NCBI GenBank assembly: GCA_026414725.1
Contig: JAOAIL010000003.1
Location: 1-64,000 of the forward strand
Reading direction: 5' to 3'
Length of the DNA stretch: 64,000 bases
Source: a bacterium
GTDB lineage: Bacteria > Ratteibacteria > UBA8468 > B48-G9 > JAFGKM01
Part shown: positions 1 to 64,000 of the stretch, piece after piece
How the letters are laid out: each line of letters starts with the position of its first letter
How positions within the stretch are numbered: the first letter of the stretch is position 1
Position numbers and translations under genes: made by a program
Notes under the pieces: model-generated
The model's database searches: none
What the model was told of the DNA's origin: nothing
The model's input: only the letters and a program-made list of their open reading frames with translations

Positions 1-169
1 ATCTACCCTGTGTATTCCACCAGGTCTCCCATTTTGTTAGTTGCGCATCTCTTTTCTGTATCTCTTCTCTCAAGTTTCTAATTATTCCCCTCAACTGATG
101 ATTCTCTTCAGTTAATTCTGTCATAACATCTTTTTTCTGATAAGGAAATCTTCTGTCATAGAATAACAT
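1..169 (-). CDS. Partial hypothetical coiled-coil protein (N-terminal 56 residues)
   Basis: An open frame runs from an ATG at 169-167 off the left edge, so only the first 56 residues are visible. A good ribosome binding site (GGGAGG, 171-181 read on the minus strand) precedes the ATG. The visible part begins MLFYDRRFPYQKKD and continues with a charged, heptad-like stretch rich in E, R, K, Q and L (residues 17-47) that should form a coiled coil, followed by a Trp-rich segment. I do not recognise the family. Coiled-coil N-termini next to a tRNA-derived att site often belong to mobile-element proteins, but that is inference only. Confidence 0.45.
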   Translation of the reverse strand, partial: MLFYDRRFPYQKKDVMTELTEENHQLRGIIRNLREEIQKRDAQLTKWETWWNTQGR

Positions 170-383
170 TGTTTACCTCCCTGTTAGAATTTAAAAAAGA
201 TTGATTTTCAGTGTGACAAACATACCCAAAAAAGTGTGCCAAAAGTGTGCTGATTTTTAAATTTCTGTCGTTTTATGAGGGTGGTCCACGTAAATAATAA
301 AAACCGTTGAAATCATTGATAATCAAGGGTTTCAGAAAATCTGGAGTGGAAGAGGACTTCCTGAGAAATTTGTATTGAAGGAA
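170..383. other. Non-coding stretch between partial ORF and tRNA fragment
   Basis: No convincing gene is present. Two near-identical 11-mers containing AAGTGTGC lie in tandem at about 230-250. A short plus-strand frame through them (217-297) would encode a Cys/Lys-rich peptide ending at a TAA, but a TGA closes it immediately upstream. It could be the eroded 3' end of an integrase gene; the evidence is too thin to call a pseudogene. Confidence 0.3.
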
Positions 384-433
384 CTTAGGATCCAGTGGGG
401 TTTCCCATGGGGGTTCAACTCCCCCCCCTCGCA
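384..433 (+). other. 3'-half tRNA-Leu (anticodon TAG) fragment, probable att site
   Basis: From 384 the sequence follows the second half of a class II leucine tRNA: anticodon loop CTTAGGA (384-390, anticodon TAG at 386-388), 3' anticodon strand TCCAG (391-395), long variable arm with GGG/CCC stem (398-406), T-arm GGGGG-TTCAACT-CCCCC (409-425), 3' acceptor strand CCCTCGC (426-432) and discriminator A433. Upstream of 384 nothing fits: there is no matching CTGGA 5' anticodon strand, no D-arm and no GCGAGGG 5' acceptor. A tRNA that is intact from the anticodon loop to the 3' end but lacks its 5' half is the usual footprint of a tyrosine integrase that recombined in the anticodon loop. The CCA is not encoded. 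Confidence 0.7.
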
Positions 434-442
434 AGTCCTGAA

Positions 443-601
443 TTATATCCTGGGCCAGCGGTAGATCTTACTGCCTATCTTTCGTCCCACTATCTTATTC
501 TTTATCCTTCTTGTAATCTTCTTAGGGTTTCCACTGGCTAATGTTTCAATATCATTTACAGTTCTTGCCAGTTGATAAAGAAATTTTGTCAGTTTACTCA
601 T
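443..601 (-). CDS. Small basic conserved-looking protein (52 aa)
   Basis: ATG at 601 is preceded at good distance by GGAGAA. The frame is open for 52 codons to TAA at 443. The product is strongly basic: it begins MSKLTKFLYQLARTVNDIE and ends in an Arg/Lys/Gly-rich tail with a Trp near the C-terminus. From memory it resembles small proteins of about 50 residues that recur in integrative elements of anaerobic bacteria, with an amphipathic N-terminal helix followed by an R/K/G tail. No function is known to me. Its position ten bases from the tRNA fragment fits a mobile-element or element-flank gene. Confidence 0.55.
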   Translation of the reverse strand: MSKLTKFLYQLARTVNDIETLASGNPKKITRRIKNKIVGRKIGSKIYRWPRI

Positions 602-657
602 TGTCTTCTCCAGAAGAAAGTTTATCCAGAGATTCTATAAATGTCAAACGCAATATA

Positions 658-689
658 TTGAAGATGGAAAAGTATTGAGGTATTATAAT
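658..689 (+). promoter_or_regulatory. Candidate sigma70 promoter for efp
   Basis: TTGAAG (658-663), 17 bp, TATTAT (681-686, overlapping TATAAT at 684-689). It is followed by a short leader with ribosome binding site GAGGTG in front of the ATG at 706. Confidence 0.45.
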
Positions 690-705
690 GAAAAAGAGGT
701 GAAAA

Positions 706-1269
706 ATGATAAATGCAGGAGAATTAAAAACAGGGGTTATAATAAAAAAAGAAGGGAAATTATATAAGGTAATAGAGGTAGAAACAAAAGCAAGGACAGC
801 ACAATTCTCAAGTTACACCCATCTTAAACTACAGGACTTAAAAACAGGTCACATCCATGATATAAGGGTCTCCCCTGATGAAAAAATTGAAGATATTGAG
901 ATAGAAGAGATACAGATGGAGTACAGTTATACAGATGGGAGAAATTTTTATTTTATCCATCCAGAAACATTTGAAATAGTAGAACTTCCTTTACACTCTA
1001 TAGGTGAATTTAAGAGTTTTTTAAAGGAAGGAGTAAAATTGTCTGTCCAGATATACGAAGGAGAACCTATAAGTGTTATTGTACCTGAATATGTGGAGTT
1101 AAAGATAGTAAGAACAGGTGAAGGTATAAGAGGTAATACAGATAGTACATGGAAAAGCGCTATCCTTGAAAACGGAATGGAAATTATGGTGCCTCAGTTT
1201 ATAAAAGAAGGTGATATTGTAAGAGTATCAACAAAGACAAAAGAGTATCTGGAAAGAATCCATAAGTAA
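706..1269 (+). CDS. efp: Translation elongation factor P (or close EF-P paralogue)
   Basis: EF-P binds between the P and E sites of the ribosome and stimulates peptide bond formation at polyproline stretches. The 187-residue product has the family length and its three beta-barrel domains: KOW-like at about 1-62, OB at about 67-125 and a C-terminal OB at about 128-185 that carries the conserved TGEGIRGNTDSTWK segment. The loop that normally presents a modified lysine or arginine reads TKARTAQFSS (27-36). It is longer than the common PGKGxA loop, and a glutamine stands about where the tip lysine would be. The protein may therefore belong to an EF-P subfamily with a different or absent modification. 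No modification enzyme gene is nearby. Confidence 0.85.
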   Translation: MINAGELKTGVIIKKEGKLYKVIEVETKARTAQFSSYTHLKLQDLKTGHIHDIRVSPDEKIEDIEIEEIQMEYSYTDGRNFYFIHPETFEIVELPLHSIGEFKSFLKEGVKLSVQIYEGEPISVIVPEYVELKIVRTGEGIRGNTDSTWKSAILENGMEIMVPQFIKEGDIVRVSTKTKEYLERIHK

Positions 1270-1333
1270 TTTAAGGTTTATTAACAACCCGAATATTAAT
1301 GATAAAAATTTTTAAAATTAACCAGTTAAGAAA

Positions 1334-2368
1334 ATGAAAACAGAAATAGTATGCACAATAGGTCCTGTGTCAGATAGCGTGAAAATATTGAAAGAACTTG
1401 TAGATGCAGGAATGTCAATGGCGAGAGTGAATTTTTCGCATGGTGACCGTAAAGAAATCATAAGAAAGGTAAGAAATATAATGCAAGTAAGAAGCATAAA
1501 AGGGAAGAAATTACCTATTCTTGCTGACCTACAGGGACCTAAAATAAGGATAGGACATTTCAAAAAAACAAAGATTTATTTAAAAACAGGACAGCGGTTT
1601 ATTATCACAACAAGAAAAATTACAGGAACAATAAAAAGTGTAAGTGTGGATTATGAAAATTTACATAAATATGTCATGAAAGATGACAGCATATTTCTTG
1701 ATGACGGCAAAATTGAATTAAAAATAGACAGAGTAAAAAATACTGATATTGTATGTGAAGTCATAGTTGGTGGAGAATTATCTTCAAGAAAAGGAATCTC
1801 TGTTGTTGGTAAAACGTTACCACTTCCTGGAATAACTGAACAGGACTACAGAGATGCTGAATTTGCTGTGTCTTTAGGTATTACATATTTCGCTCAGTCG
1901 TTTGTAAGAAAAGCAGATGATGTAGTTAAACTGAAAGAGTTTCTTATCAGATGTAATCCCGCAAACAGGTATTTTGTTATTGCAAAGATTGAGGACTATA
2001 ATGGATATAAAAATATAGACAGTATAATAGAAGTAAGTGATGGAATAATGGTAGCGAGGGGAGACCTCGGAGTAAGTGTCCAGAGAGCACTGGTTCCCCT
2101 GATACAGAAAGAGATTATTGAGAAATGTAATAAAGCAAACAAACTGGATATTGTAGCAACCCAGATGCTTGATTCAATGACAGAAAATCCTTATCCCACC
2201 CGTGCTGAAGTGAACGATGTTGCAGTGGCAGTTATGCAGGGAGCGGATTATCTCTTATTATCTTCTGAAACTGCAGCAGGAAAGTATCCTGTACTCGCTA
2301 CAAGAGAGATGAAAAAAATTATAAACACAATTGAAAGATATATAAATAAAAACCCTCTCCCCATTTAA
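1334..2368 (+). CDS. pyk: Pyruvate kinase lacking the C-terminal domain
   Basis: Converts phosphoenolpyruvate and ADP to pyruvate and ATP in the last step of glycolysis. Family motifs appear in order: RVNFSHG (31-37), [10 protein letters not shown] (about 65), the B-domain lid (about 75-160), KIEDYNG (about 218), MVARGDLGV (about 240) and the TQMLDSM...PTRAEV signature (about 275-290). The protein ends shortly after [11 protein letters not shown], at residue 344, whereas typical bacterial enzymes have about 470 residues. The missing part is the C-terminal allosteric domain. The stop codon lies inside a strong terminator hairpin, and no continuing pyruvate kinase sequence follows in any frame, so the short form looks genuine. 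No clear ribosome binding site precedes the ATG. Confidence 0.88.
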
Positions 2369-2382
2369 AATGAGGAGAGGGT
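2352..2382 (+). terminator. Hairpin overlapping the pyk stop codon
   Basis: ACCCTCTCC (2352-2360) pairs perfectly with GGAGAGGGT (2374-2382), and inner A/T pairs extend the stem. The pyk stop codon is in the loop. There is no clear T-run, so it may act as a terminator or mRNA-end stabiliser between convergent pyk and the lipoprotein gene. Nearly the same stem recurs at 35896-35930. Confidence 0.6.
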
Positions 2383-2400
2383 ACAGAGAAAATAACTGTT

Positions 2401-2850
2401 TTATACTTCAACTTCTCTGGTCTCTGTGGTTATTAGAGTCCCATTTCTGTAATACTTAACTGTTACTGTTCTTACATTACCTTTGAGTTCTCCTGGAGTG
2501 GCTATAATATCTTCAGTGATTCCATCTTCTGTTACTCTTGAATATTTTACCGTAGAGTTGAGTGTTGCCGCATCTTTTGCTGCTTTGCTTACAACATCTT
2601 CATCTGCTTTAGCCGTTGCTTCTTTTTCTTCTAATTTATACCCAACCCATCCACCTGCAGCAGCACCAACAGCAGATCCGATAATAGCCCCTCTCCAGGG
2701 ATTACTTGAATCAACAATTGCTCCAAGAATTCCACCTGCTACCGCGCCTATTGCAGCACCTTTCTTTGTTCCTGTAGAAAGAGAATCTATGGTCTTACAT
2801 CCCGTTAATGTTATACCCACCAATAACACTACCACTATCCATTTTCTCAT
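2401..2850 (-). CDS. Glycine-zipper outer-membrane lipoprotein
   Basis: A 149-residue secreted lipoprotein. The N-terminus has a basic start, a hydrophobic core and the lipobox LTGC with Cys18 as the acylation site. Residues about 30-72 form a Gly/Ala-rich segment (GAAIGAVAGGILGAIV, then GAIIGSAVGAAAGG) typical of glycine-zipper domains, which pair as membrane-associated helices. The C-terminal part is beta-rich and unassigned. The gene lies 21 bp downstream of the OmpA-family gene on the same strand and probably shares its promoter. A structural or anchoring role in the outer membrane is likely by family resemblance. Confidence 0.75.
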   Translation of the reverse strand: MRKWIVVVLLVGITLTGCKTIDSLSTGTKKGAAIGAVAGGILGAIVDSSNPWRGAIIGSAVGAAAGGWVGYKLEEKEATAKADEDVVSKAAKDAATLNSTVKYSRVTEDGITEDIIATPGELKGNVRTVTVKYYRNGTLITTETREVEV

Positions 2851-2871
2851 TTCTACCTCTCTGTTTAATCT

Positions 2872-3552
2872 TTATTCAGCAACTGCAAAACTTACCTTTC
2901 TAACAAATGGCCAGGCGGACTTTTCTGCCTCAACTTCTCCGGCTGCTTTAGTAATCAACCTATTTGCATCTACCCCTTCCTTTACCAGAGCGTCTTTTAC
3001 TGCATTCACCCTGCGCTCTGAAAGTTTAAGATTATACTCAGACGTCCCCTCAGGAGAAGCAGAACCAACAATCGCTATCTTTATACCAGGATTTGCCTTA
3101 ATAACAGCCGCATTTTCTTTGATTGTCTGTGCAGCAAGTGGAGTGATTTTGGCACTGTCATAGTTGAAATATACATCTTTAAGATTGAGTACTAAAACCT
3201 TACCCGGAACTTTTACTATTTTCTCAACCGGTTTTTCTACCACTTTTACTTTCTCGCATACTTTTACGGGTGGTTCTACCTTCTTTTCAACTATTGGTAC
3301 GACCTTTTCCTTTGCAGTCCCTACAAAAACATAACCTCTATTGCCCCACTGTTGATTTTCCATACCAGCAGGAATCTGGGTCGGCATCCACCAGTATCCA
3401 CCTTTTTCTGCATCATACACTGGTTGTTTTGTTGCGCCGGACTCTCCGTACCATGAGAATTTCTCAGGCAATGTCTGTGCCATTGTCTTACCTGCTGATA
3501 AAACAAAGCAGGCAATCATTAACATCAGCAACAATTTTGTTGCTTTTTCCAT
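2872..3552 (-). CDS. OmpA-family peptidoglycan-binding protein
   Basis: A 226-residue exported protein with an N-terminal signal peptide (about 1-25) and a Trp/Gly-rich segment (about 33-75). A Pro/Val/Lys-rich linker (about 80-118) leads to an OmpA C-terminal domain (about 120-226). That domain shows the family pattern: VYFNYDSAKITP, GSASPEGTSEYNLKLSERR and VKDALVKEGV. OmpA-like domains bind the diaminopimelate of peptidoglycan and tie the cell wall to the outer membrane. No lipobox is seen, so this is not a classical Pal, although it sits beside tolB as pal normally does. GGAGGAAGGAG precedes the start. The gene has its own promoter overlapping the end of tolB. Confidence 0.85.
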   Translation of the reverse strand: MEKATKLLLMLMIACFVLSAGKTMAQTLPEKFSWYGESGATKQPVYDAEKGGYWWMPTQIPAGMENQQWGNRGYVFVGTAKEKVVPIVEKKVEPPVKVCEKVKVVEKPVEKIVKVPGKVLVLNLKDVYFNYDSAKITPLAAQTIKENAAVIKANPGIKIAIVGSASPEGTSEYNLKLSERRVNAVKDALVKEGVDANRLITKAAGEVEAEKSAWPFVRKVSFAVAE

Positions 3553-3602
3553 CTCCTTCCTCCTTTCCCCTTTATGGGATGAAAATCTCTTTTTCCTGTT
3601 TA

Positions 3603-3631
3603 TATAATACCTTTTATTCTTGAATTGTCAA
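3603..3631 (-). promoter_or_regulatory. Promoter for the OmpA/lipoprotein genes
   Basis: Read on the minus strand: a perfect TTGACA (3631-3626), 16-17 bp, then TATTAT/ATTATA (3609-3603). The start codon is at 3552. The promoter lies just after the tolB stop codon, so ompA and the lipoprotein gene can be transcribed independently of the tol operon. Confidence 0.7.
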
Positions 3632-3640
3632 ATTTTTCGG

Positions 3641-4858
3641 CTATTTACCCCAGGAAGGACTGAAAGAATTCTTTTTTCCTGTATTGAGTATCCTTTTTTC
3701 ACCACTTACAATATCTAATATAACAAGGGAAGATGATTTTGAACGGCTGTTTGTATATATAATATGTCTGCTATCAGGTGCCCATGAAACATCTTCACAT
3801 CCCAAACCTTCTCCTATTACCTTTGTTTCACCTGTGGATACATCATATATTGCCAGTCCAAAACCATCTCTTTGAAACACATAGGCAATATAATTACCAT
3901 CAGGTGAGTATACTGGTGAGGTAGAATAACCGGACAGATAACTAATCCTTTTAACCCGTTGACCATCCTTTGTCATTGTATATATCTGGGGTGAGCCATA
4001 TCTATCAGAAACAAATGCAATTGTATTGCCATCCGGAGAAAAAGATGGAGAGGCATCTGTTGAATTAGCCGCTGTTAACTGCCTTTTTATCCTGCCATTG
4101 AAATCAACAACATAAATATCAGGTCTGCCACTTCTGCTCAATACCACCGCAATCTCTCCTGTATTCAGAGATGGAGATGCACAGGCATTTAATCCTGGTT
4201 CAGCGAGGAGTGTTTTCTTCTCTCCTGTTTTCAAATCCATCTTTACAAGTTTAGGCCAGCCACCTTCATAGGAGATATGTACAATTTCCTGGTTCGGTAT
4301 TAACCATCTCGGATAATGTACCATATAATCAGTATTAGTTAGTTGTTTCAGATTTTCTCCATCATAGTCAATACAGTAAATCTCATATTTCCCTGAAGCG
4401 TTAGAAACAAACAATATCTTACTTCTTGCAATTCCAGGTTTTCCGGTGAGATGTAACACTAAATCATCATTAACAGTATGAGCAAGATAGGAAGCGTTAA
4501 CATCTGTTCTATAATATCTTTCAAAAAGTATTTTCTCTTCCAGATTATCTTCTACAACTATTTTTATACCATCAGATGTCTTTATACCCTGAAGTGTAAT
4601 CTGTGTTGTATATCTTTTTTTTGCTACTTCTGGACTTTCAACGAATATCGCTTCCTCCACATTAAAATAACCGGAATAGTAAAGGTCTCTTTTTAATGTT
4701 GATAAAAATATATTCCAGTAGTTATCATTTTCTGTTCCTAAAAGAATAACAATATCTGCTTTTTCCTGCAGATTTTTTGTTATTTGAAGGAAAACAGTGG
4801 AACATTGAACTTTTATTATTGTAAGTAATATAAAACAAACGAAAACAAATCTTTTCAT
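3641..4858 (-). CDS. tolB: TolB, periplasmic beta-propeller of the Tol system
   Basis: Periplasmic component of the Tol-Pal system, which helps constrict the outer membrane at division. The 405-residue protein has a signal peptide (about 1-20), an N-terminal alpha/beta domain (to about 140) and a C-terminal six-bladed propeller built of repeats such as ASPSFSPDGNTIAFVSD and SPVYSPDGNYIAYV. The length matches TolB. It follows the TonB/TolA-like gene by 3 bp, so the two are translationally linked. Pal itself is not recognisable; the adjacent OmpA-domain protein may take that place. Confidence 0.9.
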   Translation of the reverse strand: MKRFVFVCFILLTIIKVQCSTVFLQITKNLQEKADIVILLGTENDNYWNIFLSTLKRDLYYSGYFNVEEAIFVESPEVAKKRYTTQITLQGIKTSDGIKIVVEDNLEEKILFERYYRTDVNASYLAHTVNDDLVLHLTGKPGIARSKILFVSNASGKYEIYCIDYDGENLKQLTNTDYMVHYPRWLIPNQEIVHISYEGGWPKLVKMDLKTGEKKTLLAEPGLNACASPSLNTGEIAVVLSRSGRPDIYVVDFNGRIKRQLTAANSTDASPSFSPDGNTIAFVSDRYGSPQIYTMTKDGQRVKRISYLSGYSTSPVYSPDGNYIAYVFQRDGFGLAIYDVSTGETKVIGEGLGCEDVSWAPDSRHIIYTNSRSKSSSLVILDIVSGEKRILNTGKKNSFSPSWGK

Positions 4859-4861
4859 ATT

Positions 4862-5626
4862 CTATCCCTCCGTTTTAAACTCAATTACTATATCAAGATA
4901 GTTATGTGGTATCTCTGCAGGAAAAGGTGAGACCTGTCTTGTTGACAATACTGCTTCCATAACTGACCGGTCAAAACGTGTATTCCCGGAACTTTTTTCA
5001 AGTGCTATATTCTCTATCCTGCCATCTCTATAAACCCTGAAGGAAACAAAAGCATTCCTTTCTCCAATTATATTGTCCGTTCTCCAATTTTCTTTTATCT
5101 TTTTATGAATTGTTGATAGATACCAGTCAGGAATACTCATCAAACTTGATATATTTATTTCTGTTGTTGCACTTTCTATCTTTTCTACATTTACAGATTC
5201 AGGCATTTTTTGTATTGATGTTTTATCAGGGGTAGAGGGTTGAGAAATACCTGTTTTTGCAATCAGTGATTCTTTAAATTTTTCTGCAGAAAAAACAGGA
5301 ATTTCTTTTTGAGGTATTTGCTGTTTTTCTATAGTTTTTTCTTCTTTTATAACTGGTTTTTCCTTAGATGTCTTTTGTTCAGTTTTAAGTTGTTGTTTAA
5401 CTGGTAATTTTTCTAATGATGGGGATGATACAATTTCAGGTACAGGAATATCAATAATATGTACAGTAAAAATTTCTTTTGTAGCAATCTGTTTTTTCAT
5501 AGGAGAGATAAGCAAAAAAGATATACCTACCATATGGATAAATAAAGAAATTTCTGTACTTCTCTTACCTATCCTTTCTATTCCATTTCTGCCTGAGTAG
5601 CCAGTCCTATGGTCTCTATATTGCAT
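4862..5626 (-). CDS. TonB/TolA-like energy transducer
   Basis: Transmits proton-motive energy from the ExbB/ExbD (TolQ/TolR) motor to the periplasm. A single membrane helix (about residues 28-43) is followed by a Lys/Glu/Pro-rich spacer (about 65-150) and a TonB C-terminal domain (about 165-254) with FRVYRDGRIENIAL and the SSGNTRFDRSVMEAV signature. This layout and the neighbouring tolB suggest a TolA role, although the C-terminal fold resembles TonB. The start is uncertain: the ATG at 5626 overlaps exbD by 49 bp, has no ribosome binding site and adds an unusual hydrophilic leader. A start just after the exbD stop would need a rare codon. Confidence 0.8.
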   Translation of the reverse strand: MQYRDHRTGYSGRNGIERIGKRSTEISLFIHMVGISFLLISPMKKQIATKEIFTVHIIDIPVPEIVSSPSLEKLPVKQQLKTEQKTSKEKPVIKEEKTIEKQQIPQKEIPVFSAEKFKESLIAKTGISQPSTPDKTSIQKMPESVNVEKIESATTEINISSLMSIPDWYLSTIHKKIKENWRTDNIIGERNAFVSFRVYRDGRIENIALEKSSGNTRFDRSVMEAVLSTRQVSPFPAEIPHNYLDIVIEFKTEG

Positions 5627-5988
5627 TTTTTTGATATATCCAGAACCTTAACAATGTTTTTATACAGAACAGATTCATCGCCTTTTATGACTATCGCAAG
5701 ATTTTCATTAATCCTTTTCTTTTCCTTGAGTATATTATACATCTCCCTGAGTGTAACCTTTCTGTCATCTATATAATAAACATCTCCTGTTGCTACCGTT
5801 ATTATAGTACTATTTTCTACCTGAATCTTCCCCGGTGATGATGCTGGAAGTTTTACCTCTATCCCCTGTTCAAGAAAAGGAGAAATAATGAGAAGTATTA
5901 TAACAAGAGTCAGTGCTACATCCACAAGATTTGTTATATTGACCTGTGCGAATGTAAGATCTCCATTATTTTTTCTGATAGGTCTCAT
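5578..5988 (-). CDS. ExbD/TolR family biopolymer transport protein
   Basis: A 136-residue inner-membrane protein with one N-terminal transmembrane helix (about 17-38) and a periplasmic domain. The helix contains the conserved aspartate context VDVALTLVIILLI, in which the Asp takes part in proton movement with ExbB/TolQ. The periplasmic part shows the family segments IEVKLPASS and VIKGDESVLYKNIVKVLD. It lies 19 bp downstream of the exbB homologue and overlaps the next gene. The family pairing supports a TolR or ExbD role; context with TolB favours TolR. Confidence 0.88.
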   Translation of the reverse strand: MRPIRKNNGDLTFAQVNITNLVDVALTLVIILLIISPFLEQGIEVKLPASSPGKIQVENSTIITVATGDVYYIDDRKVTLREMYNILKEKKRINENLAIVIKGDESVLYKNIVKVLDISKKCNIETIGLATQAEME

Positions 5989-6007
5989 CCTACATCTTCC
6001 TTTTTTA

Positions 6008-6619
6008 TCACTTCCTGTCAGAATAGGACTTTATATAATCCAGAATATACGGGAAAATAAATTCCATCTTTTCAAGGATATTGTTAAGCCGTTCCCTGTA
6101 ATAGTTATACCCAACTGCAGCAGGTATTGCAACGATTAATCCTACAACAGTAGTTATTAAAGCAGTATAAACCCCTCCTGCAACAAACCTTACAGAAGAA
6201 GAGCCAGCAGCAGCAATCCCCTGAAAAGATAAAAGAAGTCCCCATACAGTCCCTAAAAGTCCTAAAAAAGGTGATATTGTAGCAATAGTAGCAAGGGATA
6301 TAAGCTTAACTTCAAGTTTGCCTTCCTCTCTTATAAATGCTTTCTCAAGATGTTCCTTCAGGTCTTCCATATTTTCCCTTTCTCTTATTTCAATACCATA
6401 ATTAAGGATACTGCTTAATGGACAGTTTAATAACCTTACATTCCCACCCTTTTTTATCTGTTTCTCAAATATCCTGTGTTTTTTCTCTATATTCCTAAAA
6501 ATAAAAAATTTCTCAAGGATAATCTTCCAGGAATAGAAGGAGAGAAATACAAGAACTACAATAATAAATCTCCCCACTACATCTGATTGTTTCCACGAGG
6601 CAATCCAGATATTTTCCAT
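6008..6619 (-). CDS. ExbB/TolQ family proton channel protein
   Basis: A 203-residue MotA/TolQ/ExbB channel subunit. There is an N-terminal helix (about 14-35), then a cytoplasmic loop, and then two hydrophobic helices with the family signatures ISPFLGLLGTVWGLLLSF (about 113-130) and ALITTVVGLIVAIPAAVGYNYY (about 150-171, given here as separate hydrophobic and NYY parts). It forms the proton-conducting motor with the ExbD/TolR protein encoded next. It follows the LolA-like gene after 2 bp, so the five genes from 7386 to 3641 look like one operon. Confidence 0.88.
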   Translation of the reverse strand: MENIWIASWKQSDVVGRFIIVVLVFLSFYSWKIILEKFFIFRNIEKKHRIFEKQIKKGGNVRLLNCPLSSILNYGIEIRERENMEDLKEHLEKAFIREEGKLEVKLISLATIATISPFLGLLGTVWGLLLSFQGIAAAGSSSVRFVAGGVYTALITTVVGLIVAIPAAVGYNYYRERLNNILEKMEFIFPYILDYIKSYSDRK

Positions 6620-6621
6620 TT

Positions 6622-7386
6622 TTATCTTACATTTACAGATTCAGACATTTTTTTCATCGTTTCTGTCATATCCATATACTTTACATCCGCAGGTATATCA
6701 AGTTTAAAGACAGAATCAGAAAAGGGTTCTGTACTGAGGCCTAAAATATCAATCCACATAGCAGGTGTATCTGTATCTCCATAAAATTCAATTTTCTCAG
6801 GAAGTAAAGATGATGGATTTACCCACATAAGCATTTTATTAAACATCTGCTGTGTACTCTGAACACCAAATGTAGAAGAAATGTTTCCTGTATTGCTTAT
6901 GTCACGTATACTGATAAGGTAAAATGATTTACCATCTTTAATTTTTTCTTCCACAGATATTTTATCTATCATCTGATAAAGTTGGCTTATACTGTCACTG
7001 TTCATTATAAATCCCTGGTTATTTTTCATCTGCTGTTTCATATTCTCTGGCAGTTTTTCTAAATCAAAAGTAAATACTGTTTTCAACATCTTTTGATACT
7101 GAATCATTTTCTGTCCATCCATTAGCATATATATTTCCATTGGTTGAGGCATACCCGGATTGCTCATTATCATATCCATCCGCATCTTATTGCCTTTCTG
7201 CCAGAAATTTACAGGTATTTTCATTATGTTACCCATCATAGACATATTAATTTCATACTTACCACTTATACACTCCACATTGCTGTTCTTCTGTAACATC
7301 CGGGCAAAAAACTCTTCTTTATTTACCTCTGCACGTAAAGAAAATACTATCCCTACCAGTACTGCTACTAAAAACATTCTTCTCAT
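6622..7386 (-). CDS. LolA-like outer-membrane lipoprotein-sorting family protein
   Basis: A 254-residue periplasmic protein with a signal peptide (about 1-19, ending near LRA). It has the beta-rich LolA/LolB fold pattern: repeated extended strands around NVECISGKYEINM, FWQKGNKMRMDM, YMLMDGQKMIQYQ and late strands with WVNPSSLLPEKIEFY. It is notably rich in Met. Members of this family carry lipoproteins or lipids across the periplasm; the cargo here is unknown. It is the first gene of the tol-like operon and has a strong binding site (GGAAGGAGGAAAG). It could equally be one of the LolA-fold proteins of unknown function seen beside exporter genes. Confidence 0.7.
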   Translation of the reverse strand: MRRMFLVAVLVGIVFSLRAEVNKEEFFARMLQKNSNVECISGKYEINMSMMGNIMKIPVNFWQKGNKMRMDMIMSNPGMPQPMEIYMLMDGQKMIQYQKMLKTVFTFDLEKLPENMKQQMKNNQGFIMNSDSISQLYQMIDKISVEEKIKDGKSFYLISIRDISNTGNISSTFGVQSTQQMFNKMLMWVNPSSLLPEKIEFYGDTDTPAMWIDILGLSTEPFSDSVFKLDIPADVKYMDMTETMKKMSESVNVR

Positions 7387-7439
7387 CTTTCCTCCTTCCC
7401 CTATCTTTCTTATTCCAAAGGAAGTTAAGGGTATAATTT

Positions 7440-7468
7440 ATAATATCCCATTTTTCACTTTAATGCAA
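7440..7468 (-). promoter_or_regulatory. Candidate promoter of the lolA-like/tol operon
   Basis: On the minus strand: TTGCAT (7468-7463), 17 bp, TATTAT (7445-7440), with the start codon at 7386. The -10 region lies in an A/T-rich near-palindrome (7430-7449). Confidence 0.4.
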
Positions 7469-7535
7469 TAAATATTAGACATTTAAGGTGTGAAATTGTA
7501 TTATTATAATCAGGAATTTACGCAAAATAATAAAT

Positions 7536-9344
7536 ATGAAGCAAAAAACTTTAATTATCTTCTTACTATCTCTAACACCTCTTATATTTTTCCCATATCT
7601 CAGCAGTGCTTTTTATTTGGTTAAACTTGTCTGGATTTTTCTGATAACTGTTTTTTTACTTACATATGGTATAAAAGAAAGATTATTTATATATAGGAAT
7701 ATTTTTATCTTGCCAATCTTTTTATTTTTCATATGGACACTTATAACTCTTAACCGTTGTACCAATATTTTTGCAGGGCTCTACAATATTTTAGTACTCC
7801 TTCTTTTTGTTACGCTTTATATTTCTTTAGAGAATCTTGTTGTAAGGGACACCATACTAATAGATATTTTTATAAAGTATGTGGTTTTTATATCCATAGT
7901 TGTTTCTATCTATGGATTGGTGCAGGTATTTGGTATTGATTTTATTAAGTGGCAGGGTGTAAGGAGTGCATTAAGTACATTAGGCAGACGGAACTTTGCT
8001 GGTGAGTATCTTGTTATGGTTATTCCATATGTTTATTATTTATTATATAAGGAGAAGAAGTGGTATTTATATATAATTTTACTACTCTTAATTTCCCACC
8101 TTGTTTTTACATTCACCCGTGCCAGTTATATTGCTTTCTTCATTTCCAGTATAGTATTTTTCATACTTGCAGGTAAGGAAATTTCTCTAAAGTGGAGGGT
8201 AGTATTTTTAATTTGTATATTGTTTTTCGCAGGCGAATGTTTTCCCGGGATAGCCACATTTGAAAAAGGGACATTAAAAAGCAGGTTTCTTATTTGGAAT
8301 ATAACTCTTAAGATGATAAAGAAAAATCCTTTAATGGGTGTAGGTCCTGGAAACTTTGTTGTTATGTATCCTTACTATGCAATAGGAGAGGAAGAGGCAT
8401 TAAAAGGGACATCATTGCTTGTTGACAGGGCACATAATGACTATTTAGAAATCTGTGCAGAGTTAGGCATACCCGGCTTTATTCTATTCCTTTATTTTTT
8501 ATATTGTTTTTTCAAGATATGTTCTGTTTTGTATAAAGAAGGAGGAAAAGAAAGGAGATTATTAACAGCGGGTATTGTTTCTTCCGTAGTTGCAATATGT
8601 ATAAATGCATTAGCATCCTTCCCTTTTGGTAATCCAACCACCTTACTTCTTTTCTGGGCAAATGTTTCCTTTGCTGGTGGTATGTACAGGAAAGATATAG
8701 GAAATGGAAATATAACAGTAAAAAAGGAAATACCATATATACTATTAAAAATATATCTCTTGATTTTTATTGCTGGAGGGTTTGTTTTAAGTGTTATGGG
8801 TATTAGAGCAAGCAGATACATATATATAGCAAGAAACACATATGGTATGGTATCACTAAAATCTGCAGAAAAAGCTGTTAAGAATAATCCCTTTTCATTT
8901 GAATGTCCATTTATATCTGCTATGATTGCAACACGACAGGGTGAATATGAAAAAGCATACAGATTTATCCTTATGGCAAAACGGCTATATCCTCATAGTG
9001 TTAATGTTTACAACAACTTAGGATTGATATGTTTCCAACTGGGAAGATTTAATGAAGCAGAAGAGAGTTATCTTTATGCTTTAAAACTCAATCCTTCCGC
9101 ACCGCGTATATATAGTAATCTCGGAGTTCTCTATATGAATACAGATAGGTATGACGAGGCAATAACTTGTTTCAAAAAGTCAATTTTTCTTAAACCTGAC
9201 TTTGACCTTGCATATTTTAATCTGGGACTAACATACTATTTAAAAAATGATTATAAAAATGCAGAGATTTATTTTAAAAAAACACTGGATATAAATCCTG
9301 AATTTAACGATGCAAGAGAATTATTGTCAAAATTAGGGAAGTAG
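7536..9344 (+). CDS. O-antigen ligase/polymerase-like membrane protein with C-terminal TPRs
   Basis: A 602-residue integral membrane protein. About 11-12 helices cover residues 1-425. Wzy_C/O-antigen ligase features are FGIDFIKWQG, TLGRRNFAGEYL, FTRASYIAFF, the periplasmic-loop pattern GVGPGNFVVMYPYY and RAHNDYLEICAELGIPG. Residues about 460-600 form three to four tetratricopeptide repeats (YNNLGLICFQLGRFNEAEE and following). Such proteins join or polymerise undecaprenyl-linked glycans at the outer face of the inner membrane; whether this one acts on O-antigen, exopolysaccharide or glycoprotein cannot be told. The glycosyltransferase gene starts 13 bp downstream. A TATAAT lies at 7505-7510. 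Confidence 0.82.
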   Translation: MKQKTLIIFLLSLTPLIFFPYLSSAFYLVKLVWIFLITVFLLTYGIKERLFIYRNIFILPIFLFFIWTLITLNRCTNIFAGLYNILVLLLFVTLYISLENLVVRDTILIDIFIKYVVFISIVVSIYGLVQVFGIDFIKWQGVRSALSTLGRRNFAGEYLVMVIPYVYYLLYKEKKWYLYIILLLLISHLVFTFTRASYIAFFISSIVFFILAGKEISLKWRVVFLICILFFAGECFPGIATFEKGTLKSRFLIWNITLKMIKKNPLMGVGPGNFVVMYPYYAIGEEEALKGTSLLVDRAHNDYLEICAELGIPGFILFLYFLYCFFKICSVLYKEGGKERRLLTAGIVSSVVAICINALASFPFGNPTTLLLFWANVSFAGGMYRKDIGNGNITVKKEIPYILLKIYLLIFIAGGFVLSVMGIRASRYIYIARNTYGMVSLKSAEKAVKNNPFSFECPFISAMIATRQGEYEKAYRFILMAKRLYPHSVNVYNNLGLICFQLGRFNEAEESYLYALKLNPSAPRIYSNLGVLYMNTDRYDEAITCFKKSIFLKPDFDLAYFNLGLTYYLKNDYKNAEIYFKKTLDINPEFNDARELLSKLGK

Positions 9345-9357
9345 ATTTTATTGAGTT

Positions 9358-10488
9358 ATGGGAAGTGAAAAAATTATTGGTATAGATGCGCATGCTATAG
9401 GATTAAAACAGGGGGGGAATGAAACATACATAATCGGTTTACTTTATGGACTTTCTCAAATAGAACATCCAGATTTTAGTTATGTTGTTTTTCTCTCAAA
9501 GGGTATTCCTGTTCCTGATTTTTTACTTAATGATAAACAGTTTTCAATTGAAAGAGTTTCACAACGGGCATCTTTAAGATTTTTGAGAGATATCCCTGTT
9601 AGAACCTATACTGAAAAGTTAGATTTATTACACACTCAATATCACACACCATTAATAAGTCATTGTCATAGTGTTATTACCCTGCATGATGTATCTTTTA
9701 TTAGATATCCTGAATTTTTCCCAGAAGATATATACTTGAGGTTAAAACTTTCACTTTTATATAGCGTAAGAAAAGCAAAGAAAATTATCACTGTTTCTGA
9801 ATTTTCCAAAAGAGAGATATTGAAATTTTATAAAATAGATGAAGAAAAGATTGAGGTTGTTTACAATGGAGTTTCAGAGAAATTCAGACCTATTGATACG
9901 ACGAAGTGTGATAAAGTGCTTGAGAATTACAGTGTAAAAAAGCCCTATATCCTTTCCGTATCTAATCTTCAACCGAGAAAAAATCTGTCCCGACTTATAA
10001 AGGCATTTATATCCATTATAAAAAATAATCCAGCATTCCCATATAATCTTGTAATAGTGGGTAAAAAATTATGGCTTTACAATGAGATGTTTGATGAAAT
10101 AAGAAATTCTAATTTTGTAGAAAGGATAGTTCTGACAGATTATGTGCCTGAAGAAGACCTTGTATATCTTTATAATGGTGCAGATGTTTTTATTTATCCT
10201 TCCATTTATGAGGGCTTTGGATTACCTGTTCTTGAAGCAATGTCTTGTGGTTGTGCTGTGGTAACTTCTAATACTTCTTCTTTACCAGAAGTTGCCGGTA
10301 ATGCCTGTGTTCTTGTTGACCCTTATAATGTAGAGGAGATAGCCAGAGCAATACAAAATGTAATTAGAAATCCTGATTTAAAAATGAGATTAAAAATGGA
10401 AGGATTAAAACAATCTCAAAAATTTTCATGGAAACGTAGTGGAGAAATGACCTTAAAAATATACGAAAAAGTTCTCTATAATTTATAG
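9358..10488 (+). CDS. Family 4 glycosyltransferase
   Basis: A 376-residue GT-B glycosyltransferase that probably adds a sugar from a nucleotide donor to a lipid-linked glycan. The N-terminal half begins IIGIDAHAIGLKQGGNETY, with the glycine-rich acceptor-side loop. The C-terminal half has the donor-binding features PYILSVSNLQPRKNL and YPSIYEGFGLPVLEAMSCG, with the conserved E-x7-E motif, then TSNTSSLPEVAGNACVLVDP. This pattern is typical of mannosyltransferase-type GT4 enzymes, but the sugar is not certain. It is the second gene of the polysaccharide cluster and its last 13 bp overlap a convergent methyltransferase gene. Confidence 0.85.
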   Translation: MGSEKIIGIDAHAIGLKQGGNETYIIGLLYGLSQIEHPDFSYVVFLSKGIPVPDFLLNDKQFSIERVSQRASLRFLRDIPVRTYTEKLDLLHTQYHTPLISHCHSVITLHDVSFIRYPEFFPEDIYLRLKLSLLYSVRKAKKIITVSEFSKREILKFYKIDEEKIEVVYNGVSEKFRPIDTTKCDKVLENYSVKKPYILSVSNLQPRKNLSRLIKAFISIIKNNPAFPYNLVIVGKKLWLYNEMFDEIRNSNFVERIVLTDYVPEEDLVYLYNGADVFIYPSIYEGFGLPVLEAMSCGCAVVTSNTSSLPEVAGNACVLVDPYNVEEIARAIQNVIRNPDLKMRLKMEGLKQSQKFSWKRSGEMTLKIYEKVLYNL

Positions 10489-11108
10489 ATTATAAAGTCA
10501 ATAGTAAAGATAAATAATCTATTTTCTATAATTTTACAGTCAATAATACCTGCCTCTTTTAACATTTCTTCCAATTCTTTTCTGGAACAAAGTCGCATAT
10601 ATGTTCCTGTAGCCCATTCCTTACCCATTATTCTTAATAAAATATCAAACCATTTTTTAGGAAGGAGGAAATGGAATAGAGGGATTTTAGTATGAACCTC
10701 TACAGGGAAGAATTTGTTAGGTGTGGTGATGAAAAATGAACGACAAACACGATTGATTTCTCTTAAAAAATACATCTGTGCATCTCTATCACCCACATGT
10801 TCTAAAACAGCATTGGACCATCCAATATCAAATACTTTATTTTCAAAAGGGAAGTTAATACCATTATATCTGACTACTTTTACTTTTGGATATTTTTTTA
10901 TAAAATTTGTGGGGTCTTCTATCCCGAGAGCAGTTATTTTTTCTGGGTATGGATAATTCTTTTCAATATAATTGTCAGTATCACTGTATTCTGTAGATGC
11001 ATATCCAATATCAAGTATTTTTATATTTTCATCTATCTTGAAAATATCGGTAAATATTCTCCATTTTCTTTTTCTATTCCATGCCGAAATTCTATAGACA
11101 AATTTCAT
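10476..11108 (-). CDS. SAM-dependent methyltransferase, class I
   Basis: A 210-residue Methyltransf_11-type enzyme. The AdoMet-binding motif I is ILDIGYAST (about 34-42), with Tyr instead of the usual Gly in GxG. Motif IV is the DIGWSNAVLEHVGD segment, followed by ITTPNKFFPVE. The neighbourhood suggests methylation of a sugar or lipid intermediate of the surface glycan, but no substrate residue is diagnostic. It is the only minus-strand gene in the polysaccharide cluster and overlaps the end of the preceding glycosyltransferase gene tail-to-tail. Confidence 0.78.
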   Translation of the reverse strand: MKFVYRISAWNRKRKWRIFTDIFKIDENIKILDIGYASTEYSDTDNYIEKNYPYPEKITALGIEDPTNFIKKYPKVKVVRYNGINFPFENKVFDIGWSNAVLEHVGDRDAQMYFLREINRVCRSFFITTPNKFFPVEVHTKIPLFHFLLPKKWFDILLRIMGKEWATGTYMRLCSRKELEEMLKEAGIIDCKIIENRLFIFTIDFIIYKL

Positions 11109-11164
11109 TATTCTATTATAGCAATGTCATATATATTCATCAATAATTCTAAAAAATATAGCAG

Positions 11165-11194
11165 TTGCGATTTTAAATAGTCAGGGTGTATAAT
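11165..11194 (+). promoter_or_regulatory. Promoter giving a probably leaderless mRNA (glycosyltransferase)
   Basis: TTGCGA (11165-11170), 18 bp, TATAAT (11189-11194). The ATG at 11201 is only 6 bases beyond the -10 element, so transcription should begin at or next to the start codon. Confidence 0.55.
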
Positions 11195-11200
11195 AAAACA

Positions 11201-12319
11201 ATGAAAGTAGCAATAGTGGGAACAAGAGGAATACCTGCGAGATACGGTGGATTTGAGACATGTGCAGAGGAATTGAGTTTAGGACTTATTAAAAAAGGTC
11301 ATAGGGTTCTTGTTTCATGTAGAAGATACCTCTATCCTGAAAAACCTGCATTATACAAAGAGGTGGAACTTTGTTATCCTTTTAGCATCCCTGGTAAAAT
11401 AACCGATACTTTCTCCCATACATTTTTCAGTATTTTACGGGTTCTTATATGGTCTCCTGATGTAATCCTTATATTCAATTCAGCCAATAGTCCACTTGCT
11501 ATCATTCCTGTAATATTCAGGAAAAAGGTTATAATAAATGTAGATGGACTTGAGTGGAAGAGGGCTAAATGGGGAAAAATCGCAAAAATATATTATAAGT
11601 TCTCTGAACTTTTTTCATCTTTTATTGCTGATGTGGTGGTCTCTGATGCTAAGGCAATACAGGAATATTATCTTAGAAAATATAGAAGAGAGAGTATTTA
11701 TATCCCCTATGGTGCACCTGAAATTGAAAGTAGAAATCCTGAAATTCTTGAAAGATATGGGCTGAAACCCTATGGTTATTTTTTTATTGGTAGTCGCCTT
11801 GAACCAGAAAACCATCAGGATATTGCAGTGGAGGCATTCCAGCAGGTAAAAACAGAAAAATTTCTTGTTATTGCAGGTGGTGCTAACTGGAACAGTCCTT
11901 ATGTAAAAAAATTAAAAATGGTAAAAGATAGTAGAATAAAACTTCTTGGACCTATATATATCCAGAACCACATAGAAGAACTCCATGTCAATGCCTATGC
12001 TTATATCCACGGGAATGAAGTTGGTGGAACAAACCCTGCACTGCTTAAAGCAATGGGAAGTAGTAACTGTATAATTGCGTTTGATGTACCTTTTAATAGG
12101 GAAGTTTTAGGCGATGCAGGACTATATTTTAAAGATGCAGATGAATTGAAGAAATGCATAGTTTTTCTTCTTGAACATAAGGAAGTTGTGAATAATTTCA
12201 GACAGAAAGCAAGAGAACGTGCTAAAAAATTTTATAGATGGGAAGATGTGATAGATAGATATGAAAAGGTCTGTACAGAATTGAAATATGGGAAAAAGAA
12301 AATTCCTGATATTCATTGA
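11201..12319 (+). CDS. DUF1972-type glycosyltransferase
   Basis: A GT-B glycosyltransferase of the DUF1972 family (rhamnosyltransferase-like proteins of capsule and O-antigen clusters). The N-terminus has the diagnostic KVAIVGTRGIPARYGGFET followed by CAEELS. Donor-side features include PYGYFFIGSRLEPENHQD and HGNEVGGTNPALLKAMG. I chose the ATG at 11201 because it begins the family's conserved N-terminus; the in-frame GTG at 11186 adds five residues and lies in the -10 region. The last 32 bp overlap the following sugar-phosphate transferase gene, so the two are translationally coupled. Confidence 0.85.
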   Translation: MKVAIVGTRGIPARYGGFETCAEELSLGLIKKGHRVLVSCRRYLYPEKPALYKEVELCYPFSIPGKITDTFSHTFFSILRVLIWSPDVILIFNSANSPLAIIPVIFRKKVIINVDGLEWKRAKWGKIAKIYYKFSELFSSFIADVVVSDAKAIQEYYLRKYRRESIYIPYGAPEIESRNPEILERYGLKPYGYFFIGSRLEPENHQDIAVEAFQQVKTEKFLVIAGGANWNSPYVKKLKMVKDSRIKLLGPIYIQNHIEELHVNAYAYIHGNEVGGTNPALLKAMGSSNCIIAFDVPFNREVLGDAGLYFKDADELKKCIVFLLEHKEVVNNFRQKARERAKKFYRWEDVIDRYEKVCTELKYGKKKIPDIH

Positions 12320-13571
12320 TGGGTCTATTATTTTTGCATCTTTTATATTAGGTTATTATTTCAGATTCCACTCAGGACTATTTGTATATAAAGGGATACC
12401 ATCCATACATTTTTATCTTAATATCACTCTGTTTGCAGTTATCATATATCTTATTGTACTTACATCTTTTGGTGTATACACAGAGAAGATATTTCCTAAT
12501 TTTATAAAGGAGTTTGCGCTGCTTATTCAATCTACATTCTGGATGTTAATAATCCTTACAGCAGGGACATTTTTCTATAGGGGCTTTGCCTATTCTCGTC
12601 TGGCTATTGGTTTTTCAGTTATCTTTGCTTTTCTACTTCTTTGGATTTCTCATTATATATCTGTTAAGATTGGGGGCAATACAAAGAAAAAGATTCTTGT
12701 GATAGGGGAGGGCAGACAAATAAATTCTCTGGTTAAAAGAATACTTCTCAGGTATCCTGCAATAAAAATGGATATTTTACCAGAAACAGGTGATATACAA
12801 AAAAGATTAATGGAAAACTCTTATTCTTTTATTATCGCCACCACAAAGAATTATTCAGAAAACCTTTATCTCCTTCATATAGCAGAGAAATATAAGATTC
12901 ATCTATATCTTATACCTGAGATATACCAGTTCCTATATTCAGAAATAATAGAAGATATTGATGGACTACCCCTTTTATCAACAGGTAGGATTCCTGTTGA
13001 GAAATTTACTAATAAAGTATTAAAAAGTGTTTTTGACATAATAGCAGGATATATAATTTTCCTCCTGTTCTGTATAGTCCTCCCATTTATTTCTCTTATT
13101 ATTATTGCTGATTCTAATGGAGGTGTTTTTTTCCGACAGGAACGGATAGGATATAGAGGAAAGTTATTCAAGATCTATAAGTTTAGAACTATGAAAAATA
13201 TATCAGGAAATACCAGGCCTTTTACAATCCTTTATGATGAAAGAGTTACAAGGGTAGGAAGATTCCTAAGAAGATATAATTTTGATGAAATCCCACAGAT
13301 ATTCAATATCCTCAACGGTGATATGTCTCTTGTGGGACCAAGGCCAATATCAAAGGATGATAGGTTTATGATTGAACAGGACTATTTCAATCTACGGTTG
13401 AAGGTAAAACCAGGTCTTACTGGATGGGCACAGATTCATGGTTTAAGAGGAGGACATATTGAACCGGAAGAAAGATTTCAGTATGATATTTATTATATTG
13501 AAAACTGGAGTATCTGGCTGGATATAGCAATAATACTACTTTCTCCTGGTGCCATAAGAAATGCATTTTAA
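12288..13571 (+). CDS. Polyprenyl-phosphate sugar phosphotransferase (initiating enzyme)
   Basis: Starts assembly of a surface polysaccharide by moving a sugar-1-phosphate from a UDP-sugar to undecaprenyl phosphate. The 427-residue protein has four N-terminal helices (about 1-125), a cytoplasmic nucleotide-binding-like segment (KKKILVIGEG, about 134) and a fifth hydrophobic segment (about 250-272). The catalytic bacterial sugar transferase domain then follows, with FFRQERIGYRGKLFKIYKFR, the DEIPQIFNILNGDMSLVGPR core and KPGLTGWAQIHG. The architecture matches WbaP/WcaJ-type enzymes that use hexose-phosphates. It is the only initiating transferase in the cluster. Confidence 0.9.
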   Translation: MGKRKFLIFIDGSIIFASFILGYYFRFHSGLFVYKGIPSIHFYLNITLFAVIIYLIVLTSFGVYTEKIFPNFIKEFALLIQSTFWMLIILTAGTFFYRGFAYSRLAIGFSVIFAFLLLWISHYISVKIGGNTKKKILVIGEGRQINSLVKRILLRYPAIKMDILPETGDIQKRLMENSYSFIIATTKNYSENLYLLHIAEKYKIHLYLIPEIYQFLYSEIIEDIDGLPLLSTGRIPVEKFTNKVLKSVFDIIAGYIIFLLFCIVLPFISLIIIADSNGGVFFRQERIGYRGKLFKIYKFRTMKNISGNTRPFTILYDERVTRVGRFLRRYNFDEIPQIFNILNGDMSLVGPRPISKDDRFMIEQDYFNLRLKVKPGLTGWAQIHGLRGGHIEPEERFQYDIYYIENWSIWLDIAIILLSPGAIRNAF

Positions 13572-13606
13572 TCATTACTTGCGAGGAAGCAGAGAAGAGG
13601 GGAAGA

Positions 13607-15346
13607 ATGGCTACAAAAAAACAGAATAATAAAAAGATGTGGGATATACATAAACTATATAAATTTCTGGCACTTTTTATTTTTTTATTTATTGGTCCTC
13701 TTATACTATTTAAACCTTCCTATGACTATACAACAATCAAAAATCTTACAGGTTGTTTGTTCTGTATTATTCTTTCTGCTGATTTCATTATAAAAAAGCA
13801 AGAATTTACTTTAGAATCAACCTCTTTTGTTTCGTTGTTACTATTTTCAATATATCTTCTTATTTCCTCTTTTATTGCACCTTTTGGATATGGCGCAGGA
13901 AAATCAATGGAGGACTATCTTTTATATATTTTAATTTTCCTTATTGCGATGAATATAAAATTAGAAAAAGAAGATTTTTATCTATGGACATTATCAGGGT
14001 TTATCGCATCTCTGATTGCTTTAGGGAACTTTATAGGACCGAGAAAATATGTGGTCTCAACATTTGGAAACCCTAACTTTTTTGCAGGACATATATTGAT
14101 GGTTCTTACAATTACATATGCACTTTTTCTTTATAAAAGTAATAAAGAAACTGAACGATATTTTCTACTTTTCTGTACTATTTTATCCTTTGGGACCATA
14201 CTTGCTACGAAATCAAGGGCAGCAATTATTGCTTCAATATTCGGTCTTTCCACTGTGATGTTTTTAAATTATAAGAAGCATAATATAAAGAAATGGGGGG
14301 GCTATATAGTTATTGGGGTATCTTCAATATTCCTCTCATTACATTTCTACAACTGGTTACTAAAAAATATAAGGTGGTATATATGGCGGGGAACTTTGAG
14401 AATGATAAAATTAAAACCCATTACTGGCTGGGGATTGGGAAACTACCCCTTTTTCTATCCCTATTACAGAATAAGAGAATATTTTTTACAGGTGGAATCA
14501 ACACCTGTAACAACACAGGTACATAATGAATATTTACATATCTGGGTAGAAACAGGACTGATAGGACTCCTTCTTTTTTTATGTTTGATTTCTGTCATTA
14601 TTATTAAAAGCATTCAAAATAAAGAAAACAATCTGGATTTTGATAATATATGCCTTAATGGATGTATAGCAGGGATTTCAGCAGTACTTGTTGATAATAT
14701 CTTTTCAACAAACTTAAGAAATCCCTCAACAGCAATGTATTTCTGGTTTCTCTTAGGAATATCTACCGGATATATTAAAAGTAAAAAAAGATTTAATTTC
14801 AATATCTCCAAATATCTCTGGTATACTACAGCAACAGTATCTTTCATCATGGGTATATTTATTTCCTATTATAGAATTGTACCTGATATTTATTTTAAAA
14901 AAGGGGTCTGGGCAAAAGAGGATGGTAACTTTAGAGAAGCAATAGACAACTACTTGGTAGTATGTATAATGAATCCATACCATTATGAAGCATGGTATAA
15001 ACTGGCTTTTGTATATGGAGAATCAGGTGATTTAGATAAGGCAGAGAAAATATATTTAAAGATAAATAATTATCTTTTCCCTCACTATGCGAAAACGGAT
15101 TATAATCTTGGGGTGATATATATGAGAAAAGGTGATTATAATAAAGCTTTCTATTATTATAAAAATGCAGAATGGTTAAATCCCTATGATATAGATGTTC
15201 TCTGTACACTGGCTTCAATAAACATTATGTTTCTAAATAACATCCCTGAAGCAGTATCTTATCTTAACAGGGTCTTGACAATAGACCCCAAAAACGAGTA
15301 TGCTAATAGAGTTAAAATTTTATTAAAAAAAGAAGGAAAAATATAA
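13607..15346 (+). CDS. Second O-antigen ligase/polymerase-like protein with TPRs
   Basis: A 579-residue membrane protein with about 11-12 helices (about 20-425). Wzy_C-family elements include STFGNPNFFAGHIL, ATKSRAAIIAS, GWGLGNYPFFYPYYR and QVHNEYLHIWVETGLIGL. The C-terminal part (about 435-575) carries tetratricopeptide repeats (FREAIDNYLVVC, YNLGVIYMRKGDYNKAFYYY). Its domain plan is the same as that of the protein at 7536-9344, and sequence elements correspond in order, so the two are probably paralogues. One may polymerise and the other ligate. It starts after a GAAGAGGGGAAG binding site. Confidence 0.82.
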   Translation: MATKKQNNKKMWDIHKLYKFLALFIFLFIGPLILFKPSYDYTTIKNLTGCLFCIILSADFIIKKQEFTLESTSFVSLLLFSIYLLISSFIAPFGYGAGKSMEDYLLYILIFLIAMNIKLEKEDFYLWTLSGFIASLIALGNFIGPRKYVVSTFGNPNFFAGHILMVLTITYALFLYKSNKETERYFLLFCTILSFGTILATKSRAAIIASIFGLSTVMFLNYKKHNIKKWGGYIVIGVSSIFLSLHFYNWLLKNIRWYIWRGTLRMIKLKPITGWGLGNYPFFYPYYRIREYFLQVESTPVTTQVHNEYLHIWVETGLIGLLLFLCLISVIIIKSIQNKENNLDFDNICLNGCIAGISAVLVDNIFSTNLRNPSTAMYFWFLLGISTGYIKSKKRFNFNISKYLWYTTATVSFIMGIFISYYRIVPDIYFKKGVWAKEDGNFREAIDNYLVVCIMNPYHYEAWYKLAFVYGESGDLDKAEKIYLKINNYLFPHYAKTDYNLGVIYMRKGDYNKAFYYYKNAEWLNPYDIDVLCTLASINIMFLNNIPEAVSYLNRVLTIDPKNEYANRVKILLKKEGKI

Positions 15347-15356
15347 GGAGATACTT

Positions 15357-15584
15357 ATGGGTAGAGTATGTGAGATATGTGGGAAGAAAAGCAGAGCGGG
15401 GAACAGTAAAAGCCACTCAAACGTAAAGACACGACGGGTATGGAAACCTAATATCCAGACCGTTCTTGTTGCTTTAGGAAATAAAAGAAAACGGATAAAT
15501 GTATGTACAAAATGTCTAAAAGCAGGTAAAGTTAAAAAAGCCATCCCTGTTGAAACTCAAAGAGCAGAGGTATCGGGAAATTAA
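15357..15584 (+). CDS. rpmB: Ribosomal protein L28
   Basis: A 75-residue large-subunit protein. The N-terminus has the conserved zinc-ribbon-type pair CEICGKKSRAGN, then SKSHSNVKTRRVWKPNIQ and a second Cys pair in VCTKCLKAGKV, so this is the C+ (zinc-binding) form of L28. It follows an AAGGAG binding site directly after the polysaccharide cluster and ends 25 bp from the convergent recJ. Confidence 0.93.
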   Translation: MGRVCEICGKKSRAGNSKSHSNVKTRRVWKPNIQTVLVALGNKRKRINVCTKCLKAGKVKKAIPVETQRAEVSGN

Positions 15585-15609
15585 AACATCAAGAATAAAT
15601 ACTTTCCGA

Positions 15610-17202
15610 TTAGAAAACTTTCTTTATTTTTAGTATTATCCGGTACAAATTACTCTGTTTACGTATATAGGGTGTATAAAGAATATTTTGCTTTTCAACT
15701 AACAGATAAGAACCACCTTGAAAAACTGCTTCATATATGGCATTATCTTTTTTTACCCAGAACAGTATATTGCTTTCACTATTCCTCATAGATACTTTCT
15801 TAAAATAAACATCATCGCAAAGAAATACCGGTTCAGGATTCCCTTTACCAAATGGTTCTAAATAGTTATTTATCTCTTCTATTACAGATGGGCTAATCTC
15901 TCTTATATCAAGATAGCAATCATATCTTTCTTTCTTATTATCTGCTTTCCATTTTATACTTTCCCAAAAACTTTTTATTTCAGGAATATGGGTTACAGAG
16001 CACTTAAATCCCATTGCTTGTCTATGTCCTCCCATTGAAACCATATATTTCCCTACTGGTTTAAGTTTTTCATAGAGATTACAATTCTCAGGTGCTCTTA
16101 TAGACCCCTTCAAAAAGTTGTTTGAGAGATGTCCTACAACAAAAGGCCTGTGATACTCTCCTGACAACCGAGAAGCAACAATCCCACATATTCCAGGTGA
16201 TATATTCTCTGAAATAATGAACCCCTTTTCTATATCATTTTCATTTATCATTCTCCTTGCTTCTACCACCATTTTATACCTTTCCCTATCCATCTGTTTT
16301 ATTTCTCTCACTATCTCTTTGATACGACTATCTCTGCTTTCCATTAATAGATTTAATGAAACCTCTGGTTTTCCCAATCGACCAGGTGAATTGATACAGG
16401 AGATTATTCTCATTGAAATATCCTGAAGACGAAGTGGTATCTTCAAATTCTGGCTTTCTATAAGAAACGCTAACCCTTTTATTTTTGTAAAAGGCATCCT
16501 ACGAAGACCTTCCTTTACAAATATTCTGTTTTCTCCTGTTAAAGGAAGAGAATCAGCAATAATAGATAATGCCACTATTTCAGTAAAACCACAAACCATT
16601 TCTTCTCTTATTCCGGGAAGTAGAATTCCCATACCTTCTATAAATTTATACACAATACCAGTCCCACTAAGATTTTCAGTTCTATCAGACCACTTTTCTT
16701 TAAGCCAGGGATTTACATATATATGGTGAGATGGGAGTTTTGATATATCTCCTATGTGATGGTCAAGAACTATGACTTTTATACCATAATTAGTTGCCTG
16801 TTTAAGTGCAGCATAAGAAGAAATTCCACAATCCACAGATAGAAGAAGAGAATACCCCTCTTTTGCAATTTCCTGTATAAGATATTCCTCTATTTCATAA
16901 TCCTCATCTAATCTATGGGTAAGGCGGAATGAAAAATCTGCACCAACTGCTTTAAGTAGATTTAAAAGTAGAAAAGAGGCACATATACCATCAGTATCAC
17001 CATCTCCATAGACAAATATCTTTTCTTTTTTAGATATGGCTTTTTTAAGGATCAAACACGCCTCTCGTAAATTTGGGATAAGAAATGGTTCAGATAAACT
17101 GGAAAATCCGTTGTAAAGAAAATCAGTTATTAATTTTTCTGTTTTATAACCTCTCGCTGTAAGGATTTTTTTTACCAGTGGTGGTATGGCATGTCTTTCC
17201 AT
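15610..17202 (-). CDS. recJ: Single-stranded-DNA exonuclease RecJ
   Basis: A DHH-family 5'-3' exonuclease acting in recombination and repair. In the 531-residue frame the DHH domain has YGDGDTDGICASFLL (motif I, around residue 65), SVDCGISS and VLDHHIG (motif III, around 148). The DHHA1 region carries GGHRQAMGFKC near residue 395, and a C-terminal OB domain follows. The length is slightly below the usual 560-580. I use the ATG at 17202 rather than the TTG at 17205. A TTGACA-17-TTAACT promoter lies unusually close to the start. Confidence 0.9.
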   Translation of the reverse strand: MERHAIPPLVKKILTARGYKTEKLITDFLYNGFSSLSEPFLIPNLREACLILKKAISKKEKIFVYGDGDTDGICASFLLLNLLKAVGADFSFRLTHRLDEDYEIEEYLIQEIAKEGYSLLLSVDCGISSYAALKQATNYGIKVIVLDHHIGDISKLPSHHIYVNPWLKEKWSDRTENLSGTGIVYKFIEGMGILLPGIREEMVCGFTEIVALSIIADSLPLTGENRIFVKEGLRRMPFTKIKGLAFLIESQNLKIPLRLQDISMRIISCINSPGRLGKPEVSLNLLMESRDSRIKEIVREIKQMDRERYKMVVEARRMINENDIEKGFIISENISPGICGIVASRLSGEYHRPFVVGHLSNNFLKGSIRAPENCNLYEKLKPVGKYMVSMGGHRQAMGFKCSVTHIPEIKSFWESIKWKADNKKERYDCYLDIREISPSVIEEINNYLEPFGKGNPEPVFLCDDVYFKKVSMRNSESNILFWVKKDNAIYEAVFQGGSYLLVEKQNILYTPYIRKQSNLYRIILKIKKVF

Positions 17203-17207
17203 CAATA

Positions 17208-17236
17208 AGTTAAAATTAGATATAAATTTATGTCAA
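17208..17236 (-). promoter_or_regulatory. Candidate recJ promoter close to the start codon
   Basis: Minus strand: perfect TTGACA (17236-17231), 17 bp, TTAACT (17213-17208). Only 5 bases separate the -10 from the ATG at 17202. The same TTGACA-17-TTAACT pairing occurs before pilB. The -10 is weak, so this call is tentative. Confidence 0.35.
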
Positions 17237-17251
17237 TTTTACCTTTACTTC

Positions 17252-17722
17252 CTACTTGTTACCGGGGTTATATATACGGATTTTAACTTCTGCCTCTTTC
17301 AAAAGGTCACCTGATATTTTATCAGGATATTCACTTTTTATTATAATCTCTCCTATACCTGCATTTATAATCATTTTTGCACATACACTACAGGGATGGC
17401 AGGTAATATATAAAACACTCCCTTTAATAGAGACCCCATGATAAGCCGCCTGTATAATAGCATTCTGCTCTGCATGCAAACCTCTACATAATTCATGTCT
17501 TTCACCAGATGGAATTTTTAACTTCTCTCGTATACAACCTATATCTCCACAATGAGATATTTTAGAAGGTGCTCCATTATAACCAGTCGCGAGGATTCTC
17601 TTTTCTTTTACCAGAACGGCTCCGACATGTCTTCTCATACAGGTGGAGCGAGTACTTACCAGTTCAGCAATTCTTATAAAATACTCATCCCATTCAGGAC
17701 GATGGATAGATGGGGAATTCAT
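17252..17722 (-). CDS. Deoxycytidylate (dCMP) deaminase, ComEB family
   Basis: Zinc-dependent deamination of dCMP to dUMP, feeding thymidylate synthesis. The protein has the cytidine-deaminase signatures HAE in [16 protein letters not shown] (about 84-99) and PCSVC in [11 protein letters not shown] (about 110), which supply the zinc ligands and catalytic glutamate. The additional Cys/His-containing insert HCGDIGC is typical of ComEB-type dCMP deaminases. The ATG at 17722 fits AAGGAG 8 bases upstream; an upstream TTG at 17728 is less likely. The gene overlaps the end of glyA by 29 bp, which links deoxynucleotide and one-carbon metabolism. Confidence 0.9.
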
Positions 17723-18929
17723 GTGCAAATCTCCTTATCTTTCTTGCAATATCTTTTAAAATACTCTCATTATCTCTATTTTTCAATGTCTCGTCCATCC
17801 ACTCAGCAATAAGTTCCATATCATCTTCTTTCATTCCTCTACTTGTAACAAGTGGGGTACCAAGTCGTATTCCACTTGTAATTGATGGTGGTTGAGGGTC
17901 ATATGGAATAAGATTTTTGTTTGTTATTATTCCAACTCTTTCAAGCAGTTTTTCATATTCATTACCATTTATACCTTTGTTCCGAAGGTCTATGGTAAAC
18001 AGGTGGTTATCTGTTCCACCACTTACAACTCTATAATTTCTTTTTTTAAACTCCTCACACAATTTTTTACAGTTTTTTACTATTTGCTGCTGATATGTAA
18101 AGAAAACAGGACTCATTGCTTCTTTGAAAGAGAGTGCTTTAGCCGCTATTATATGCATAAGCGGACCACCTTGAATACCGGGAATTATGGAACTATCAAG
18201 TTTATTACTATATTCCTTCTTGCAAAGTATAAGCCCTCCTCTCGGACCTCGTAATGTCTTATGTGTCGTAGAAGTAACAAAATCAGCGAGATGGATTGGA
18301 GAAGGATGGAGATTTGCTACAATAAGTCCTGCAATATGTGCTATATCAGCAAGAAGATATGCCCCTGTTTCCTTTGCTATACTGTGAAATTCATTAAAAT
18401 CAATAGTTCTTGAATATGAACTTGCACCGCAGACAATCATCTTTGGTTTTTCTTTTAATGCAATCTCTCTTACTTTTTGATAATCTATTGTTTCTGTATC
18501 TTTGTCTACATTATAAAAAACAGATTGATAAAATATCCCTGAAAAATTAACTTTAAGTCCATGTGTAAGATGTCCACCTGCAAGAATATCCATAGCAAGG
18601 ATTTTATCTCCCGGTTTCAGGACAGAAAAATAAGCCGCCATATTTGCCTGACTTCCTGAGTGCGGTTGTACATTTGCATGATCTGCACCAAACAACATAC
18701 ATGCTCTTTTAATGGCTAAACTTTCAATCTCATCAATAAATCTACATCCCCCATAATATCTTCTTCCTGGATATCCTTCTGCATATTTATTTGTAAATAT
18801 AGAACCCATAAGTTTTAGCACATTTTTGCTAACTATATTTTCTGAAGGAATAAGACATATTGTATTTTTCTGCTTTTCCTGTTCACATATGAGAGCATTA
18901 TATACCTCTCTATCAATATCTTTAAGCAT
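17694..18929 (-). CDS. glyA: Serine hydroxymethyltransferase
   Basis: PLP enzyme interconverting serine and tetrahydrofolate with glycine and methylene-tetrahydrofolate. The pyridoxal lysine lies in [15 protein letters not shown] (around residue 225). Other family motifs are [28 protein letters not shown] and DIAHIAGLI. The length of 411 residues is normal. I chose the ATG at 18929 because GGAGG stands 6 bases upstream; a TTG at 18944 overlaps that site. The start overlaps the glyS stop by 8 bp, so glyS, glyA and the dCMP deaminase are translationally linked. Confidence 0.95.
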
Positions 18930-21012
18930 CTTCAACCTCCACAATCGGTATTAAAGAAAAATCCGCAAAAAGGAGAAATAGATCGTTTATTTTTTTTAAT
19001 AAAGAAAGACGATTTCTACATTGTCTTTCATCGTCACACATGACAAGAATATCATCAAAAAACTTATCAATGATTTCACGCCACATGCCTAACTGTTTAA
19101 GAAAATCATTATAGTTCCTGCTTTGCTCAATAAGTAGTTTTGATATTGATTCATTCTTCTTATAAAAAGAATATAGTTCTTTCTCTGTTTTTTCTGTAAG
19201 TAGTGCTTCTTCAAAATTATCAAAAACTATATTTTTCTCCTCCGCCTGTTTCAAAATATTAGCAACACGGATGAATGGGACAAGAACATTTTTGGCAGCC
19301 CCTGTTCTGAAAAAATTCTTAATGGCATCTATCTTTTCTCTTAAAACCACTATATCCTCACTATTCACCGCCATAACTGCCTTTCTTATTCCAGGGGAAA
19401 TTCCTTCTCCTGCAAAAAGGTTATCAACTCTCTGTAAAATAAAATCCATTATTCTATTTTCTGCATTCAAGGAATAAGAACCTAAAATCTCTAATGTTTT
19501 CTTGATAACTTCCCTTAATGGGAAAATTATCTTTCTGTCCCATATTATCTCAATTAAACCATTGGCTATTTTTTTAAGTCCATATGGATCTCCACTACCT
19601 TTTATACCAAATTCATCTGTAAGGAAAGCACAGAGTGTCTCAATACGCACTATAATAGAAGATATAGCAGATTCTTTCGTCTGGGGAAGCATATCTCCAC
19701 TATATCTGGGCAAGTAATGTTGTTCAATTCCTGATGCTACTATTCTATTATATCCATTTTTCTCTGCATAAATTCTACCTATAACTCCTTCAAGAGAAGG
19801 AAATTCTGAAACCATTAATGTTGGCAGGTCATTTTTACAGAGAGAAATTATAATATAAATATTTTTTTTCTCTTCATCATTTAAGGACAGATATTCAGTT
19901 AATATATTATATATCTTTTTAAATCGCTCAACTCTATCATACATGCTTCCCCATTTAGGATGATATGCGATATTTTTAAGGTCATCTGTATAACTGGCAA
20001 AGTCCCTCTTTAAATCCTTCCTTATAAAAAATATAGCGTCTTCCATCTTTGCGTATAAGACATCCTGATAATTATTCTTTATCGTATCTCCGCCTACACC
20101 ATCAAAAACAGATATATAACTGCTACTTAAATATCCGTTCCTATCCAATAATGGGATACCATTGAGTTTCATTATTACTGCTCTTATTATTTCTGGCGGT
20201 ATTTCTTTATATTCTTCTTTCAATTTACACACCTCAACAACAGGATATTCTACTAAATATACTATTTTTTTAAGATGCTCTTCATCTACAATAAAATTCT
20301 TAATGCCGGTTTTTCTTGATATTTCTGCTTTAATAAATTCAAAGCGCACGTCTGGGTCAAACATAACAAATCTTTTAAGAATTTTATCCATATAATCTGA
20401 CGGGCTTGAAATCTTAAATCTATAAGGAGCAAGGGTTCTGTGCCCATATGAAAACCTTCCACTTTTTACTCCCCCGAGTAATATCTTTATAACTTTTTTG
20501 CCATAGAGTGCTGTTATCCATCTGATGGGTCTTAAAAATTTAAAATTTCCACCATCCCACTTCATCCCTCTCGGTATTTCTATCCTCCTGATACTTTCTA
20601 CTAAAATATCTCCAAATATCTCGGTTATCTGTTTCCCTCTTTCATATTTAACCAGAGCAAGAACTTTCTTGCCTTTTCTTTCTTGGATAAAAAGGTCTTT
20701 AAGCCTCACATTGTGAGAGATTGCAAACTTTTCTGCTGCCTGTGTAAAATTTTTATTTTCATCGAGGGCTATTTCAGCGGGAGGACCATATATTTCGGTT
20801 GTCATATCCTGTTGCTTTGCACCTACATTTTTAATATACAGGATAATTCTTCTTAAGGTACAAAAAAGTTTTATCTCTCCATGTTCAAGACGATATTCTT
20901 TAAATAATTCAACAAGGACAGGTATCCACTCTTCTTTAAAATAATCTCCTGTCCAGGGAGGAAGGTCTTCACATCCAATTTCTACTAACAGGTCTTTTTT
21001 CTTCATCGCCAT
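18922..21012 (-). CDS. glyS: Glycyl-tRNA synthetase beta subunit
   Basis: Beta subunit of the heterotetrameric (alpha2beta2) bacterial glycyl-tRNA synthetase, needed for tRNA binding. The 696-residue protein has the N-terminal family signature DLLVEIGCEDLPP, the central motif FLRPIRWITALYG and VRIETLCAFLTDEFG. A C-terminal DALR-type anticodon-binding region lies at about 580-690. The partner glyQ (alpha subunit) is not next to it, although it usually is: lptG lies directly upstream. There is no ribosome binding site before the ATG, and TAGAAT lies 6 bases upstream, so it may also be leaderless. Confidence 0.93.
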   Translation of the reverse strand: MAMKKKDLLVEIGCEDLPPWTGDYFKEEWIPVLVELFKEYRLEHGEIKLFCTLRRIILYIKNVGAKQQDMTTEIYGPPAEIALDENKNFTQAAEKFAISHNVRLKDLFIQERKGKKVLALVKYERGKQITEIFGDILVESIRRIEIPRGMKWDGGNFKFLRPIRWITALYGKKVIKILLGGVKSGRFSYGHRTLAPYRFKISSPSDYMDKILKRFVMFDPDVRFEFIKAEISRKTGIKNFIVDEEHLKKIVYLVEYPVVEVCKLKEEYKEIPPEIIRAVIMKLNGIPLLDRNGYLSSSYISVFDGVGGDTIKNNYQDVLYAKMEDAIFFIRKDLKRDFASYTDDLKNIAYHPKWGSMYDRVERFKKIYNILTEYLSLNDEEKKNIYIIISLCKNDLPTLMVSEFPSLEGVIGRIYAEKNGYNRIVASGIEQHYLPRYSGDMLPQTKESAISSIIVRIETLCAFLTDEFGIKGSGDPYGLKKIANGLIEIIWDRKIIFPLREVIKKTLEILGSYSLNAENRIMDFILQRVDNLFAGEGISPGIRKAVMAVNSEDIVVLREKIDAIKNFFRTGAAKNVLVPFIRVANILKQAEEKNIVFDNFEEALLTEKTEKELYSFYKKNESISKLLIEQSRNYNDFLKQLGMWREIIDKFFDDILVMCDDERQCRNRLSLLKKINDLFLLFADFSLIPIVEVEDA

Positions 21013-21074
21013 AAAATTATTCTATATTCAATATCAACCTATATGGATTGTTTATTATTTATCTCTTGTAGCTC

Positions 21075-22124
21075 TTACATTATACATAATTTTGCTCTTC
21101 TCCTCAACCAGAAAAAGTATACCACGACTGAAATAACAAGCAGGATATGAACAAGCCAAACTCCAAGAAATGTGGGTATTTTCCCATTTTTAGCAAGGGT
21201 AAGTCCGGAAGAATATATACCGTAACATATAAAAGAAAGGAATATAGAAAGTCCTAATACAAATACCCTTGAAATTTTATGTTTTATATAAAAGAAAGGA
21301 ACCAGTATAAACAGTAAAAACATGTTCAAAAGTGGATAAGCAAATCTTTCCTGATAAGCACCTTTAAGATAAATAGAGATTATATTGAGTTTTTTAAATT
21401 CATAAAGCATATTTCGTATATCTTTGTAGGATAGTTCATTTATATCTCTTGAGGTCTCAACAATAATATCTGGTTCAATCAAAATGGACATTATCTTACT
21501 GTCAAAACTCTCAGAGTTTTTTAGAAAACCTTTACTATCAAAATACCAGAATTTCCCTTGTTTGAAAAGCCATATATTACTTCCTATATATACAGCACTA
21601 GCTGCGTTTATTGTAATAATCTCATTATTTTCAAGTATCTCTGAAAATTGAATTCTTATAAAATCAGAAGGAGGAACAAACCTTTCACTATAGAGAAAAT
21701 ATCTATCCGTTGAAAAACTTAATATCCCTATTTCCTGTTTTTCACCTATTTTACGGAGAAGTTGTGGTGATATAAAGTTTTTAATATAAAAGACAAATGC
21801 AGATATGATAAATCCACAGATAAATAACATTTTTAATATGCTTATAGGTCTTATACCGGAAAATTCCAGAACTCTTATCTCTCCATATTTTACCATTTCA
21901 CCGAGTAAGAACATACTACTTAGAAATGTTATAATTGGTGAGATTTCCACAAAAATAGACGGTAGTTTATAGAGAGAATTTAAAATACTAAATCTACCTC
22001 CATGTTTTAAGATAGAATAGAGATTATCAATAATTTCTATAAAAAAGAAAAGGAGAATGAAAGAGATACTAACAAGAAAAAACAATTTTAAGAAGGTAGA
22101 TATGGTATATCTTGTCTTTATCAT
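21075..22124 (-). CDS. lptG: LptG/YjgQ family permease (LPS export)
   Basis: Inner-membrane subunit of the Lpt ABC transporter that extracts lipopolysaccharide from the membrane. It has the YjgP/YjgQ plan: about three N-terminal helices (about 10-110), a periplasmic jellyroll domain (about 115-250, including FSTDRYFLYSERFVPP) and three C-terminal helices (about 265-345, with YPLLNMFLLFILVPFFY). I chose the ATG at 22124, which overlaps the lptF stop as ATGA; an ATG at 22169 would add 15 unsupported residues. The assignment as LptG rather than LptF rests on being the second of the pair. The ATPase LptB is not in the window. Confidence 0.85.
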   Translation of the reverse strand: MIKTRYTISTFLKLFFLVSISFILLFFFIEIIDNLYSILKHGGRFSILNSLYKLPSIFVEISPIITFLSSMFLLGEMVKYGEIRVLEFSGIRPISILKMLFICGFIISAFVFYIKNFISPQLLRKIGEKQEIGILSFSTDRYFLYSERFVPPSDFIRIQFSEILENNEIITINAASAVYIGSNIWLFKQGKFWYFDSKGFLKNSESFDSKIMSILIEPDIIVETSRDINELSYKDIRNMLYEFKKLNIISIYLKGAYQERFAYPLLNMFLLFILVPFFYIKHKISRVFVLGLSIFLSFICYGIYSSGLTLAKNGKIPTFLGVWLVHILLVISVVVYFFWLRRRAKLCIM

Positions 22125-23182
22125 TTTAAAAAACCCCATCCAATAATAAAAATAAAAACAGGTAACCATACAAATATTGGTAAATCTGTCTTGTATGACA
22201 GGACCTCACCAAAAACAATCATCTGAAGGAAAAGAAGTGCTATACCTCCACCAATCCCTATATGAAGTAACTTACTTTCTTGCTGTAATCTTATACCGAG
22301 AGAAGTTCCTATAAGAACAAAAACAATCGGGATAACTGAAAAAACAACTCTTTTCTGAACTTCTATTTTTTCTTTTATATCAGGGGAGGAAAGTAATTCA
22401 GATATACGCATCTCTGAAACTTTCGGTTTTATAGAACCTATATTTATAAAATTTTTAGGTAGTGGCAGTGTAAATTTATAACTAAGAAAGTCCAATTTTG
22501 ATATTGTCTGAACAGAGTCATACACAATAAGGAAACCTTTATGCAAAACAAATATCATTTGATTGGTAACATGATTGTAGGTTACTGTTCCACTCTCTGC
22601 TTTCAAGAAATGTGTTTTATCCATTTCTTTATAGGTTATAGAAACATTTTTTATTTTCTTTATTTTATAAGAGGGGGGCATCCTTTCAATATAAATAGTA
22701 ATTCCAGGTATATCTGTAGTTGTACTTTTCTCCTGTAAAAGAGAAAGTGGATTTTTAAACTGAAGGCGGTATATCATTTCACGTTTTTTATAACTTATTT
22801 CAGGGAGAAGATAGAAATTGAAAAATAGAAGGATAAATGTCCCTATAAAAGCAGCAATGATAATAATACCCATCAATCTATACGGGTTTATTCCCGATGA
22901 AGAGAATATAAGTATCTCCCTGTCCATAGTAAGACGAGAGAAAAGAGAAGAGGCCGAATAAAGAAAACAGAGAGGAATAATATATAAAAAAGAAGAAAAC
23001 AGAGTAAGAGAAAAAATATATAAAACAATCAAAGGGTAAAAAGTACCTTTTACAAGAACTTCAATTATCTGGAACAAAGCATCCAGTGAAAAGATAAAAA
23101 GGGTTACACCTAATGCAAAAATAAAATTCATAAAAAATTCATGGTTTATATACCGGGTTTTAATTTTCGTTTCCATTACCAT
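22121..23182 (-). CDS. lptF: LptF/YjgP family permease (LPS export)
   Basis: A 353-residue partner of the preceding YjgP/YjgQ permease. N-terminal helices span about 14-120, the periplasmic domain about 125-265 (with FKNPLSLLQEKS and ITIYIERMPP), and three C-terminal helices about 272-350. The segment VVFSVIPIVFVLIGTSLGIR is characteristic of the family. Together with LptB and LptC it moves lipopolysaccharide towards the outer membrane, which supports a diderm envelope. There is no clear ribosome binding site. The gene is divergent from comF with only 23 bp between start codons, so the two promoters must lie inside the opposite genes. Confidence 0.87.
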   Translation of the reverse strand: MVMETKIKTRYINHEFFMNFIFALGVTLFIFSLDALFQIIEVLVKGTFYPLIVLYIFSLTLFSSFLYIIPLCFLYSASSLFSRLTMDREILIFSSSGINPYRLMGIIIIAAFIGTFILLFFNFYLLPEISYKKREMIYRLQFKNPLSLLQEKSTTTDIPGITIYIERMPPSYKIKKIKNVSITYKEMDKTHFLKAESGTVTYNHVTNQMIFVLHKGFLIVYDSVQTISKLDFLSYKFTLPLPKNFINIGSIKPKVSEMRISELLSSPDIKEKIEVQKRVVFSVIPIVFVLIGTSLGIRLQQESKLLHIGIGGGIALLFLQMIVFGEVLSYKTDLPIFVWLPVFIFIIGWGFLK

Positions 23183-23205
23183 TATTGTAAAATATTAACT
23201 GAATT

Positions 23206-23832
23206 ATGTCTATCTATAGAATTATTAGTTTTTTTAGGAGAACCTGTTGTATAGGATGTGGAGAAACTTCCCTGCTTAACAGATATGGATTCTGTGAAGA
23301 ATGTGAAGATAAATTAATCTATATCTCACCATCTACTGAATCAGAAATTTTTCATCTTTTTAGATATGAAGGTCCCTTAAAAGAAGCAATACATAAGTTT
23401 AAATACAAAAGAAAAAAACACTATGGTAAAAAGTTTGCTCTAATGCTAAAGGACTTTATAATTGATAACAAAATATATGATTTTGAAATAATCATACCTG
23501 TTCCTCTTCACTGGAAAAAAGAGTTTTTTAGAGGATTTAACCAGTGTGCTATTATCGCTTTTAATCTTTCAAAATTACTTGGGAAGCAATATCTTTCAGG
23601 AGTGCTGGTTAAATGCAAAAATACACCTTCGCAGATAGCACTGGATAAAACTGATAGGCAGGAAAATGTAAAAGGGAGTTTTACCGTTAAAAGAAAACAC
23701 TTAATAGAAAACAAAAAGATACTTCTAATTGATGATGTTTATACATCAGGGGCAACAACACAGGAAGCGAAAAAAGTATTACTGAATAATGGTGCAGAAA
23801 AAGTGATAATTTTGACTATAGTAAAGGTATAG
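23206..23832 (+). CDS. comF: ComF family phosphoribosyltransferase-like protein
   Basis: A 208-residue ComF homologue. The N-terminal zinc-finger-like CIGCGE...CEEC motif (about 16-38) is followed by a type I phosphoribosyltransferase fold. That fold includes PVPLHWKKEFFRGFNQC and the PRPP loop ILLIDDVYTSGATTQEA (about 173-189). ComF takes part in uptake and integration of transforming DNA in competent bacteria. The type IV pilus operon and the ComEB-type deaminase in the same window fit with possible competence, although no ComEA/ComEC is seen. No ribosome binding site is evident before the ATG. Confidence 0.85.
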   Translation: MSIYRIISFFRRTCCIGCGETSLLNRYGFCEECEDKLIYISPSTESEIFHLFRYEGPLKEAIHKFKYKRKKHYGKKFALMLKDFIIDNKIYDFEIIIPVPLHWKKEFFRGFNQCAIIAFNLSKLLGKQYLSGVLVKCKNTPSQIALDKTDRQENVKGSFTVKRKHLIENKKILLIDDVYTSGATTQEAKKVLLNNGAEKVIILTIVKV

Positions 23833-23851
23833 ATTCATATAAAAAATTTGT

Positions 23852-23880
23852 TTGATTGTTTTTTTTAAATAGGTTATAAT
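23852..23880 (+). promoter_or_regulatory. Promoter of the gap-pgk-tpi operon
   Basis: TTGATT (23852-23857), 17 bp, TATAAT (23875-23880). A leader of about 35 bases with a strong AAAGGAGG site precedes the gap ATG at 23921. Confidence 0.75.
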
Positions 23881-23920
23881 AGTTATTCAAACCTTGTTAA
23901 TATAAACAAAGGAGGAAAGA

Positions 23921-24925
23921 ATGGTTAGAATAGGAGTTAATGGTTTTGGAAGGATAGGGAGATTGGTTTTGAGGGCTGCAATAGAAAAAAATTTCCCCGA
24001 GATAGAATTTGTAGCGTTTAACGATATAACGGATGCAAAGACACTTGCTCATCTTTTCAAATATGATTCAAACTATGGTGTGTATCCTGGAAAGGTTGAG
24101 GCAAAAGATGGAGCTATTTTAGTAGATGGTAAAGAGTATAAAGTTCTTGCGGAAAAAGACCCGAAAAATCTACCATGGAAAGCACTTGGTGTAGATATTG
24201 TAGTGGAATCTACCGGGCTTTTTACTGAAGCAGCAAAAGCATCAGCACATATTGAAGCAGGGGCAAAAAAAGTCATCATCTCTGCACCAGCAAAAGGAGA
24301 GGATGTAACCATTGTAATGGGAGTTAATGAGGATATATATGATCCTAAAAAACACAATATACTATCTAATGCTTCATGTACAACAAATTGTCTCGCTCCT
24401 ATGGCAAAGGTTCTTGACGACAATTTTGGTGTTAAAAGAGGTCTTATGACCACAATACATGCCTATACAAATGACCAGAGAGTTATGGATGCTCCTCATA
24501 AGGACCTGCGCAGAGCAAGGGCTGCTGCACTTTCTATGATTCCAACCACAACAGGAGCTGCAAAAGCAATTGGTAAAGTCATCCCTTCTCTTAACGGAAA
24601 AATGAATGGTCTCGCAATTAGAGTTCCAACCTCTTCTGTATCTCTCGTTGACCTTGTAGCAGAACTGGAAAAGCCAGTAGATGAAAAAGCAATAAATGAT
24701 GCCTTTAAATCAGCGAGTGAAGGTAAACTTAAAGGAATCCTTCAGTACTGTGATGAACCACTTGTATCAAAGGATTTCTTCAAAAACGAACACTCCTGTA
24801 TCTTTGATGCTCTCTGTACTTACATTATTGAAGGAACAATGGTAAAAGTAATGGGCTGGTATGATAATGAGTGGGCTTATAGTTGCAGGGTGGTTGACCT
24901 TATAAGATATATGGTACAGAAATAA
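23921..24925 (+). CDS. gap: Glyceraldehyde-3-phosphate dehydrogenase
   Basis: Oxidises and phosphorylates glyceraldehyde-3-phosphate to 1,3-bisphosphoglycerate with NAD(P). The N-terminus has the Rossmann motif [10 protein letters not shown]. The catalytic cysteine is in [15 protein letters not shown] (near residue 151) and its histidine partner is in the [14 protein letters not shown] segment. The C-terminus has [16 protein letters not shown]. Length 334 is standard. First gene of a glycolytic operon gap-pgk-tpi-secG with short gaps (14, 15 and 25 bp). Confidence 0.97.
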
Positions 24926-24939
24926 AAAGGAGGAGGAGC

Positions 24940-26124
24940 ATGGAACTTCAGACAATTGAAGATAAGAATTATAAAAATAAACGAGTATTCTTAAGGGTTG
25001 ACTTTAATGTTCCTGTAGAGAATGGAAAAATTATAGATGATACAAGAATAAAATCAGCACTACCAACAATAGAATATCTTTTAAAACAGGGGGCTTCTCT
25101 TATCATCTCTTCCCATCTCGGTAGACCAAAAGGTAAAGTGGTTCCTGAAATGAGTTTAGGAATAGTAGCAAAAAGATTGAGTGAGTTAACAAACAGGGAA
25201 GTAAAATTTGTTCCTGACTGTGTTGGTACTGAAGTTAAAAAGGCAAGTGAATCCCTTAAACCAGGAGACATCCTACTTCTTGAAAATTTGAGGTTCCATA
25301 AAGAGGAAGAAGAAGGAAGTGATGATTTTGCTAAAGAACTTGCTTCTCTGGCGGACTCTTATGTAAATGATGCATTTGGAACATGCCATAGAAAACATGC
25401 CTCTGTCTATGGAATAACCAAATTTTTTAAAGATATAGCGGCAGGTTATCTTATAGAAAAAGAAACATCATCTCTTTCAAAACTTCTGGAAAAACCAGAG
25501 AAACCATTTCTTTTAATTCTCGGAGGGGCTAAGGTTGCAGATAAAATAGGAATAATAAAAAATCTCCTTGATAAAATAGATACTCTTATCACAGGTGGGG
25601 TTATGGCTTATACCTTCATAAAAGCCAAAAACTGGGAAATAGGTAACTCAAAAGTAGAAAATGATGCCATTCCTCTCGCAAAAGAAATTATTAAAGAGGT
25701 TAATAAGCGGCATCTGGAATTTCATACCCCACTGGACCATATCATTGCTGATAAAATAGCACCGGATGCACACTATTTTGCTACGGAAAGAGGAACAGTA
25801 CCCCCAAACTGGATAGGAGTAGATATTGGACCTCAGGCAATTGAGGAATATACCGACTGTATCAAAAGAGCAAAGACAATTTTCTGGAATGGTCCTATGG
25901 GTATATATGAAATAGAGGAATTTGCAAAAGGGACTGTAGAGATAGCAAAAGCAATAGGTCAGCAGGAAGGTATCTTCTCGGTAATAGGTGGCGGAGATTC
26001 TGCTGCTGCTGTAAATAAAGCAGGTGTTGTAGATAAGATATCTCACGTTTGTACAGGAGGCGGAGCTTCTCTTGAATTCCTTGAAAAAGGAACTTTACCA
26101 GGTATAGAAGTTTTGAAAAAATAA
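24940..26124 (+). CDS. pgk: Phosphoglycerate kinase
   Basis: Transfers the acyl phosphate of 1,3-bisphosphoglycerate to ADP. The 394-residue monomeric enzyme has the N-terminal signature RVFLRVDFNVPVENGKI, the substrate-binding SSHLGRPKG and LLLENLRFHKEEE, and the nucleotide-binding C-terminal domain with LGGAKVADKI and GGGDSAAAVNKAG. AAAGGAGGAGG precedes the ATG, so it should be well translated. It is the second gene of the glycolytic operon. Nothing unusual is seen. Confidence 0.97.
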   Translation: MELQTIEDKNYKNKRVFLRVDFNVPVENGKIIDDTRIKSALPTIEYLLKQGASLIISSHLGRPKGKVVPEMSLGIVAKRLSELTNREVKFVPDCVGTEVKKASESLKPGDILLLENLRFHKEEEEGSDDFAKELASLADSYVNDAFGTCHRKHASVYGITKFFKDIAAGYLIEKETSSLSKLLEKPEKPFLLILGGAKVADKIGIIKNLLDKIDTLITGGVMAYTFIKAKNWEIGNSKVENDAIPLAKEIIKEVNKRHLEFHTPLDHIIADKIAPDAHYFATERGTVPPNWIGVDIGPQAIEEYTDCIKRAKTIFWNGPMGIYEIEEFAKGTVEIAKAIGQQEGIFSVIGGGDSAAAVNKAGVVDKISHVCTGGGASLEFLEKGTLPGIEVLKK

Positions 26125-26139
26125 AAGTAGGAGAATATA

Positions 26140-26898
26140 ATGAAAAAGAATCTGGTAGCAGGAAACTGGAAGATGTATAAAACACCTCAGGAGTCAATCT
26201 CTTTTGCAAAAAATTTAAAAGAAGGTATTAAAACATATAATGATAGAGATATTTTAATATGTCCTCCGTTTACATCTCTTTTCCCAGTTTATGATGTATT
26301 AAGAGGAACTCCAATAAAATTGGGAGCACAGAATGTATATTTTGAGGAAGAAGGAGCATTTACAGGAGAAATATCCACTCGTATGCTAAAAGAATCAGGA
26401 GTATCTTATGTCATATGTGGACATTCAGAAAGAAGGAATATATTTATGGAGACAGATGAAGTGATAAATAAAAAAATTAAAAAAACTATCTCTGATGGTA
26501 TGACAGCCATTCTATGTATAGGAGAGAAGTTAGAAGAAAGAGAGAATGGAGAGACATTTAATATAATTAAAAAACAGATTTATGGCTGTCTTAATGGAAT
26601 TAACCACATAGAAAATATTGTAATTGCCTATGAACCTGTCTGGGCTATAGGAACAGGGAAAAATGCAACTCCAGAGCAAGCAGAAGAAGTGCATTTTTTC
26701 ATAAGGGAATTAATTGAAAAATCTTTTGGAAAAGAATCGGCTGAAAAAATACTTATACTTTATGGAGGAAGTGTTAAACCAGAAAACATAGATTCGTTAA
26801 TGGCTCAAAAAGATATTGATGGCGTTCTTGTCGGTGGTGCCAGTTTGAAGATAGAATCGTTCTTAAGAATAATTGACTATAATACGTCAAAAATATAG
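26140..26898 (+). CDS. tpiA: Triosephosphate isomerase
   Basis: Interconverts dihydroxyacetone phosphate and glyceraldehyde-3-phosphate. The 252-residue TIM barrel has NWKMYKT at the N-terminus (catalytic Lys in AGNWKM), the histidine motif CGHSERR (about residue 95), the catalytic glutamate in VIAYEPVWAIGTGK (about 165) and the phosphate-binding YGGSVKPEN and GVLVGGASL. Length is normal. Third gene of the gap operon. Confidence 0.97.
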   Translation: MKKNLVAGNWKMYKTPQESISFAKNLKEGIKTYNDRDILICPPFTSLFPVYDVLRGTPIKLGAQNVYFEEEGAFTGEISTRMLKESGVSYVICGHSERRNIFMETDEVINKKIKKTISDGMTAILCIGEKLEERENGETFNIIKKQIYGCLNGINHIENIVIAYEPVWAIGTGKNATPEQAEEVHFFIRELIEKSFGKESAEKILILYGGSVKPENIDSLMAQKDIDGVLVGGASLKIESFLRIIDYNTSKI

Positions 26899-26923
26899 TT
26901 TTTAATTTTAAAAAGGGGAAAAA

Positions 26924-27235
26924 ATGTATATGTTTCTACTTATTTTTCACATTATTGTTTCGCTCCTTCTTATAGGAGTGGTTCTTTTACAGTCAGGTAA
27001 GGGAGCTTCGCTTTCAAACATATTCGGTGGAGGAGGTATGGAGACCGTTTTTGGTGCAGAAACATCTGCTATATTAAACAGAATTACATCTATTCTTGCA
27101 ATTATATTCATAATCAACTCAATTCTTCTTGCTACTATTCCCGGAAAGTTAACTACTAAAAGTATTCTAAAGCAAGAACTACAAAAAGAACAAACCCTTC
27201 CATTGCCAGTGTCTCCTGATTCTTCTCCAAAGTAA
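26924..27235 (+). CDS. secG: Protein translocase subunit SecG
   Basis: Small inner-membrane subunit of the SecYEG translocon. Two hydrophobic helices (about 3-22 and 50-68) flank a conserved cytoplasmic loop, LLQSGKGASLSNIFGGGG followed by ETVFG, which is diagnostic. The C-terminal tail (about 75-103) is Lys/Pro-rich and variable. secG directly after tpiA is a widespread bacterial arrangement. Confidence 0.93.
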   Translation: MYMFLLIFHIIVSLLLIGVVLLQSGKGASLSNIFGGGGMETVFGAETSAILNRITSILAIIFIINSILLATIPGKLTTKSILKQELQKEQTLPLPVSPDSSPK

Positions 27236-27245
27236 GTCATATTAT

Positions 27246-27983
27246 ATGGATAAGATAATAGAACTTCCTCAAGAAGGAAAAGTGGTCTTTTTAGGTGATA
27301 CTCATGGGGACTACAAAACTACAAAAATGGTAATAAATAGTTTTATTAATAAAAAAAATTATTATATTGTTATGCTCGGTGATTATGTTGACAGGGGAGA
27401 GGACTCAAAAACCAATATAGATTTTTTACTTACAATACGTGAAAAATATCCGAATCTTATAATGTTGGCAGGTAATCATGAAATGTTTTTCTTAAGAGAA
27501 TGTAGTCCTTCAAATTTCTGGGATTCTATTTCAAAAGAGGAATCTGAGTATTACAAAGATATTTTCTTAAAACTACCTCTTGCTATATCAGGAAACGGTT
27601 TTCTTGCACTTCATGGAGCCCTTCCTGATATAGAAAAGATAGAAGATATTGAAAATATACAGCCAGGTGATGAAAACTGGATAAAAGTTATATGGGGGGA
27701 TTTTAGAGATAAACCAGGAGAATATTTAGGAAACTTCTTAGGAAGACCTAAATATGGAAAGGACTATTTTCTAAAAGTAATGGACAGGTTAGGTAAAAAT
27801 GTTCTTATCCGTGGACATGACCCACTTGTCCCTGAAAGGATATTTGACAATAGATGTTTAACACTTTTTACATCATCTTCTTATGGAAATAGGAAAATAG
27901 CTATAGTTGACTTACAACAAGAAGTTAAAAATATAGATGATATTGAGATAATTCCTCTGGACCCTTCTGATATTGAGTTATAA
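27246..27983 (+). CDS. PPP-family (calcineurin-like) protein phosphatase
   Basis: A 245-residue metallophosphatase with the three PPP metal-binding signatures in order: GDTHGD (about 18-23), GDYVDRG (about 46-52) and GNHE (about 76-79), plus a later RGHDP histidine motif. These bind the dinuclear metal centre of serine/threonine and tyrosine protein phosphatases; related bacterial members can also cleave diadenosine tetraphosphate. The next gene is a Hanks-type protein kinase 26 bp downstream, which makes a role as its antagonist the simplest reading. It begins 10 bp after secG and may be cotranscribed with the glycolytic operon. Confidence 0.85.
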   Translation: MDKIIELPQEGKVVFLGDTHGDYKTTKMVINSFINKKNYYIVMLGDYVDRGEDSKTNIDFLLTIREKYPNLIMLAGNHEMFFLRECSPSNFWDSISKEESEYYKDIFLKLPLAISGNGFLALHGALPDIEKIEDIENIQPGDENWIKVIWGDFRDKPGEYLGNFLGRPKYGKDYFLKVMDRLGKNVLIRGHDPLVPERIFDNRCLTLFTSSSYGNRKIAIVDLQQEVKNIDDIEIIPLDPSDIEL

Positions 27984-28009
27984 AATCTACTAATTATTAG
28001 GGGTAAAAA

Positions 28010-28882
28010 ATGAGAAGACAGGACTTCGGTGGATATAGAATAGAAGAAATTATAGGTGGTGGAATGTACACTAAAGTATACAGGGCACATTCCACTCTCG
28101 CCAGGTCTGTTTACGGAGATACAGTAGCAATAAAAATTCTTTACTTGAAAGGTAGTTTTCGTGAACGTGCAAAACTTATAAATCAATTTGAGAGAGAGGC
28201 AGAGATAGCAATAGGATTAGACCATCCTAACATTGTTAAGGTCTATAATTTCGGTAAATATCATAATCAATATGCAATAATCATGGAGTATATAAACGGA
28301 ACAAATCTTAAGGAAATACTGTACCAGAGAAATAAATTTCCTCTGAATATTCTTGTCAGAATACTCTATGAAGCAGGACAGGGACTTGCTCACATACATA
28401 AAAACAATATTGTTCATAAAGATGTAAAACCGGATAATATACTTGTTTCAGAAGACCTGTCTGTTGTTAAAATAACTGATTTTGGAATAGCAAAACTTCC
28501 TGGGAAGTTATGGCAGAAAGATATATTTCCTAAAGGTGGAACTGTTACAAAATATGGGACTATATCCTATGTTGCTCCTGAACAAGTACAGGGAAATGCC
28601 AATTTTTGCTCTGATATATATAGTTTCGGTATTACTATTGATGAAGTAATTACAGCGAAGGTTGAAGTCCCTGATGAAATGGAGAAAAATCAAGAGGACT
28701 ATTTCAGAAGGATCGATATAAGAAGTTATAGAAAAAACACAGGAAAACAGATGATTTTATGTGAGGACTTAAATATACCTGAGGAATTGAAGGAAATTAT
28801 AAAAAAGGCAACAAAACAGGAACCATTTTTAAGATACCAATTAATGGATGAGTTACTTGATGAGTTAAAAAAATTTTTATAA
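28010..28882 (+). CDS. Hanks-type serine/threonine protein kinase (soluble)
   Basis: A 290-residue kinase consisting of the catalytic domain alone, without membrane helix, PASTA or other sensor domains. It has a glycine loop IGGGMYTKVY (third glycine replaced by Thr), VAIKIL (ATP-binding lysine, about residue 45), the catalytic loop HKDVKPDNIL (HKD instead of HRD), DFGIAK (DFG), and SYVAPEQVQG with SDIYSFG. All catalytic residues appear present, so it should be active. It is paired with the upstream PPP phosphatase. The binding-protein gene starts 2 bp downstream. Confidence 0.9.
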   Translation: MRRQDFGGYRIEEIIGGGMYTKVYRAHSTLARSVYGDTVAIKILYLKGSFRERAKLINQFEREAEIAIGLDHPNIVKVYNFGKYHNQYAIIMEYINGTNLKEILYQRNKFPLNILVRILYEAGQGLAHIHKNNIVHKDVKPDNILVSEDLSVVKITDFGIAKLPGKLWQKDIFPKGGTVTKYGTISYVAPEQVQGNANFCSDIYSFGITIDEVITAKVEVPDEMEKNQEDYFRRIDIRSYRKNTGKQMILCEDLNIPEELKEIIKKATKQEPFLRYQLMDELLDELKKFL

Positions 28883-28884
28883 TA

Positions 28885-30570
28885 ATGAAAAAGTGCATAA
28901 TATTTCTATTTATCATCTTTCTCACAGGATGTCATACTACTCCTTATATTAGAAAATCAGGTAAGGATACACTTGTACTTTCTACCTCTTCTGACCCTAA
29001 GTCATTTAATCCTATTATAGCAAAAGAAACCAGCACAACCACTATAACTCAATTTATTTTTGAAGGACTGATAGCCATTGATGGAATTACTCTTGAGGTT
29101 AAGCCAGCACTTGCTAAGAAATGGGAAGTTGATAGCACAGGAAAGATATGGAGATTCTTCCTGCGAGAAGATGTAAAATGGAATGATGGACATCCTTTTA
29201 CAGCAGATGATGTTGTATTTACATATAATAACCTTATATACAACTCAGAGATTCCCACAAGCAGTAGAGATATTCTGAGTATAGATGGTAAAGCATTTAA
29301 GGTAAGAAAAGTTGATAGATATGTTGTAGAATTTATACTTCCTGAAAAATTTGCTCCTTTTCTACAACTTATGACTCAGGAGATACTTCCTGCACATAAA
29401 ATTGCTCCTTTTATTGAAAAAAAGATATTTACCAGTTGGTGGGGAGTAGATGAAAAAACAGAAAATATCGTAGGTACAGGACCTTTCAAAATTATGGAAT
29501 ATAGACCCGCTGAATGGATAATCCTTGAAAAAAATCCTTATTACTGGAAAAAAGATGCAAAAGGTGAAAAACTACCATATCTCCAGAGAATTGTATTTCT
29601 CATCATATCCGATGCGAATATGTCTTTACTTAAATTTAAAACAGGAGAGATAGATATTGTTTCAGTAAGGGGACAGGACTATCCTTTATTGGAACCATTA
29701 CAGAAAGAACAGAACTTTACTATATATAAAATCGGTCCTTCTCTCGGTTCAGAATTTATTACCTTAAATCAGAATGAAAAATCACCCTTACCCGGTTATA
29801 AAAAGGAATGGTTTAGGAATAAAAACTTCCGTCAGGCAATTGCATATGCTATTGATAAAGATAATATAATAAAGAATGTCTATGGTGGATTTGCAACACC
29901 ACAGGATGGACCTCTTAATATCTCCTGCGGTTTTTTTTATAACCCTTATGTTAATAAGTATCCATATGATATAAAAAAAGCAGAACAGATATTGAAAAGA
30001 GAAGGATTTACAAAACATAATGGAGTCCTTTTTGATAAGCATAACCATCCTGTTGAATTTACAATTCTTACAAACAGTAATAATTATGAAAGAATACAGA
30101 TTGCTAGTATAGTCCAGGATGACCTTAAAAAATTAGGTATGAAGGTAAATCTTCTTCCTGTAGAGTTCAATACACTGGTAACAAAAATCAGTGTTACAAA
30201 GGACTGGGAAGCAGTTATAATAGGACTTACAGGAGGGATAGAACCCCATGGAGGTAAAAATGTATGGCATTCAAAGGGACAATTACACCTATGGAATTTA
30301 AATGCAGATAGAAATGACCTTACTGAATGGGAGAGGAAAATTGATGTTATTTTTGAAGAAGGAGCAAAAGAGTTAAGATTATTTAAGAGAAAAGCGTTGT
30401 ATGATAAATGGCAAATTATTGTTTCTGAAGAATTACCATTGATATATACAGTAAATCCAACAGTGATGACTGCAGTAAGAAATAGATTTGAAAATCTTAA
30501 ACCCAGTGTATATGGTGGTGTATTACATAACATAGAAGAAATAAAGACCATACTGGATAATACACAGTGA
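28885..30570 (+). CDS. Oligopeptide-type ABC transporter substrate-binding lipoprotein (family 5)
   Basis: A 561-residue periplasmic lipoprotein of the DppA/OppA family (SBP_bac_5). The signal peptide ends in the lipobox LTGC (Cys16). The mature part has STSSDPKSFNPI, FEGLIAIDG, WNDGHPFTADDVVFTYNN (about 100), GTGPFKIMEY and FRQAIAYAIDKDNII, all family hallmarks. It should bind a peptide or a similar solute and deliver it to a DppBC-type permease. No permease or ATPase gene is adjacent, so it is an orphan here. It begins 2 bp after the kinase gene. A role linked to kinase signalling, for instance as a sensor, is possible but not shown. Confidence 0.88.
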   Translation: MKKCIIFLFIIFLTGCHTTPYIRKSGKDTLVLSTSSDPKSFNPIIAKETSTTTITQFIFEGLIAIDGITLEVKPALAKKWEVDSTGKIWRFFLREDVKWNDGHPFTADDVVFTYNNLIYNSEIPTSSRDILSIDGKAFKVRKVDRYVVEFILPEKFAPFLQLMTQEILPAHKIAPFIEKKIFTSWWGVDEKTENIVGTGPFKIMEYRPAEWIILEKNPYYWKKDAKGEKLPYLQRIVFLIISDANMSLLKFKTGEIDIVSVRGQDYPLLEPLQKEQNFTIYKIGPSLGSEFITLNQNEKSPLPGYKKEWFRNKNFRQAIAYAIDKDNIIKNVYGGFATPQDGPLNISCGFFYNPYVNKYPYDIKKAEQILKREGFTKHNGVLFDKHNHPVEFTILTNSNNYERIQIASIVQDDLKKLGMKVNLLPVEFNTLVTKISVTKDWEAVIIGLTGGIEPHGGKNVWHSKGQLHLWNLNADRNDLTEWERKIDVIFEEGAKELRLFKRKALYDKWQIIVSEELPLIYTVNPTVMTAVRNRFENLKPSVYGGVLHNIEEIKTILDNTQ

Positions 30571-30601
30571 TATTATTTATTTTAATTATTGAATTATAAT
30601 T

Positions 30602-31123
30602 ATGTATCGTCTAAGGGTATTTTACCGGAAAGAAGGTATGGGAAGGTTTATTTCTGAAAAAAATCTTCATAGAAATATTGAACGTATATTAAGAAGAATG
30701 GAACTGCCATTGAAATTTACGGAAGGATTTAGTCCTCATCCTAAGATAAGTTTTGGCTCTCCTTTACCTGTAGGAATTACAGGAGTTAATGAGCGATTTG
30801 ATGTCTTCCTCGTAAAATCTATAGACACTGCCTCATTTCTGGAAAATAGTAAAGATTTTTTACCGGAAGGTATAATCTTCACTGCTACAGAATGGATAGA
30901 TATTACGGCTCCTTCAATAACTTCTATGGAAACATCTGCTATATATACTATTGAAACATCTAAAGACATTGATATTGAATATTTCAATAATACAGGAAAA
31001 GTCCTTGAATACACAGATAAAAAGATAGTTGTTTTGTTCAAAATAAATAAATTAAGCCATAAAAAACTAATAGAATTATTAGTCAATGGGAATATAATAA
31101 GTATAACAAGAGAGATATTATAG
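30602..31123 (+). CDS. DUF2344 (radical-SAM-linked) protein
   Basis: A 173-residue protein matching DUF2344: it opens with YRLRVFYRKEGMGRFISEKN and continues with LPLKFTEGFSPHPKISFG and LPVGITGVNERFD. In many bacteria this domain is fused to, or follows, a B12-binding radical SAM protein and precedes RNase G. Here it stands alone: the upstream gene is the substrate-binding protein and no radical SAM gene is visible. RNase G follows after 68 bp. The function is unknown; its link with RNase G suggests RNA modification or ribosome biogenesis (inference). Confidence 0.85.
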   Translation: MYRLRVFYRKEGMGRFISEKNLHRNIERILRRMELPLKFTEGFSPHPKISFGSPLPVGITGVNERFDVFLVKSIDTASFLENSKDFLPEGIIFTATEWIDITAPSITSMETSAIYTIETSKDIDIEYFNNTGKVLEYTDKKIVVLFKINKLSHKKLIELLVNGNIISITREIL

Positions 31124-31191
31124 TTATAAAGAATTTTATAAACTTTTATGGAATGACTTGATATTTCAAATATTAAAGGAGGATACTTTAA

Positions 31192-32640
31192 GTGAAAGGG
31201 AATTACAGGTTATTAATAAATAACGAAGGTTTTTTAACCCGTGTAGCATTGATGAGTGATAACCATGTGGAATATCTCTTTATAAACAGACCTGATATAT
31301 TGTCCGTTGGGAATATATATAAAGGTAAAGTAGAACGGGTTGTAACTGGACTTAATGCAGCATTTGTCAATATCGGAGAGTTTAAGAATGGCTTTCTTCC
31401 TTTTGAAAAGGAAGAGATGATATACCAGCCATATGAAGTTGAAGAACAGGCACTCCAGAGTATAAAAAAACCATTCAGGACAGGAGATGATGTTATTGTC
31501 CAGGTCACAAGACCAGGCACAGCAGAAAAAGGTGTAAAACTAACAACAAAAATATCTATACCGGGAAGATTTCTTATACTTATACCTGATTCAAATATCA
31601 GAACCATTTCCAAAAAGATAACTGATAGGAAAGAAAGGGAACGACTTTTAACTATTTTCAATAGAAGAATTACAGGAAATATGGGATTTATTATAAGAAC
31701 TGCTTCCGAGGGTATCTCTGAAAGATATATTGTAAGAGAGATAAAAATTTTACTTTTAACCTGGAATAGAATAAAAAGATACGCACGTGTAAAGAGAGCA
31801 CCTACCTTATTATGGCAGGAACTTCCACTATATATAAATGTTATAAGAGATTATGTCACACCTGAATTTAAAGAGATTATAGTGGATGATGAAAAAACAT
31901 ATAGAGAGGTAAAGAGATATGTAAATCTATTTATTCCTGATATATATAGGAAGATTACATTACATAAAGACGTTTCATATCCGCTTTTTATGAAATATGG
32001 TATTGAAAAAAAGATAGAAGGATTTTTATCTGACCGTATATCTCTACCTTCTGGTGGTTCATTAATCATAGAAGAATGTGAAACACTTACTGCTATAGAT
32101 GTAAATACAGGGAGTAGTGAGAAGAAAACATTTAAAGAGACCGTATTTACCACAAATATGGAAGCAGCAGAAGAAATACCGAGACAGATAAGAGGTAGAA
32201 ACCTTGCAGGACTTATAGTAGTGGATTTTATAGATATGAAAGATTCAAAAGAAAGAAGTAAGGTTTTCAAAACATTAAATGAAAATCTTGAGATAGACAA
32301 AGCAAAGACAAGCATACTATCAATATCAAAATTAGGAGTTGTGGAAATGAGTAGAGAAAAGACCGATTTTAAATTATCTGATATCCTGATGGATGTATGT
32401 GATAAATGTAATGGTAAGGGATATATTAAAAATCTTTACTATTCTGCCTTAAAATTCAAAAATGAGGTGATGGCTCAAATAATGAAAAAACCAGATAAAA
32501 AGATATCTGTAGATGTCTCTGAAAAACTTTATGATTTTATTTACAACCATAGACCTTTATATGAAATCCTGAGAAGGTACAATATTACCTGTCGTGAAAG
32601 TTCTGTGTTACGTAATTACGAATTTAAAATTAATGTATAA
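31192..32640 (+). CDS. rng: Ribonuclease G/E family endoribonuclease
   Basis: Single-strand-specific endoribonuclease for rRNA maturation and mRNA decay. The 482-residue protein has an S1 RNA-binding domain (about 35-120, with GNIYKGKVERVVTGLNAAFV). The RNase E/G catalytic domain carries the metal-binding aspartates in LTAIDVNTGSS and VVDFIDMKDSKER, and the zinc-link motif CDKCNGKGYI lies near residue 400. A small C-terminal domain follows, but none of the long unstructured tail of RNase E, so RNase G is the better name. The start is a GTG with an excellent AAAGGAGG site. Confidence 0.92.
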   Translation: MKGNYRLLINNEGFLTRVALMSDNHVEYLFINRPDILSVGNIYKGKVERVVTGLNAAFVNIGEFKNGFLPFEKEEMIYQPYEVEEQALQSIKKPFRTGDDVIVQVTRPGTAEKGVKLTTKISIPGRFLILIPDSNIRTISKKITDRKERERLLTIFNRRITGNMGFIIRTASEGISERYIVREIKILLLTWNRIKRYARVKRAPTLLWQELPLYINVIRDYVTPEFKEIIVDDEKTYREVKRYVNLFIPDIYRKITLHKDVSYPLFMKYGIEKKIEGFLSDRISLPSGGSLIIEECETLTAIDVNTGSSEKKTFKETVFTTNMEAAEEIPRQIRGRNLAGLIVVDFIDMKDSKERSKVFKTLNENLEIDKAKTSILSISKLGVVEMSREKTDFKLSDILMDVCDKCNGKGYIKNLYYSALKFKNEVMAQIMKKPDKKISVDVSEKLYDFIYNHRPLYEILRRYNITCRESSVLRNYEFKINV

Positions 32641-32646
32641 GATTTA

Positions 32647-32675
32647 TTGACGGGTATTTCATTAAACTGTATAAT
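32647..32675 (+). promoter_or_regulatory. Promoter of the uronate operon
   Basis: TTGACG (32647-32652), 17 bp, TATAAT (32670-32675): close to consensus. It lies just after the rng stop and about 67 bases before the first uronate gene. Confidence 0.72.
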
Positions 32676-32685
32676 CTATAACCAT

Positions 32686-32702
32686 CGGGACATAACTTCC
32701 CG
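32686..32702 (+). promoter_or_regulatory. Inverted repeat in the uronate-operon leader
   Basis: CGGGA (32686-32690) and TCCCG (32698-32702) are separated by 7 bases, immediately after the expected transcription start. It could be an operator for a uronate-responsive repressor or a small mRNA hairpin; the sequence does not decide. Confidence 0.4.
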
Positions 32703-32742
32703 GCAAAAAAAATCCTGATATTTTAAAAGGGTATAGTAAGAT

Positions 32743-33537
32743 ATGGCAAAGAGATATAAAGTAAACGATTTTCAGGGGTATCAAAAAATAGTAAGCCCTG
32801 AAAATTCTGACCTTAAAAACATACATCTTGCTGTGATAAGAAATCCATCTGGTACAAGATTTGATGGTAATACAGGTGATGAAGAAAATGTGTTTATAAT
32901 AACTGAAGGGAACATAAAATTTTTTCTGGAAGATAAATTACTTGCAGAACTCTCAAGGGAAGATGTATTTCAAGAACCACCTTCTGCTATCTATCTACCA
33001 CCCCATTCAAATTACTATATTGAATTTATTGAAAAAAGTGAGATATGTATAGCAGGGTGTATAGCTACAGGTAGATTTAAACCACAGGCCGTTTATAAGG
33101 GGCATATACGTATTAAAAGAGTAGGGGAGGAGATTTTCTTCCGAAACATTATAGAAATAATTCCCGAAGATTTTCCAGCAGAAAATCTCATTGTAGGTGA
33201 GACAATTACAGACCCTGGGAACTGGGCAAGTTATCCTCCACATAAGCATGATACAGATAATCCTCCAGAAGAAACAGCACTTGAAGAGTTATATTTCTTT
33301 AAGATCAGACCTGAAACCGGTTTTGGTTCAATACGGATATTTAACAACCCAGAGGATTACATATTTCTTATAAAAAATAATGAGGTTATTACAATTCCTA
33401 AGGGATACCATCCTGTGAGTGTTGCGCCAAAACATCAACTTTATTATTTATGGATTATGGCAGGAAATACGAGAAAGGTACTATCTACGGTTCATCCTGC
33501 CTATAAGTTCATCAATAAAAATTTCAATAGGGGGTAA
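32743..33537 (+). CDS. IolB/KduI-type uronate isomerase
   Basis: A 264-residue bicupin of the IolB/KduI superfamily, closest in motif to IolB (5-deoxy-glucuronate isomerase). The metal site is visible as SYPPHKHDTDNPPEETALEE (two His and a Glu, about 165-184), with a further His in IPKGYHPVSVAPKH. IolB normally acts in inositol breakdown, but no other iol gene is present. All neighbours act on hexuronates. KduI/IolB enzymes interconvert aldose and ketose forms of uronates. An isomerisation of glucuronate or galacturonate to fructuronate or tagaturonate, replacing UxaC, is therefore the likely role here (inference). First gene of the operon. Confidence 0.8.
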   Translation: MAKRYKVNDFQGYQKIVSPENSDLKNIHLAVIRNPSGTRFDGNTGDEENVFIITEGNIKFFLEDKLLAELSREDVFQEPPSAIYLPPHSNYYIEFIEKSEICIAGCIATGRFKPQAVYKGHIRIKRVGEEIFFRNIIEIIPEDFPAENLIVGETITDPGNWASYPPHKHDTDNPPEETALEELYFFKIRPETGFGSIRIFNNPEDYIFLIKNNEVITIPKGYHPVSVAPKHQLYYLWIMAGNTRKVLSTVHPAYKFINKNFNRG

Positions 33538-33539
33538 AG

Positions 33540-34361
33540 ATGGAATACTTAGTAAAAATGTTTTCCCTTGAGGGCAAAAAAGCAGTGATTACAGGAGGTG
33601 GAGGAGTACTTGGTTCAGAGATAGCGAGAGTACTCGGGATGGCAGGTGCTTATATATTCATATGTGACATTAAAAACTATAATGAAACAGCAGAAATGTT
33701 AAGGAAGGAAGGGATTAGGGCAGAAGGTTATTTTATGAATGTTCTGGAAAAAAATGTTATAAAAGATACTGCAGACAAAATACTGAAAAATGGAAAGATA
33801 AATATACTTGTGAATGCAGCGGGCGGTAATGTAAAAGAAGCAACTACCTCTGACACCATGTCCTTTTTTGACCTACCTCTTGAAGGACTTGAAAAAGTGA
33901 TTGCCCTCAATCTCTATGGAGGGGCAATATTACCATCTCAGATATTTGGTAAAGCAATGGCAGAAAATTCTGAAGGTGGCTCCATTATTAACATTTCCTC
34001 AATGAATGCCTTCAGACCACTTACACGAATCCCTGGATATTCAGCGGCTAAAGCAGCAGTAAGTAATTTTACTCAATGGCTTGCCGTGCATCTCGCTCAG
34101 GAATATAACACAAAATTAAGGGTAAATGCTATAGCCCCAGGATTTTTTCTTACACAGCAGAATAGATATTTACTAATGGATGAAAAAGGTACTTTAACAG
34201 CACGGGGACAGTCAATCATATCCCACACACCTATGAAAAGATTTGGAGAACCGGACGATTTAGCAGGTATTGTGATATATCTTGCTTCAGATGCTTCTAA
34301 ATTTGTTACAGGAACAGTAATACCTGTAGATGGGGGATTCAACGCTTTTGCTGGAGTGTAA
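33540..34361 (+). CDS. uxuB: SDR-type D-fructuronate reductase (mannonate oxidoreductase)
   Basis: A 273-residue short-chain dehydrogenase. It has the cofactor loop TGGGGVLGSEIA (18-29), the NAAGG motif (92-96), the catalytic Ser around 153-154, and the YxxxK pair Tyr167/Lys171 in GYSAAK. The C-terminal VTGTVIPVDGG is standard. The extended glycine loop and the NAAGGN segment match the Bacillus-type UxuB family that reduces D-fructuronate to D-mannonate with NAD(P)H; E. coli uses an unrelated enzyme. It starts 2 bp after the isomerase gene. Context with UxaE, whose product is fructuronate, supports this substrate. A gluconate 5-dehydrogenase-like role is the main alternative. Confidence 0.8.
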   Translation: MEYLVKMFSLEGKKAVITGGGGVLGSEIARVLGMAGAYIFICDIKNYNETAEMLRKEGIRAEGYFMNVLEKNVIKDTADKILKNGKINILVNAAGGNVKEATTSDTMSFFDLPLEGLEKVIALNLYGGAILPSQIFGKAMAENSEGGSIINISSMNAFRPLTRIPGYSAAKAAVSNFTQWLAVHLAQEYNTKLRVNAIAPGFFLTQQNRYLLMDEKGTLTARGQSIISHTPMKRFGEPDDLAGIVIYLASDASKFVTGTVIPVDGGFNAFAGV

Positions 34362-34385
34362 AAAAATAAAAAAGGAGGAGAGGAA

Positions 34386-35882
34386 ATGAAAGTAAAAGCA
34401 GATATTGGTGTAATAGGAATGGAAGTTATGGGAAAAAATCTTGCCCTGAATATGGAGAGTAAGGGCTATACCGTAGCTGTATTTAACAGAACAGAGGCAA
34501 AAACAAAGGACTTTGCAGAAGGACCTGCAAAAGGGAAAAATATCATCCCTACTTATGAACTTCAGAACTTTGTAGATGCCCTTAAAAAACCGAGAAAGAT
34601 TATGTTAATGGTGAAAGAAGGTGCACCTGTAGACGGTTTTATTGAGCAATTGATTCCACTGCTTGATAAGGGAGACCTTATAATAGATGGAGGAAACTCA
34701 TTCTTTAAAGATACTATAAGAAGGAATACAGAACTTCAAGGGAAAGGTATCCTATTTATAGGAACAGGTGTTTCTGGTGGAGAAGAAGGTGCTCTTAAAG
34801 GTCCTGCCATCATGCCTGGAGGACAGTTAGAAGCATATAAACTTGTAGAGAATATTTTTATTGATATTTCAGCGAAAGCAGAAGATGGAGAACCCTGTGT
34901 AACCTATATAGGACCGGATGGAGCAGGGCACTTTGTTAAGACGACTCATAATGGTATTGAATATGGAGATATGCAACTGATTGGTGAATGTGCCTGGTTT
35001 TTCAAAAAAGGACTCGGTATGAGTTCTGGGGAAATAGCAGATATTATGGCTGAATGGAACGGGAAAAACGACATTCTTCGTTCATATCTCATAGAGATAA
35101 CGGCTGATAGTATGAAAGAAAAACACAAAGCAGGAGATGGTTATCTTGTAGATATAGTAGCAGATATCACAAGGATGAAAGGTACAGGAACATGGACTGT
35201 TCAGAGTGCACTTGAATTACTTGTACCTGTCCCTACTATTGCTTCTGCTGTCTTCTCACGTGAAATGTCCCAGGATAAAGATATCCGTCTGAAAATGTCA
35301 AAGATATTAAATATCCCTGCAGGTGAAAAATTCACCGGTAATAAAAAAGATGTTATAGATATAGCCCATGATGCACTCTACATTGCTAAAATATCTTCTT
35401 ATGCTCAGGGATTGGCATTACTACAGGCAGCATCAAAGGTATATAATTTTAATTTAAATTTAGGAGAAATAGCGAAGATATGGAGAGGAGGATGTATTAT
35501 AAGAGCACAGTTCCTTGATGAGATTACAAAATCATATAAAGAAAACCCTGAACTGCCCAATCTCCTTTCTGCTCCAAGATTTTCCTCCTTTGTTAATAAA
35601 AATCTATGGAAATTAGGGAAATTTATAGAGATTGCTCACAATGCAGGAACTCCTGTTCTCGGTATGGCATCCTCATATGACTATATCCTTCAAATTGCAT
35701 CACCTGTAATGTTCTCAGCACAGGTAGCAGCACTACAACGTGATTATTTTGGTGCTCATGGTTATTTCAAGATAGGTGGAGAAAACAAACCAGAAATAAT
35801 CACCACATCTGATGGTAAGATAAGAGAATTCCATACCGAATGGCTTGTGAAAGGAAGGCCAGAAAAAGAAATAACAAAATAA
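34386..35882 (+). CDS. gnd: 6-Phosphogluconate dehydrogenase (decarboxylating)
   Basis: Oxidises 6-phosphogluconate to ribulose-5-phosphate and CO2, producing NAD(P)H. The 498-residue protein is the long, dimeric form. It has the N-terminal Rossmann loop GVIGMEVMGKNLALN, FNRT, the IIDGGNSFFKDT segment, the substrate signature GTGVSGGEEGALKGP (about 128-142) and the catalytic Lys in GHFVKTTHNGIEYGDM (about 185). The all-helical C-terminal domain is complete. AAGGAGGAGAGG precedes the start. Its place in an uronate operon is unusual unless the pathway yields gluconate or 6-phosphogluconate (see findings). A strong hairpin follows the gene. Confidence 0.93.
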   Translation: MKVKADIGVIGMEVMGKNLALNMESKGYTVAVFNRTEAKTKDFAEGPAKGKNIIPTYELQNFVDALKKPRKIMLMVKEGAPVDGFIEQLIPLLDKGDLIIDGGNSFFKDTIRRNTELQGKGILFIGTGVSGGEEGALKGPAIMPGGQLEAYKLVENIFIDISAKAEDGEPCVTYIGPDGAGHFVKTTHNGIEYGDMQLIGECAWFFKKGLGMSSGEIADIMAEWNGKNDILRSYLIEITADSMKEKHKAGDGYLVDIVADITRMKGTGTWTVQSALELLVPVPTIASAVFSREMSQDKDIRLKMSKILNIPAGEKFTGNKKDVIDIAHDALYIAKISSYAQGLALLQAASKVYNFNLNLGEIAKIWRGGCIIRAQFLDEITKSYKENPELPNLLSAPRFSSFVNKNLWKLGKFIEIAHNAGTPVLGMASSYDYILQIASPVMFSAQVAALQRDYFGAHGYFKIGGENKPEIITTSDGKIREFHTEWLVKGRPEKEITK

Positions 35883-35895
35883 CTTTTACTCATTA

Positions 35896-35930
35896 CTTAT
35901 ACCCTCTCCTCAAAAAGGAGAGGGTATAAG
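35896..35930 (+). terminator. 15-bp hairpin between gnd and larA-like gene
   Basis: A perfect 15-bp stem (35896-35910 with 35916-35930) around a 5-base loop, centred on CCCTCTCC/GGAGAGGG. It lies inside the operon rather than at its end and lacks an immediate T-run. It probably attenuates transcription or protects the upstream mRNA. The stem core repeats that of the hairpin at 2352-2382. Confidence 0.6.
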
Positions 35931-35951
35931 TAGTAAAAAAGCAGAGAAAAA

Positions 35952-37235
35952 ATGTACAGAGGCAAAGGGAGTAAAATAGAACCGGTAAGTATAAAAGAGT
36001 TATATAAAATTGTAGAAGATGTCCTTTACGGAGTAAAAAACTTTTCAAATAAAAATGTTCTTGTTGTTATTCCTGATACAACCCGTTCAGGACCTACAGA
36101 TATTATTTTTAAATATATACATATGGTTCTTACTCCTGTAGTGAAAAAAGTTGATTTTCTTATAGCCCTCGGGACCCATCCCCCAATGCCTGAAGAGAAG
36201 GTAAATGCATTTTTAAAGATAACAGAAAAAGATAGAAAGACAATTTATAAAGATACATCTATTTTACAGCATGAATGGGATAAACCTGAAGGGTTAGCAC
36301 ATATAGGAACCATATCTGCGGAGGACATGAAAGAAATTTCTGGTGGGCTAATGTCAGAAGATATCCCTGTTACTATAAACAAAAAAGTTCTTGACTATGA
36401 CGAAGTTATTCTTGCAGGTCCTGTATTCCCTCACGAAGTTGTTGGATTTTCTGGAGGATATAAATATCTTTTCCCTGGTATATCAGGTCCTGATTTTCTC
36501 CATAAATTTCACTGGCTCGGGGCACTTATAACCAATCCAAAAATCAATGGAACAAAAGATACACCTGTAAGAAGGGCGTTGAATAAAGCAGCATCGTTAT
36601 TAAGAGTTCCTATAACACTTTTATGTTATGTGGTTAAAGAAGGAGATATATATGGTTTTTATGGAGGTGATGTTGAAGCATGGTCAGAAGCAGCAGACCT
36701 ATCTTCTGATTTGAATATAAAGTATGTTGAAAGACCTTACAGAACAGTGCTTTCTATCGCTCCGGATATGTATGAAGATATCTGGACTGCAGGAAAGTGT
36801 ATGTATAAACTTGAACCGGTAGTGGCTGATGGAGGAACACTTATTATATATGCTCCTCATGTGAAAGATGTTTCTCACACACATGGTAAAGAGATAGAGA
36901 AGGTTGGTTATCACACGAGAGATTATTTTTTAAAACAGATGGATAAATTTAAAAATGTTTCTGGCTGTATCCTTGCCCATTCAACCCATGTAAAGGGTAT
37001 AGGTACATTTATAGATGGAGTTGAAAAACCCAGAATAGAGGTGGTGCTTGCAACAGGTATACCAGAAGATATATGTAAAAAGATTAATCTCGGATATATG
37101 GACTACAGAACGATTAATATGGAGAGATATAAACAAGATATAGATACCCTTGTAGTAGAAAAGGCAGGTGAAGTACTTTACAGATTGAAGGATGGTACTG
37201 TCCCGGATATAGATAAACTTTATGGAAAATTTTAA
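35952..37235 (+). CDS. LarA-family nickel-pincer racemase/epimerase
   Basis: A 427-residue member of the LarA (DUF2088) family, whose founding member racemises lactate with a nickel-pincer nucleotide cofactor. The residues that matter in LarA are present at matching spacing: DTTR (42-45), GTH with His76, His161, Lys171 ten residues later (the lysine that bonds the cofactor) and His187 sixteen residues after that (nickel ligand). The protein should therefore be an active cofactor-dependent enzyme. Other family members act on different 2-hydroxy acids, including gluconate at C2. In this operon a mannonate/gluconate 2-epimerase role is attractive (inference). The cofactor genes larB, larC and larE are not in the window. 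The gene overlaps uxaE by 14 bp. Confidence 0.85.
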   Translation: MYRGKGSKIEPVSIKELYKIVEDVLYGVKNFSNKNVLVVIPDTTRSGPTDIIFKYIHMVLTPVVKKVDFLIALGTHPPMPEEKVNAFLKITEKDRKTIYKDTSILQHEWDKPEGLAHIGTISAEDMKEISGGLMSEDIPVTINKKVLDYDEVILAGPVFPHEVVGFSGGYKYLFPGISGPDFLHKFHWLGALITNPKINGTKDTPVRRALNKAASLLRVPITLLCYVVKEGDIYGFYGGDVEAWSEAADLSSDLNIKYVERPYRTVLSIAPDMYEDIWTAGKCMYKLEPVVADGGTLIIYAPHVKDVSHTHGKEIEKVGYHTRDYFLKQMDKFKNVSGCILAHSTHVKGIGTFIDGVEKPRIEVVLATGIPEDICKKINLGYMDYRTINMERYKQDIDTLVVEKAGEVLYRLKDGTVPDIDKLYGKF

Positions 37236-38598
37236 AAAATCTTATCCTGACTTTAGAATATATGAAAATTCTATAAATGAAGCAGGTAATAAATATATCT
37301 TTCTTGTTTCAAAGGATAATAGTAAATTTATAGTCATTGGAAAAACAGATTTCAAATTTCTTCCTGCGAGTGAGAATGTAGATATTCTTCTTGAAAATTT
37401 TCCTTTTTTAAAACCTACTACCTGTGGATTAAAAAGGTCTTTTGGCTTTGGTGACCGACTTGGAATTTCTACACCAGGACATATAAGAGCAGTTAAGGAT
37501 TATCCCTTTTTTCCTTTATTTGCACAGCAGTCAGTAAGGGAATTAGAAAGAACAGGAAGAACTTTCAAAGATGTAAGGAACTCTGCTGTATTAGGATGTT
37601 TCCAGGAGGGATATAAAGATGGATTTGGGGCAGACGCAGACCATATAAAAGAGATTAAATATCTCAAACAGGCAGCAGATGCTGGCTTTACATTCTTCAC
37701 AATAGACCCATCAGATAAGATACACAACCCTGCTGTTATGTCTGAAGAACAAAAAAAATATATTCTCGGTGGATATATATCTGCTTTTGAACAAAATTAT
37801 CTTAACAGGAGATATCATATTAAAAAAACTTCATATCTAATAGATAGGGATGCCCTTGAAGAACTTGTTATTACCTATGGAGAGGCAATAGACCATATTG
37901 AAGAATGTTATAAGTTTTTGAAAAATCACTGTAAAACATTTGACTTTGAGGTCTCTGTAGATGAGACATCTATACCTACAACTCCTTTAGCACATATCTT
38001 TATTGTTGAAGAATTACAGAGAAGAAATATCAATTTCCAGAGTATTGCATTTAGATTTCCCGGACATTTTGAAAAAGGAATCGATTATAATGGAGATATA
38101 AATGTCCTGAAAGAAACATTTATAGCACATCAGACAATACGTGAAAAGATGGGAAATTATAAAATTTCATTACATTCAGGTAGTGATAAACTTTCTATAT
38201 ATACACTATTCAAGGATATATTTGGGGATAAAATCCATATAAAAACATCAGGTACAAGCTGGATTGAAGCCGTAAAACTCATTGCTATGAAGGACTTTGG
38301 ACTTTTTCTTGAGATACTTAAAAATTGTCTTAAAGATTTTAAGGAAAATTCCGCTTCTTATGAGATATCAGCAAAACCAGAAAAAATAGATTTAGAAGAG
38401 ATAAAAGATATTTCTGTAGAAGATTTATTTAGAGATAATAATATCAGACAGATTATACATATAAGTTATGGAAGCATACTCGGTAAAAGTAATAGTAAAG
38501 AAGTCAAAGAAAGGTTTTTAAAGATTTTATATAAATATGAAGAAGAATATCATACATTGCTTAAATCACATCTTGATAATCATTTGAGATTGATATAG
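37222..38598 (+). CDS. uxaE: Tagaturonate epimerase (UxaE)
   Basis: A 458-residue protein of the UxaE family, first characterised in Thermotoga, which epimerises D-tagaturonate and D-fructuronate at C3 and so joins the galacturonate and glucuronate branches. Recognisable segments are KPTTCGLKRSFGFGDRLG (about 65-82), TPGHIRAV, FGADADHIKEIKYLKQAADAG, FTIDPSD, FEVSVDETSIPTTPLAH and SLHSGSDKLSIY, rich in possible metal-binding His, Asp and Glu. The length agrees with the family. It is the last gene of the operon and its start lies within the end of the LarA-like gene, so expression is coupled. Confidence 0.85.
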   Translation: MENFKKSYPDFRIYENSINEAGNKYIFLVSKDNSKFIVIGKTDFKFLPASENVDILLENFPFLKPTTCGLKRSFGFGDRLGISTPGHIRAVKDYPFFPLFAQQSVRELERTGRTFKDVRNSAVLGCFQEGYKDGFGADADHIKEIKYLKQAADAGFTFFTIDPSDKIHNPAVMSEEQKKYILGGYISAFEQNYLNRRYHIKKTSYLIDRDALEELVITYGEAIDHIEECYKFLKNHCKTFDFEVSVDETSIPTTPLAHIFIVEELQRRNINFQSIAFRFPGHFEKGIDYNGDINVLKETFIAHQTIREKMGNYKISLHSGSDKLSIYTLFKDIFGDKIHIKTSGTSWIEAVKLIAMKDFGLFLEILKNCLKDFKENSASYEISAKPEKIDLEEIKDISVEDLFRDNNIRQIIHISYGSILGKSNSKEVKERFLKILYKYEEEYHTLLKSHLDNHLRLI

Positions 38599-38606
38599 TA
38601 AAGGTT

Positions 38607-39860
38607 TTACCTCAGACGGTTAGACCACCTTGGTTTTGTCCATTTGACTACAGTTAATTCTCCTGAACCACCACCTGTATCTCCAGGTACATCTTCATCA
38701 CTAAGAGCAACATCATAATATACTCGTACATTTCCCGTTAGATTTAAAGTATTAGAAACTATACTTCCACGAAAACGTGTGCTATTTGCAACAGTAACAG
38801 TTGCTGTAGGGGCATAAACTACTGCATATACATCAGCATCTCCTGTTCCACTTAAATTCACAGTATTAGTTGATGCCGAGTATATAGCTAAATTGGATGG
38901 TTTTCCATTAAGGTTCATTTTAGCACTATTAGCAATTGTAAAATTGGCATTCTGTCCAAGATATATGGTAACTTTAGCTCCACTTGCTAAATTAAATCTA
39001 CAGTTATTAGTTAAATTTAAGTTACCTGTTATGTATAAACGTACATTCCCATTTAGAGTTAGTTGTGCATCGCTATCTAAAGTAAAATTATTAAATTTAA
39101 AATCTCCATTAGAAATAGAAGCAGTTCTTGGCCATTGACTCATAGTAAAGTTATTACTCGTAATTTGATAATTTCCTGAAAGCCCAGGTGCACCATATTG
39201 AGTATAAGGACGATTAAGTAGTTCAGATGGTATAGATACAGGATTTAATGTACGGGGTTCAGCGTTATAAGTTATATCTCCTCTAATTGCATCAGTTATA
39301 GCTCTCCATGTTGGAATAGATATCTGTCCCCCTGAAGCTACACTGGCATCTCCAAATATAGTACCAGTAGATGTTATTTGAATAAGAAGGTCGCTACCTA
39401 CTAATGCATCCTGAGTAGTCCCATTTCTGGAGTCATAGCCAAGTATTTGAGAACTGCCATCAATATATACTCTTGTTTTTCCAAATATCCCGTTCCCAAA
39501 TGTTCTTCTCTGTCCTCCACCTTCTAAATATAGTTCTACCTGTTCAGTTATTCCACGAACATTTCCTGTTGAACGTATTACTCTTTGATTATTTATATTA
39601 CTAAGATTCACAATAAAAGTTCCATCTCCTAATTGTAATTCTGTGCTCTCTGGTACCCAATTTATATTTTCTTTTAGATGCGCATATGCTCTGTAAGCAC
39701 CTGCTTCAGCAAGATAAAATGCTTTTTCCCTGTTCAAACGTTTCTTCATACTAATCCGTTCTAACGTACCGAGGTAAAGAATCCCCATACCAACAATGAG
39801 TATAATAAATATAAATACTACTCCCATTGGAAGTAGAAAACCTTCTTTATAACGTCTCAT
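38607..39860 (-). CDS. PilX-like minor pilin with beta-helix region
   Basis: A 417-residue type IV pilus-associated protein. The N-terminus MRRYKEGFLLPMGVVFIFII has a prepilin-like Gly-Phe junction followed by a long hydrophobic helix, but lacks the usual Glu5. This matches PilX/GspK-type minor pilins. After the FYLAEAGAYRAYAHLKE motif the rest (about 120-400) is a long Asn/Thr/Ser-rich series of short strands (for example NNFTLDSDAQLTLNGNVRLY), typical of a right-handed beta-helix. Such a domain could sit at the pilus tip or bind surfaces. It is the last gene of the pilus operon. Confidence 0.75.
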   Translation of the reverse strand: MRRYKEGFLLPMGVVFIFIILIVGMGILYLGTLERISMKKRLNREKAFYLAEAGAYRAYAHLKENINWVPESTELQLGDGTFIVNLSNINNQRVIRSTGNVRGITEQVELYLEGGGQRRTFGNGIFGKTRVYIDGSSQILGYDSRNGTTQDALVGSDLLIQITSTGTIFGDASVASGGQISIPTWRAITDAIRGDITYNAEPRTLNPVSIPSELLNRPYTQYGAPGLSGNYQITSNNFTMSQWPRTASISNGDFKFNNFTLDSDAQLTLNGNVRLYITGNLNLTNNCRFNLASGAKVTIYLGQNANFTIANSAKMNLNGKPSNLAIYSASTNTVNLSGTGDADVYAVVYAPTATVTVANSTRFRGSIVSNTLNLTGNVRVYYDVALSDEDVPGDTGGGSGELTVVKWTKPRWSNRLR

Positions 39861-39875
39861 ATTTCTATCACCTTC

Positions 39876-40373
39876 CTATCTATTCCTTACTTTTACAGAA
39901 AATCTATTAGTAAAGTTTTTCCCGAATTTGGACACTGTTAACTCTACATTTATGGTATTTGTTAACCCTGTATCTTGCAAATTGACATCAGAAAATTTTA
40001 TATCCTGAAGTGTGTTTATGACAGGGTAACTACTTCCGTTTTTAATATCCTGCATAATAAGTTTATTTTCGCTACGATAAAACTTCTTTTCCCAGATATT
40101 CACTCCATTTTGAGTATATCGTGTATAGATTTGTCTTCCCGTTGGAGGAGAACTACCTGTAATTATATCCTGTATTTCATAATAGTTTGCTTCTTCAAGA
40201 ATTGCTTTTATATTTAGCCCTGCTACATCCATATCTTCTTGAAGTTCTTTTATTCCTTTATTTATATACCAGTCCTTCCATGATACATATAAAAAACTTA
40301 CAATTGCAACCAATCCTATTGCTACAATAACAACAGCAATAAGTAATTCAATAAGTGTAATACCCTTTTTCAT
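39876..40373 (-). CDS. Type IV minor pilin (PilW/PilV-like)
   Basis: A 165-residue prepilin. The N-terminus MKKG|ITLIELLIAVVIVAIG has the type III signal cleaved after Gly4, with Glu at mature position 5 and a hydrophobic polymerisation helix. The globular part (about 50-165) is unassigned. It overlaps the preceding pilin gene (ATG within the last codons) and is followed after 15 bp by the PilX-like gene, so these three form the minor-pilin block that primes pilus assembly. Confidence 0.8.
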   Translation of the reverse strand: MKKGITLIELLIAVVIVAIGLVAIVSFLYVSWKDWYINKGIKELQEDMDVAGLNIKAILEEANYYEIQDIITGSSPPTGRQIYTRYTQNGVNIWEKKFYRSENKLIMQDIKNGSSYPVINTLQDIKFSDVNLQDTGLTNTINVELTVSKFGKNFTNRFSVKVRNR

Positions 40374-40735
40374 TGTTTTGGTAGATAGGTATAGAAAGAT
40401 ATTTCGTTATTTCCAGTCCATCTTACTCTAACTTGTACTTTCCATACTAAAGCATCATTTTCATCTTCAGATATAGACACTATTCTTTCTGCAGATATAT
40501 TATATTCTCCCAGTGTTATATTTTCTGTTATCGTCCCTGCCTGTACTGAACTCTTCCCTTTAATTTCCTCAATCTTTTTTATTGCTGACCATGTAGCATA
40601 TCTTTCAAGGCGAGCACTATAAAGGTTTTTTCTATTGGTATAAAAAAATACAGAACCCGCGATAAATCCAAGTGCAATTATTACAGTTGCTAAAAGAACC
40701 TCAAGCAGGGTAAATCCGTTCTTACCTCTCTTCAT
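40370..40735 (-). CDS. Type IV minor pilin (PilV/GspI-like)
   Basis: A 121-residue prepilin with the signal MKRGKNG|FTLLEVLLATVIIALG: cleavage after Gly7, Phe at +1, Glu at +5. A short globular domain follows, with a WSAIKKIEEIKGKSS helix of the kind found in PilV/GspI-type minor pseudopilins. It overlaps the end of pilQ by 14 bp, placing it in the same transcript. Confidence 0.8.
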   Translation of the reverse strand: MKRGKNGFTLLEVLLATVIIALGFIAGSVFFYTNRKNLYSARLERYATWSAIKKIEEIKGKSSVQAGTITENITLGEYNISAERIVSISEDENDALVWKVQVRVRWTGNNEISFYTYLPKQ

Positions 40736-42032
40736 TCTTTTTTTCTTGTTCCTCCATTCTTTTCTTTTCCTGCTCTGCTATAACTTTTGCTTCTTCACCT
40801 GTAATAATCCTTGGAATAAGAAACATTACAAGGTCTGTTTTTCCTTTCTGTTTATCTTTTCTGCTAAAGAGAAATGGAAATATATCGCCGAGGACAGGAA
40901 CCTTTGATTTCTTTTCAATAGTATCCTGTCTTAAAAGTCCACCTATAACAAGTGTTTCTCCACTTTTTATCATTACCTTTGTTTTTGCTGTTCTTTCATT
41001 TGTGTCCACAGCATCTTTAAATACAGATGATTGAGTTGCTGAACTTACTGTTGGTTCAACATCAAGTATAATAACACCCTCTGCATTTACATGGGGGACA
41101 ACCTTCAAGCTTACACCCACATCTCTATATTCATACTCCGTAGTAATCCTTCCCCCTTCCATACTTTCAGTAATTTTGGGTGCTACAGCCATATTTTTCG
41201 TAATTTTTATTGTTGCAGGAGAGTCATTCAATGTTGTAATCCGTGGATTAGCGAGTATATTTGCCTGTCCTTTATCTTCAAGAATCTTCAAATTTGCAGT
41301 AAGTTCTGCAAATGAAAGAGTACCTAGTGTAAATTGCGGTGATTGTGTTGCTGTAGTCATAGTACCTCGCCTCGGACTAACAATCTCTCTTGAATAACTT
41401 TCCTCCCATGGAAAAGAAGTATCTATTGCTGGACCAAACCAGCTTCCTTCCACATTCCACTTAATCCCGAGATATTTTAAACTATCTGTAGCCATTTCTA
41501 CAAGAATTGCTTCTATCGCTACCTGTGGTACGGTCTTATCAAGAGATATTATTATTTTTCTAATATCTTCAAAAAGTTCAGGAGTTTCTCTTATAGTTAT
41601 ACTATTGGTTCTTGAGTCAATAACCATCTGTCCATTACTACTTATTAGAGTAGATAGAACCTTTCCGAGGTCCTCCGCTTTTGCATATTGAAGAAAGAAC
41701 GTCTCACTTTTAAGAGGGGATACTGTCTCTCCTGACACCTTAACCATATAGATATCTGTTCCTGAAATTTTTTCCCTATAAAGTCCATTTGCTTTAAGTA
41801 TTGAATCAACTGCTTCTTCGCTTGATACATCTTCAAGATAGGCACTTATTGGCTTCTCAGCAAGTTCAGCACTTGTTATCAGTTTTATCCCTGTGAGCTT
41901 ACTTAAACTCTGCAGGACAAGTCCTAACTTTGCTTGATTATATGTAACGGTGATATTTTTTGCCATTATACTTATAGATATAAGGAAAATTAGTATACTC
42001 AGGATTTTAAATACTTTAAGATGCTTGGTCAT
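40722..42032 (-). CDS. pilQ: PilQ-type secretin (short form)
   Basis: Outer-membrane pore through which the pilus fibre emerges. The 436-residue protein has a signal peptide (about 1-23), an STN/N0 domain (about 25-95), a single N1-type domain (about 108-165) and a secretin domain (about 170-415). The secretin domain shows VAIEAILVEM, GQANILANPRITTLNDSPA, a LKVVPHVN segment, SGETLVIGGLLRQD and the VPVLGDIFPFLFSRK signature. Most PilQ proteins are longer because they carry AMIN domains, which are missing here. The extreme C-terminus (about 415-436) is a highly charged Glu/Lys tail. Confidence 0.9.
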   Translation of the reverse strand: MTKHLKVFKILSILIFLISISIMAKNITVTYNQAKLGLVLQSLSKLTGIKLITSAELAEKPISAYLEDVSSEEAVDSILKANGLYREKISGTDIYMVKVSGETVSPLKSETFFLQYAKAEDLGKVLSTLISSNGQMVIDSRTNSITIRETPELFEDIRKIIISLDKTVPQVAIEAILVEMATDSLKYLGIKWNVEGSWFGPAIDTSFPWEESYSREIVSPRRGTMTTATQSPQFTLGTLSFAELTANLKILEDKGQANILANPRITTLNDSPATIKITKNMAVAPKITESMEGGRITTEYEYRDVGVSLKVVPHVNAEGVIILDVEPTVSSATQSSVFKDAVDTNERTAKTKVMIKSGETLVIGGLLRQDTIEKKSKVPVLGDIFPFLFSRKDKQKGKTDLVMFLIPRIITGEEAKVIAEQEKKRMEEQEKKNEER

Positions 42033-42046
42033 TTTATCATCTCCTT

Positions 42047-42454
42047 TTATTGTATATAAAGTGGGACTACATCCTTCCCTTCTTTAAGTAAAACCCTATC
42101 ACTTAGTATCTTATAAACCTGGATACTCCCTATAAATTCTCCTTCCTTTTTTACATCATCATTTATAATAGCCATTGATATCCTTCCATCGGTAATAATT
42201 CCAGACAGTGTCAATTCTAAAAGTTTTTGTTCTTCAAATTTTTTATTAGAAATAGTAAGGGGGATAAAGGGGTCTTTTTTTAAATGGATTGACGTACTAG
42301 TTCTATCTTTATCTATTAATTGAATACTCTCTTTTAGTTTTTCTATCCCTTGTTCAATAGTATTTACATCAATCACTACTGATATTGATTTTCTCCCTTC
42401 TGCAAATAAAAATGTACTTATTATCAAAAGAAAAATATAAATATATTTATTCAT
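42047..42454 (-). CDS. PilP-like pilus assembly protein
   Basis: A 135-residue exported protein between pilO and pilQ, the position of PilP, which links the inner-membrane PilNO complex to the secretin. It has a signal peptide (about 1-19) and a C-terminal segment with KKDPFIPL and beta strands (LELTLSGIITDGRISMAIIND, here split as LELTLSGI and ITDG) similar to the HR domain of PilP/GspC. It lacks an obvious lipobox. I chose the ATG at 42454, which overlaps the pilO stop by 8 bp and has an AAGGGTG site; an ATG at 42472 adds six basic residues. Confidence 0.7.
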   Translation of the reverse strand: MNKYIYIFLLIISTFLFAEGRKSISVVIDVNTIEQGIEKLKESIQLIDKDRTSTSIHLKKDPFIPLTISNKKFEEQKLLELTLSGIITDGRISMAIINDDVKKEGEFIGSIQVYKILSDRVLLKEGKDVVPLYIQ

Positions 42455-43040
42455 TTTCACCCTTCTTTTCATCTAATGCTTCTTTCTTAATTCCAAAAAT
42501 TCGCATTTCATAAATGACTAATATATTGTTAGATATAAGTTCTCTTTCTTTTGTTACAGATATTTCTTTCACTATTAAAAATTTATTATTTTGTTCTATG
42601 TCATTTATAAAAGAAACGACTTCAGGAAATCTACCTGTAATTTTCACTTTCCATTTATAGTATAATTGGTCTTCTTTTGTCATCCTTCCTGCAGTACTTT
42701 CTTCTTTCGTAATCTCTATTATTTCTATGCCTCTATATTTTGTAAGATTATATAGATAGTTATATAATGCAAGACCAGGGTCAATTTCTGTTAGATCAAG
42801 CCATAAGAAATCCGTTAATTTCTCATGTCCGACTCTTACTGTGCTTTCTATAGAATTGAGGAATGTTGGAGTTGTGGTTACTTTCATATAAGTATATTCT
42901 ATCCTTGATTTTTTAGTTTTATATTCCTGTAATATTTTCCCCTGAGGTATGAGAATAAATCCATATATAATAAATCCTATAAAGATATATGACAATATCA
43001 TCCATATGGAATATTTCTTAATTAGATGTTTCAATGGCAT
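42447..43040 (-). CDS. pilO: PilO-like pilus assembly protein
   Basis: A 197-residue inner-membrane protein with a short cytoplasmic start, one helix (about 12-31) and a periplasmic alpha/beta domain that begins with a coiled coil. PilO dimerises with PilN to form the alignment subcomplex of the type IV pilus. Sequence conservation in this family is low, so the call rests on topology, length and position between pilN and the pilP-like gene. It overlaps pilN by 23 bp. Confidence 0.72.
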   Translation of the reverse strand: MPLKHLIKKYSIWMILSYIFIGFIIYGFILIPQGKILQEYKTKKSRIEYTYMKVTTTPTFLNSIESTVRVGHEKLTDFLWLDLTEIDPGLALYNYLYNLTKYRGIEIIEITKEESTAGRMTKEDQLYYKWKVKITGRFPEVVSFINDIEQNNKFLIVKEISVTKERELISNNILVIYEMRIFGIKKEALDEKKGENE

Positions 43041-43656
43041 TTTTACCTTTCTTTCCTTTTATTTCACACTCTATTAAAAAAGAGATCACTTCTGTATTTT
43101 CAACAATAATTTTTTTAACTTCTTTTAGATAAACATCTTTAAAACCATTGAAGGCAGTCAGATTTTTTACAAATTTATCTATAGATTCCCTTTCATTCAT
43201 TATCTCTCTAAAGACATACCCTGAAATTAAAATTACTGTAGATTTCTCTCCTCTATCTCCTGTAGATTGAGGTCTATTATCTACTTCTTTACTATAAAAC
43301 CTTTCCAGCCATATCCCTGAAGGGACATTTTCTCCTACAAAATTTAGAATAGGTGCCCACTCTATTCTCTTTTCTTTTTCATTAATAAAAAAATTAATGC
43401 TTTTCAACATCTCCTGAGATTCAACATCTTTTTGTTTAATAAAATCAAACTTTTCTTTATCAGATATAATTTTCTGCTGTATATTTTCTATTTCATTGCT
43501 TGTTTTACTGATAATACTCCTATTGGACAAAAAAACTATCAATAAAAATCCTAAAAGGAAGAAAAGTCCTGCAAAATAAATCAGAAAAAGGTTAAATACC
43601 ATATGTCTATTTTTAAATCTTTCAAGACGTGTCCTAATTATGTTGATTTCAATCAT
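43018..43656 (-). CDS. pilN: PilN-like pilus assembly protein
   Basis: A 212-residue bitopic protein beginning MIEINIIRTRLERFKNR: the short cytoplasmic N-terminus that docks on PilM carries the expected IN(L/I)xxxR-like motif. A helix follows (about 22-43), then a coiled coil and a periplasmic domain (about 90-210, with WAPILNFVGENVPSGIWLE). I place the start at the ATG at 43656, which overlaps the pilM stop as ATGA; a longer frame from 43764 would read an Arg/Tyr/Asn-rich leader that is only pilM in another frame. Confidence 0.82.
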   Translation of the reverse strand: MIEINIIRTRLERFKNRHMVFNLFLIYFAGLFFLLGFLLIVFLSNRSIISKTSNEIENIQQKIISDKEKFDFIKQKDVESQEMLKSINFFINEKEKRIEWAPILNFVGENVPSGIWLERFYSKEVDNRPQSTGDRGEKSTVILISGYVFREIMNERESIDKFVKNLTAFNGFKDVYLKEVKKIIVENTEVISFLIECEIKGKKGKNAIETSN

Positions 43657-44657
43657 TTTATTTTTCTCAATATAAGCCCAAGAGAAATAGAAAAAATTGT
43701 TCCTGTTTCTTTTATATCTATAGGAATTGGTATCTCTGTCTCTATCTCTTCCAGTGGATTCCAAACATTAGTAGGAATATTCATATCCTTCTCTAAAGAT
43801 TCTTTCAATCCAGGTAGAAAGGCGCCACCGCCAGTTAAGAATAATGATTGAGCTGTCTTTTCAGTAATTTTTTTGAAATAATCTATACTTACTCTTGTTT
43901 CTGTAATAAGATCTGAAATAACTACGGGTATCATTTTTTTTATTTCATTTTTGTTCTCTCCCTTCTTTATATATATCTCTGCTTCTTCTGAAGATATATT
44001 TTTTTCCAAAGCAATAGTATCTATCACATTTTTACTACCAAAAGGGAGGTCTCTTACAAGAATAAATTTGTCTTTTTCTGCAATAACAAGATTAGTCGTT
44101 TTATATCCAACATTAAGAATAAATATTATTCCTTCATATTCAGCATGTAAATAAGTAAAACTATTTAAAATGGCCAATCCATCATAATCCATAACGAGTG
44201 GTTTAATACCAGCCATCTGCATTGTTGAAATAATAAAATCACACTTATCTTTATGGTAGCCGATAAAAAGAATTGTTTTTTTATTCCCGTTGGGAAGAAA
44301 AACGTAATCATATTCAAGATTTCTTATTCCCCCAGGAACTACCTGCATCATTTCAAGTTGTACAGCAGATTCTATTTCTCCCGGTGGTAAGTCGGGTATA
44401 TTAAAATAATGTATTACAGTTCCTGTACCACTTATACTCAAAATCCCTGTTTTAGTTGATATGGTATGCTGAGATAAGAAATTTTTTAGTGCTTTAACAA
44501 ATACATCCTGTTCTCTTTCATTTAAATTGTCTTTAAAATTAGTGAATGGAGAAGGAAAATAACCTATACGTCGTAATATTATACGTCCATTTCTTATACA
44601 TCCTTCAGATACCTTTACATAATAAGACCCCACATCTATACCTAATAACCATTTCAT
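43653..44657 (-). CDS. pilM: PilM, actin-like pilus assembly ATPase
   Basis: A 334-residue cytoplasmic protein with the actin/FtsA fold, which binds PilN and connects the pilus machine to the cytoplasm. The phosphate-1 loop is LLGIDVGSYYVKVSEG (4-19). Further features are LQLEMMQVVPGG-like residues around 105, ILNVGYKTTNLVIAEKD (phosphate 2) and FLTGGGAFLPGLKESLE (adenosine motif, about 278-294). It follows pilA, from which it is separated by a strong hairpin. Confidence 0.88.
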   Translation of the reverse strand: MKWLLGIDVGSYYVKVSEGCIRNGRIILRRIGYFPSPFTNFKDNLNEREQDVFVKALKNFLSQHTISTKTGILSISGTGTVIHYFNIPDLPPGEIESAVQLEMMQVVPGGIRNLEYDYVFLPNGNKKTILFIGYHKDKCDFIISTMQMAGIKPLVMDYDGLAILNSFTYLHAEYEGIIFILNVGYKTTNLVIAEKDKFILVRDLPFGSKNVIDTIALEKNISSEEAEIYIKKGENKNEIKKMIPVVISDLITETRVSIDYFKKITEKTAQSLFLTGGGAFLPGLKESLEKDMNIPTNVWNPLEEIETEIPIPIDIKETGTIFSISLGLILRKIK

Positions 44658-44664
44658 AATTTTT

Positions 44665-44699
44665 ATAGACAGAGAGGGAAATTTTCCCCCTCTGTCTAT
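44665..44699 (-). terminator. Hairpin between pilA and pilM
   Basis: A stem of about 15 bp with one mismatch (44665-44680 with 44684-44699; core AGACAGAG/CTCTGTCT). It lies 12 bp downstream of the pilA stop and directly before pilM. There is no T-run. It probably acts as an attenuator or 3' stabiliser, raising pilA mRNA relative to the downstream pilM-Q genes. Confidence 0.65.
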
Positions 44700-44711
44700 T
44701 CCTTGAATTAA

Positions 44712-45095
44712 TTATATACCGCTATATGAGATTGTTGAACCTGCTGCATTTGTGTATGTCAGTGTTACAGTAATCCCTGCCGCATCACCGGTCCCTGTTG
44801 TCTGAGCAGTAAATCCGTTTGCATCAGCAGCTGTTATAGCATAGGATGTAAAATATCTATTCCCTGTAGCAGAGATATTTAAATTATTAGAATCAGTGGT
44901 GTATGTATTGTGTTCTGCATAATATATCTTCTGTGCTGTAAGAACTGAACCGAGTAGTGCTGCGCCTTCTGCTGCCATTGCTTTTCTCACCTGTGCCCTG
45001 TATATAGGAATAGATATGGCAGCCAGTACACCAACGATAATAACAACCGCCATTAACTCTATCAGGGTAAACCCCTTCTTCCCTTTTGTTTTCAT
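44712..45095 (-). CDS. pilA: Type IV major pilin
   Basis: A 127-residue prepilin: MKTKGKKG|FTLIELMAVVIIVG is cleaved after Gly8, leaving methylatable Phe1 and Glu5. The long N-terminal helix continues to about residue 60 (AALLGSVLTAQKIYYAEHNT), and a small Thr/Ser/Gly/Ala-rich beta domain follows without a Cys pair, so the C-terminal disulfide loop of classical pilins is absent. This resembles short pilins or pseudopilins. Its own promoter, a following hairpin and its position in the middle of the assembly operon support it as the abundant major subunit. Confidence 0.85.
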   Translation of the reverse strand: MKTKGKKGFTLIELMAVVIIVGVLAAISIPIYRAQVRKAMAAEGAALLGSVLTAQKIYYAEHNTYTTDSNNLNISATGNRYFTSYAITAADANGFTAQTTGTGDAAGITVTLTYTNAAGSTISYSGI

Positions 45096-45111
45096 TTCTC
45101 TGCTGTTATTA

Positions 45112-45140
45112 ATTATAACATATTCTCAAAAGTTTATCAA
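45112..45140 (-). promoter_or_regulatory. pilA promoter
   Basis: Minus strand: TTGATA (45140-45135), 17 bp, TATAAT (45117-45112), in the 62-bp gap between pilC and pilA. Only 16 bases separate it from the ATG at 45095. Together with the hairpin after pilA it would produce a strong, separate pilA transcript. Confidence 0.68.
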
Positions 45141-45156
45141 GTTAACAAATTTTATT

Positions 45157-46380
45157 TTATCTCATTGAACCTGCTAAGTTAAATATAGGAAGATAAATAG
45201 CAATTACTATTGTACCTACAATAACAGCAAGTCCAATTATCAAAATTGGCTCGAGAATTGAAGTTAATACATTCAAAGTAGCATCTACTTCATCCTTGAA
45301 AAATTTCGCTGTTCTTCTTAACATCTCTTCTATATTACCGGTTTCTTCTCCTACCATAACCATCCTGGTAAGCAAGATAGGAAATATTTTATACTTTTTC
45401 ATTTCCTCACCCATAAGAGCACCTTGTAATACTCCTTTACGTACTTTAAGTACTGCATTTTCTACTATTTTATTCTCCACAGTTTTAGATACGATATCAA
45501 GAGCTGATACGATAGGAACTCCTCCTGCAAGTAATGTTGCAAGTGAATTTGAAAATCGTGAAAGAGATACTTTAAGAATTAAAGGACCAAATATAGGTGT
45601 TCTTAATTTCATTCTATCAATCTTTTCTCTACCAGCAGGGGTCCTATTAAATATAAAAAAGGAAATAAAACAAATAAAAAAGAAAGGGAGTATAAAAGGT
45701 AAGGCGGAAATAAAAAATTCACTTATACCTAATATTACAAGAGTAAATTTTGGAAGCTGGGCATTAAAACTTTTAAAAATTTCATTGAATTTTGGCAGTA
45801 GAAATAAAAACACAAAGAATACTACAGCAATAAAAAATATAAGAACAACTATAGGATAACTTAATGCTTGTTTAACTTTGCTCTTTAAAATAAGCTGTTC
45901 TTCAAAATCAGAAGCAATTTCTTTCATTACTTCAGCGGTATTACCGCTTTCTTCTCCGGATTTAATTAAAGCAATATAAAGGGGAGAAAACACTTTAGGA
46001 TGTTTTGAAAGTGCAGATGAAAAACTATCTCCCTCTTGAATGTTGGACTTAATATTTTGTAGAACATTAGAAAAGTATTTATTAGACGTTTGTGTACTTA
46101 AATCGTCAAGAGTATCTGTTATAGAAACACCTGCAGCAAGCATTGTAGACGCCTGTCTGGTAAACAGAGCAAGCTCTTTAAGATTTACCCGTCCTTTCTT
46201 TAGCTTTTGCTGTTTTTGTTTAGATAATAAAAGTCCTTTTTCTTCAGCGATCTGTATATTTACAGGAAAAAGATTTTGATTTCTCAGTCGGGTTACAACT
46301 GCAATATTTGAAGGTGCTTCTAAAAGACCTTCTATGCGATTTCCTTTTGTATCTCTCGCTACATAATAATATCTCGCCAT
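45157..46380 (-). CDS. pilC: PilC, inner-membrane platform protein
   Basis: A 407-residue GspF/PilC family protein on which the pilus assembles. It has two homologous cytoplasmic T2SSF domains (about 70-195 and 275-395) with the signatures LALFTRQASTMLAAGVSI and RFSNSLATLLAGGVPIVSAL and the GEESGN and GEETGN motifs. Three or four transmembrane helices lie at about 170-193, 212-235 and 375-400. The length is standard. It follows pilB after 7 bp. Confidence 0.93.
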   Translation of the reverse strand: MARYYYVARDTKGNRIEGLLEAPSNIAVVTRLRNQNLFPVNIQIAEEKGLLLSKQKQQKLKKGRVNLKELALFTRQASTMLAAGVSITDTLDDLSTQTSNKYFSNVLQNIKSNIQEGDSFSSALSKHPKVFSPLYIALIKSGEESGNTAEVMKEIASDFEEQLILKSKVKQALSYPIVVLIFFIAVVFFVFLFLLPKFNEIFKSFNAQLPKFTLVILGISEFFISALPFILPFFFICFISFFIFNRTPAGREKIDRMKLRTPIFGPLILKVSLSRFSNSLATLLAGGVPIVSALDIVSKTVENKIVENAVLKVRKGVLQGALMGEEMKKYKIFPILLTRMVMVGEETGNIEEMLRRTAKFFKDEVDATLNVLTSILEPILIIGLAVIVGTIVIAIYLPIFNLAGSMR

Positions 46381-46387
46381 TTTACAT

Positions 46388-48061
46388 TTATGTAAGTGTC
46401 TTACTTAAAAGTTCTTCTACAGTAGTTATTCCCGCAAAAACTTTTTTTAACGCTGCTTGCTTAAGAGTTGTAAATCCATATTTAATACACAGTTCTCGTA
46501 GTGCTTCCTCATCAGTATCCTTAAGTATCTGTTTTTTTATATCTCCTTTATTGAGGTTTAGAACTTCAAAAATGGCAATCATTCCTTTATAACCGGTAGA
46601 ATTACATTCTCCACAACCTCTACCTTTATATATTTTATTCTCTACTTTAATTCCCATATTTTTTAGAATTTCAGTGCCTTCTATATCCTCCTGTAAACAA
46701 TTTTGACATATTCTTCTTACAAGACGTTGTGCCATAATAAGATGGACTGCATCAACTATAAGATAGTTAGGAATACCCATATAATTTAAACGGGCTACTG
46801 TTGAAATAGTATCATTTGTATGCAAAGTACTTATTACAAGATGGCCTGTAAGTGCTGATTGAATAGATATCTGTGCTGTCTCAAGGTCCCTTATTTCTCC
46901 CACCATTATTACATCAGGGTCCTGTCTCAATATACTTCTTAAAACCTCTGCAAATGTAAGTCCTATTTTTGGTTTTACCTGAACCTGGTTAATTCCTGCA
47001 AGTTCATATTCTACTGGATCTTCAATAGTTATAATATTCTTCTCAGGAGTATTTATAAAATTAAGTCCTGAATATAAAGTAGTTGTTTTTCCTGACCCAG
47101 TTGGTCCTGTCACGATAATCATTCCATATGGTTTTTTTAAAGAAGAACGGTAAATATTTGCCTCTTCTTCTTCCATTCCAAGTGTATCGAGTGTCTTTAC
47201 AAGTGATTGTTTATGTAAAAGCCGTAAAACAATTTTTTCTCCATATATAGTAGGTAAAGTTGAAACCCTTACATCTATTTCTCTTGGACCTATCCTGAAT
47301 TTTGTCCTTCCATCCTGTGGTAAACGCCTTTCTCCTATATCAAGGTTTGAAAGTATTTTCAATCTCGTAACAATACCAGAATAAGCCCCTCTTGGAGGTG
47401 GAGGCATATGGTATAGTGCCCCATCTATCCTGAAACGTAAAGAGATTTTATCTTCTTGTGGTTCAAGATGTATATCAGTAGCCCTTTTCTCAGTCGCTTC
47501 TAAAAAGAGAGAATTAACAAATTTAACTATGGGTGGGTCTTCAGCAGCTACTTTTAATTGTTGAACATTTACAACTTCTGTATCAGTTCCTGTCTCTTCT
47601 AATTCAGATGTTGTTCGGGATAGGTCTGTATTAACTCCATAGTATTTTTCAACAAACTCTTCTATCTGACTTTTTTCTGCTCTTACTATCCTTAACTGCT
47701 TATTGGTATTTCGTCTTACTGTGTCTATAGCCACTATATCCGTAGGATCAGCCATAGCAATAGTTAATTTATCCTTTTCAAGAGCTATTGCAATAAGATT
47801 ATATCTCCTTGCAATATTTTCAGGAATCAGATTTACAACTTCTGCTTTTATACCTCTAATTTTTGAAAGGTCAACAAAACTAGATTTCTTTTGGTCTGTT
47901 AGACACTCAATAATCTGCTCTTTTGTAACAATTCTTTGTTCAATCAGAATCTCCCCTAGGAATTTTTTTTCTAAGGTCTGCTTGAGGAGTGCATCTTCAA
48001 GTTGTTCCTGAGTAATAAGCCCTTTTTCTAACAATATCTGACCCAGCTCTTTCCTTTCCAT
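46388..48061 (-). CDS. pilB: PilB, pilus extension ATPase
   Basis: A 557-residue GspE/PilB hexameric ATPase that powers pilus extension. The N-terminal T2SSE_N regions (about 1-150) begin ELGQILLEKGLITQEQLEDA. The catalytic domain has Walker A GPTGSGKTTTLYSGL (about 318), the Asp box IITIEDPVEYEL, Walker B RSILRQDPDVIMVGEIRD, a His box (GHLVISTLHTND) and a tetracysteine zinc site (CQNC...CGEC, about 455-490). It is the first gene of the operon. No retraction ATPase (PilT) or prepilin peptidase (PilD) is in the window. Confidence 0.95.
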   Translation of the reverse strand: MERKELGQILLEKGLITQEQLEDALLKQTLEKKFLGEILIEQRIVTKEQIIECLTDQKKSSFVDLSKIRGIKAEVVNLIPENIARRYNLIAIALEKDKLTIAMADPTDIVAIDTVRRNTNKQLRIVRAEKSQIEEFVEKYYGVNTDLSRTTSELEETGTDTEVVNVQQLKVAAEDPPIVKFVNSLFLEATEKRATDIHLEPQEDKISLRFRIDGALYHMPPPPRGAYSGIVTRLKILSNLDIGERRLPQDGRTKFRIGPREIDVRVSTLPTIYGEKIVLRLLHKQSLVKTLDTLGMEEEEANIYRSSLKKPYGMIIVTGPTGSGKTTTLYSGLNFINTPEKNIITIEDPVEYELAGINQVQVKPKIGLTFAEVLRSILRQDPDVIMVGEIRDLETAQISIQSALTGHLVISTLHTNDTISTVARLNYMGIPNYLIVDAVHLIMAQRLVRRICQNCLQEDIEGTEILKNMGIKVENKIYKGRGCGECNSTGYKGMIAIFEVLNLNKGDIKKQILKDTDEEALRELCIKYGFTTLKQAALKKVFAGITTVEELLSKTLT

Positions 48062-48070
48062 TGGTAAATT

Positions 48071-48099
48071 AGTTAATCATACATAACCTTTTTTGTCAA
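48071..48099 (-). promoter_or_regulatory. pilB operon promoter, overlapping the ligA promoter
   Basis: Minus strand: perfect TTGACA (48099-48094), 17 bp, TTAACT (48076-48071), ending 9 bases before the pilB ATG. Its -35 shares five bases with the ligA -35 on the other strand. Confidence 0.45.
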
Positions 48100-48122
48100 T
48101 TTTCCCAATGAAAGGGTATAAT
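48093..48122 (+). promoter_or_regulatory. ligA promoter giving a probably leaderless mRNA
   Basis: TTGTCA (48093-48098), 18 bp, TATAAT (48117-48122). The ligA ATG at 48131 is 8 bases after the -10, which is about where transcription should begin. Confidence 0.6.
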
Positions 48123-48127
48123 TTTAA

Positions 48128-50119
<1,992 letters not shown>

Positions 50120-50998
50120 ATGACATATAAAGAAATCCTGAATGATTTTCTTAACCATATAGAGATTGAAAGAAACCTTTCAAAGAATACTGTTGCTGCA
50201 TACAGAGTAGACCTTGAAAAATTCGGAGAATTTTTAAATATAAACAACTATAAACTTCAAGAAATTGACAGTGAAAAAATCACAATATATATTCTCTTTC
50301 TCAAGAAAAAAGGGCTTTCTTCATCTTCCATAGTAAGGACACTCTCTGCTGTAAGAAGTTTTTACAGGTTTATAGCAGGGCAGGGGATAGTGAAAAGTTC
50401 TAATGCTTCTGGCTTTGAATCTATGAAGTTTCAGAGGACACTACCTGAGGTGTTAAGTAGAGAAGAGATAGATATCCTGATAAAGAACATATCAGAACAT
50501 GATAAATTGAGAAATCTTGCTATTATTGAACTTATATATGGAGCAGGTCTACGTGTTTCTGAAGTAACAGACATAAAGTTAGAGGATATAAACTTTGAAA
50601 AAAAATATATAAAGATAAGAGGAAAAGGCAATAGAGAACGGATTGTGCTTATCAACCAATGCGCTCTTTCCTCTATAAAGAATTATCTTGAAAAACGGAC
50701 TAACGGTAAGATATCCACATCCATCTGGTTATTTCCTAATAGGAGTGGTAAAAAAATATCCAGGCAGAGTATATGGAAGTTAATTAAAAAAATTTCTGTA
50801 TATCTTCCATCAGAAAAAAGAATAACCCCGCATACATTCCGCCACTCATTTGCAACACATCTTCTTGAAGGGGGATTGGATTTAAGAATTGTTCAGGAAC
50901 TACTCGGACATAAAACACTTGCTACCACAGAGATATATACACATCTTAATAGAAAACATATACACTCTATTTATAAGAAGTTCCATCCAAGAGCATAA
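50120..50998 (+). CDS. XerC/XerD-type tyrosine recombinase
   Basis: A 292-residue tyrosine recombinase of the Xer size class. The N-terminal SAM-like DNA-binding domain (about 1-90, with FLNHIEIERNLSKNTVAAYR) is followed by the catalytic domain. That domain contains ELIYGAGLRVSEV (first Arg, about residue 146), the HTFRHSFATHLLEGG box, LLGHKTLATTEIYTH and the nucleophile Tyr. This is the expected chromosome-dimer resolvase. It directly abuts ligA and is probably cotranscribed. Whether it is XerC or XerD cannot be said from one copy. Confidence 0.9.
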   Translation: MTYKEILNDFLNHIEIERNLSKNTVAAYRVDLEKFGEFLNINNYKLQEIDSEKITIYILFLKKKGLSSSSIVRTLSAVRSFYRFIAGQGIVKSSNASGFESMKFQRTLPEVLSREEIDILIKNISEHDKLRNLAIIELIYGAGLRVSEVTDIKLEDINFEKKYIKIRGKGNRERIVLINQCALSSIKNYLEKRTNGKISTSIWLFPNRSGKKISRQSIWKLIKKISVYLPSEKRITPHTFRHSFATHLLEGGLDLRIVQELLGHKTLATTEIYTHLNRKHIHSIYKKFHPRA

Positions 50999-51043
50999 AA
51001 AGATTACCGTAAAAGAAAATCAACAGATTTTAAAATCAGAAAT

Positions 51044-52324
51044 TTATAAATGGTTTTCTATAGCAGCACCTATATATTCCATTAACTGAATAAAATTTGG
51101 AAAGGTTACACTTACTGCCTCTGCAGTGGTTATTCTGGTAGTACCTTTAGCAACAAGTCCTGCGAGTGTTAAAGACATTACCACTCTATGGTCATAGTGT
51201 CCATTCACTTCTGCACCTTTCAAATTACTATGGTGAATTATTAAACCATCGGGGATTTCTTCTATTCTTGCTCCCATCTTTGAAAGTTCCTCTGCCATAA
51301 CTTTTATCCTGTCTGTCTCTTTGATCCTCGCATGGGCCACATTATATATCTTCGTAGTTCCCTCAGCAATACAACCGGCTACTGCCATTGCAGGTAAAGC
51401 ATCAGGAGTACTATTCAAATCAATCTCTACCCCTTTTAATTCACTTCCTTTAACTCTAATACCTCCCTCTTCTATTTTTATATCTGCTCCCATACTTTTA
51501 AGATACTCAACTACCATCTTATCTCCCTGAACATCATCTACATCCAGCCCTTTCAATAGAATATCTGCACCCTTTACAATAGCGCCTGCAACGAGAAAGA
51601 ATGTTGCAGAACTCCAGTCCGCAGGAACTACTTTCTCAAAGGCATTATATTTTTGTTCTCCCTTTATCCTAAAACTTGTATAGTCATTATTTCTCTCATA
51701 AACAATCCCTCTTTCATCAAGCCATTTAAGAGTCATTTCTATATAAGGAACTTCTCGAATATTTATAACCTCTATCTCTGTATCTCCTTCTGTTAGAGGC
51801 GTAGATATGAGTAAAGATGATACGAATTGCGAACTTATACCATTAACCTGAGTTTTACCTCCCTTTATCCGCCCTTTTATCTTTACAGGAGGTTTTCCAT
51901 TATTCATCAAAGAAATAGCAGAAGCACCTAATTGATTTAAAGCATCTAACAGTGGTTGTACAGGCCTTGTTCTTAAAGATGCATCCCCATCCAAAACAAC
52001 CTCAAAATTGCCGAGTGAAGCCACCCCTGTTAGAAGATTTAAAGATGTACCAGAATTTGCAAGATAAAGAGGTCCTTCTGGTCTGCTTATTTTCCCTGCA
52101 ACTCCTTTTACAATCCAGTCCTTACCAGAAGTATCTATCTCTGCACCGAGTTTTATACATCCACGGACAGAAGCGAGTGTATCTTCTGATACCAGAGGGT
52201 TTATAAGTTTTGTTATACCTTCCGATAGGGTGCCTATAACTACACCTCTTATAGTATGTGACTTTGACCCTGGAATAACCACTTCTCCTTTTAATCTTTC
52301 CGTTGTTCTAACAATTATATCCAT
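51044..52324 (-). CDS. aroA: 3-Phosphoshikimate 1-carboxyvinyltransferase (EPSP synthase)
   Basis: Joins shikimate-3-phosphate and phosphoenolpyruvate in the sixth step of aromatic amino acid synthesis. The 426-residue two-domain protein has GSKSHTIRGVVIG at the N-terminus, LANSGTSLNLLTGVAS (the GNSGT region, here A-N-S-G-T), ISSQFVSSLLIS, and RIKETDRIKVMAEELSKMGA with NGHYDHRVVMSL near the C-terminus. All the usual substrate-binding residues appear to be present. It is divergent from aroB across a 66-bp gap that contains overlapping promoters. Confidence 0.94.
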   Translation of the reverse strand: MDIIVRTTERLKGEVVIPGSKSHTIRGVVIGTLSEGITKLINPLVSEDTLASVRGCIKLGAEIDTSGKDWIVKGVAGKISRPEGPLYLANSGTSLNLLTGVASLGNFEVVLDGDASLRTRPVQPLLDALNQLGASAISLMNNGKPPVKIKGRIKGGKTQVNGISSQFVSSLLISTPLTEGDTEIEVINIREVPYIEMTLKWLDERGIVYERNNDYTSFRIKGEQKYNAFEKVVPADWSSATFFLVAGAIVKGADILLKGLDVDDVQGDKMVVEYLKSMGADIKIEEGGIRVKGSELKGVEIDLNSTPDALPAMAVAGCIAEGTTKIYNVAHARIKETDRIKVMAEELSKMGARIEEIPDGLIIHHSNLKGAEVNGHYDHRVVMSLTLAGLVAKGTTRITTAEAVSVTFPNFIQLMEYIGAAIENHL

Positions 52325-52332
52325 ATTTTGAA

Positions 52333-52361
52333 ATTATAACATTTACTGTATTTCTTGTTAA
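52333..52361 (-). promoter_or_regulatory. aroA promoter giving a probably leaderless mRNA
   Basis: Minus strand: TTAACA (52361-52356), 17 bp, TATAAT (52338-52333). The ATG at 52324 is 8 bases further on, so the message should be leaderless. The -35 overlaps that of aroB. Confidence 0.6.
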
Positions 52362-52383
52362 CAGACCGTTTTTGAGATATAAT
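52355..52383 (+). promoter_or_regulatory. aroB promoter giving a probably leaderless mRNA
   Basis: TTGTTA (52355-52360), 17 bp, TATAAT (52378-52383). The aroB ATG at 52391 is 7 bases after the -10. The -35 lies on top of the aroA -35 (shared core TGTTA), so both promoters can hardly be occupied at once. Confidence 0.62.
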
Positions 52384-52390
52384 TGAATTT

Positions 52391-53476
52391 ATGAAAAAAA
52401 TCAGGATAAACCTTAAAGAGAATAGTTATTTTATTTATGCCGGGTACCCTTTGAACGATATAAAAAAGATATTAATTCCTGAAAAGTATGGAAGAAAAGT
52501 GCTTCTATTAAGTGATAATAAAGTATTCCCTTTATATGGACAGCCATTACTGTCCTCTATTGCAAAAGAGAGAGAAGTTATTAAACATATTGTAACATCA
52601 GGAGAAAAAGTAAAAACATTAAAAAACGCATTTAACCTTATCAGGAAATGTGCTGAAAACAATATGGAGAGACGTGATACTATCTTAACTTTCGGTGGTG
52701 GAGTAATAAGTGATTTAGGTGGTTTTGTTGCCTCAATATATATGAGGGGTATAAATTTTGTTGCAGTACCAACAACACTTCTTGCTCAGGTAGATGCTGC
52801 TATCGGTGGAAAAACAGGTGTAAATCTACCTTTAGGAAAAAATCTTGTAGGTACTTTCTATCAACCATCTTTTGTATATATGGACTATAATACACTGTCA
52901 ACCTTACCGGAGAGAGAAATAAAACAGGGACTTGCAGAAATAATAAAATATGGAGTGATAAAGAGCAAAAAAATCCTTAATCTTTTACAAGAGAAAAACA
53001 TAGATAAAATAGAAAGATACCTGCCTTCTTTGATTGAGGAGAGCGTAAGAATAAAAAAAGATGTAGTGGAGAAGGACGAGAAAGAAAAAACAGGACTGCG
53101 AGAGATTTTGAACTTTGGACATACACTTGGACATGCTATAGAAATTTCTCATCTTTCAAAATTTTCTCATGGAGAGTGTGTATCTCTGGGGATAGCGGGC
53201 GAGACATATATATCATGGAAGTTAAATTTCTGTAAAAAAGACACATATTACACAATAAAGGATATATTAAAAAGATACCATCTCCCTTATGATTTTTCTT
53301 CCATTAAGACAGATGAAATTTTTGACTATCTTAAATATGATAAAAAAGTTAGAGATGGCAACTTAAGATTTGTTCTTGTTAAGGATATCGGGAAGGTAAA
53401 AAGTGGTGTGGTTGTAAAAATGGAAGATGTGAATAAAATTTTGAAGGAGATGATAGAAAATGAAAAATATAGATGA
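52391..53476 (+). CDS. aroB: 3-Dehydroquinate synthase
   Basis: Second step of the shikimate pathway: cyclises DAHP to 3-dehydroquinate using NAD and a metal. The 361-residue protein has the SGEKVKTL and FGGGVISDLGGFVAS segments (NAD site), VPTTLLAQVDAAIGGKTGVN (about 130), the metal ligands in EIIKYGVI, the NFGHTLGHAIE motif and HGECVSLG. It opens an aromatic operon: pheA starts 17 bp before its end, and DAHP synthase follows. Confidence 0.95.
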   Translation: MKKIRINLKENSYFIYAGYPLNDIKKILIPEKYGRKVLLLSDNKVFPLYGQPLLSSIAKEREVIKHIVTSGEKVKTLKNAFNLIRKCAENNMERRDTILTFGGGVISDLGGFVASIYMRGINFVAVPTTLLAQVDAAIGGKTGVNLPLGKNLVGTFYQPSFVYMDYNTLSTLPEREIKQGLAEIIKYGVIKSKKILNLLQEKNIDKIERYLPSLIEESVRIKKDVVEKDEKEKTGLREILNFGHTLGHAIEISHLSKFSHGECVSLGIAGETYISWKLNFCKKDTYYTIKDILKRYHLPYDFSSIKTDEIFDYLKYDKKVRDGNLRFVLVKDIGKVKSGVVVKMEDVNKILKEMIENEKYR

Positions 53477-54536
53477 GATACGGAAAAAGATAGATGAGAT
53501 AGATAGAAATATCCTGGAGATGCTTAACTTGCGGGCTGAAATTGTAAAAGAGATATCTGCTCTTAAAAAAGAAAACAACCTTCCTCCTTTTGACCCATCA
53601 AGAGAAAGAAGAATAATAGAAGAACTTTCTCGCAGAAATAAAGGACCACTGACAGATAAAGATATTGAAATAATTATGGGAACTATATTCAAAATATACA
53701 GAGGAATGTTCAGACCTCTTCGTATTTCCTATCTCGGTCCTGAAGGAACATTCACCCATCAGGCAGCACTTAAAAAATTTGGAGAAAAAAGTGAATTTAT
53801 TCCCTGTAAAACCATAGATAACATATTTAGAGAGGTTGAAAAGGACAGGGCTGACTATGGTGTTGTGCCTATAGAAAATTCTATAGAGGGTGTTGTAACC
53901 CATACACTTGATATGTTTGTAGAAAGTAATTTAAATATCACGGCAGAGGTATTGCTTGATGTACATCATTTTCTCCTTTCAAAAGAGAAGTCAATCAAAG
54001 ACATAAAAAAGGTCTATTCACACCCTCAGGCAATAAGTCAGTGCTGGAACTGGATTGTAGAAAATATACCTGATACTGCATTGATAGAGACCGAAAGTAC
54101 AGCCACAGCGGTAAAAATGGCAAAAAAAGAAAGAAATGCTGCTGCTATTGGTTCAATTACTGCTGCAGATATTTACAATATAGAGGTTCTCGCTGAAAAG
54201 ATAGAGGACTATAGCGAGAATATTACGAGATTCTTAGTAATAGGGAAAAATTTTTCCGGCAAAACAGGCAAGGATAAAACATCTATACTTGTTTCCATTA
54301 AGGATAGAGTGGGAGCACTTCATGATATTTTATTACACTTTAAGAAAAACTGCATAAATCTTACAAGAATTGAATCAAGACCCAGTAAAAAGAGGGCGTG
54401 GGACTATATCTTCTTCTTTGATTTTATCGGTCATAAAGATGATATTAATGTTAAGAATGCATTGAAAAAAATAGAGAAAGAGAGTGTTTTCCTCAAAATA
54501 TTAGGTTCTTATCCAATAGGTGGGAAAAATGTTTAA
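53460..54536 (+). CDS. pheA: Bifunctional chorismate mutase/prephenate dehydratase (P-protein)
   Basis: Makes phenylpyruvate from chorismate via prephenate. The 358-residue protein has an N-terminal AroQ-type chorismate mutase helix bundle (about 1-85; IDEIDRNILEMLNLRAEIV). The prephenate dehydratase domain (about 90-270) contains ISYLGPEGTFTHQAAL, GVVPIENSIEGVV and the THT motif variant in ITRFLVIG. A C-terminal ACT domain (about 277-355) carries the phenylalanine-binding signature ESRPSKKRAWDY, so feedback control by phenylalanine is likely. It has its own GGAGATGATAG site inside the end of aroB. Confidence 0.93.
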   Translation: MKNIDEIRKKIDEIDRNILEMLNLRAEIVKEISALKKENNLPPFDPSRERRIIEELSRRNKGPLTDKDIEIIMGTIFKIYRGMFRPLRISYLGPEGTFTHQAALKKFGEKSEFIPCKTIDNIFREVEKDRADYGVVPIENSIEGVVTHTLDMFVESNLNITAEVLLDVHHFLLSKEKSIKDIKKVYSHPQAISQCWNWIVENIPDTALIETESTATAVKMAKKERNAAAIGSITAADIYNIEVLAEKIEDYSENITRFLVIGKNFSGKTGKDKTSILVSIKDRVGALHDILLHFKKNCINLTRIESRPSKKRAWDYIFFFDFIGHKDDINVKNALKKIEKESVFLKILGSYPIGGKNV

Positions 54537-54559
54537 TGATATGAAATTTGGAGGTTGAT

Positions 54560-55582
54560 ATGGCTGACATAATTATAATGAGTTCTTCGGCAACAAAGAA
54601 GCAGATAGATAATGTGGTAAAAAGAATAAAGAGTTTGGGTTTTAATGTAAATATCAGCAAAGGAGCAGAGAAAACCATAATTGGAATTATAGGTGATACA
54701 AGAGGTATATCTGATGAGGTATTCAAAATCCTGCCAGGGGTAGGGGAAGTAATAAGTATATTAAAGGACTATAAATTAGCAAGTAGAGAGTTTCATCCTG
54801 CTGACAGTGTCATAAAAATAGGTGATATTGAAATAGGAAGTAAAACGATGGTTGTAATTGCCGGTCCCTGTTCTGTGGAAAATGAAAAGCAACTTTTAAG
54901 AACGGCTGAGTTTATTAAAAAATGTGGGGGGAAAATACTCAGAGGTGGGGCTTTTAAACCGAGAACTTCCCCATATTCTTTCTCTGGCCTTGGATTGGAA
55001 GGTTTAAAGATATTAAAAAATGTAAAGAAAGCAACAGGACTACCTATCATAACAGAAGTTCTTTCTCCTGAAGATGTTGAGAGTACTATGGAAGTCGCAG
55101 ATATACTTCAAATAGGAGCAAGAAATATGTTTAATTACCGTCTTTTACAGAAAGTAGGGCGGATAGATAAACCCGTCCTTCTTAAAAGAGCTTTTTCTGC
55201 AACAATCACTGAGTTTCTTAACTGTGCCGAATATATTCTTAAAGAAGGAAATAAAAAAGTTATATTATGTGAAAGAGGTATAAGGTCTTTTGATTCTACT
55301 TTCACAAGAAATACCCTTGACCTTTCTGCTGTTGCTGTTTTAAAAAAAGAGACCCATCTACCTGTATTTGTTGACCCCAGTCATGGAACAGGGAGAAGAG
55401 ACCTTGTAATTCCAATGAGTAAGGCATCCATTGCAACAGGGGCAGATGGACTGATGATAGAAGTCCATCCTAAACCGGAAGAAGCACTATCAGATGGATT
55501 TCAATCATTAACACTTGAAATGTTCTCTCATCTTATGGAAGAGATAATACCAATATCTAAAGTAATGGGAAGAAGAATATAG
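54560..55582 (+). CDS. DAHP synthase (type I-beta, with N-terminal regulatory domain)
   Basis: First step of the shikimate pathway: condenses phosphoenolpyruvate and erythrose-4-phosphate. The order of motifs matches the Thermotoga-type enzyme: an N-terminal ferredoxin-like regulatory domain (about 1-75, ending [12 protein letters not shown]), then [65 protein letters not shown] and [12 protein letters not shown]. The regulatory domain usually confers feedback inhibition by tyrosine or phenylalanine. I chose the ATG at 54560 because GGAGG lies 5 bases upstream; a TTG at 54548 precedes that site. Confidence 0.94.
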
Positions 55583-55596
55583 GGAAGGAGTGTAAT

Positions 55597-56667
55597 ATGG
55601 GCAAAGTAAGAGTAGGACTTATCGGAGCAGGTGGAATAATACAGCGCCTGCATATCCCTTCTCTAAAAAAAATTGAAGGAGTGGAGATTGCAGGTATATC
55701 AGATGTGAATAAAGAAAAAATTAAATATGTGGCAGAAAAATTTGAAATTAGAAATACCTTCACTGAATGGGAAAAGTTAATTGAAACAGATATAGATGCT
55801 GTGGTTATCGCTTCTCCAAATGTTTTTCACGCCAAACAATCCATCAAAGCAATGGAAGCAGGTAAGGACGTCCTCTGTGAAAAACCAGTATGTCTTACCT
55901 CAAAAGAAGCGGAGGATATTTTCAACGTAGCAGCGAAGACAAAAAGGATATTTATGGCTGCTTTCCCCAGAAGATTTTCTGGAGAGGTAAAGGTATTAAA
56001 ACCAATGATAGATAGAGGAGAATTTGGAGAGATATATTATGTAAAAACAGCATGGTTGAGAAGACGTGGTATTCCTGGACTTGGGACATGGTTTACAGAT
56101 AAAAAACTTGCAGGTGGCGGTCCAATGATGGATATAGGTGTCCATATGCTTGACCTTGTTATGTATCTTATAGGAGCACCCGAACCAAAAATAGTTATGG
56201 GTTCTACCTATGAGAAATTCAAAGACAGGGCAACTGATGGTGGATGGCCACCTCTGGAAACGAGGGTAGGAGATAAGGCAGAAGGGAAAATGGAGGTAGA
56301 AGACCTTGCCTGTGGTTTTGTGAAACTATCTACAGGGGCTACATTATTTGTTGAAGCAAGCTGGGCAGGTAATTCTGACACTGGATTGAAAACAGAACTT
56401 TTGGGTACACTCGCAGGCGTCTGTATGCCAGACCCGAATGACCCCAAAAATCCCATAAGAATATTTTCTGAAAACAAGGGGATTATTACAGATATAATAC
56501 CACAACTTCCACATTCTGAAATGGACTATGAAGAAGTAAAACACTTTATTGAATGTGTAAGGGAACGAAAAGAACCCATAACAACAAAACAGGAGATTCT
56601 CTCGGTGGTAAAAATAGTAGAGGGTATCTATAAATCAGCAGAAACAGGGAAACCAGTTATTTTTTAA
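55597..56667 (+). CDS. Gfo/Idh/MocA-family oxidoreductase
   Basis: A 356-residue NAD(P)-dependent sugar or sugar-like dehydrogenase. The Rossmann domain begins VGLIGAGGIIQRLHIPSL and has the family EKP motif in KDVLCEKPVCLTSKEAE (Lys about 94). The C-terminal alpha/beta domain has GGGPMMDIGVHMLDLVMYL with the conserved D-x3-H pair (Asp/His about 180-184). The substrate is not identifiable; the family includes inositol, glucose-fructose and UDP-sugar dehydrogenases. It follows the aromatic operon after 14 bp with an AAGGAG site and may be cotranscribed without being an aromatic enzyme. Confidence 0.82.
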   Translation: MGKVRVGLIGAGGIIQRLHIPSLKKIEGVEIAGISDVNKEKIKYVAEKFEIRNTFTEWEKLIETDIDAVVIASPNVFHAKQSIKAMEAGKDVLCEKPVCLTSKEAEDIFNVAAKTKRIFMAAFPRRFSGEVKVLKPMIDRGEFGEIYYVKTAWLRRRGIPGLGTWFTDKKLAGGGPMMDIGVHMLDLVMYLIGAPEPKIVMGSTYEKFKDRATDGGWPPLETRVGDKAEGKMEVEDLACGFVKLSTGATLFVEASWAGNSDTGLKTELLGTLAGVCMPDPNDPKNPIRIFSENKGIITDIIPQLPHSEMDYEEVKHFIECVRERKEPITTKQEILSVVKIVEGIYKSAETGKPVIF

Positions 56668-56693
56668 TGGCAGTTAACATCCATAATCAATAA

Positions 56694-57266
56694 GTGAAAA
56701 AAGAAAAATACAACTTACTGAAAACTAATAAATCAGGACTGGAAAAGGGTCTTGTTCAGATATATACAGGAGAAGGTAAAGGAAAGACAACAGCAGCAGT
56801 AGGACTGGCTTTAAGAGCAGCAGGGGCAGGACTGAAGGTAGGTTTTTTCCAGTTTTTCAAAAAACCGATTTCTGGTGAAATTACATCCCTTCGGAATATA
56901 AAAAATATAGCTATCTATCATCCTGTACCTTATCATCCTGCGTTCAAGTATATTTCATCAACGGAGTTGGATAGACAGAAGAGAAATTTCCGTAGGATAT
57001 GGAAAGAAAAAGTTATTGACACTATAAAGAAAAAAAATTACGATGTGATAGTTCTCGATGAAATCCTCATTGCTATCCGTGATGGTTTTTTAGATGAAAA
57101 AGAACTTATCCTTTTTATTGATGAAAGAAGGAGCAATACTGAGATTGTTCTAACAGGAAGATATATAACAGATGGACTTATAGATAAAGCAGATATTATT
57201 ACAGAGATGAAAAAGATAAAACATCCTTTCCCCGAAATTAAAGCAAGAAAAGGGATAGAATATTGA
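56694..57266 (+). CDS. cobO: Cob(I)alamin adenosyltransferase, CobO type
   Basis: Attaches the adenosyl group of ATP to reduced corrinoid to form adenosylcobalamin. The 190-residue P-loop protein has YTGEGKGKTTAAVGLALRA (Walker A, about 22-40) and the Walker B/serine region VIVLDEILIAIRDGFLDEKE, followed by LTGR and the C-terminal EMKKIKHPF characteristic of CobO/BtuR. The start is a GTG without a strong ribosome binding site. It implies that the organism uses B12, although no other cobalamin gene is in the window. Confidence 0.9.
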   Translation: MKKEKYNLLKTNKSGLEKGLVQIYTGEGKGKTTAAVGLALRAAGAGLKVGFFQFFKKPISGEITSLRNIKNIAIYHPVPYHPAFKYISSTELDRQKRNFRRIWKEKVIDTIKKKNYDVIVLDEILIAIRDGFLDEKELILFIDERRSNTEIVLTGRYITDGLIDKADIITEMKKIKHPFPEIKARKGIEY

Positions 57267-57330
57267 AAAATGAAAAGGATAGATAATAGACAGAGTATAT
57301 ATTTTCTTCTAAAAGGAAGGAGAAAAACAT

Positions 57331-57837
57331 ATGGAAAAAATAACCGCAGAAGTATTAAAAATTTTGAAAGAGCGAAGAAGTATAAGGAAATACCAGAAAA
57401 AAGAAATTCCTGAAGAAATAATTAAGGATATTATTGACTGCGCGAGGTTTGCACCCACAGCCAGAAACATACAGCCATGGAAATTCGTGGTAGTTAAAAA
57501 TGCCCCTTTAAGGAATAAAATAGCAGAGATATGCGATTATGGGAAATTTATAGCGGAAGCACCTGTCTGTATAGGAGTTTTCTGTGAAGATACAAAATAT
57601 TATCTTGAGGATGGTTCTGCTGCAACTACATATATACTTCTTGCAGCAAAGGCATATGGACTGGGAAGTTGCTGGGTAGCAGGAGATAAAAAAGCATATG
57701 CAGACACAATAAGAGAATTATTAAATATACCTGCTAGTTATAAATTAGTAAGTTTAATCTCCATTGGCTATCCTGAAGGTTCTATATCATCCCCTACTAA
57801 AAAATCACTAAAAGAAGTTCTGTATAATACATTATAA
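57331..57837 (+). CDS. Nitroreductase-family flavoprotein
   Basis: A 168-residue FMN-dependent oxidoreductase of the nitroreductase superfamily. It opens with LKERRSIRKYQKKEIPEE (FMN-phosphate Arg residues), then DCARFAPTARNIQPWKFVV, and ends with LGSCWVAG and SLISIGYPEG. It is short, as in the NADH-oxidase-like branch. The preceding gene is cobO, and BluB (which makes the lower ligand of B12) belongs to the same superfamily, but BluB is longer, so a generic nitroreductase is the safer call. AAGGAAGGAG precedes the start. The gene converges with creD. Confidence 0.85.
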   Translation: MEKITAEVLKILKERRSIRKYQKKEIPEEIIKDIIDCARFAPTARNIQPWKFVVVKNAPLRNKIAEICDYGKFIAEAPVCIGVFCEDTKYYLEDGSAATTYILLAAKAYGLGSCWVAGDKKAYADTIRELLNIPASYKLVSLISIGYPEGSISSPTKKSLKEVLYNTL

Positions 57838-57840
57838 AAT

Positions 57841-59154
57841 TTATTGTTTTTTCTCCAGATTGTACCAGTCAATCTTCCTCGTTAGATACATAAATACCGC
57901 TAAGATGATAAACATTCCAATACTGCCTATAAGGAGAGCATAATCCTGCAACTGGAGAAGGATAAAGAAAAACGTATAAAATATAGTCAGTATAAGAGCA
58001 ATCAGAAGTGTAAACCATTTATTTCTTAATATACTTCTTGTATACGCAGTAATCAGGAAGATTGTACTTACACTTGCGATTAGATATGCCCTGTTAAATG
58101 ATAAATGCTCTGCAATAGAAAGAAGGAGAGTGTAAAATATAACCAGTGCAATACCTATAAGAAGATACTGGATAGGGTGGAGCATCTTATTGTTTAATAG
58201 TTCTATGATGAAAAAAGAAAGAAATGTTAGTATAATAAACATACTTGCATACTTAGTAGTTCTTTCAGATTTTTGATATTCATCAACCGGTAATAAAAGA
58301 GATACACCGAAAGAAGATGACTGTAACTGGGTTCTATATGTATCACCTATCCATTTCTGTGGATAATCCCTGTTGAAATTAAGTACTTTCCATTCTGCAG
58401 TAAATCCGCTCTTATTAACTTCTCTTTTCTCCGGTAAAAACACTCCTGTAAAACTCGGATTATTCCAGGAAGAAGCCATTTTTACAGTTGTCTTTTTGCC
58501 AACAGGTACAAAATTGATGGACTTTCCACCGTTTAGTATTATATCCATTGAGAACTTAAATTCAGGAGAAGTTCCCTTTACTTCTGGCTGTACACTAATA
58601 CCTCCTGCAAGTATCTCATTGTTTCCAACACCTGGCTCAGCAACCAATTTCTCTTCATTCCATCTAATTGTTATCGCTTCCTTAACACCTTTCAGATTAC
58701 TCAGTCCCAGTATAAGGCGAGCATCTCGCCATAAAACATTTTCCTGAGGAATAGAAAAACTATCAAAAGATGGTTTTAAAAAATAACCATCCAGATGTAG
58801 TTTTGCATTATATACTACAACCTTATAAATCCCTCTATACCTTATCTCAGGAATAATCTCACTACTGACAGATAATTCTTCAGGAAGAAAATAGATATTC
58901 TGGGTAATGGTTGTTATCGCTCCTTTTTCATCTTTAACCTTCTTGTTAAAAGGGACAATCAGAATAGGCCCTGTAATTACCTGTTCTCCACCCCAGGTAT
59001 TAATTATCTCTCCAACAACTTCCGTATGTCTGTTTTTCCGTTCCAATATAAGAGCCCTTATCGCAGTGGAGGGAATTAAAAGAATAAAGGTTAAAACCGC
59101 TATTCCAATCAACTTTAGTCCTGCTGAATTTTTAGGTCTGTTTTCATTTTCCAT
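57841..59154 (-). CDS. CreD-like inner-membrane protein
   Basis: A 437-residue protein of the CreD family. It has one N-terminal helix (about 14-32), a large periplasmic domain (about 35-300) and about six C-terminal helices (about 300-430). Family features include RKNRHTEVVGEIINTWGGEQ, GPILIVPF, FLPEELSVSSEI and QYLLIGIALVIFYTLLLSIAEHLSFN (cited here as the segments QYLLIG and LSIAEHLSFN). In E. coli CreD belongs to the CreBC regulon and has a poorly understood envelope-related role. No CreBC two-component pair is present here. It follows the tandem-ACT gene on the same strand after 32 bp. Confidence 0.85.
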   Translation of the reverse strand: MENENRPKNSAGLKLIGIAVLTFILLIPSTAIRALILERKNRHTEVVGEIINTWGGEQVITGPILIVPFNKKVKDEKGAITTITQNIYFLPEELSVSSEIIPEIRYRGIYKVVVYNAKLHLDGYFLKPSFDSFSIPQENVLWRDARLILGLSNLKGVKEAITIRWNEEKLVAEPGVGNNEILAGGISVQPEVKGTSPEFKFSMDIILNGGKSINFVPVGKKTTVKMASSWNNPSFTGVFLPEKREVNKSGFTAEWKVLNFNRDYPQKWIGDTYRTQLQSSSFGVSLLLPVDEYQKSERTTKYASMFIILTFLSFFIIELLNNKMLHPIQYLLIGIALVIFYTLLLSIAEHLSFNRAYLIASVSTIFLITAYTRSILRNKWFTLLIALILTIFYTFFFILLQLQDYALLIGSIGMFIILAVFMYLTRKIDWYNLEKKQ

Positions 59155-59186
59155 TTTTCCCCCTTTTCTATTTCACCCTATTTTAA

Positions 59187-59630
59187 TCATCTGCCCCATT
59201 CGGATAGAGACAGGATATATCTTAAAACCTCAACTGCCTTTTCATCATCATTAGAAGAAAAAACCAGTGTGGTATTGTCTCCTTTCCCTGACATAGTTCC
59301 ATAAAGATATTTAACATCTATATTTTCTTCTTTCAGTTTCTCTGAAACCTTTTGTAAAGCACCTGGACGATTCTCCAGAGCCATTACTACAACTTCTCTT
59401 TCTTCTACCTTATATCCCTTATCAACAAATATCTTCGCAATTTTCCCATTATCTGATGTAACAAGATAGAATATGGCATCTCCACCTATTGTATAAACAC
59501 ATATATTCTCTATATTTACTCCTTTTTCAGATATCAATTTTGAAATATCTGCAATAGCTCCAACTCTATCTTTTGTTATAACCTTTAACTCACTCCTTTT
59601 TTCTACTTTCTCCATAATTCCCCCTTTCAA
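59187..59630 (-). CDS. Tandem ACT-domain regulatory protein
   Basis: A 147-residue protein of two ACT domains. The first (about 10-75) has LKVITKDRVGAIADISKLIS and the second (about 78-145) VVMALENRPGALQKVSEKLKE, each with the loop that usually binds an amino acid at the interface of ACT dimers. There is no catalytic domain, so it may sense an amino acid and act on a partner. GGGGGAAT precedes the start, and a TTGTAT-18-TAAAAT promoter lies just upstream. Confidence 0.82.
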   Translation of the reverse strand: MKGGIMEKVEKRSELKVITKDRVGAIADISKLISEKGVNIENICVYTIGGDAIFYLVTSDNGKIAKIFVDKGYKVEEREVVVMALENRPGALQKVSEKLKEENIDVKYLYGTMSGKGDNTTLVFSSNDDEKAVEVLRYILSLSEWGR

Positions 59631-59638
59631 TTGTTTTT

Positions 59639-59668
59639 ATTTTACCCTTTCTGCTATATACTATACAA
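59639..59668 (-). promoter_or_regulatory. Candidate promoter of the ACT-creD genes
   Basis: Minus strand: TTGTAT (59668-59663), 18 bp, TAAAAT (59644-59639), just before the ACT gene start at 59630. Confidence 0.4.
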
Positions 59669-59686
59669 TAGACATAGAAAACACTG

Positions 59687-59708
59687 CTCACTTTATAAAA
59701 ATAGTGAG
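59687..59708 (+). promoter_or_regulatory. Hairpin directly upstream of the TM2 gene ribosome binding site
   Basis: CTCACT (59687-59692) pairs with AGTGAG (59703-59708) around a 10-base A/T loop. The stem ends at the first base of the GAGGAGG site, so folding could limit ribosome access. It is short and could be fortuitous. Confidence 0.35.
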
Positions 59709-59718
59709 AGGAGGATAT

Positions 59719-60090
59719 ATGTACTGCAGAAATTGTGGTAAGGAAGTGGATAACAAAGCATCTGTCTGTATTGGTTGTGGAGTGGTACCGAAAAGTGGAA
59801 ATAGATATTGCCAGAACTGCGGTGCACCTACTGATGTGAATGCAGAGATATGTATAAAATGTGGGGCGAGATTAACATCATCTGAAGGGAAGGACTGGAC
59901 AATTACACTTATACTCTCAATACTTGTAGGACAGTTTGGGATAGATAGATTTTATACTGGATACACCGGACTTGGTGTTCTAAAACTGCTTACAGCAGGT
60001 GGCTGTGGTATCTGGTGGCTCATAGATGTTATTCTTATTGCCACAGGGAAATATAGGGATAGTGATGGTAACCTGCTTGTAAAGAAATAA
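59719..60090 (+). CDS. Zinc-ribbon/TM2-domain membrane protein
   Basis: A 123-residue protein with two N-terminal zinc ribbons (CRNCGKEV...CIGCG and CQNCGAPT...CIKCG, about 2-50) followed by a TM2 domain. That domain consists of two helices with the family sequence VGQFGIDRFYTGYTGLGVLK (about 70-89) and GGCGIWWLIDVI. TM2 proteins are widespread and poorly understood. The start is the ATG at 59719 behind GAGGAGG; a GTG at 59704 overlaps that site. The DUF2752 gene follows after 3 bp, a pairing seen in many genomes. Confidence 0.88.
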   Translation: MYCRNCGKEVDNKASVCIGCGVVPKSGNRYCQNCGAPTDVNAEICIKCGARLTSSEGKDWTITLILSILVGQFGIDRFYTGYTGLGVLKLLTAGGCGIWWLIDVILIATGKYRDSDGNLLVKK

Positions 60091-60093
60091 AGG

Positions 60094-60396
60094 ATGAAAA
60101 AAGAAGTAAAGATGTTTATTAAAATGGTTGTTTTATATATTCTTCTTCCTTTTTTATTATTTCTTATTCACCCATCTTACCTTAATAATCTTCCTTCTAT
60201 CTGCATTTACAAAAACTTTTTTGGTATAGAATGCCCTGGATGTGGAATAACCAGAGCAGTTTTATATCTTCTCCATTTCCGTTTCACCGAAGCCCTTGCC
60301 TGCAACAAACTTATAATTCTAGTTTTCCCTCTTCTTATCTTTATATTCATTAGAAATCTTATTGCAGACACAAAGCATTATCGCAGTAATAGATGA
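60094..60396 (+). CDS. DUF2752 membrane protein
   Basis: A 100-residue protein with two hydrophobic helices (about 8-25 and 72-90). Between them lies the DUF2752 signature FFGIECPGCGITRAVLYLL, containing the conserved CPxCGxTR motif. The function is unknown. It is directly downstream of the TM2 protein, with which it probably works at the membrane. Confidence 0.85.
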   Translation: MKKEVKMFIKMVVLYILLPFLLFLIHPSYLNNLPSICIYKNFFGIECPGCGITRAVLYLLHFRFTEALACNKLIILVFPLLIFIFIRNLIADTKHYRSNR

Positions 60397-60449
60397 CTTG
60401 CAAATAAGAACAAATTGCCTTACAATGTTATATTGTGAGGAGGGTTGCA

Positions 60450-61817
60450 ATGGAAAGAAAAATAGCATGGGAAACATGGGATGAAAAAACGAAAAAACAG
60501 GCAATAGATTTCTGTGAGGGATATAAAGAATTTCTTTCTGAAAACAAGACAGAAAGGAAATTTGTAAAGGGTTCTCTTGATAAGGGAAGACAATATGATG
60601 TCAAATTGCTTGATAGATATAAAAAGATTAAAACAGGAGATGTTTTTTATAAAATTAATAAAGAAAAAGTGTTAGTGATGGGAAGATTGGGCAAGAGACC
60701 TCTTACAGATGGTTGCAGGTTTATTGTTTCTCATATAGATACTCCACGTCTTGACCTAAAAACAACCCCTCTATACGAGGATGAAAATATATGCCTCCTT
60801 AAAACATACTATTATGGAGGAATTAAAAAGTACCAGTGGCTTACTATACCTCTTGCAATGCATGGTACAGTTGTATTAAAAGATGGGACAAAAAAAGAGA
60901 TCGTAATAGGAGAAAAAGATACTGACCCTGTATTTAATATAACGGACCTGCTACCACATCTGGGGAAGGACCAGGCAAAAAAGACCATAGAAGACGGTTT
61001 TCCTGGTGAAAATCTCAATGTATTTGTAGGCAGTATTCCATTGAAAGAGAAGGATAAAGAAAAGGTCAAAGGTAATATCCTTAAAATTTTGAAAGACACC
61101 TACGGGATAGATGAAGATGACTTTATCAGTAGCGAGTTCCAGTTTGTTCCCGCTGGTAGAATGAGAGATGCAGGGCTTGATAAAAGTATGCTTTTAGGAT
61201 ACGGACAGGATGACAGGGTATGCGCCTATACAAGTATGTTGGCGTTTCTTGATGTTGAAAAACCGGATTACTCAATCTTCTGTGTTATGGTGGACCAGGA
61301 AGAAATTGGAAGTAGAGGTGCTACTTCTGCACAGTCGGAATTTTTAAAGTATGTCTTAGAGGATATTATTGAAAAAACAGGAGGTAGTACTTCTGATTTC
61401 CGTAAAGTTATTCAAAACTCAAAAGCAATATCTGCAGATGTGGATACAGCTCTTGACCCCAACTATAAAGAGGTCTATGACCCTCGTAATACAGCAAGGT
61501 TAGGATGTGGAGTTGTGCTCACCCGAATTACAGGAGGTAGAGGGAAAGGACACAGTATAGAACCATCTGCTGAATATCTTGCCTATATTAGAGATGTTTT
61601 TGATAGAAACAGTGTTTTATGGCAGCCAGGAGAGATAGGGAAGATAGAACAAGGAGGAGGCGGAACAATAGCAACATATATAGCAAGATATAATATTGAC
61701 ACAGTAGATTGTGGAACAGGTGTTCTTTCCATGCATGCCCCTTATGAATTAACCAGTAAGGCAGATGTGTATTCCACCTATCTTGCATATAAAAGTTTTT
61801 ATTCATCTGAGAAATAA
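60450..61817 (+). CDS. M18-family aspartyl aminopeptidase
   Basis: A 455-residue cytosolic metallopeptidase releasing N-terminal residues, usually acidic ones. The dizinc-site motifs are visible in order: [10 protein letters not shown] (His/Asp), [15 protein letters not shown] (bridging Asp), [16 protein letters not shown] (catalytic Glu pair), [11 protein letters not shown], and the last His in [15 protein letters not shown]. Length agrees with the anaerobe-type M18 enzymes. The ATG at 60450 follows GGAGGG; a GTG at 60435 precedes that site. The NUDIX gene overlaps the stop by one base. Confidence 0.9.
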
Positions 61818-62224
61818 TGGAAGAGAAATATAAAAATCCTATCCCTACGGTTGATATTATCATAGAATTAGATGGTGGTATTGTATTGATAAAAAGGAAG
61901 AACTATCCTTATGGATGGGCATTACCGGGTGGTTTTGTGGAGTATGGAGAGACACTTGAAAATGCAGTGTTAAGAGAAGCGAAGGAAGAGACAGGACTGA
62001 ATATAGTTGATTTGAAACAGTTTCATACTTATTCGGCACCGGATAGAGACCCGAGACACCATACAATCTCCACAGTTTTTATCGGAAAGGGGAGGGGAAT
62101 TTTGAAAGGGGATGATGATGCAGAAGATGCAAAAATTTTTACAGAGGAAAATCTTCCTGAAGAGATTGTTTTTGACCATAGAAAGATACTTAATGACTAT
62201 TTTGAATATAAAAAGAAGTTATGA
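61817..62224 (+). CDS. NUDIX hydrolase (ADP-ribose pyrophosphatase-like)
   Basis: A 135-residue NUDIX protein that should cleave a nucleoside diphosphate linked to another moiety. The NUDIX box is complete: [20 protein letters not shown] (about 36-55) then ETGL. The upstream [16 protein letters not shown] and downstream [16 protein letters not shown] resemble ADP-ribose pyrophosphatases. The substrate is not certain. Coupled to the aminopeptidase gene. Confidence 0.87.
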
Positions 62225-62244
62225 ACTTATGGAGTTAAGAACTT

Positions 62245-63237
62245 ATGAATAAAAATATATTAAGCGGAATGAGACCTACAGGACCTTTACACATAGGACA
62301 TCTTTTTGGCGCACTGAAAAATTGGAAAAAATTTCAGAATGATGGGTATAACTGTTTTTATATGATAGCGGACTATCACGCATTGAGTACTGAATATGCT
62401 TCAACCAGTGAGATAAAGCAGTTTGTAGAAGAAGTGGCTATGGACTTTATAGCATGTGGACTTGACCCTCATAAATCCACTATATTTGTTCAGTCAATGG
62501 TCCCAGAACATACAGAACTACATCTTATATTTTCAATGATAGTCCCTACATCATGGCTGGAAAGAAACCCTGTATACAAGGAACAAAAGAAACAACTTAT
62601 ATCAAAAGACCTTAATACATATGGTTTTCTGGGTTATCCTGTTTTGCAGGCAGCAGATATATTGATATACAAAGCAAGGTATGTTCCCATCGGTATGGAC
62701 CAACTGCCACATCTTGAATTAACAAGGGAAATTGCACAGAGATTTAATTATCTTTATGGTGAAACTTTTCCTCTCCCTGAGGCACTTTTAACAGAAACCC
62801 CAAAGATACCGGGAACTGATAATAGAAAGATGAGTAAGTCATATAATAATTGCATATATCTTAAAGATACCTCTGAGGTGATAAAAGACAAAATCAGTAA
62901 GATGTTCACTGACCCTAAACGGATATACAGGAAAGACCCGGGGCATCCCAGAACCTGTCCTGCCTTTACTTATCATAAACTTTTTAATACTGATGTTAGA
63001 GTAGGGGAGATAGAGAAGGAATGTAAAGGTGCTATTATTGGATGTATTGATTGTAAAAAAGAACTTGGGATAGCAACAGTTGAATATCTTAAAGAGATTC
63101 AGGATAGAAGAAGAACTTTAGAAAAAGACAGAAAAAAGTTGTGGAATATACTGAAAAAAGGTGCTGAAGAAGCTCATAAAGTCGCTAATGAAACTATGGA
63201 TGAAGTAAGAACAAGAACAGGACTAAAATATGAATAA
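62245..63237 (+). CDS. trpS: Tryptophanyl-tRNA synthetase
   Basis: Charges tRNA-Trp. The 330-residue class Ic synthetase has the HIGH-type motif GPLHIGHLFG (14-23), SWLERNPVYKEQ, YPVLQAADILIYKA, GMDQLPHLELTREIA and the KMSKS loop RKMSKSYNN (around residue 195). The length is normal. No T-box or leader structure precedes it. hisC overlaps its end by 8 bp. Confidence 0.95.
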   Translation: MNKNILSGMRPTGPLHIGHLFGALKNWKKFQNDGYNCFYMIADYHALSTEYASTSEIKQFVEEVAMDFIACGLDPHKSTIFVQSMVPEHTELHLIFSMIVPTSWLERNPVYKEQKKQLISKDLNTYGFLGYPVLQAADILIYKARYVPIGMDQLPHLELTREIAQRFNYLYGETFPLPEALLTETPKIPGTDNRKMSKSYNNCIYLKDTSEVIKDKISKMFTDPKRIYRKDPGHPRTCPAFTYHKLFNTDVRVGEIEKECKGAIIGCIDCKKELGIATVEYLKEIQDRRRTLEKDRKKLWNILKKGAEEAHKVANETMDEVRTRTGLKYE

Positions 63238-64000
63238 AATAGAAAAATTAGTAAGAGATGATATAAAGAAAATTGCTCCTTATGTTCCGGGAAAACCAAT
63301 AGAAGAACTACAGAGGGCATACGGACTTGATATAGAAAAGATTGTTAAACTTGCTTCAAACGAAAATCCTCTGGGCCCTTCTCCTAAAGCGGTTGAAGCA
63401 CTAAAAAATTGTGCTGAAAAGATTTCAAGGTATCCTGAAAGTTCAGGATATTATTTGAAAAACAAGATCTCAGAGGTATTTAATCAACCACAGGAAAACA
63501 TCATTCTCGGAAGTGGTTCCAGTGAAATAATCTCTATGGGAATGGAACTTTTCTTAAATCCGGATGATGAAGTAATATTTCCTACTCCATCTTTTCTTAT
63601 ATATAAGATTCTTGCCTATAAAATTGGAGCCATACCTGTAGAAATACCTCTTAAAGAGGACTTTTCATATAACCTGAATATGTTCCTTGAGAGAATTACA
63701 CCAAAAACAAAAGTTATAATACTCTGTAATCCTAATAATCCTACAGGAACTATTATATACAGAGAACAGATAGATGAATTTATAGAGCAAGTTCCCGACG
63801 ATATTCTTATCATCTCTGATGAAGCATATATAGAATATGTAGATATAGACGATTTTGGTACTGCTTATCCTTATCTTTATAAAAAGAATATTATTATAAC
63901 CAGAACCCTTTCAAAAATATACGGGCTTGCAGGTCTCAGGATAGGATTTGGAATAGCCAGTAAAGATATCATAGAATTTATGGAAAGAATACGGCCTCCT
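63230..64000 (+). CDS. hisC: Histidinol-phosphate aminotransferase (partial, N-terminal 257 residues)
   Basis: A PLP aminotransferase of fold type I running off the right edge. It starts at the ATG at 63230 within the end of trpS and begins with the HisC-like segment IAPYVPGKPIEELQRAYG. It then has LASNENPLGPSPKAVEAL, GSGSSEIISMGMELF, LCNPNNPTGTI, ISDEAYIEY and the PLP-lysine region TLSKIYGLAGLRIGFGIA. The C-terminal third is missing. HisC-type enzymes make histidinol phosphate, but many also transaminate phenylpyruvate and hydroxyphenylpyruvate. With pheA upstream in the same window it could serve phenylalanine synthesis too. Confidence 0.9.
   Translation, partial: MNKIEKLVRDDIKKIAPYVPGKPIEELQRAYGLDIEKIVKLASNENPLGPSPKAVEALKNCAEKISRYPESSGYYLKNKISEVFNQPQENIILGSGSSEIISMGMELFLNPDDEVIFPTPSFLIYKILAYKIGAIPVEIPLKEDFSYNLNMFLERITPKTKVIILCNPNNPTGTIIYREQIDEFIEQVPDDILIISDEAYIEYVDIDDFGTAYPYLYKKNIIITRTLSKIYGLAGLRIGFGIASKDIIEFMERIRPP

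Follow-up and report, generated by a model that had tools for sequence, protein, structure and literature searches.

A putative hexuronate operon with a GntE-type LarA homologue in an uncultured bacterial lineage lacking larB, larC and larE

Results

Five head-to-tail open reading frames occupy positions 32743-38598 on the plus strand of the 64,000-nucleotide stretch of DNA that was analysed (hereafter, the window), which belongs to a 1.52 Mb MAG of 96.4% completeness (G000; hereafter, the source genome). A sigma-70-type promoter, TTGACG-17-TATAAT (32647..32675, plus strand), precedes the first frame and matches better than any other site in the region, with agreement at 11/12 positions. Promoter-like sites are frequent by chance (26 found versus 34 expected); a TTGACx-17-TATAwT pair was read by eye at the same position 5' of kduI in two relatives, G001 and G008, and the promoter is considered plausible. 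An Rfam scan of the window returned no match.

The genes, all on the plus strand, were assigned with Pfam and NCBIfam profile models. The first (32743..33537) encodes a KduI/IolB-family cupin (PF04962, 206 bits) that scores under the equivalog cut-off for IolB, the 5-deoxy-glucuronate isomerase (TIGR04378, 190.4 bits versus 205). Histidine and glutamate residues resembling metal ligands are invariant across five relatives, and by sequence the protein is probably a ketol-isomerase of a uronate. It is followed by a short-chain dehydrogenase (SDR) of the D-mannonate oxidoreductase (fructuronate reductase) type (33540..34361; NF006132, 342.8 bits, cut-off 281) and by gnd for the decarboxylating 6-phosphogluconate dehydrogenase (34386..35882; TIGR00873, 577.6 bits, and NF006765, 596.9 bits, both above cut-off). 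The fourth gene is a larA homologue (35952..37235) with a Lar_N match of 86 bits, above cut-off; it overlaps by 14 nt the last gene, uxaE, for tagaturonate/fructuronate epimerase (37222..38598; PF16257, 497 bits), which matches the solved UxaE structures 9lhw and 6ilb. The first-pass annotation, which had described a five-gene operon with its own promoter, is borne out in its reading frames, families and coordinates.

The larA product most closely resembles PDB entry 4nar, both by sequence (238 bits, with lactate and malate racemases at 35 bits or less) and by fold. A search with an AlphaFold2 model (mean pLDDT 87) returned 4nar with an E-value of 1e-40 and a TM-score of 0.85, with the LarA and Mar2 structures ranking far behind. 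This entry is GntE2 (TM0442) of Thermotoga maritima, which has been assayed with D-mannonate (PMC7583248). Substrate-signature positions correspond to F175, F176, W358 and T359 of LarA, and the residues usual for GntE are E, V, A and H (PMC11770544). All four are present: E162 and V163 were located by alignment to LarA, and A342-H343, invariant in the family alignment, by the match to GntE2, as the LarA fragment stops at 317. Equivalents of the residues that bind the nickel-pincer nucleotide (NPN) and of the catalytic residues (D72, R75, H108, H174, K184, H200 and K298) are all kept, without variation across the aligned relatives. The best NCBIfam model is NF052594, a putative group 18 hexonate epimerase, at 182.8 bits; its curated cut-off of 500 is not reached, and the GntE2 fragment likewise falls far below it (186.0 bits). 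Sequence, modelled fold and active-site signature together make the assignment as a GntE-type gluconate/mannonate 2-epimerase well supported, in agreement with what had been suggested at first pass. Mannonate and gluconate as the reacting pair, and the direction of the reaction, are presumed.

The closest relatives that bear a name are MAGs submitted as Candidatus Omnitrophota. A search for the same gene set in related genomes, as the first-pass annotation had advised, found the order kduI-SDR-gnd-larA-uxaE in G001 and the order kduI-SDR-gnd-..-larA-uxaE across genera, so that the genes have not come together by chance. The interval between gnd and larA holds a PPi-type phosphofructokinase gene and a HAD-family gene in G008, G020 and G029, and the HAD gene alone in G016 and G017; both are missing from the operons of the source genome and G001. 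The phosphofructokinase of G008 scores above the NF010675 cut-off. The HAD protein, of 345 amino acids with a DTDG motif and without a curated NCBIfam name, accompanies larA in several genera. Loci of the phosphofructokinase and HAD protein are L050:5256-7751 (G008), L038:5493-7900, L114:7601-10057 and L041:9246-11513. The operon of G016 is closed by a gene that, on reading the sequence, is transketolase-like. Further afield, a cluster in an Aerophobetes MAG (L039) runs GntR-uxaE-SDR-FGGY kinase-gnd-larA, the FGGY kinase being gluconokinase-like, and one in a Planctomycetota MAG (L042) comprises SDR-larA-GntK with GntK above cut-off. The clusters of the relatives are consistent with mannonate being converted by way of gluconate and 6-phosphogluconate and so entering the pentose phosphate pathway.

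The distribution of the two isomerase types hints that the KduI-like protein and UxaC replace each other: only KduI is found in G016, G020 and G011 and only UxaC in G017, with both in the source genome, G001 and G008 and neither in view in G029. The uxaC gene of the source genome (L043:141-3897, on contig G000:C4) is distant from the uxaE operon, between genes for a DUF6785/DUF6784 protein and an M55 D-aminopeptidase; an M55-like protein is also encoded near uxaC in G008. In genus g4 (L040:7974-10251, L055:6822-9090) larA occurs without gnd, the SDR gene or uxaE and adjoins a gene for a 340-amino-acid protein resembling 2-hydroxyacid dehydrogenase, and its role there may differ.

The source genome was searched for enzymes of this and neighbouring pathways, T. 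maritima serving as the control for UxuA, LarC and glucose-6-phosphate dehydrogenase (G6PDH), all of which were detected there. A single LarA copy and UxaC are present. Mannonate dehydratase UxuA is absent, as no PF03786 match occurs genome-wide, and this outcome of a check advised at first pass supports the gluconate route. G6PDH is also absent, so that Gnd needs another source of 6-phosphogluconate, which likewise counts for the route; the first-pass annotation had argued that Gnd makes sense only where this compound is formed. The gluconate kinase that had been expected elsewhere in the genome was not recognised: no GntK-type gluconokinase scores above cut-off, and the FGGY kinases are by model of the xylulokinase, ribulokinase and rhamnulokinase types. 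With neither of the two known families providing a candidate, the kinase step is a gap in the route, and the evidence leans against this part of the proposal.

Synthesis of NPN was expected to be represented by larB, larC and larE, and the first-pass annotation had named their absence beforehand as an outcome refuting its proposal. All three are missing from the source genome. LarC has no candidates there, the sole AIRC match in the search for LarB is a PurE-sized protein, and for LarE there are only weak PP-loop matches. The best of these was considered as a divergent LarE and rejected, being GuaA (319.6 bits to TIGR00884). None of the three proteins scores above cut-off in G001, G002, G003, G004, G008 or G011, so that larB, larC and larE are all missing in 7/7 genomes of two genera, the source genome included. 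A weak LarC match in G002 (8.5e-5, 30 codons) lies outside any long open reading frame of its stretch and was taken as chance. Outside the two genera, nine of the 11 LarA-carrying relatives that were searched for all three genes have the full set, the exceptions being G014, without larC, and G018, without larB.

In the relatives these genes occupy separate and conserved loci, with larC beside valS, larE near nadA and larB beside htpX. The larC gene sits between YajC and ValS in G009, G016 and G017. At the corresponding site of the source genome, on a 185-kb contig, QueA, Tgt, YajC and ValS are contiguous, ValS begins 2 nt after YajC, and the YajC-ValS junction holds no larC remnant. The adjacency of YajC and ValS at the ancestral larC site indicates that larC has truly been lost. 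Completeness is 96% for the source genome, 91% for G001 and 94% for G008; all the genomes are MAGs. We regard the loss of larB, larC and larE as real with high confidence, the closed site having been seen at the larC locus. The LarA tree, in which G009 groups with G008 at low support values (83/44), is compatible with one loss of the three genes or with two. From G003 and G004 (1.1 Mb) larA is missing as well as larB, larC and larE.

The remaining larA shows no sign of decay. Its dN/dS is 0.08 in comparison with G001 and 0.10 with G002, and in the same operon kduI gives 0.08 and the SDR gene 0.07. The larA frames are intact in all four species of the losing clade, down to 75% identity, and none of the positions that the NPN-making relatives hold constant has changed in all four LarA proteins. 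Internal stops flagged in G008 and G009 fall outside the gene, and both frames are intact. Judged from these sequence comparisons, larA is kept under purifying selection. The absence of larB, larC and larE thus does not refute the enzyme, and instead raises the question of where its cofactor comes from.

Discussion

The five genes very probably make up an operon for hexuronate breakdown, of the GntE kind known from Thermotoga. UxaC, encoded elsewhere in the genome and possibly helped by the KduI-like protein, would yield tagaturonate and fructuronate, which UxaE would interconvert. The SDR enzyme would reduce fructuronate to D-mannonate, and the LarA-type enzyme would invert C2 of D-mannonate by proton-coupled hydride transfer on NPN to give D-gluconate. 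After phosphorylation to 6-phosphogluconate by some presumed kinase, Gnd would form ribulose-5-phosphate. That this pathway operates and that the loss of larB, larC and larE is real, taken jointly, we consider likely. The joined route from hexuronate to gluconate proposed at first pass is therefore well supported, but it is not new. The sequence from mannonate through gluconate to the pentose phosphate pathway is credited in PMC6978723 and PMC7583248 to a proposal of Rodionova 2012, and the epimerase step was demonstrated by Desguin 2020 (PMC7583248); with both the route and the function of GntE already published, the pathway is a rediscovery.

The closest known system is the T. maritima operon aldH-pelB-gnd-uxaRED-gntEK, which like the operon described here unites gnd, uxaE, uxaD and a gene for a LarA-type gluconate 2-epimerase; GntE2 and the larA product share the same fold and the same active-site residues. 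The T. maritima operon has gntK, a regulator and pectinase genes, whereas the present operon is without these and has in addition the KduI/IolB-like gene. T. maritima also possesses UxuA, LarC, G6PDH and a studied LarE (PMC9283937), all four of which are missing from the source genome. With LarA lactate racemase and the NPN superfamily the product has in common the Lar_N domain, the NPN-binding lysine and histidine, two catalytic histidines and the Lys298 equivalent; it differs from LarA in its GntE substrate signature and in belonging to a genome without larB, larC and larE. The galacturonate route of Lactobacillus suebicus to the phosphoketolase pathway shares UxaC, UxaE and fructuronate reductase, and there, as is proposed here, 6-phosphogluconate and Gnd take the place of UxuA-KdgK-KdgA. 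In L. suebicus, however, mannonate is phosphorylated before epimerisation, while free mannonate is proposed as the substrate here.

An enzyme that depends on NPN in a cell without the known synthesis, whether served by import or by other enzymes, or else performing LarA chemistry without NPN, is a description that we hold to be reasonably probable. Among the specific explanations, the loss of larB, larC and larE beside a larA that stays under selection makes an outside supply of NPN, or of a late precursor, the most likely. The enzyme would then still use NPN, obtained from other cells. We put this forward tentatively, as a leading candidate to which we would commit slightly less than half of our confidence; no report of NPN uptake was found in the literature searched.

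Somewhat unlikely is that NPN made by LarB, LarC and LarE is no longer needed, either because another hydride carrier serves the enzyme or because unrelated enzymes have replaced the three. The loss of three separate loci in seven genomes while larA remains under selection would be expected on this account as well. Retention of the equivalents of Lys184, His200, Asp72, Arg75, His108, His174 and Lys298 is, however, what continued use of NPN predicts, as is the finding that no residue invariant in NPN makers has changed in all four clade proteins. A cofactor-free LarA is possible, and the active site as read from sequence offers no hint of it.

Three further explanations appear improbable to about the same degree. 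The first takes larA for the remnant of a dying pathway in which the cofactor genes were lost first and larA is to follow, as the lack of larA in G003 and G004 and of a recognised gluconokinase in the source genome might suggest; against this, the dN/dS of larA (0.08-0.10) matches that of kduI and the SDR gene, and operon, promoter and reading frames are kept. In the second, phosphorylation would precede epimerisation and the LarA-type enzyme would act on 6-phosphomannonate, as suggested by activities in L. suebicus extracts. That no gluconokinase was recognised would agree with such an order, but GntE2, the nearest assayed enzyme, accepts free D-mannonate, distant relatives pair larA with gluconokinase-type genes, and the L. 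suebicus activity is without an assigned gene. The third holds that the true substrate is another hexonate or uronate, of the group 18 or 19 kind, with mannonate turned over in a side reaction. It draws on the best NCBIfam model being that of a putative group 18 hexonate epimerase and on the very high KM of the group 19 enzyme GntE1 for mannonate (PMC7583248), yet the presence of UxaE, an SDR of the mannonate type and Gnd in the operon makes mannonate and gluconate the obvious pair.

It is very improbable that larB, larC and larE merely escaped assembly or binning: all genomes are MAGs and single genes are missed in relatives (larC in G014, larB in G018), but here three genes at three separate loci are missing from each of seven genomes, three of which are 91 to 96% complete, and a long contig spans the closed larC site.

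What is new is that all three cofactor genes have gone while the NPN enzyme stays intact and under selection. A published survey treats genomes that have larB, larC and larE without larA (PMC11796402); in a limited search of the literature we found no discussion of the reverse case. The route itself being known, the value of the locus lies in a clear new case from a deep, uncultured lineage. The loss of the cofactor genes makes it possible to test whether microbes share NPN, make it otherwise, or have some LarA enzymes that can dispense with it.

Two other regions of the window were noted. Directly after the operon, a cluster resembling type IV pilus or type II secretion genes occupies positions 38607-48061 on the minus strand, and its first gene occupies the equivalent position in G001, G008 and G017. 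Positions 7536-15346 form a surface polysaccharide locus, in which glycosyltransferases and a bacterial sugar transferase are encoded between two Wzy_C ligase-like proteins that both carry fused TPR repeats.

What the first reader, a model, noticed from the sequence alone, without database searches (positions are those of the whole stretch)
35952..37235. LarA homologue keeps all cofactor-binding residues but sits in a sugar-acid operon
His76, His161, Lys171 and His187 match the spacing of LarA His108, His174, Lys184 (covalent cofactor lysine) and His200 (nickel ligand): 10 residues from the second His to Lys and 16 from Lys to the last His. The enzyme should bind the nickel-pincer nucleotide, yet no lactate gene or lar maturation gene is next to it. 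The substrate is thus probably a sugar acid.
Basis: partly seen in the sequence, partly recalled or inferred. Interest (0 to 1): 0.6.

Follow-up and report, generated by a model that had tools for sequence, protein, structure and literature searches.

The report
Sugar-acid epimerase without its cofactor genes
The gene encodes a nickel-cofactor enzyme of the lactate racemase superfamily, most likely a D-mannonate/D-gluconate epimerase in a uronic-acid breakdown operon, and the odd part is that this bacterium and its closest relatives keep the enzyme intact while lacking every known gene for making its cofactor.

Summary
ORF 35952-37235 is a LarA homologue (Pfam Lar_N). It has Asp42, Arg45, His76, His161, Lys171, His187 and Lys282 at the positions of LarA D72, R75, H108, H174, K184, H200 and K298. 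The closest solved relative is 4NAR, the T. maritima D-gluconate 2-epimerase GntE2 (238 bits against 35 for LarA; fold TM-score 0.85), and the GntE pocket signature E-V-A-H is present. The operon (KduI/IolB-like, mannonate oxidoreductase, Gnd, LarA homologue, UxaE) fits uronate to mannonate to gluconate to pentose phosphate. In fact none was found in the whole genome (96% complete): no LarC, no LarE, and the only AIRC protein is PurE. The same holds for all 7 genomes of this genus and a sister genus, 4 of which keep the enzyme. Most other genera of the phylum have LarB, LarC and LarE. LarC is also missing from 16 of 50 genomes elsewhere with this enzyme, including all five Bipolaricaulota-clade members. 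The cofactor residues are invariant and dN/dS is about 0.1. How these enzymes get their cofactor is open. The gluconate kinase was not identified.

The parts
35952..37235 (+). LarA homologue (GntE-like hexonate 2-epimerase), 427 aa
   Evidence: PF09861 86.2 bits; 4NAR E=1.2e-69; fold TM 0.85/0.87 to 4NAR
36075..36086 (+). Asp42 and Arg45 codons (LarA D72 catalytic, R75 NPN binding)
   Evidence: alignment
36177..36179 (+). His76 codon (LarA catalytic H108)
   Evidence: alignment
36432..36440 (+). His161-Glu162-Val163 codons (LarA catalytic H174; E-V is the GntE substrate signature)
   Evidence: signature from PMC11770544 section 6
36462..36464 (+). Lys171 codon (LarA K184, covalent cofactor lysine)
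   Evidence: invariant in 20 LarC-less and 50 LarC-bearing genomes
36510..36512 (+). His187 codon (LarA H200, nickel ligand)
36783..36797 (+). Trp278-Thr279-Ala280-Gly281-Lys282 (K282 = LarA catalytic K298; W, T and G as in GntE2)
36975..36980 (+). Ala342-His343 (GntE A-H signature)
   Evidence: PMC11770544 section 6
32743..33537 (+). KduI/IolB-family protein, candidate uronate isomerase
   Evidence: PF04962 206 bits; IolB model TIGR04378 190 bits, under its cut-off of 205
33540..34361 (+). SDR, D-mannonate oxidoreductase type (fructuronate reductase)
   Evidence: NF006132 342.8 bits, cut-off 281
34386..35882 (+). Gnd, decarboxylating 6-phosphogluconate dehydrogenase
   Evidence: TIGR00873 577.6 bits, cut-off 426.7
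37222..38598 (+). UxaE, tagaturonate epimerase; overlaps the larA-homologue stop by 14 bases
   Evidence: PF16257 497 bits; overlap read

Best explanation
ORF 35952-37235 is a GntE-like C2-epimerase of the LarA superfamily. It interconverts D-mannonate and D-gluconate so that uronic acids can enter the pentose phosphate pathway: uronate to tagaturonate/fructuronate (KduI/IolB-like protein), tagaturonate to fructuronate (UxaE), fructuronate to mannonate (SDR), mannonate to gluconate (this enzyme), gluconate to 6-phosphogluconate (kinase not identified), then ribulose 5-phosphate (Gnd). By analogy with LarA, a hydride leaves C2 to the pincer cofactor held by Lys171 and His187 while His76 and His161 exchange the proton, and the planar keto intermediate is reduced from the other face. 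The organism lacks the known cofactor pathway (LarB, LarC, LarE), and so do its genus and a sister genus. The enzyme must therefore receive NPN, or an NPN-like cofactor, from an unrecognised source: uptake from other microbes or an undescribed synthesis. Shown by computation: family, residues, operon, absence of the genes from the assemblies. Inferred: the reaction, its direction, and the cofactor source.
For: Family and branch. The GntE signature E162, V163, A342, H343 and GntE2-like W278, T279, G281. GntE2 of T. maritima is an assayed D-mannonate/D-gluconate epimerase (PMC7583248). Operon conserved in the phylum, and in 80 loci from many phyla the gene lies with gnd (50), SDR (38), HAD (37), uxaE (24) and a PFK-like gene (22). 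UxuA is absent from this genome and all but absent from the phylum (3 of 35 genomes barely pass the cut-off, with partial matches), so mannonate needs another exit. In the genus and sister genus, UxaE and the epimerase are both present in G000, G015, G016, G018 and both absent in G014, G017, G019. No LarC, no LarE over the cut-off and no long AIRC protein (LarB) in any of these 7 genomes, while LarC is found over the cut-off in 23 and LarE in 24 of the other 28 genomes of the phylum. G000 is 96% complete; in G025 the three genes lie on three contigs, so they are not lost as one piece. dN/dS is 0.08-0.14 within the LarBCE-less genus.
Against: No activity is measured. No gluconokinase was found: the three FGGY kinases fit xylulokinase, rhamnulokinase and ribulokinase models, and SKI-type GntK was not searched. 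All genomes are fragmented draft assemblies. No salvage or alternative NPN route is known to me, so the proposed source is an inference with no positive evidence. The protein falls below the NCBIfam cut-off for the hexonate epimerase model (182.8 against 500) and is only 37% identical to GntE2.
Confidence: 0.62

Rival explanations
1. Ordinary GntE: the organism does have larB, larC and larE, but these genes are missing from the draft assemblies or too divergent to be recognised.
For: All genomes are drafts, this one of 76 contigs; 16 of 50 genomes in other phyla also read LarC-negative, some perhaps through incompleteness.
Against: Three genes, on different contigs in G025, are missing together in G000 (96% complete), G015 (91%), G018 (94%) and G016 (54%). 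Treating losses as independent, my arithmetic gives about 1e-12. The same profiles find LarC and LarE in most other genera. LarC absence is clustered on the enzyme tree (0 of 500 shuffles).
Confidence: 0.17
2. The enzyme works without NPN: this lineage uses another hydride acceptor or no cofactor, and Lys171 and His187 are kept for another reason.
For: It would explain retention of the enzyme without LarBCE in several lineages.
Against: Cofactor and catalytic residues are identical in all 20 LarC-less and 50 LarC-bearing sequences, and no column separates the two sets. Only residues 55 and 152 differ consistently between the four phylum sequences and their relatives. A changed cofactor should leave a trace.
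Confidence: 0.12
3. The substrate is a different 2-hydroxy sugar acid, or the pathway runs towards uronate synthesis.
For: Only 37% identity to GntE2; no dedicated gluconokinase found; an HAD hydrolase rather than a sugar-acid kinase is the usual extra neighbour; some relatives (G021, G022, G025, G027) have the enzyme but no UxaE.
Against: E-V-A-H signature and neighbours that make mannonate and use 6-phosphogluconate.
Confidence: 0.18
4. It is a lactate or malate racemase.
For: Same superfamily.
Against: LarA and malate racemase profiles score 65-106 bits against cut-offs of 460-500; F175/F176 are replaced by E/V; fold nearest 4NAR (TM 0.85) against 0.57-0.73 for lactate and malate racemases; sugar-acid operon.
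Confidence: 0.02

Closest known systems
GntE2 / LarAH20, Thermotoga maritima D-gluconate 2-epimerase (PDB 4NAR; PMC7583248)
   Same: Same fold (TM 0.85-0.87), all cofactor and catalytic residues, E after the second catalytic His, W-T-x-G-K, and the same hexuronate pathway in an organism that also has UxaE
   Different: 37% identity; Val163 in place of Ser; T. maritima has LarC (control) and a working LarE (PMC9283937), this genome has no LarC and no LarE over the cut-off
NCBIfam NF052594 nickel-dependent putative hexonate epimerase (LarAH group 18)
   Same: Best NCBIfam match, covering residues 13-396
   Different: 182.8 bits, far below the 500-bit cut-off; a separate subgroup
LarA, Lactiplantibacillus plantarum lactate racemase (5HUQ)
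   Same: D72, R75, H108, H174, K184, H200 and K298 all conserved
   Different: Substrate residues F175, F176, Y294, Q295, V297 changed to E, V, W, T, G; encoded with larB/larC/larE in L. plantarum (PMC9283937)

Membership tests
LarA superfamily (NPN-dependent 2-hydroxyacid racemases/epimerases) | Lar_N domain and LarA fold | tested here: met
   PF09861 86.2 bits; fold match to LarA and 4NAR
LarA superfamily (NPN-dependent 2-hydroxyacid racemases/epimerases) | NPN-binding residues R75, K184, H200 | tested here: met
   R45, K171, H187
LarA superfamily (NPN-dependent 2-hydroxyacid racemases/epimerases) | Catalytic residues D72, H108, H174, K298 | tested here: met
   D42, H76, H161, K282
LarA superfamily (NPN-dependent 2-hydroxyacid racemases/epimerases) | Bound NPN / nickel | not testable with these tools
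   needs mass spectrometry and metal analysis
LarA superfamily (NPN-dependent 2-hydroxyacid racemases/epimerases) | Genome encodes NPN synthesis (LarB, LarC, LarE); expected, not strictly defining | tested here: not met
   no LarC, no LarE over cut-off (best match is a GMP-synthetase-like protein), only AIRC is a 152-aa PurE
GntE (D-gluconate 2-epimerase) branch | E, V, A, H at the positions of LarA F175, F176, W358, T359 | tested here: met
   E162, V163 by alignment to LarA; A342, H343 by alignment to GntE2 A351, H352, taken as the equivalents of W358, T359 because the LarA fragment aligned here ends before them
GntE (D-gluconate 2-epimerase) branch | Closer to GntE than to lactate or malate racemases | tested here: met
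   238 against 35 bits; NCBIfam ranking
GntE (D-gluconate 2-epimerase) branch | Groups with GntE2 in a tree | tested here: inconclusive
   GntE2 has a long branch and the root is unsure
GntE (D-gluconate 2-epimerase) branch | D-mannonate/D-gluconate epimerase activity | not testable with these tools
   assay needed
NF052594 hexonate epimerase (equivalog) | Score over 500 bits | tested here: not met
   182.8 bits

The most novel reading that the evidence does not exclude
Several bacterial lineages (this genus and its sister, the Bipolaricaulota clade, some KSB1) run a LarA-type epimerase on a nickel-pincer nucleotide that they do not make with LarB/LarC/LarE. Either NPN is shared between microbes like a vitamin, or a second NPN (or NPN-like) biosynthesis exists.
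Probability: 0.5. Interest if true: 0.8.

Novelty: new variant of a known kind. Interest (0 to 1): 0.5.

Why it matters
NPN is a recently found organometallic cofactor. The papers read here report genomes with larB/C/E but no larA (about 15%, PMC11796402). The mirror case, an intact and conserved larA homologue in lineages without larB/C/E, was not found in those papers. If real, it points to cofactor exchange, a second biosynthesis or an NPN-free mechanism, and it gives concrete lineages in which to test this.

Tried and rejected
(1) Lactate or malate racemase: rejected by profiles, pocket residues and fold. (2) LarE candidate in the own genome at C9:54737: a 311-aa GMP-synthetase-like PP-loop protein, judged from its sequence; similar secondary matches occur in relatives that also have true LarE. 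(3) LarB candidate at C2:46710: 152-aa PurE. (4) LarC match in congener G016 (30 residues, below cut-off): a scrap beside an assembly N-gap between two ORFs that I read (from memory of the family) as halves of a broken DUF1854 gene, not a LarC gene. (5) Residue change explaining loss of NPN: none. (6) Relaxed selection or pseudogene: ORF intact in four genomes, dN/dS 0.08-0.14. (7) Gluconokinase among FGGY kinases: none over the GntK cut-off. (9) The 2014 LarA/LarBCE survey (PMC4066177) and the UxaE paper (PMC4505799) are not held, so I could not check whether larA without larBCE was noted there.

Full report
Observation. The ORF at 35952-37235 (+) is a 427-residue LarA homologue (PF09861 86.2 bits). 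The spacings 10 and 16 are as stated. The residues are invariant in 88 aligned sequences.

Branch and substrate. The best solved relative is 4NAR (E=1.2e-69, 238 bits), far ahead of lactate racemase (35 bits). The predicted structure (mean pLDDT 82.6) matches 4NAR with TM 0.85/0.87 and lactate or malate racemases with 0.57-0.73. The model is weak around residues 163-169, beside the active site. 4NAR is GntE2 of T. maritima, which converts D-mannonate to D-gluconate (PMC7583248). GntEs usually carry E, V, A, H at four pocket positions (PMC11770544); the query has E162, V163, A342, H343. The NCBIfam hexonate epimerase model is the best profile, but below its cut-off, so this is a separate subgroup at 37% identity to GntE2.

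Operon. Upstream are a KduI/IolB-family protein (32743), an SDR of the D-mannonate oxidoreductase type over its cut-off (33540) and 6-phosphogluconate dehydrogenase over its cut-off (34386). Downstream, overlapping by 14 bases, is UxaE tagaturonate epimerase (37222). KduI is reported to convert galacturonate and glucuronate in E. coli (PMC3578941). The order iolB-SDR-gnd-larAH-uxaE is conserved in the phylum; in many relatives a PFK-like gene and/or an HAD hydrolase lie between gnd and larAH. In 80 loci from many phyla the enzyme sits with gnd in 50, SDR in 38, HAD in 37, UxaE in 24 and PFK-like in 22. UxuA is absent from this genome and, apart from a few partial matches near or under the cut-off, from the phylum. 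Mannonate therefore needs another exit, and C2 epimerisation to gluconate followed by Gnd fits. The missing link is gluconate kinase: the FGGY kinases of the genome are of other types.

The cofactor anomaly. That alone is normal: in none of the 80 loci is LarC or LarE within the fetched flank. But no LarC was found anywhere in this 96.4% complete genome. The best LarE-like match is a GMP-synthetase-like protein and the only AIRC protein is PurE. The phylum set has 35 genomes. In the own genus (5 genomes) and a sister genus (2 genomes) none has LarC, LarE over cut-off, or a LarB-length AIRC protein, although four of the seven keep the epimerase. Among the other 28 genomes LarC is over the cut-off in 23 and LarE in 24. 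In the seven genomes the epimerase and UxaE are present together (4) or absent together (3). In the LarBCE-less genus the gene is under purifying selection (dN/dS 0.08-0.14; for comparison gnd 0.04, SDR 0.07, iolB 0.08, uxaE 0.19; dS near 1 for most pairs, so rough).

Is it wider? LarC was sought in 50 genomes of other phyla that carry this enzyme: 34 have it, 16 do not. The LarC-negative ones include all five members of the Bipolaricaulota clade (starred branch) and all three KSB1 genomes tested. LarC status is clustered on the enzyme tree (11 changes, shuffled mean 17.9, 0 of 500 as low). Completeness of these genomes is not known and LarB/LarE were not tested there. No residue separates the LarC-less from the LarC-bearing sequences.

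Interpretation. The enzyme is best read as a GntE-like epimerase that still uses the pincer-cofactor site. How it gets the cofactor is unexplained: uptake or exchange, an undescribed synthesis, an NPN-free mechanism, or (less likely) genes missed in the assemblies. Conserved Lys171 and His187 argue for a pincer cofactor; the joint absence of three unlinked genes argues against assembly gaps. Nothing here favours uptake over a new synthesis.

Organism. I could not name the GTDB phylum from the tools.

Noticed in passing
window 35892-35934: Perfect 19-bp inverted repeat with a 5-base loop in the gnd-larAH gap (fold z-score -7.6). It is unique in the window and not in other fetched loci, and sits where relatives carry the PFK-like and/or HAD genes.
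   Followed up: partly
L098:7256-9751 (G018), L107, L109, L118 and others: A PFK-family protein (PF00365) and an uncharacterised HAD hydrolase of about 345 aa are repeatedly clustered with this epimerase across phyla. With no gluconokinase assigned, their roles (for example an unusual kinase) deserve a test.
   Followed up: partly
genomes G055, G063, G066, G071, G081 (loci L176, L188, L192, L199, L213): All five members of the Bipolaricaulota/Acetothermia clade with this epimerase lack LarC.
   Followed up: partly
genomes G023, G024, G026: These have LarC and LarB but no LarE over cut-off and no LarA homologue, the mirror image of the window's genome; completeness is 77-90%.
   Followed up: no
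L123:2255-2344 (G016:C96): A LarC-like 30-residue scrap next to an N-gap between what look like two halves of a broken gene; it looks like foreign sequence at a scaffold join.
   Followed up: yes
G008:C41, G006:C269, G010:C143, G004:C89, G005:C79: A second, lactate/malate-type LarA paralogue lies within about 5 kb of LarE in family f3.
   Followed up: no
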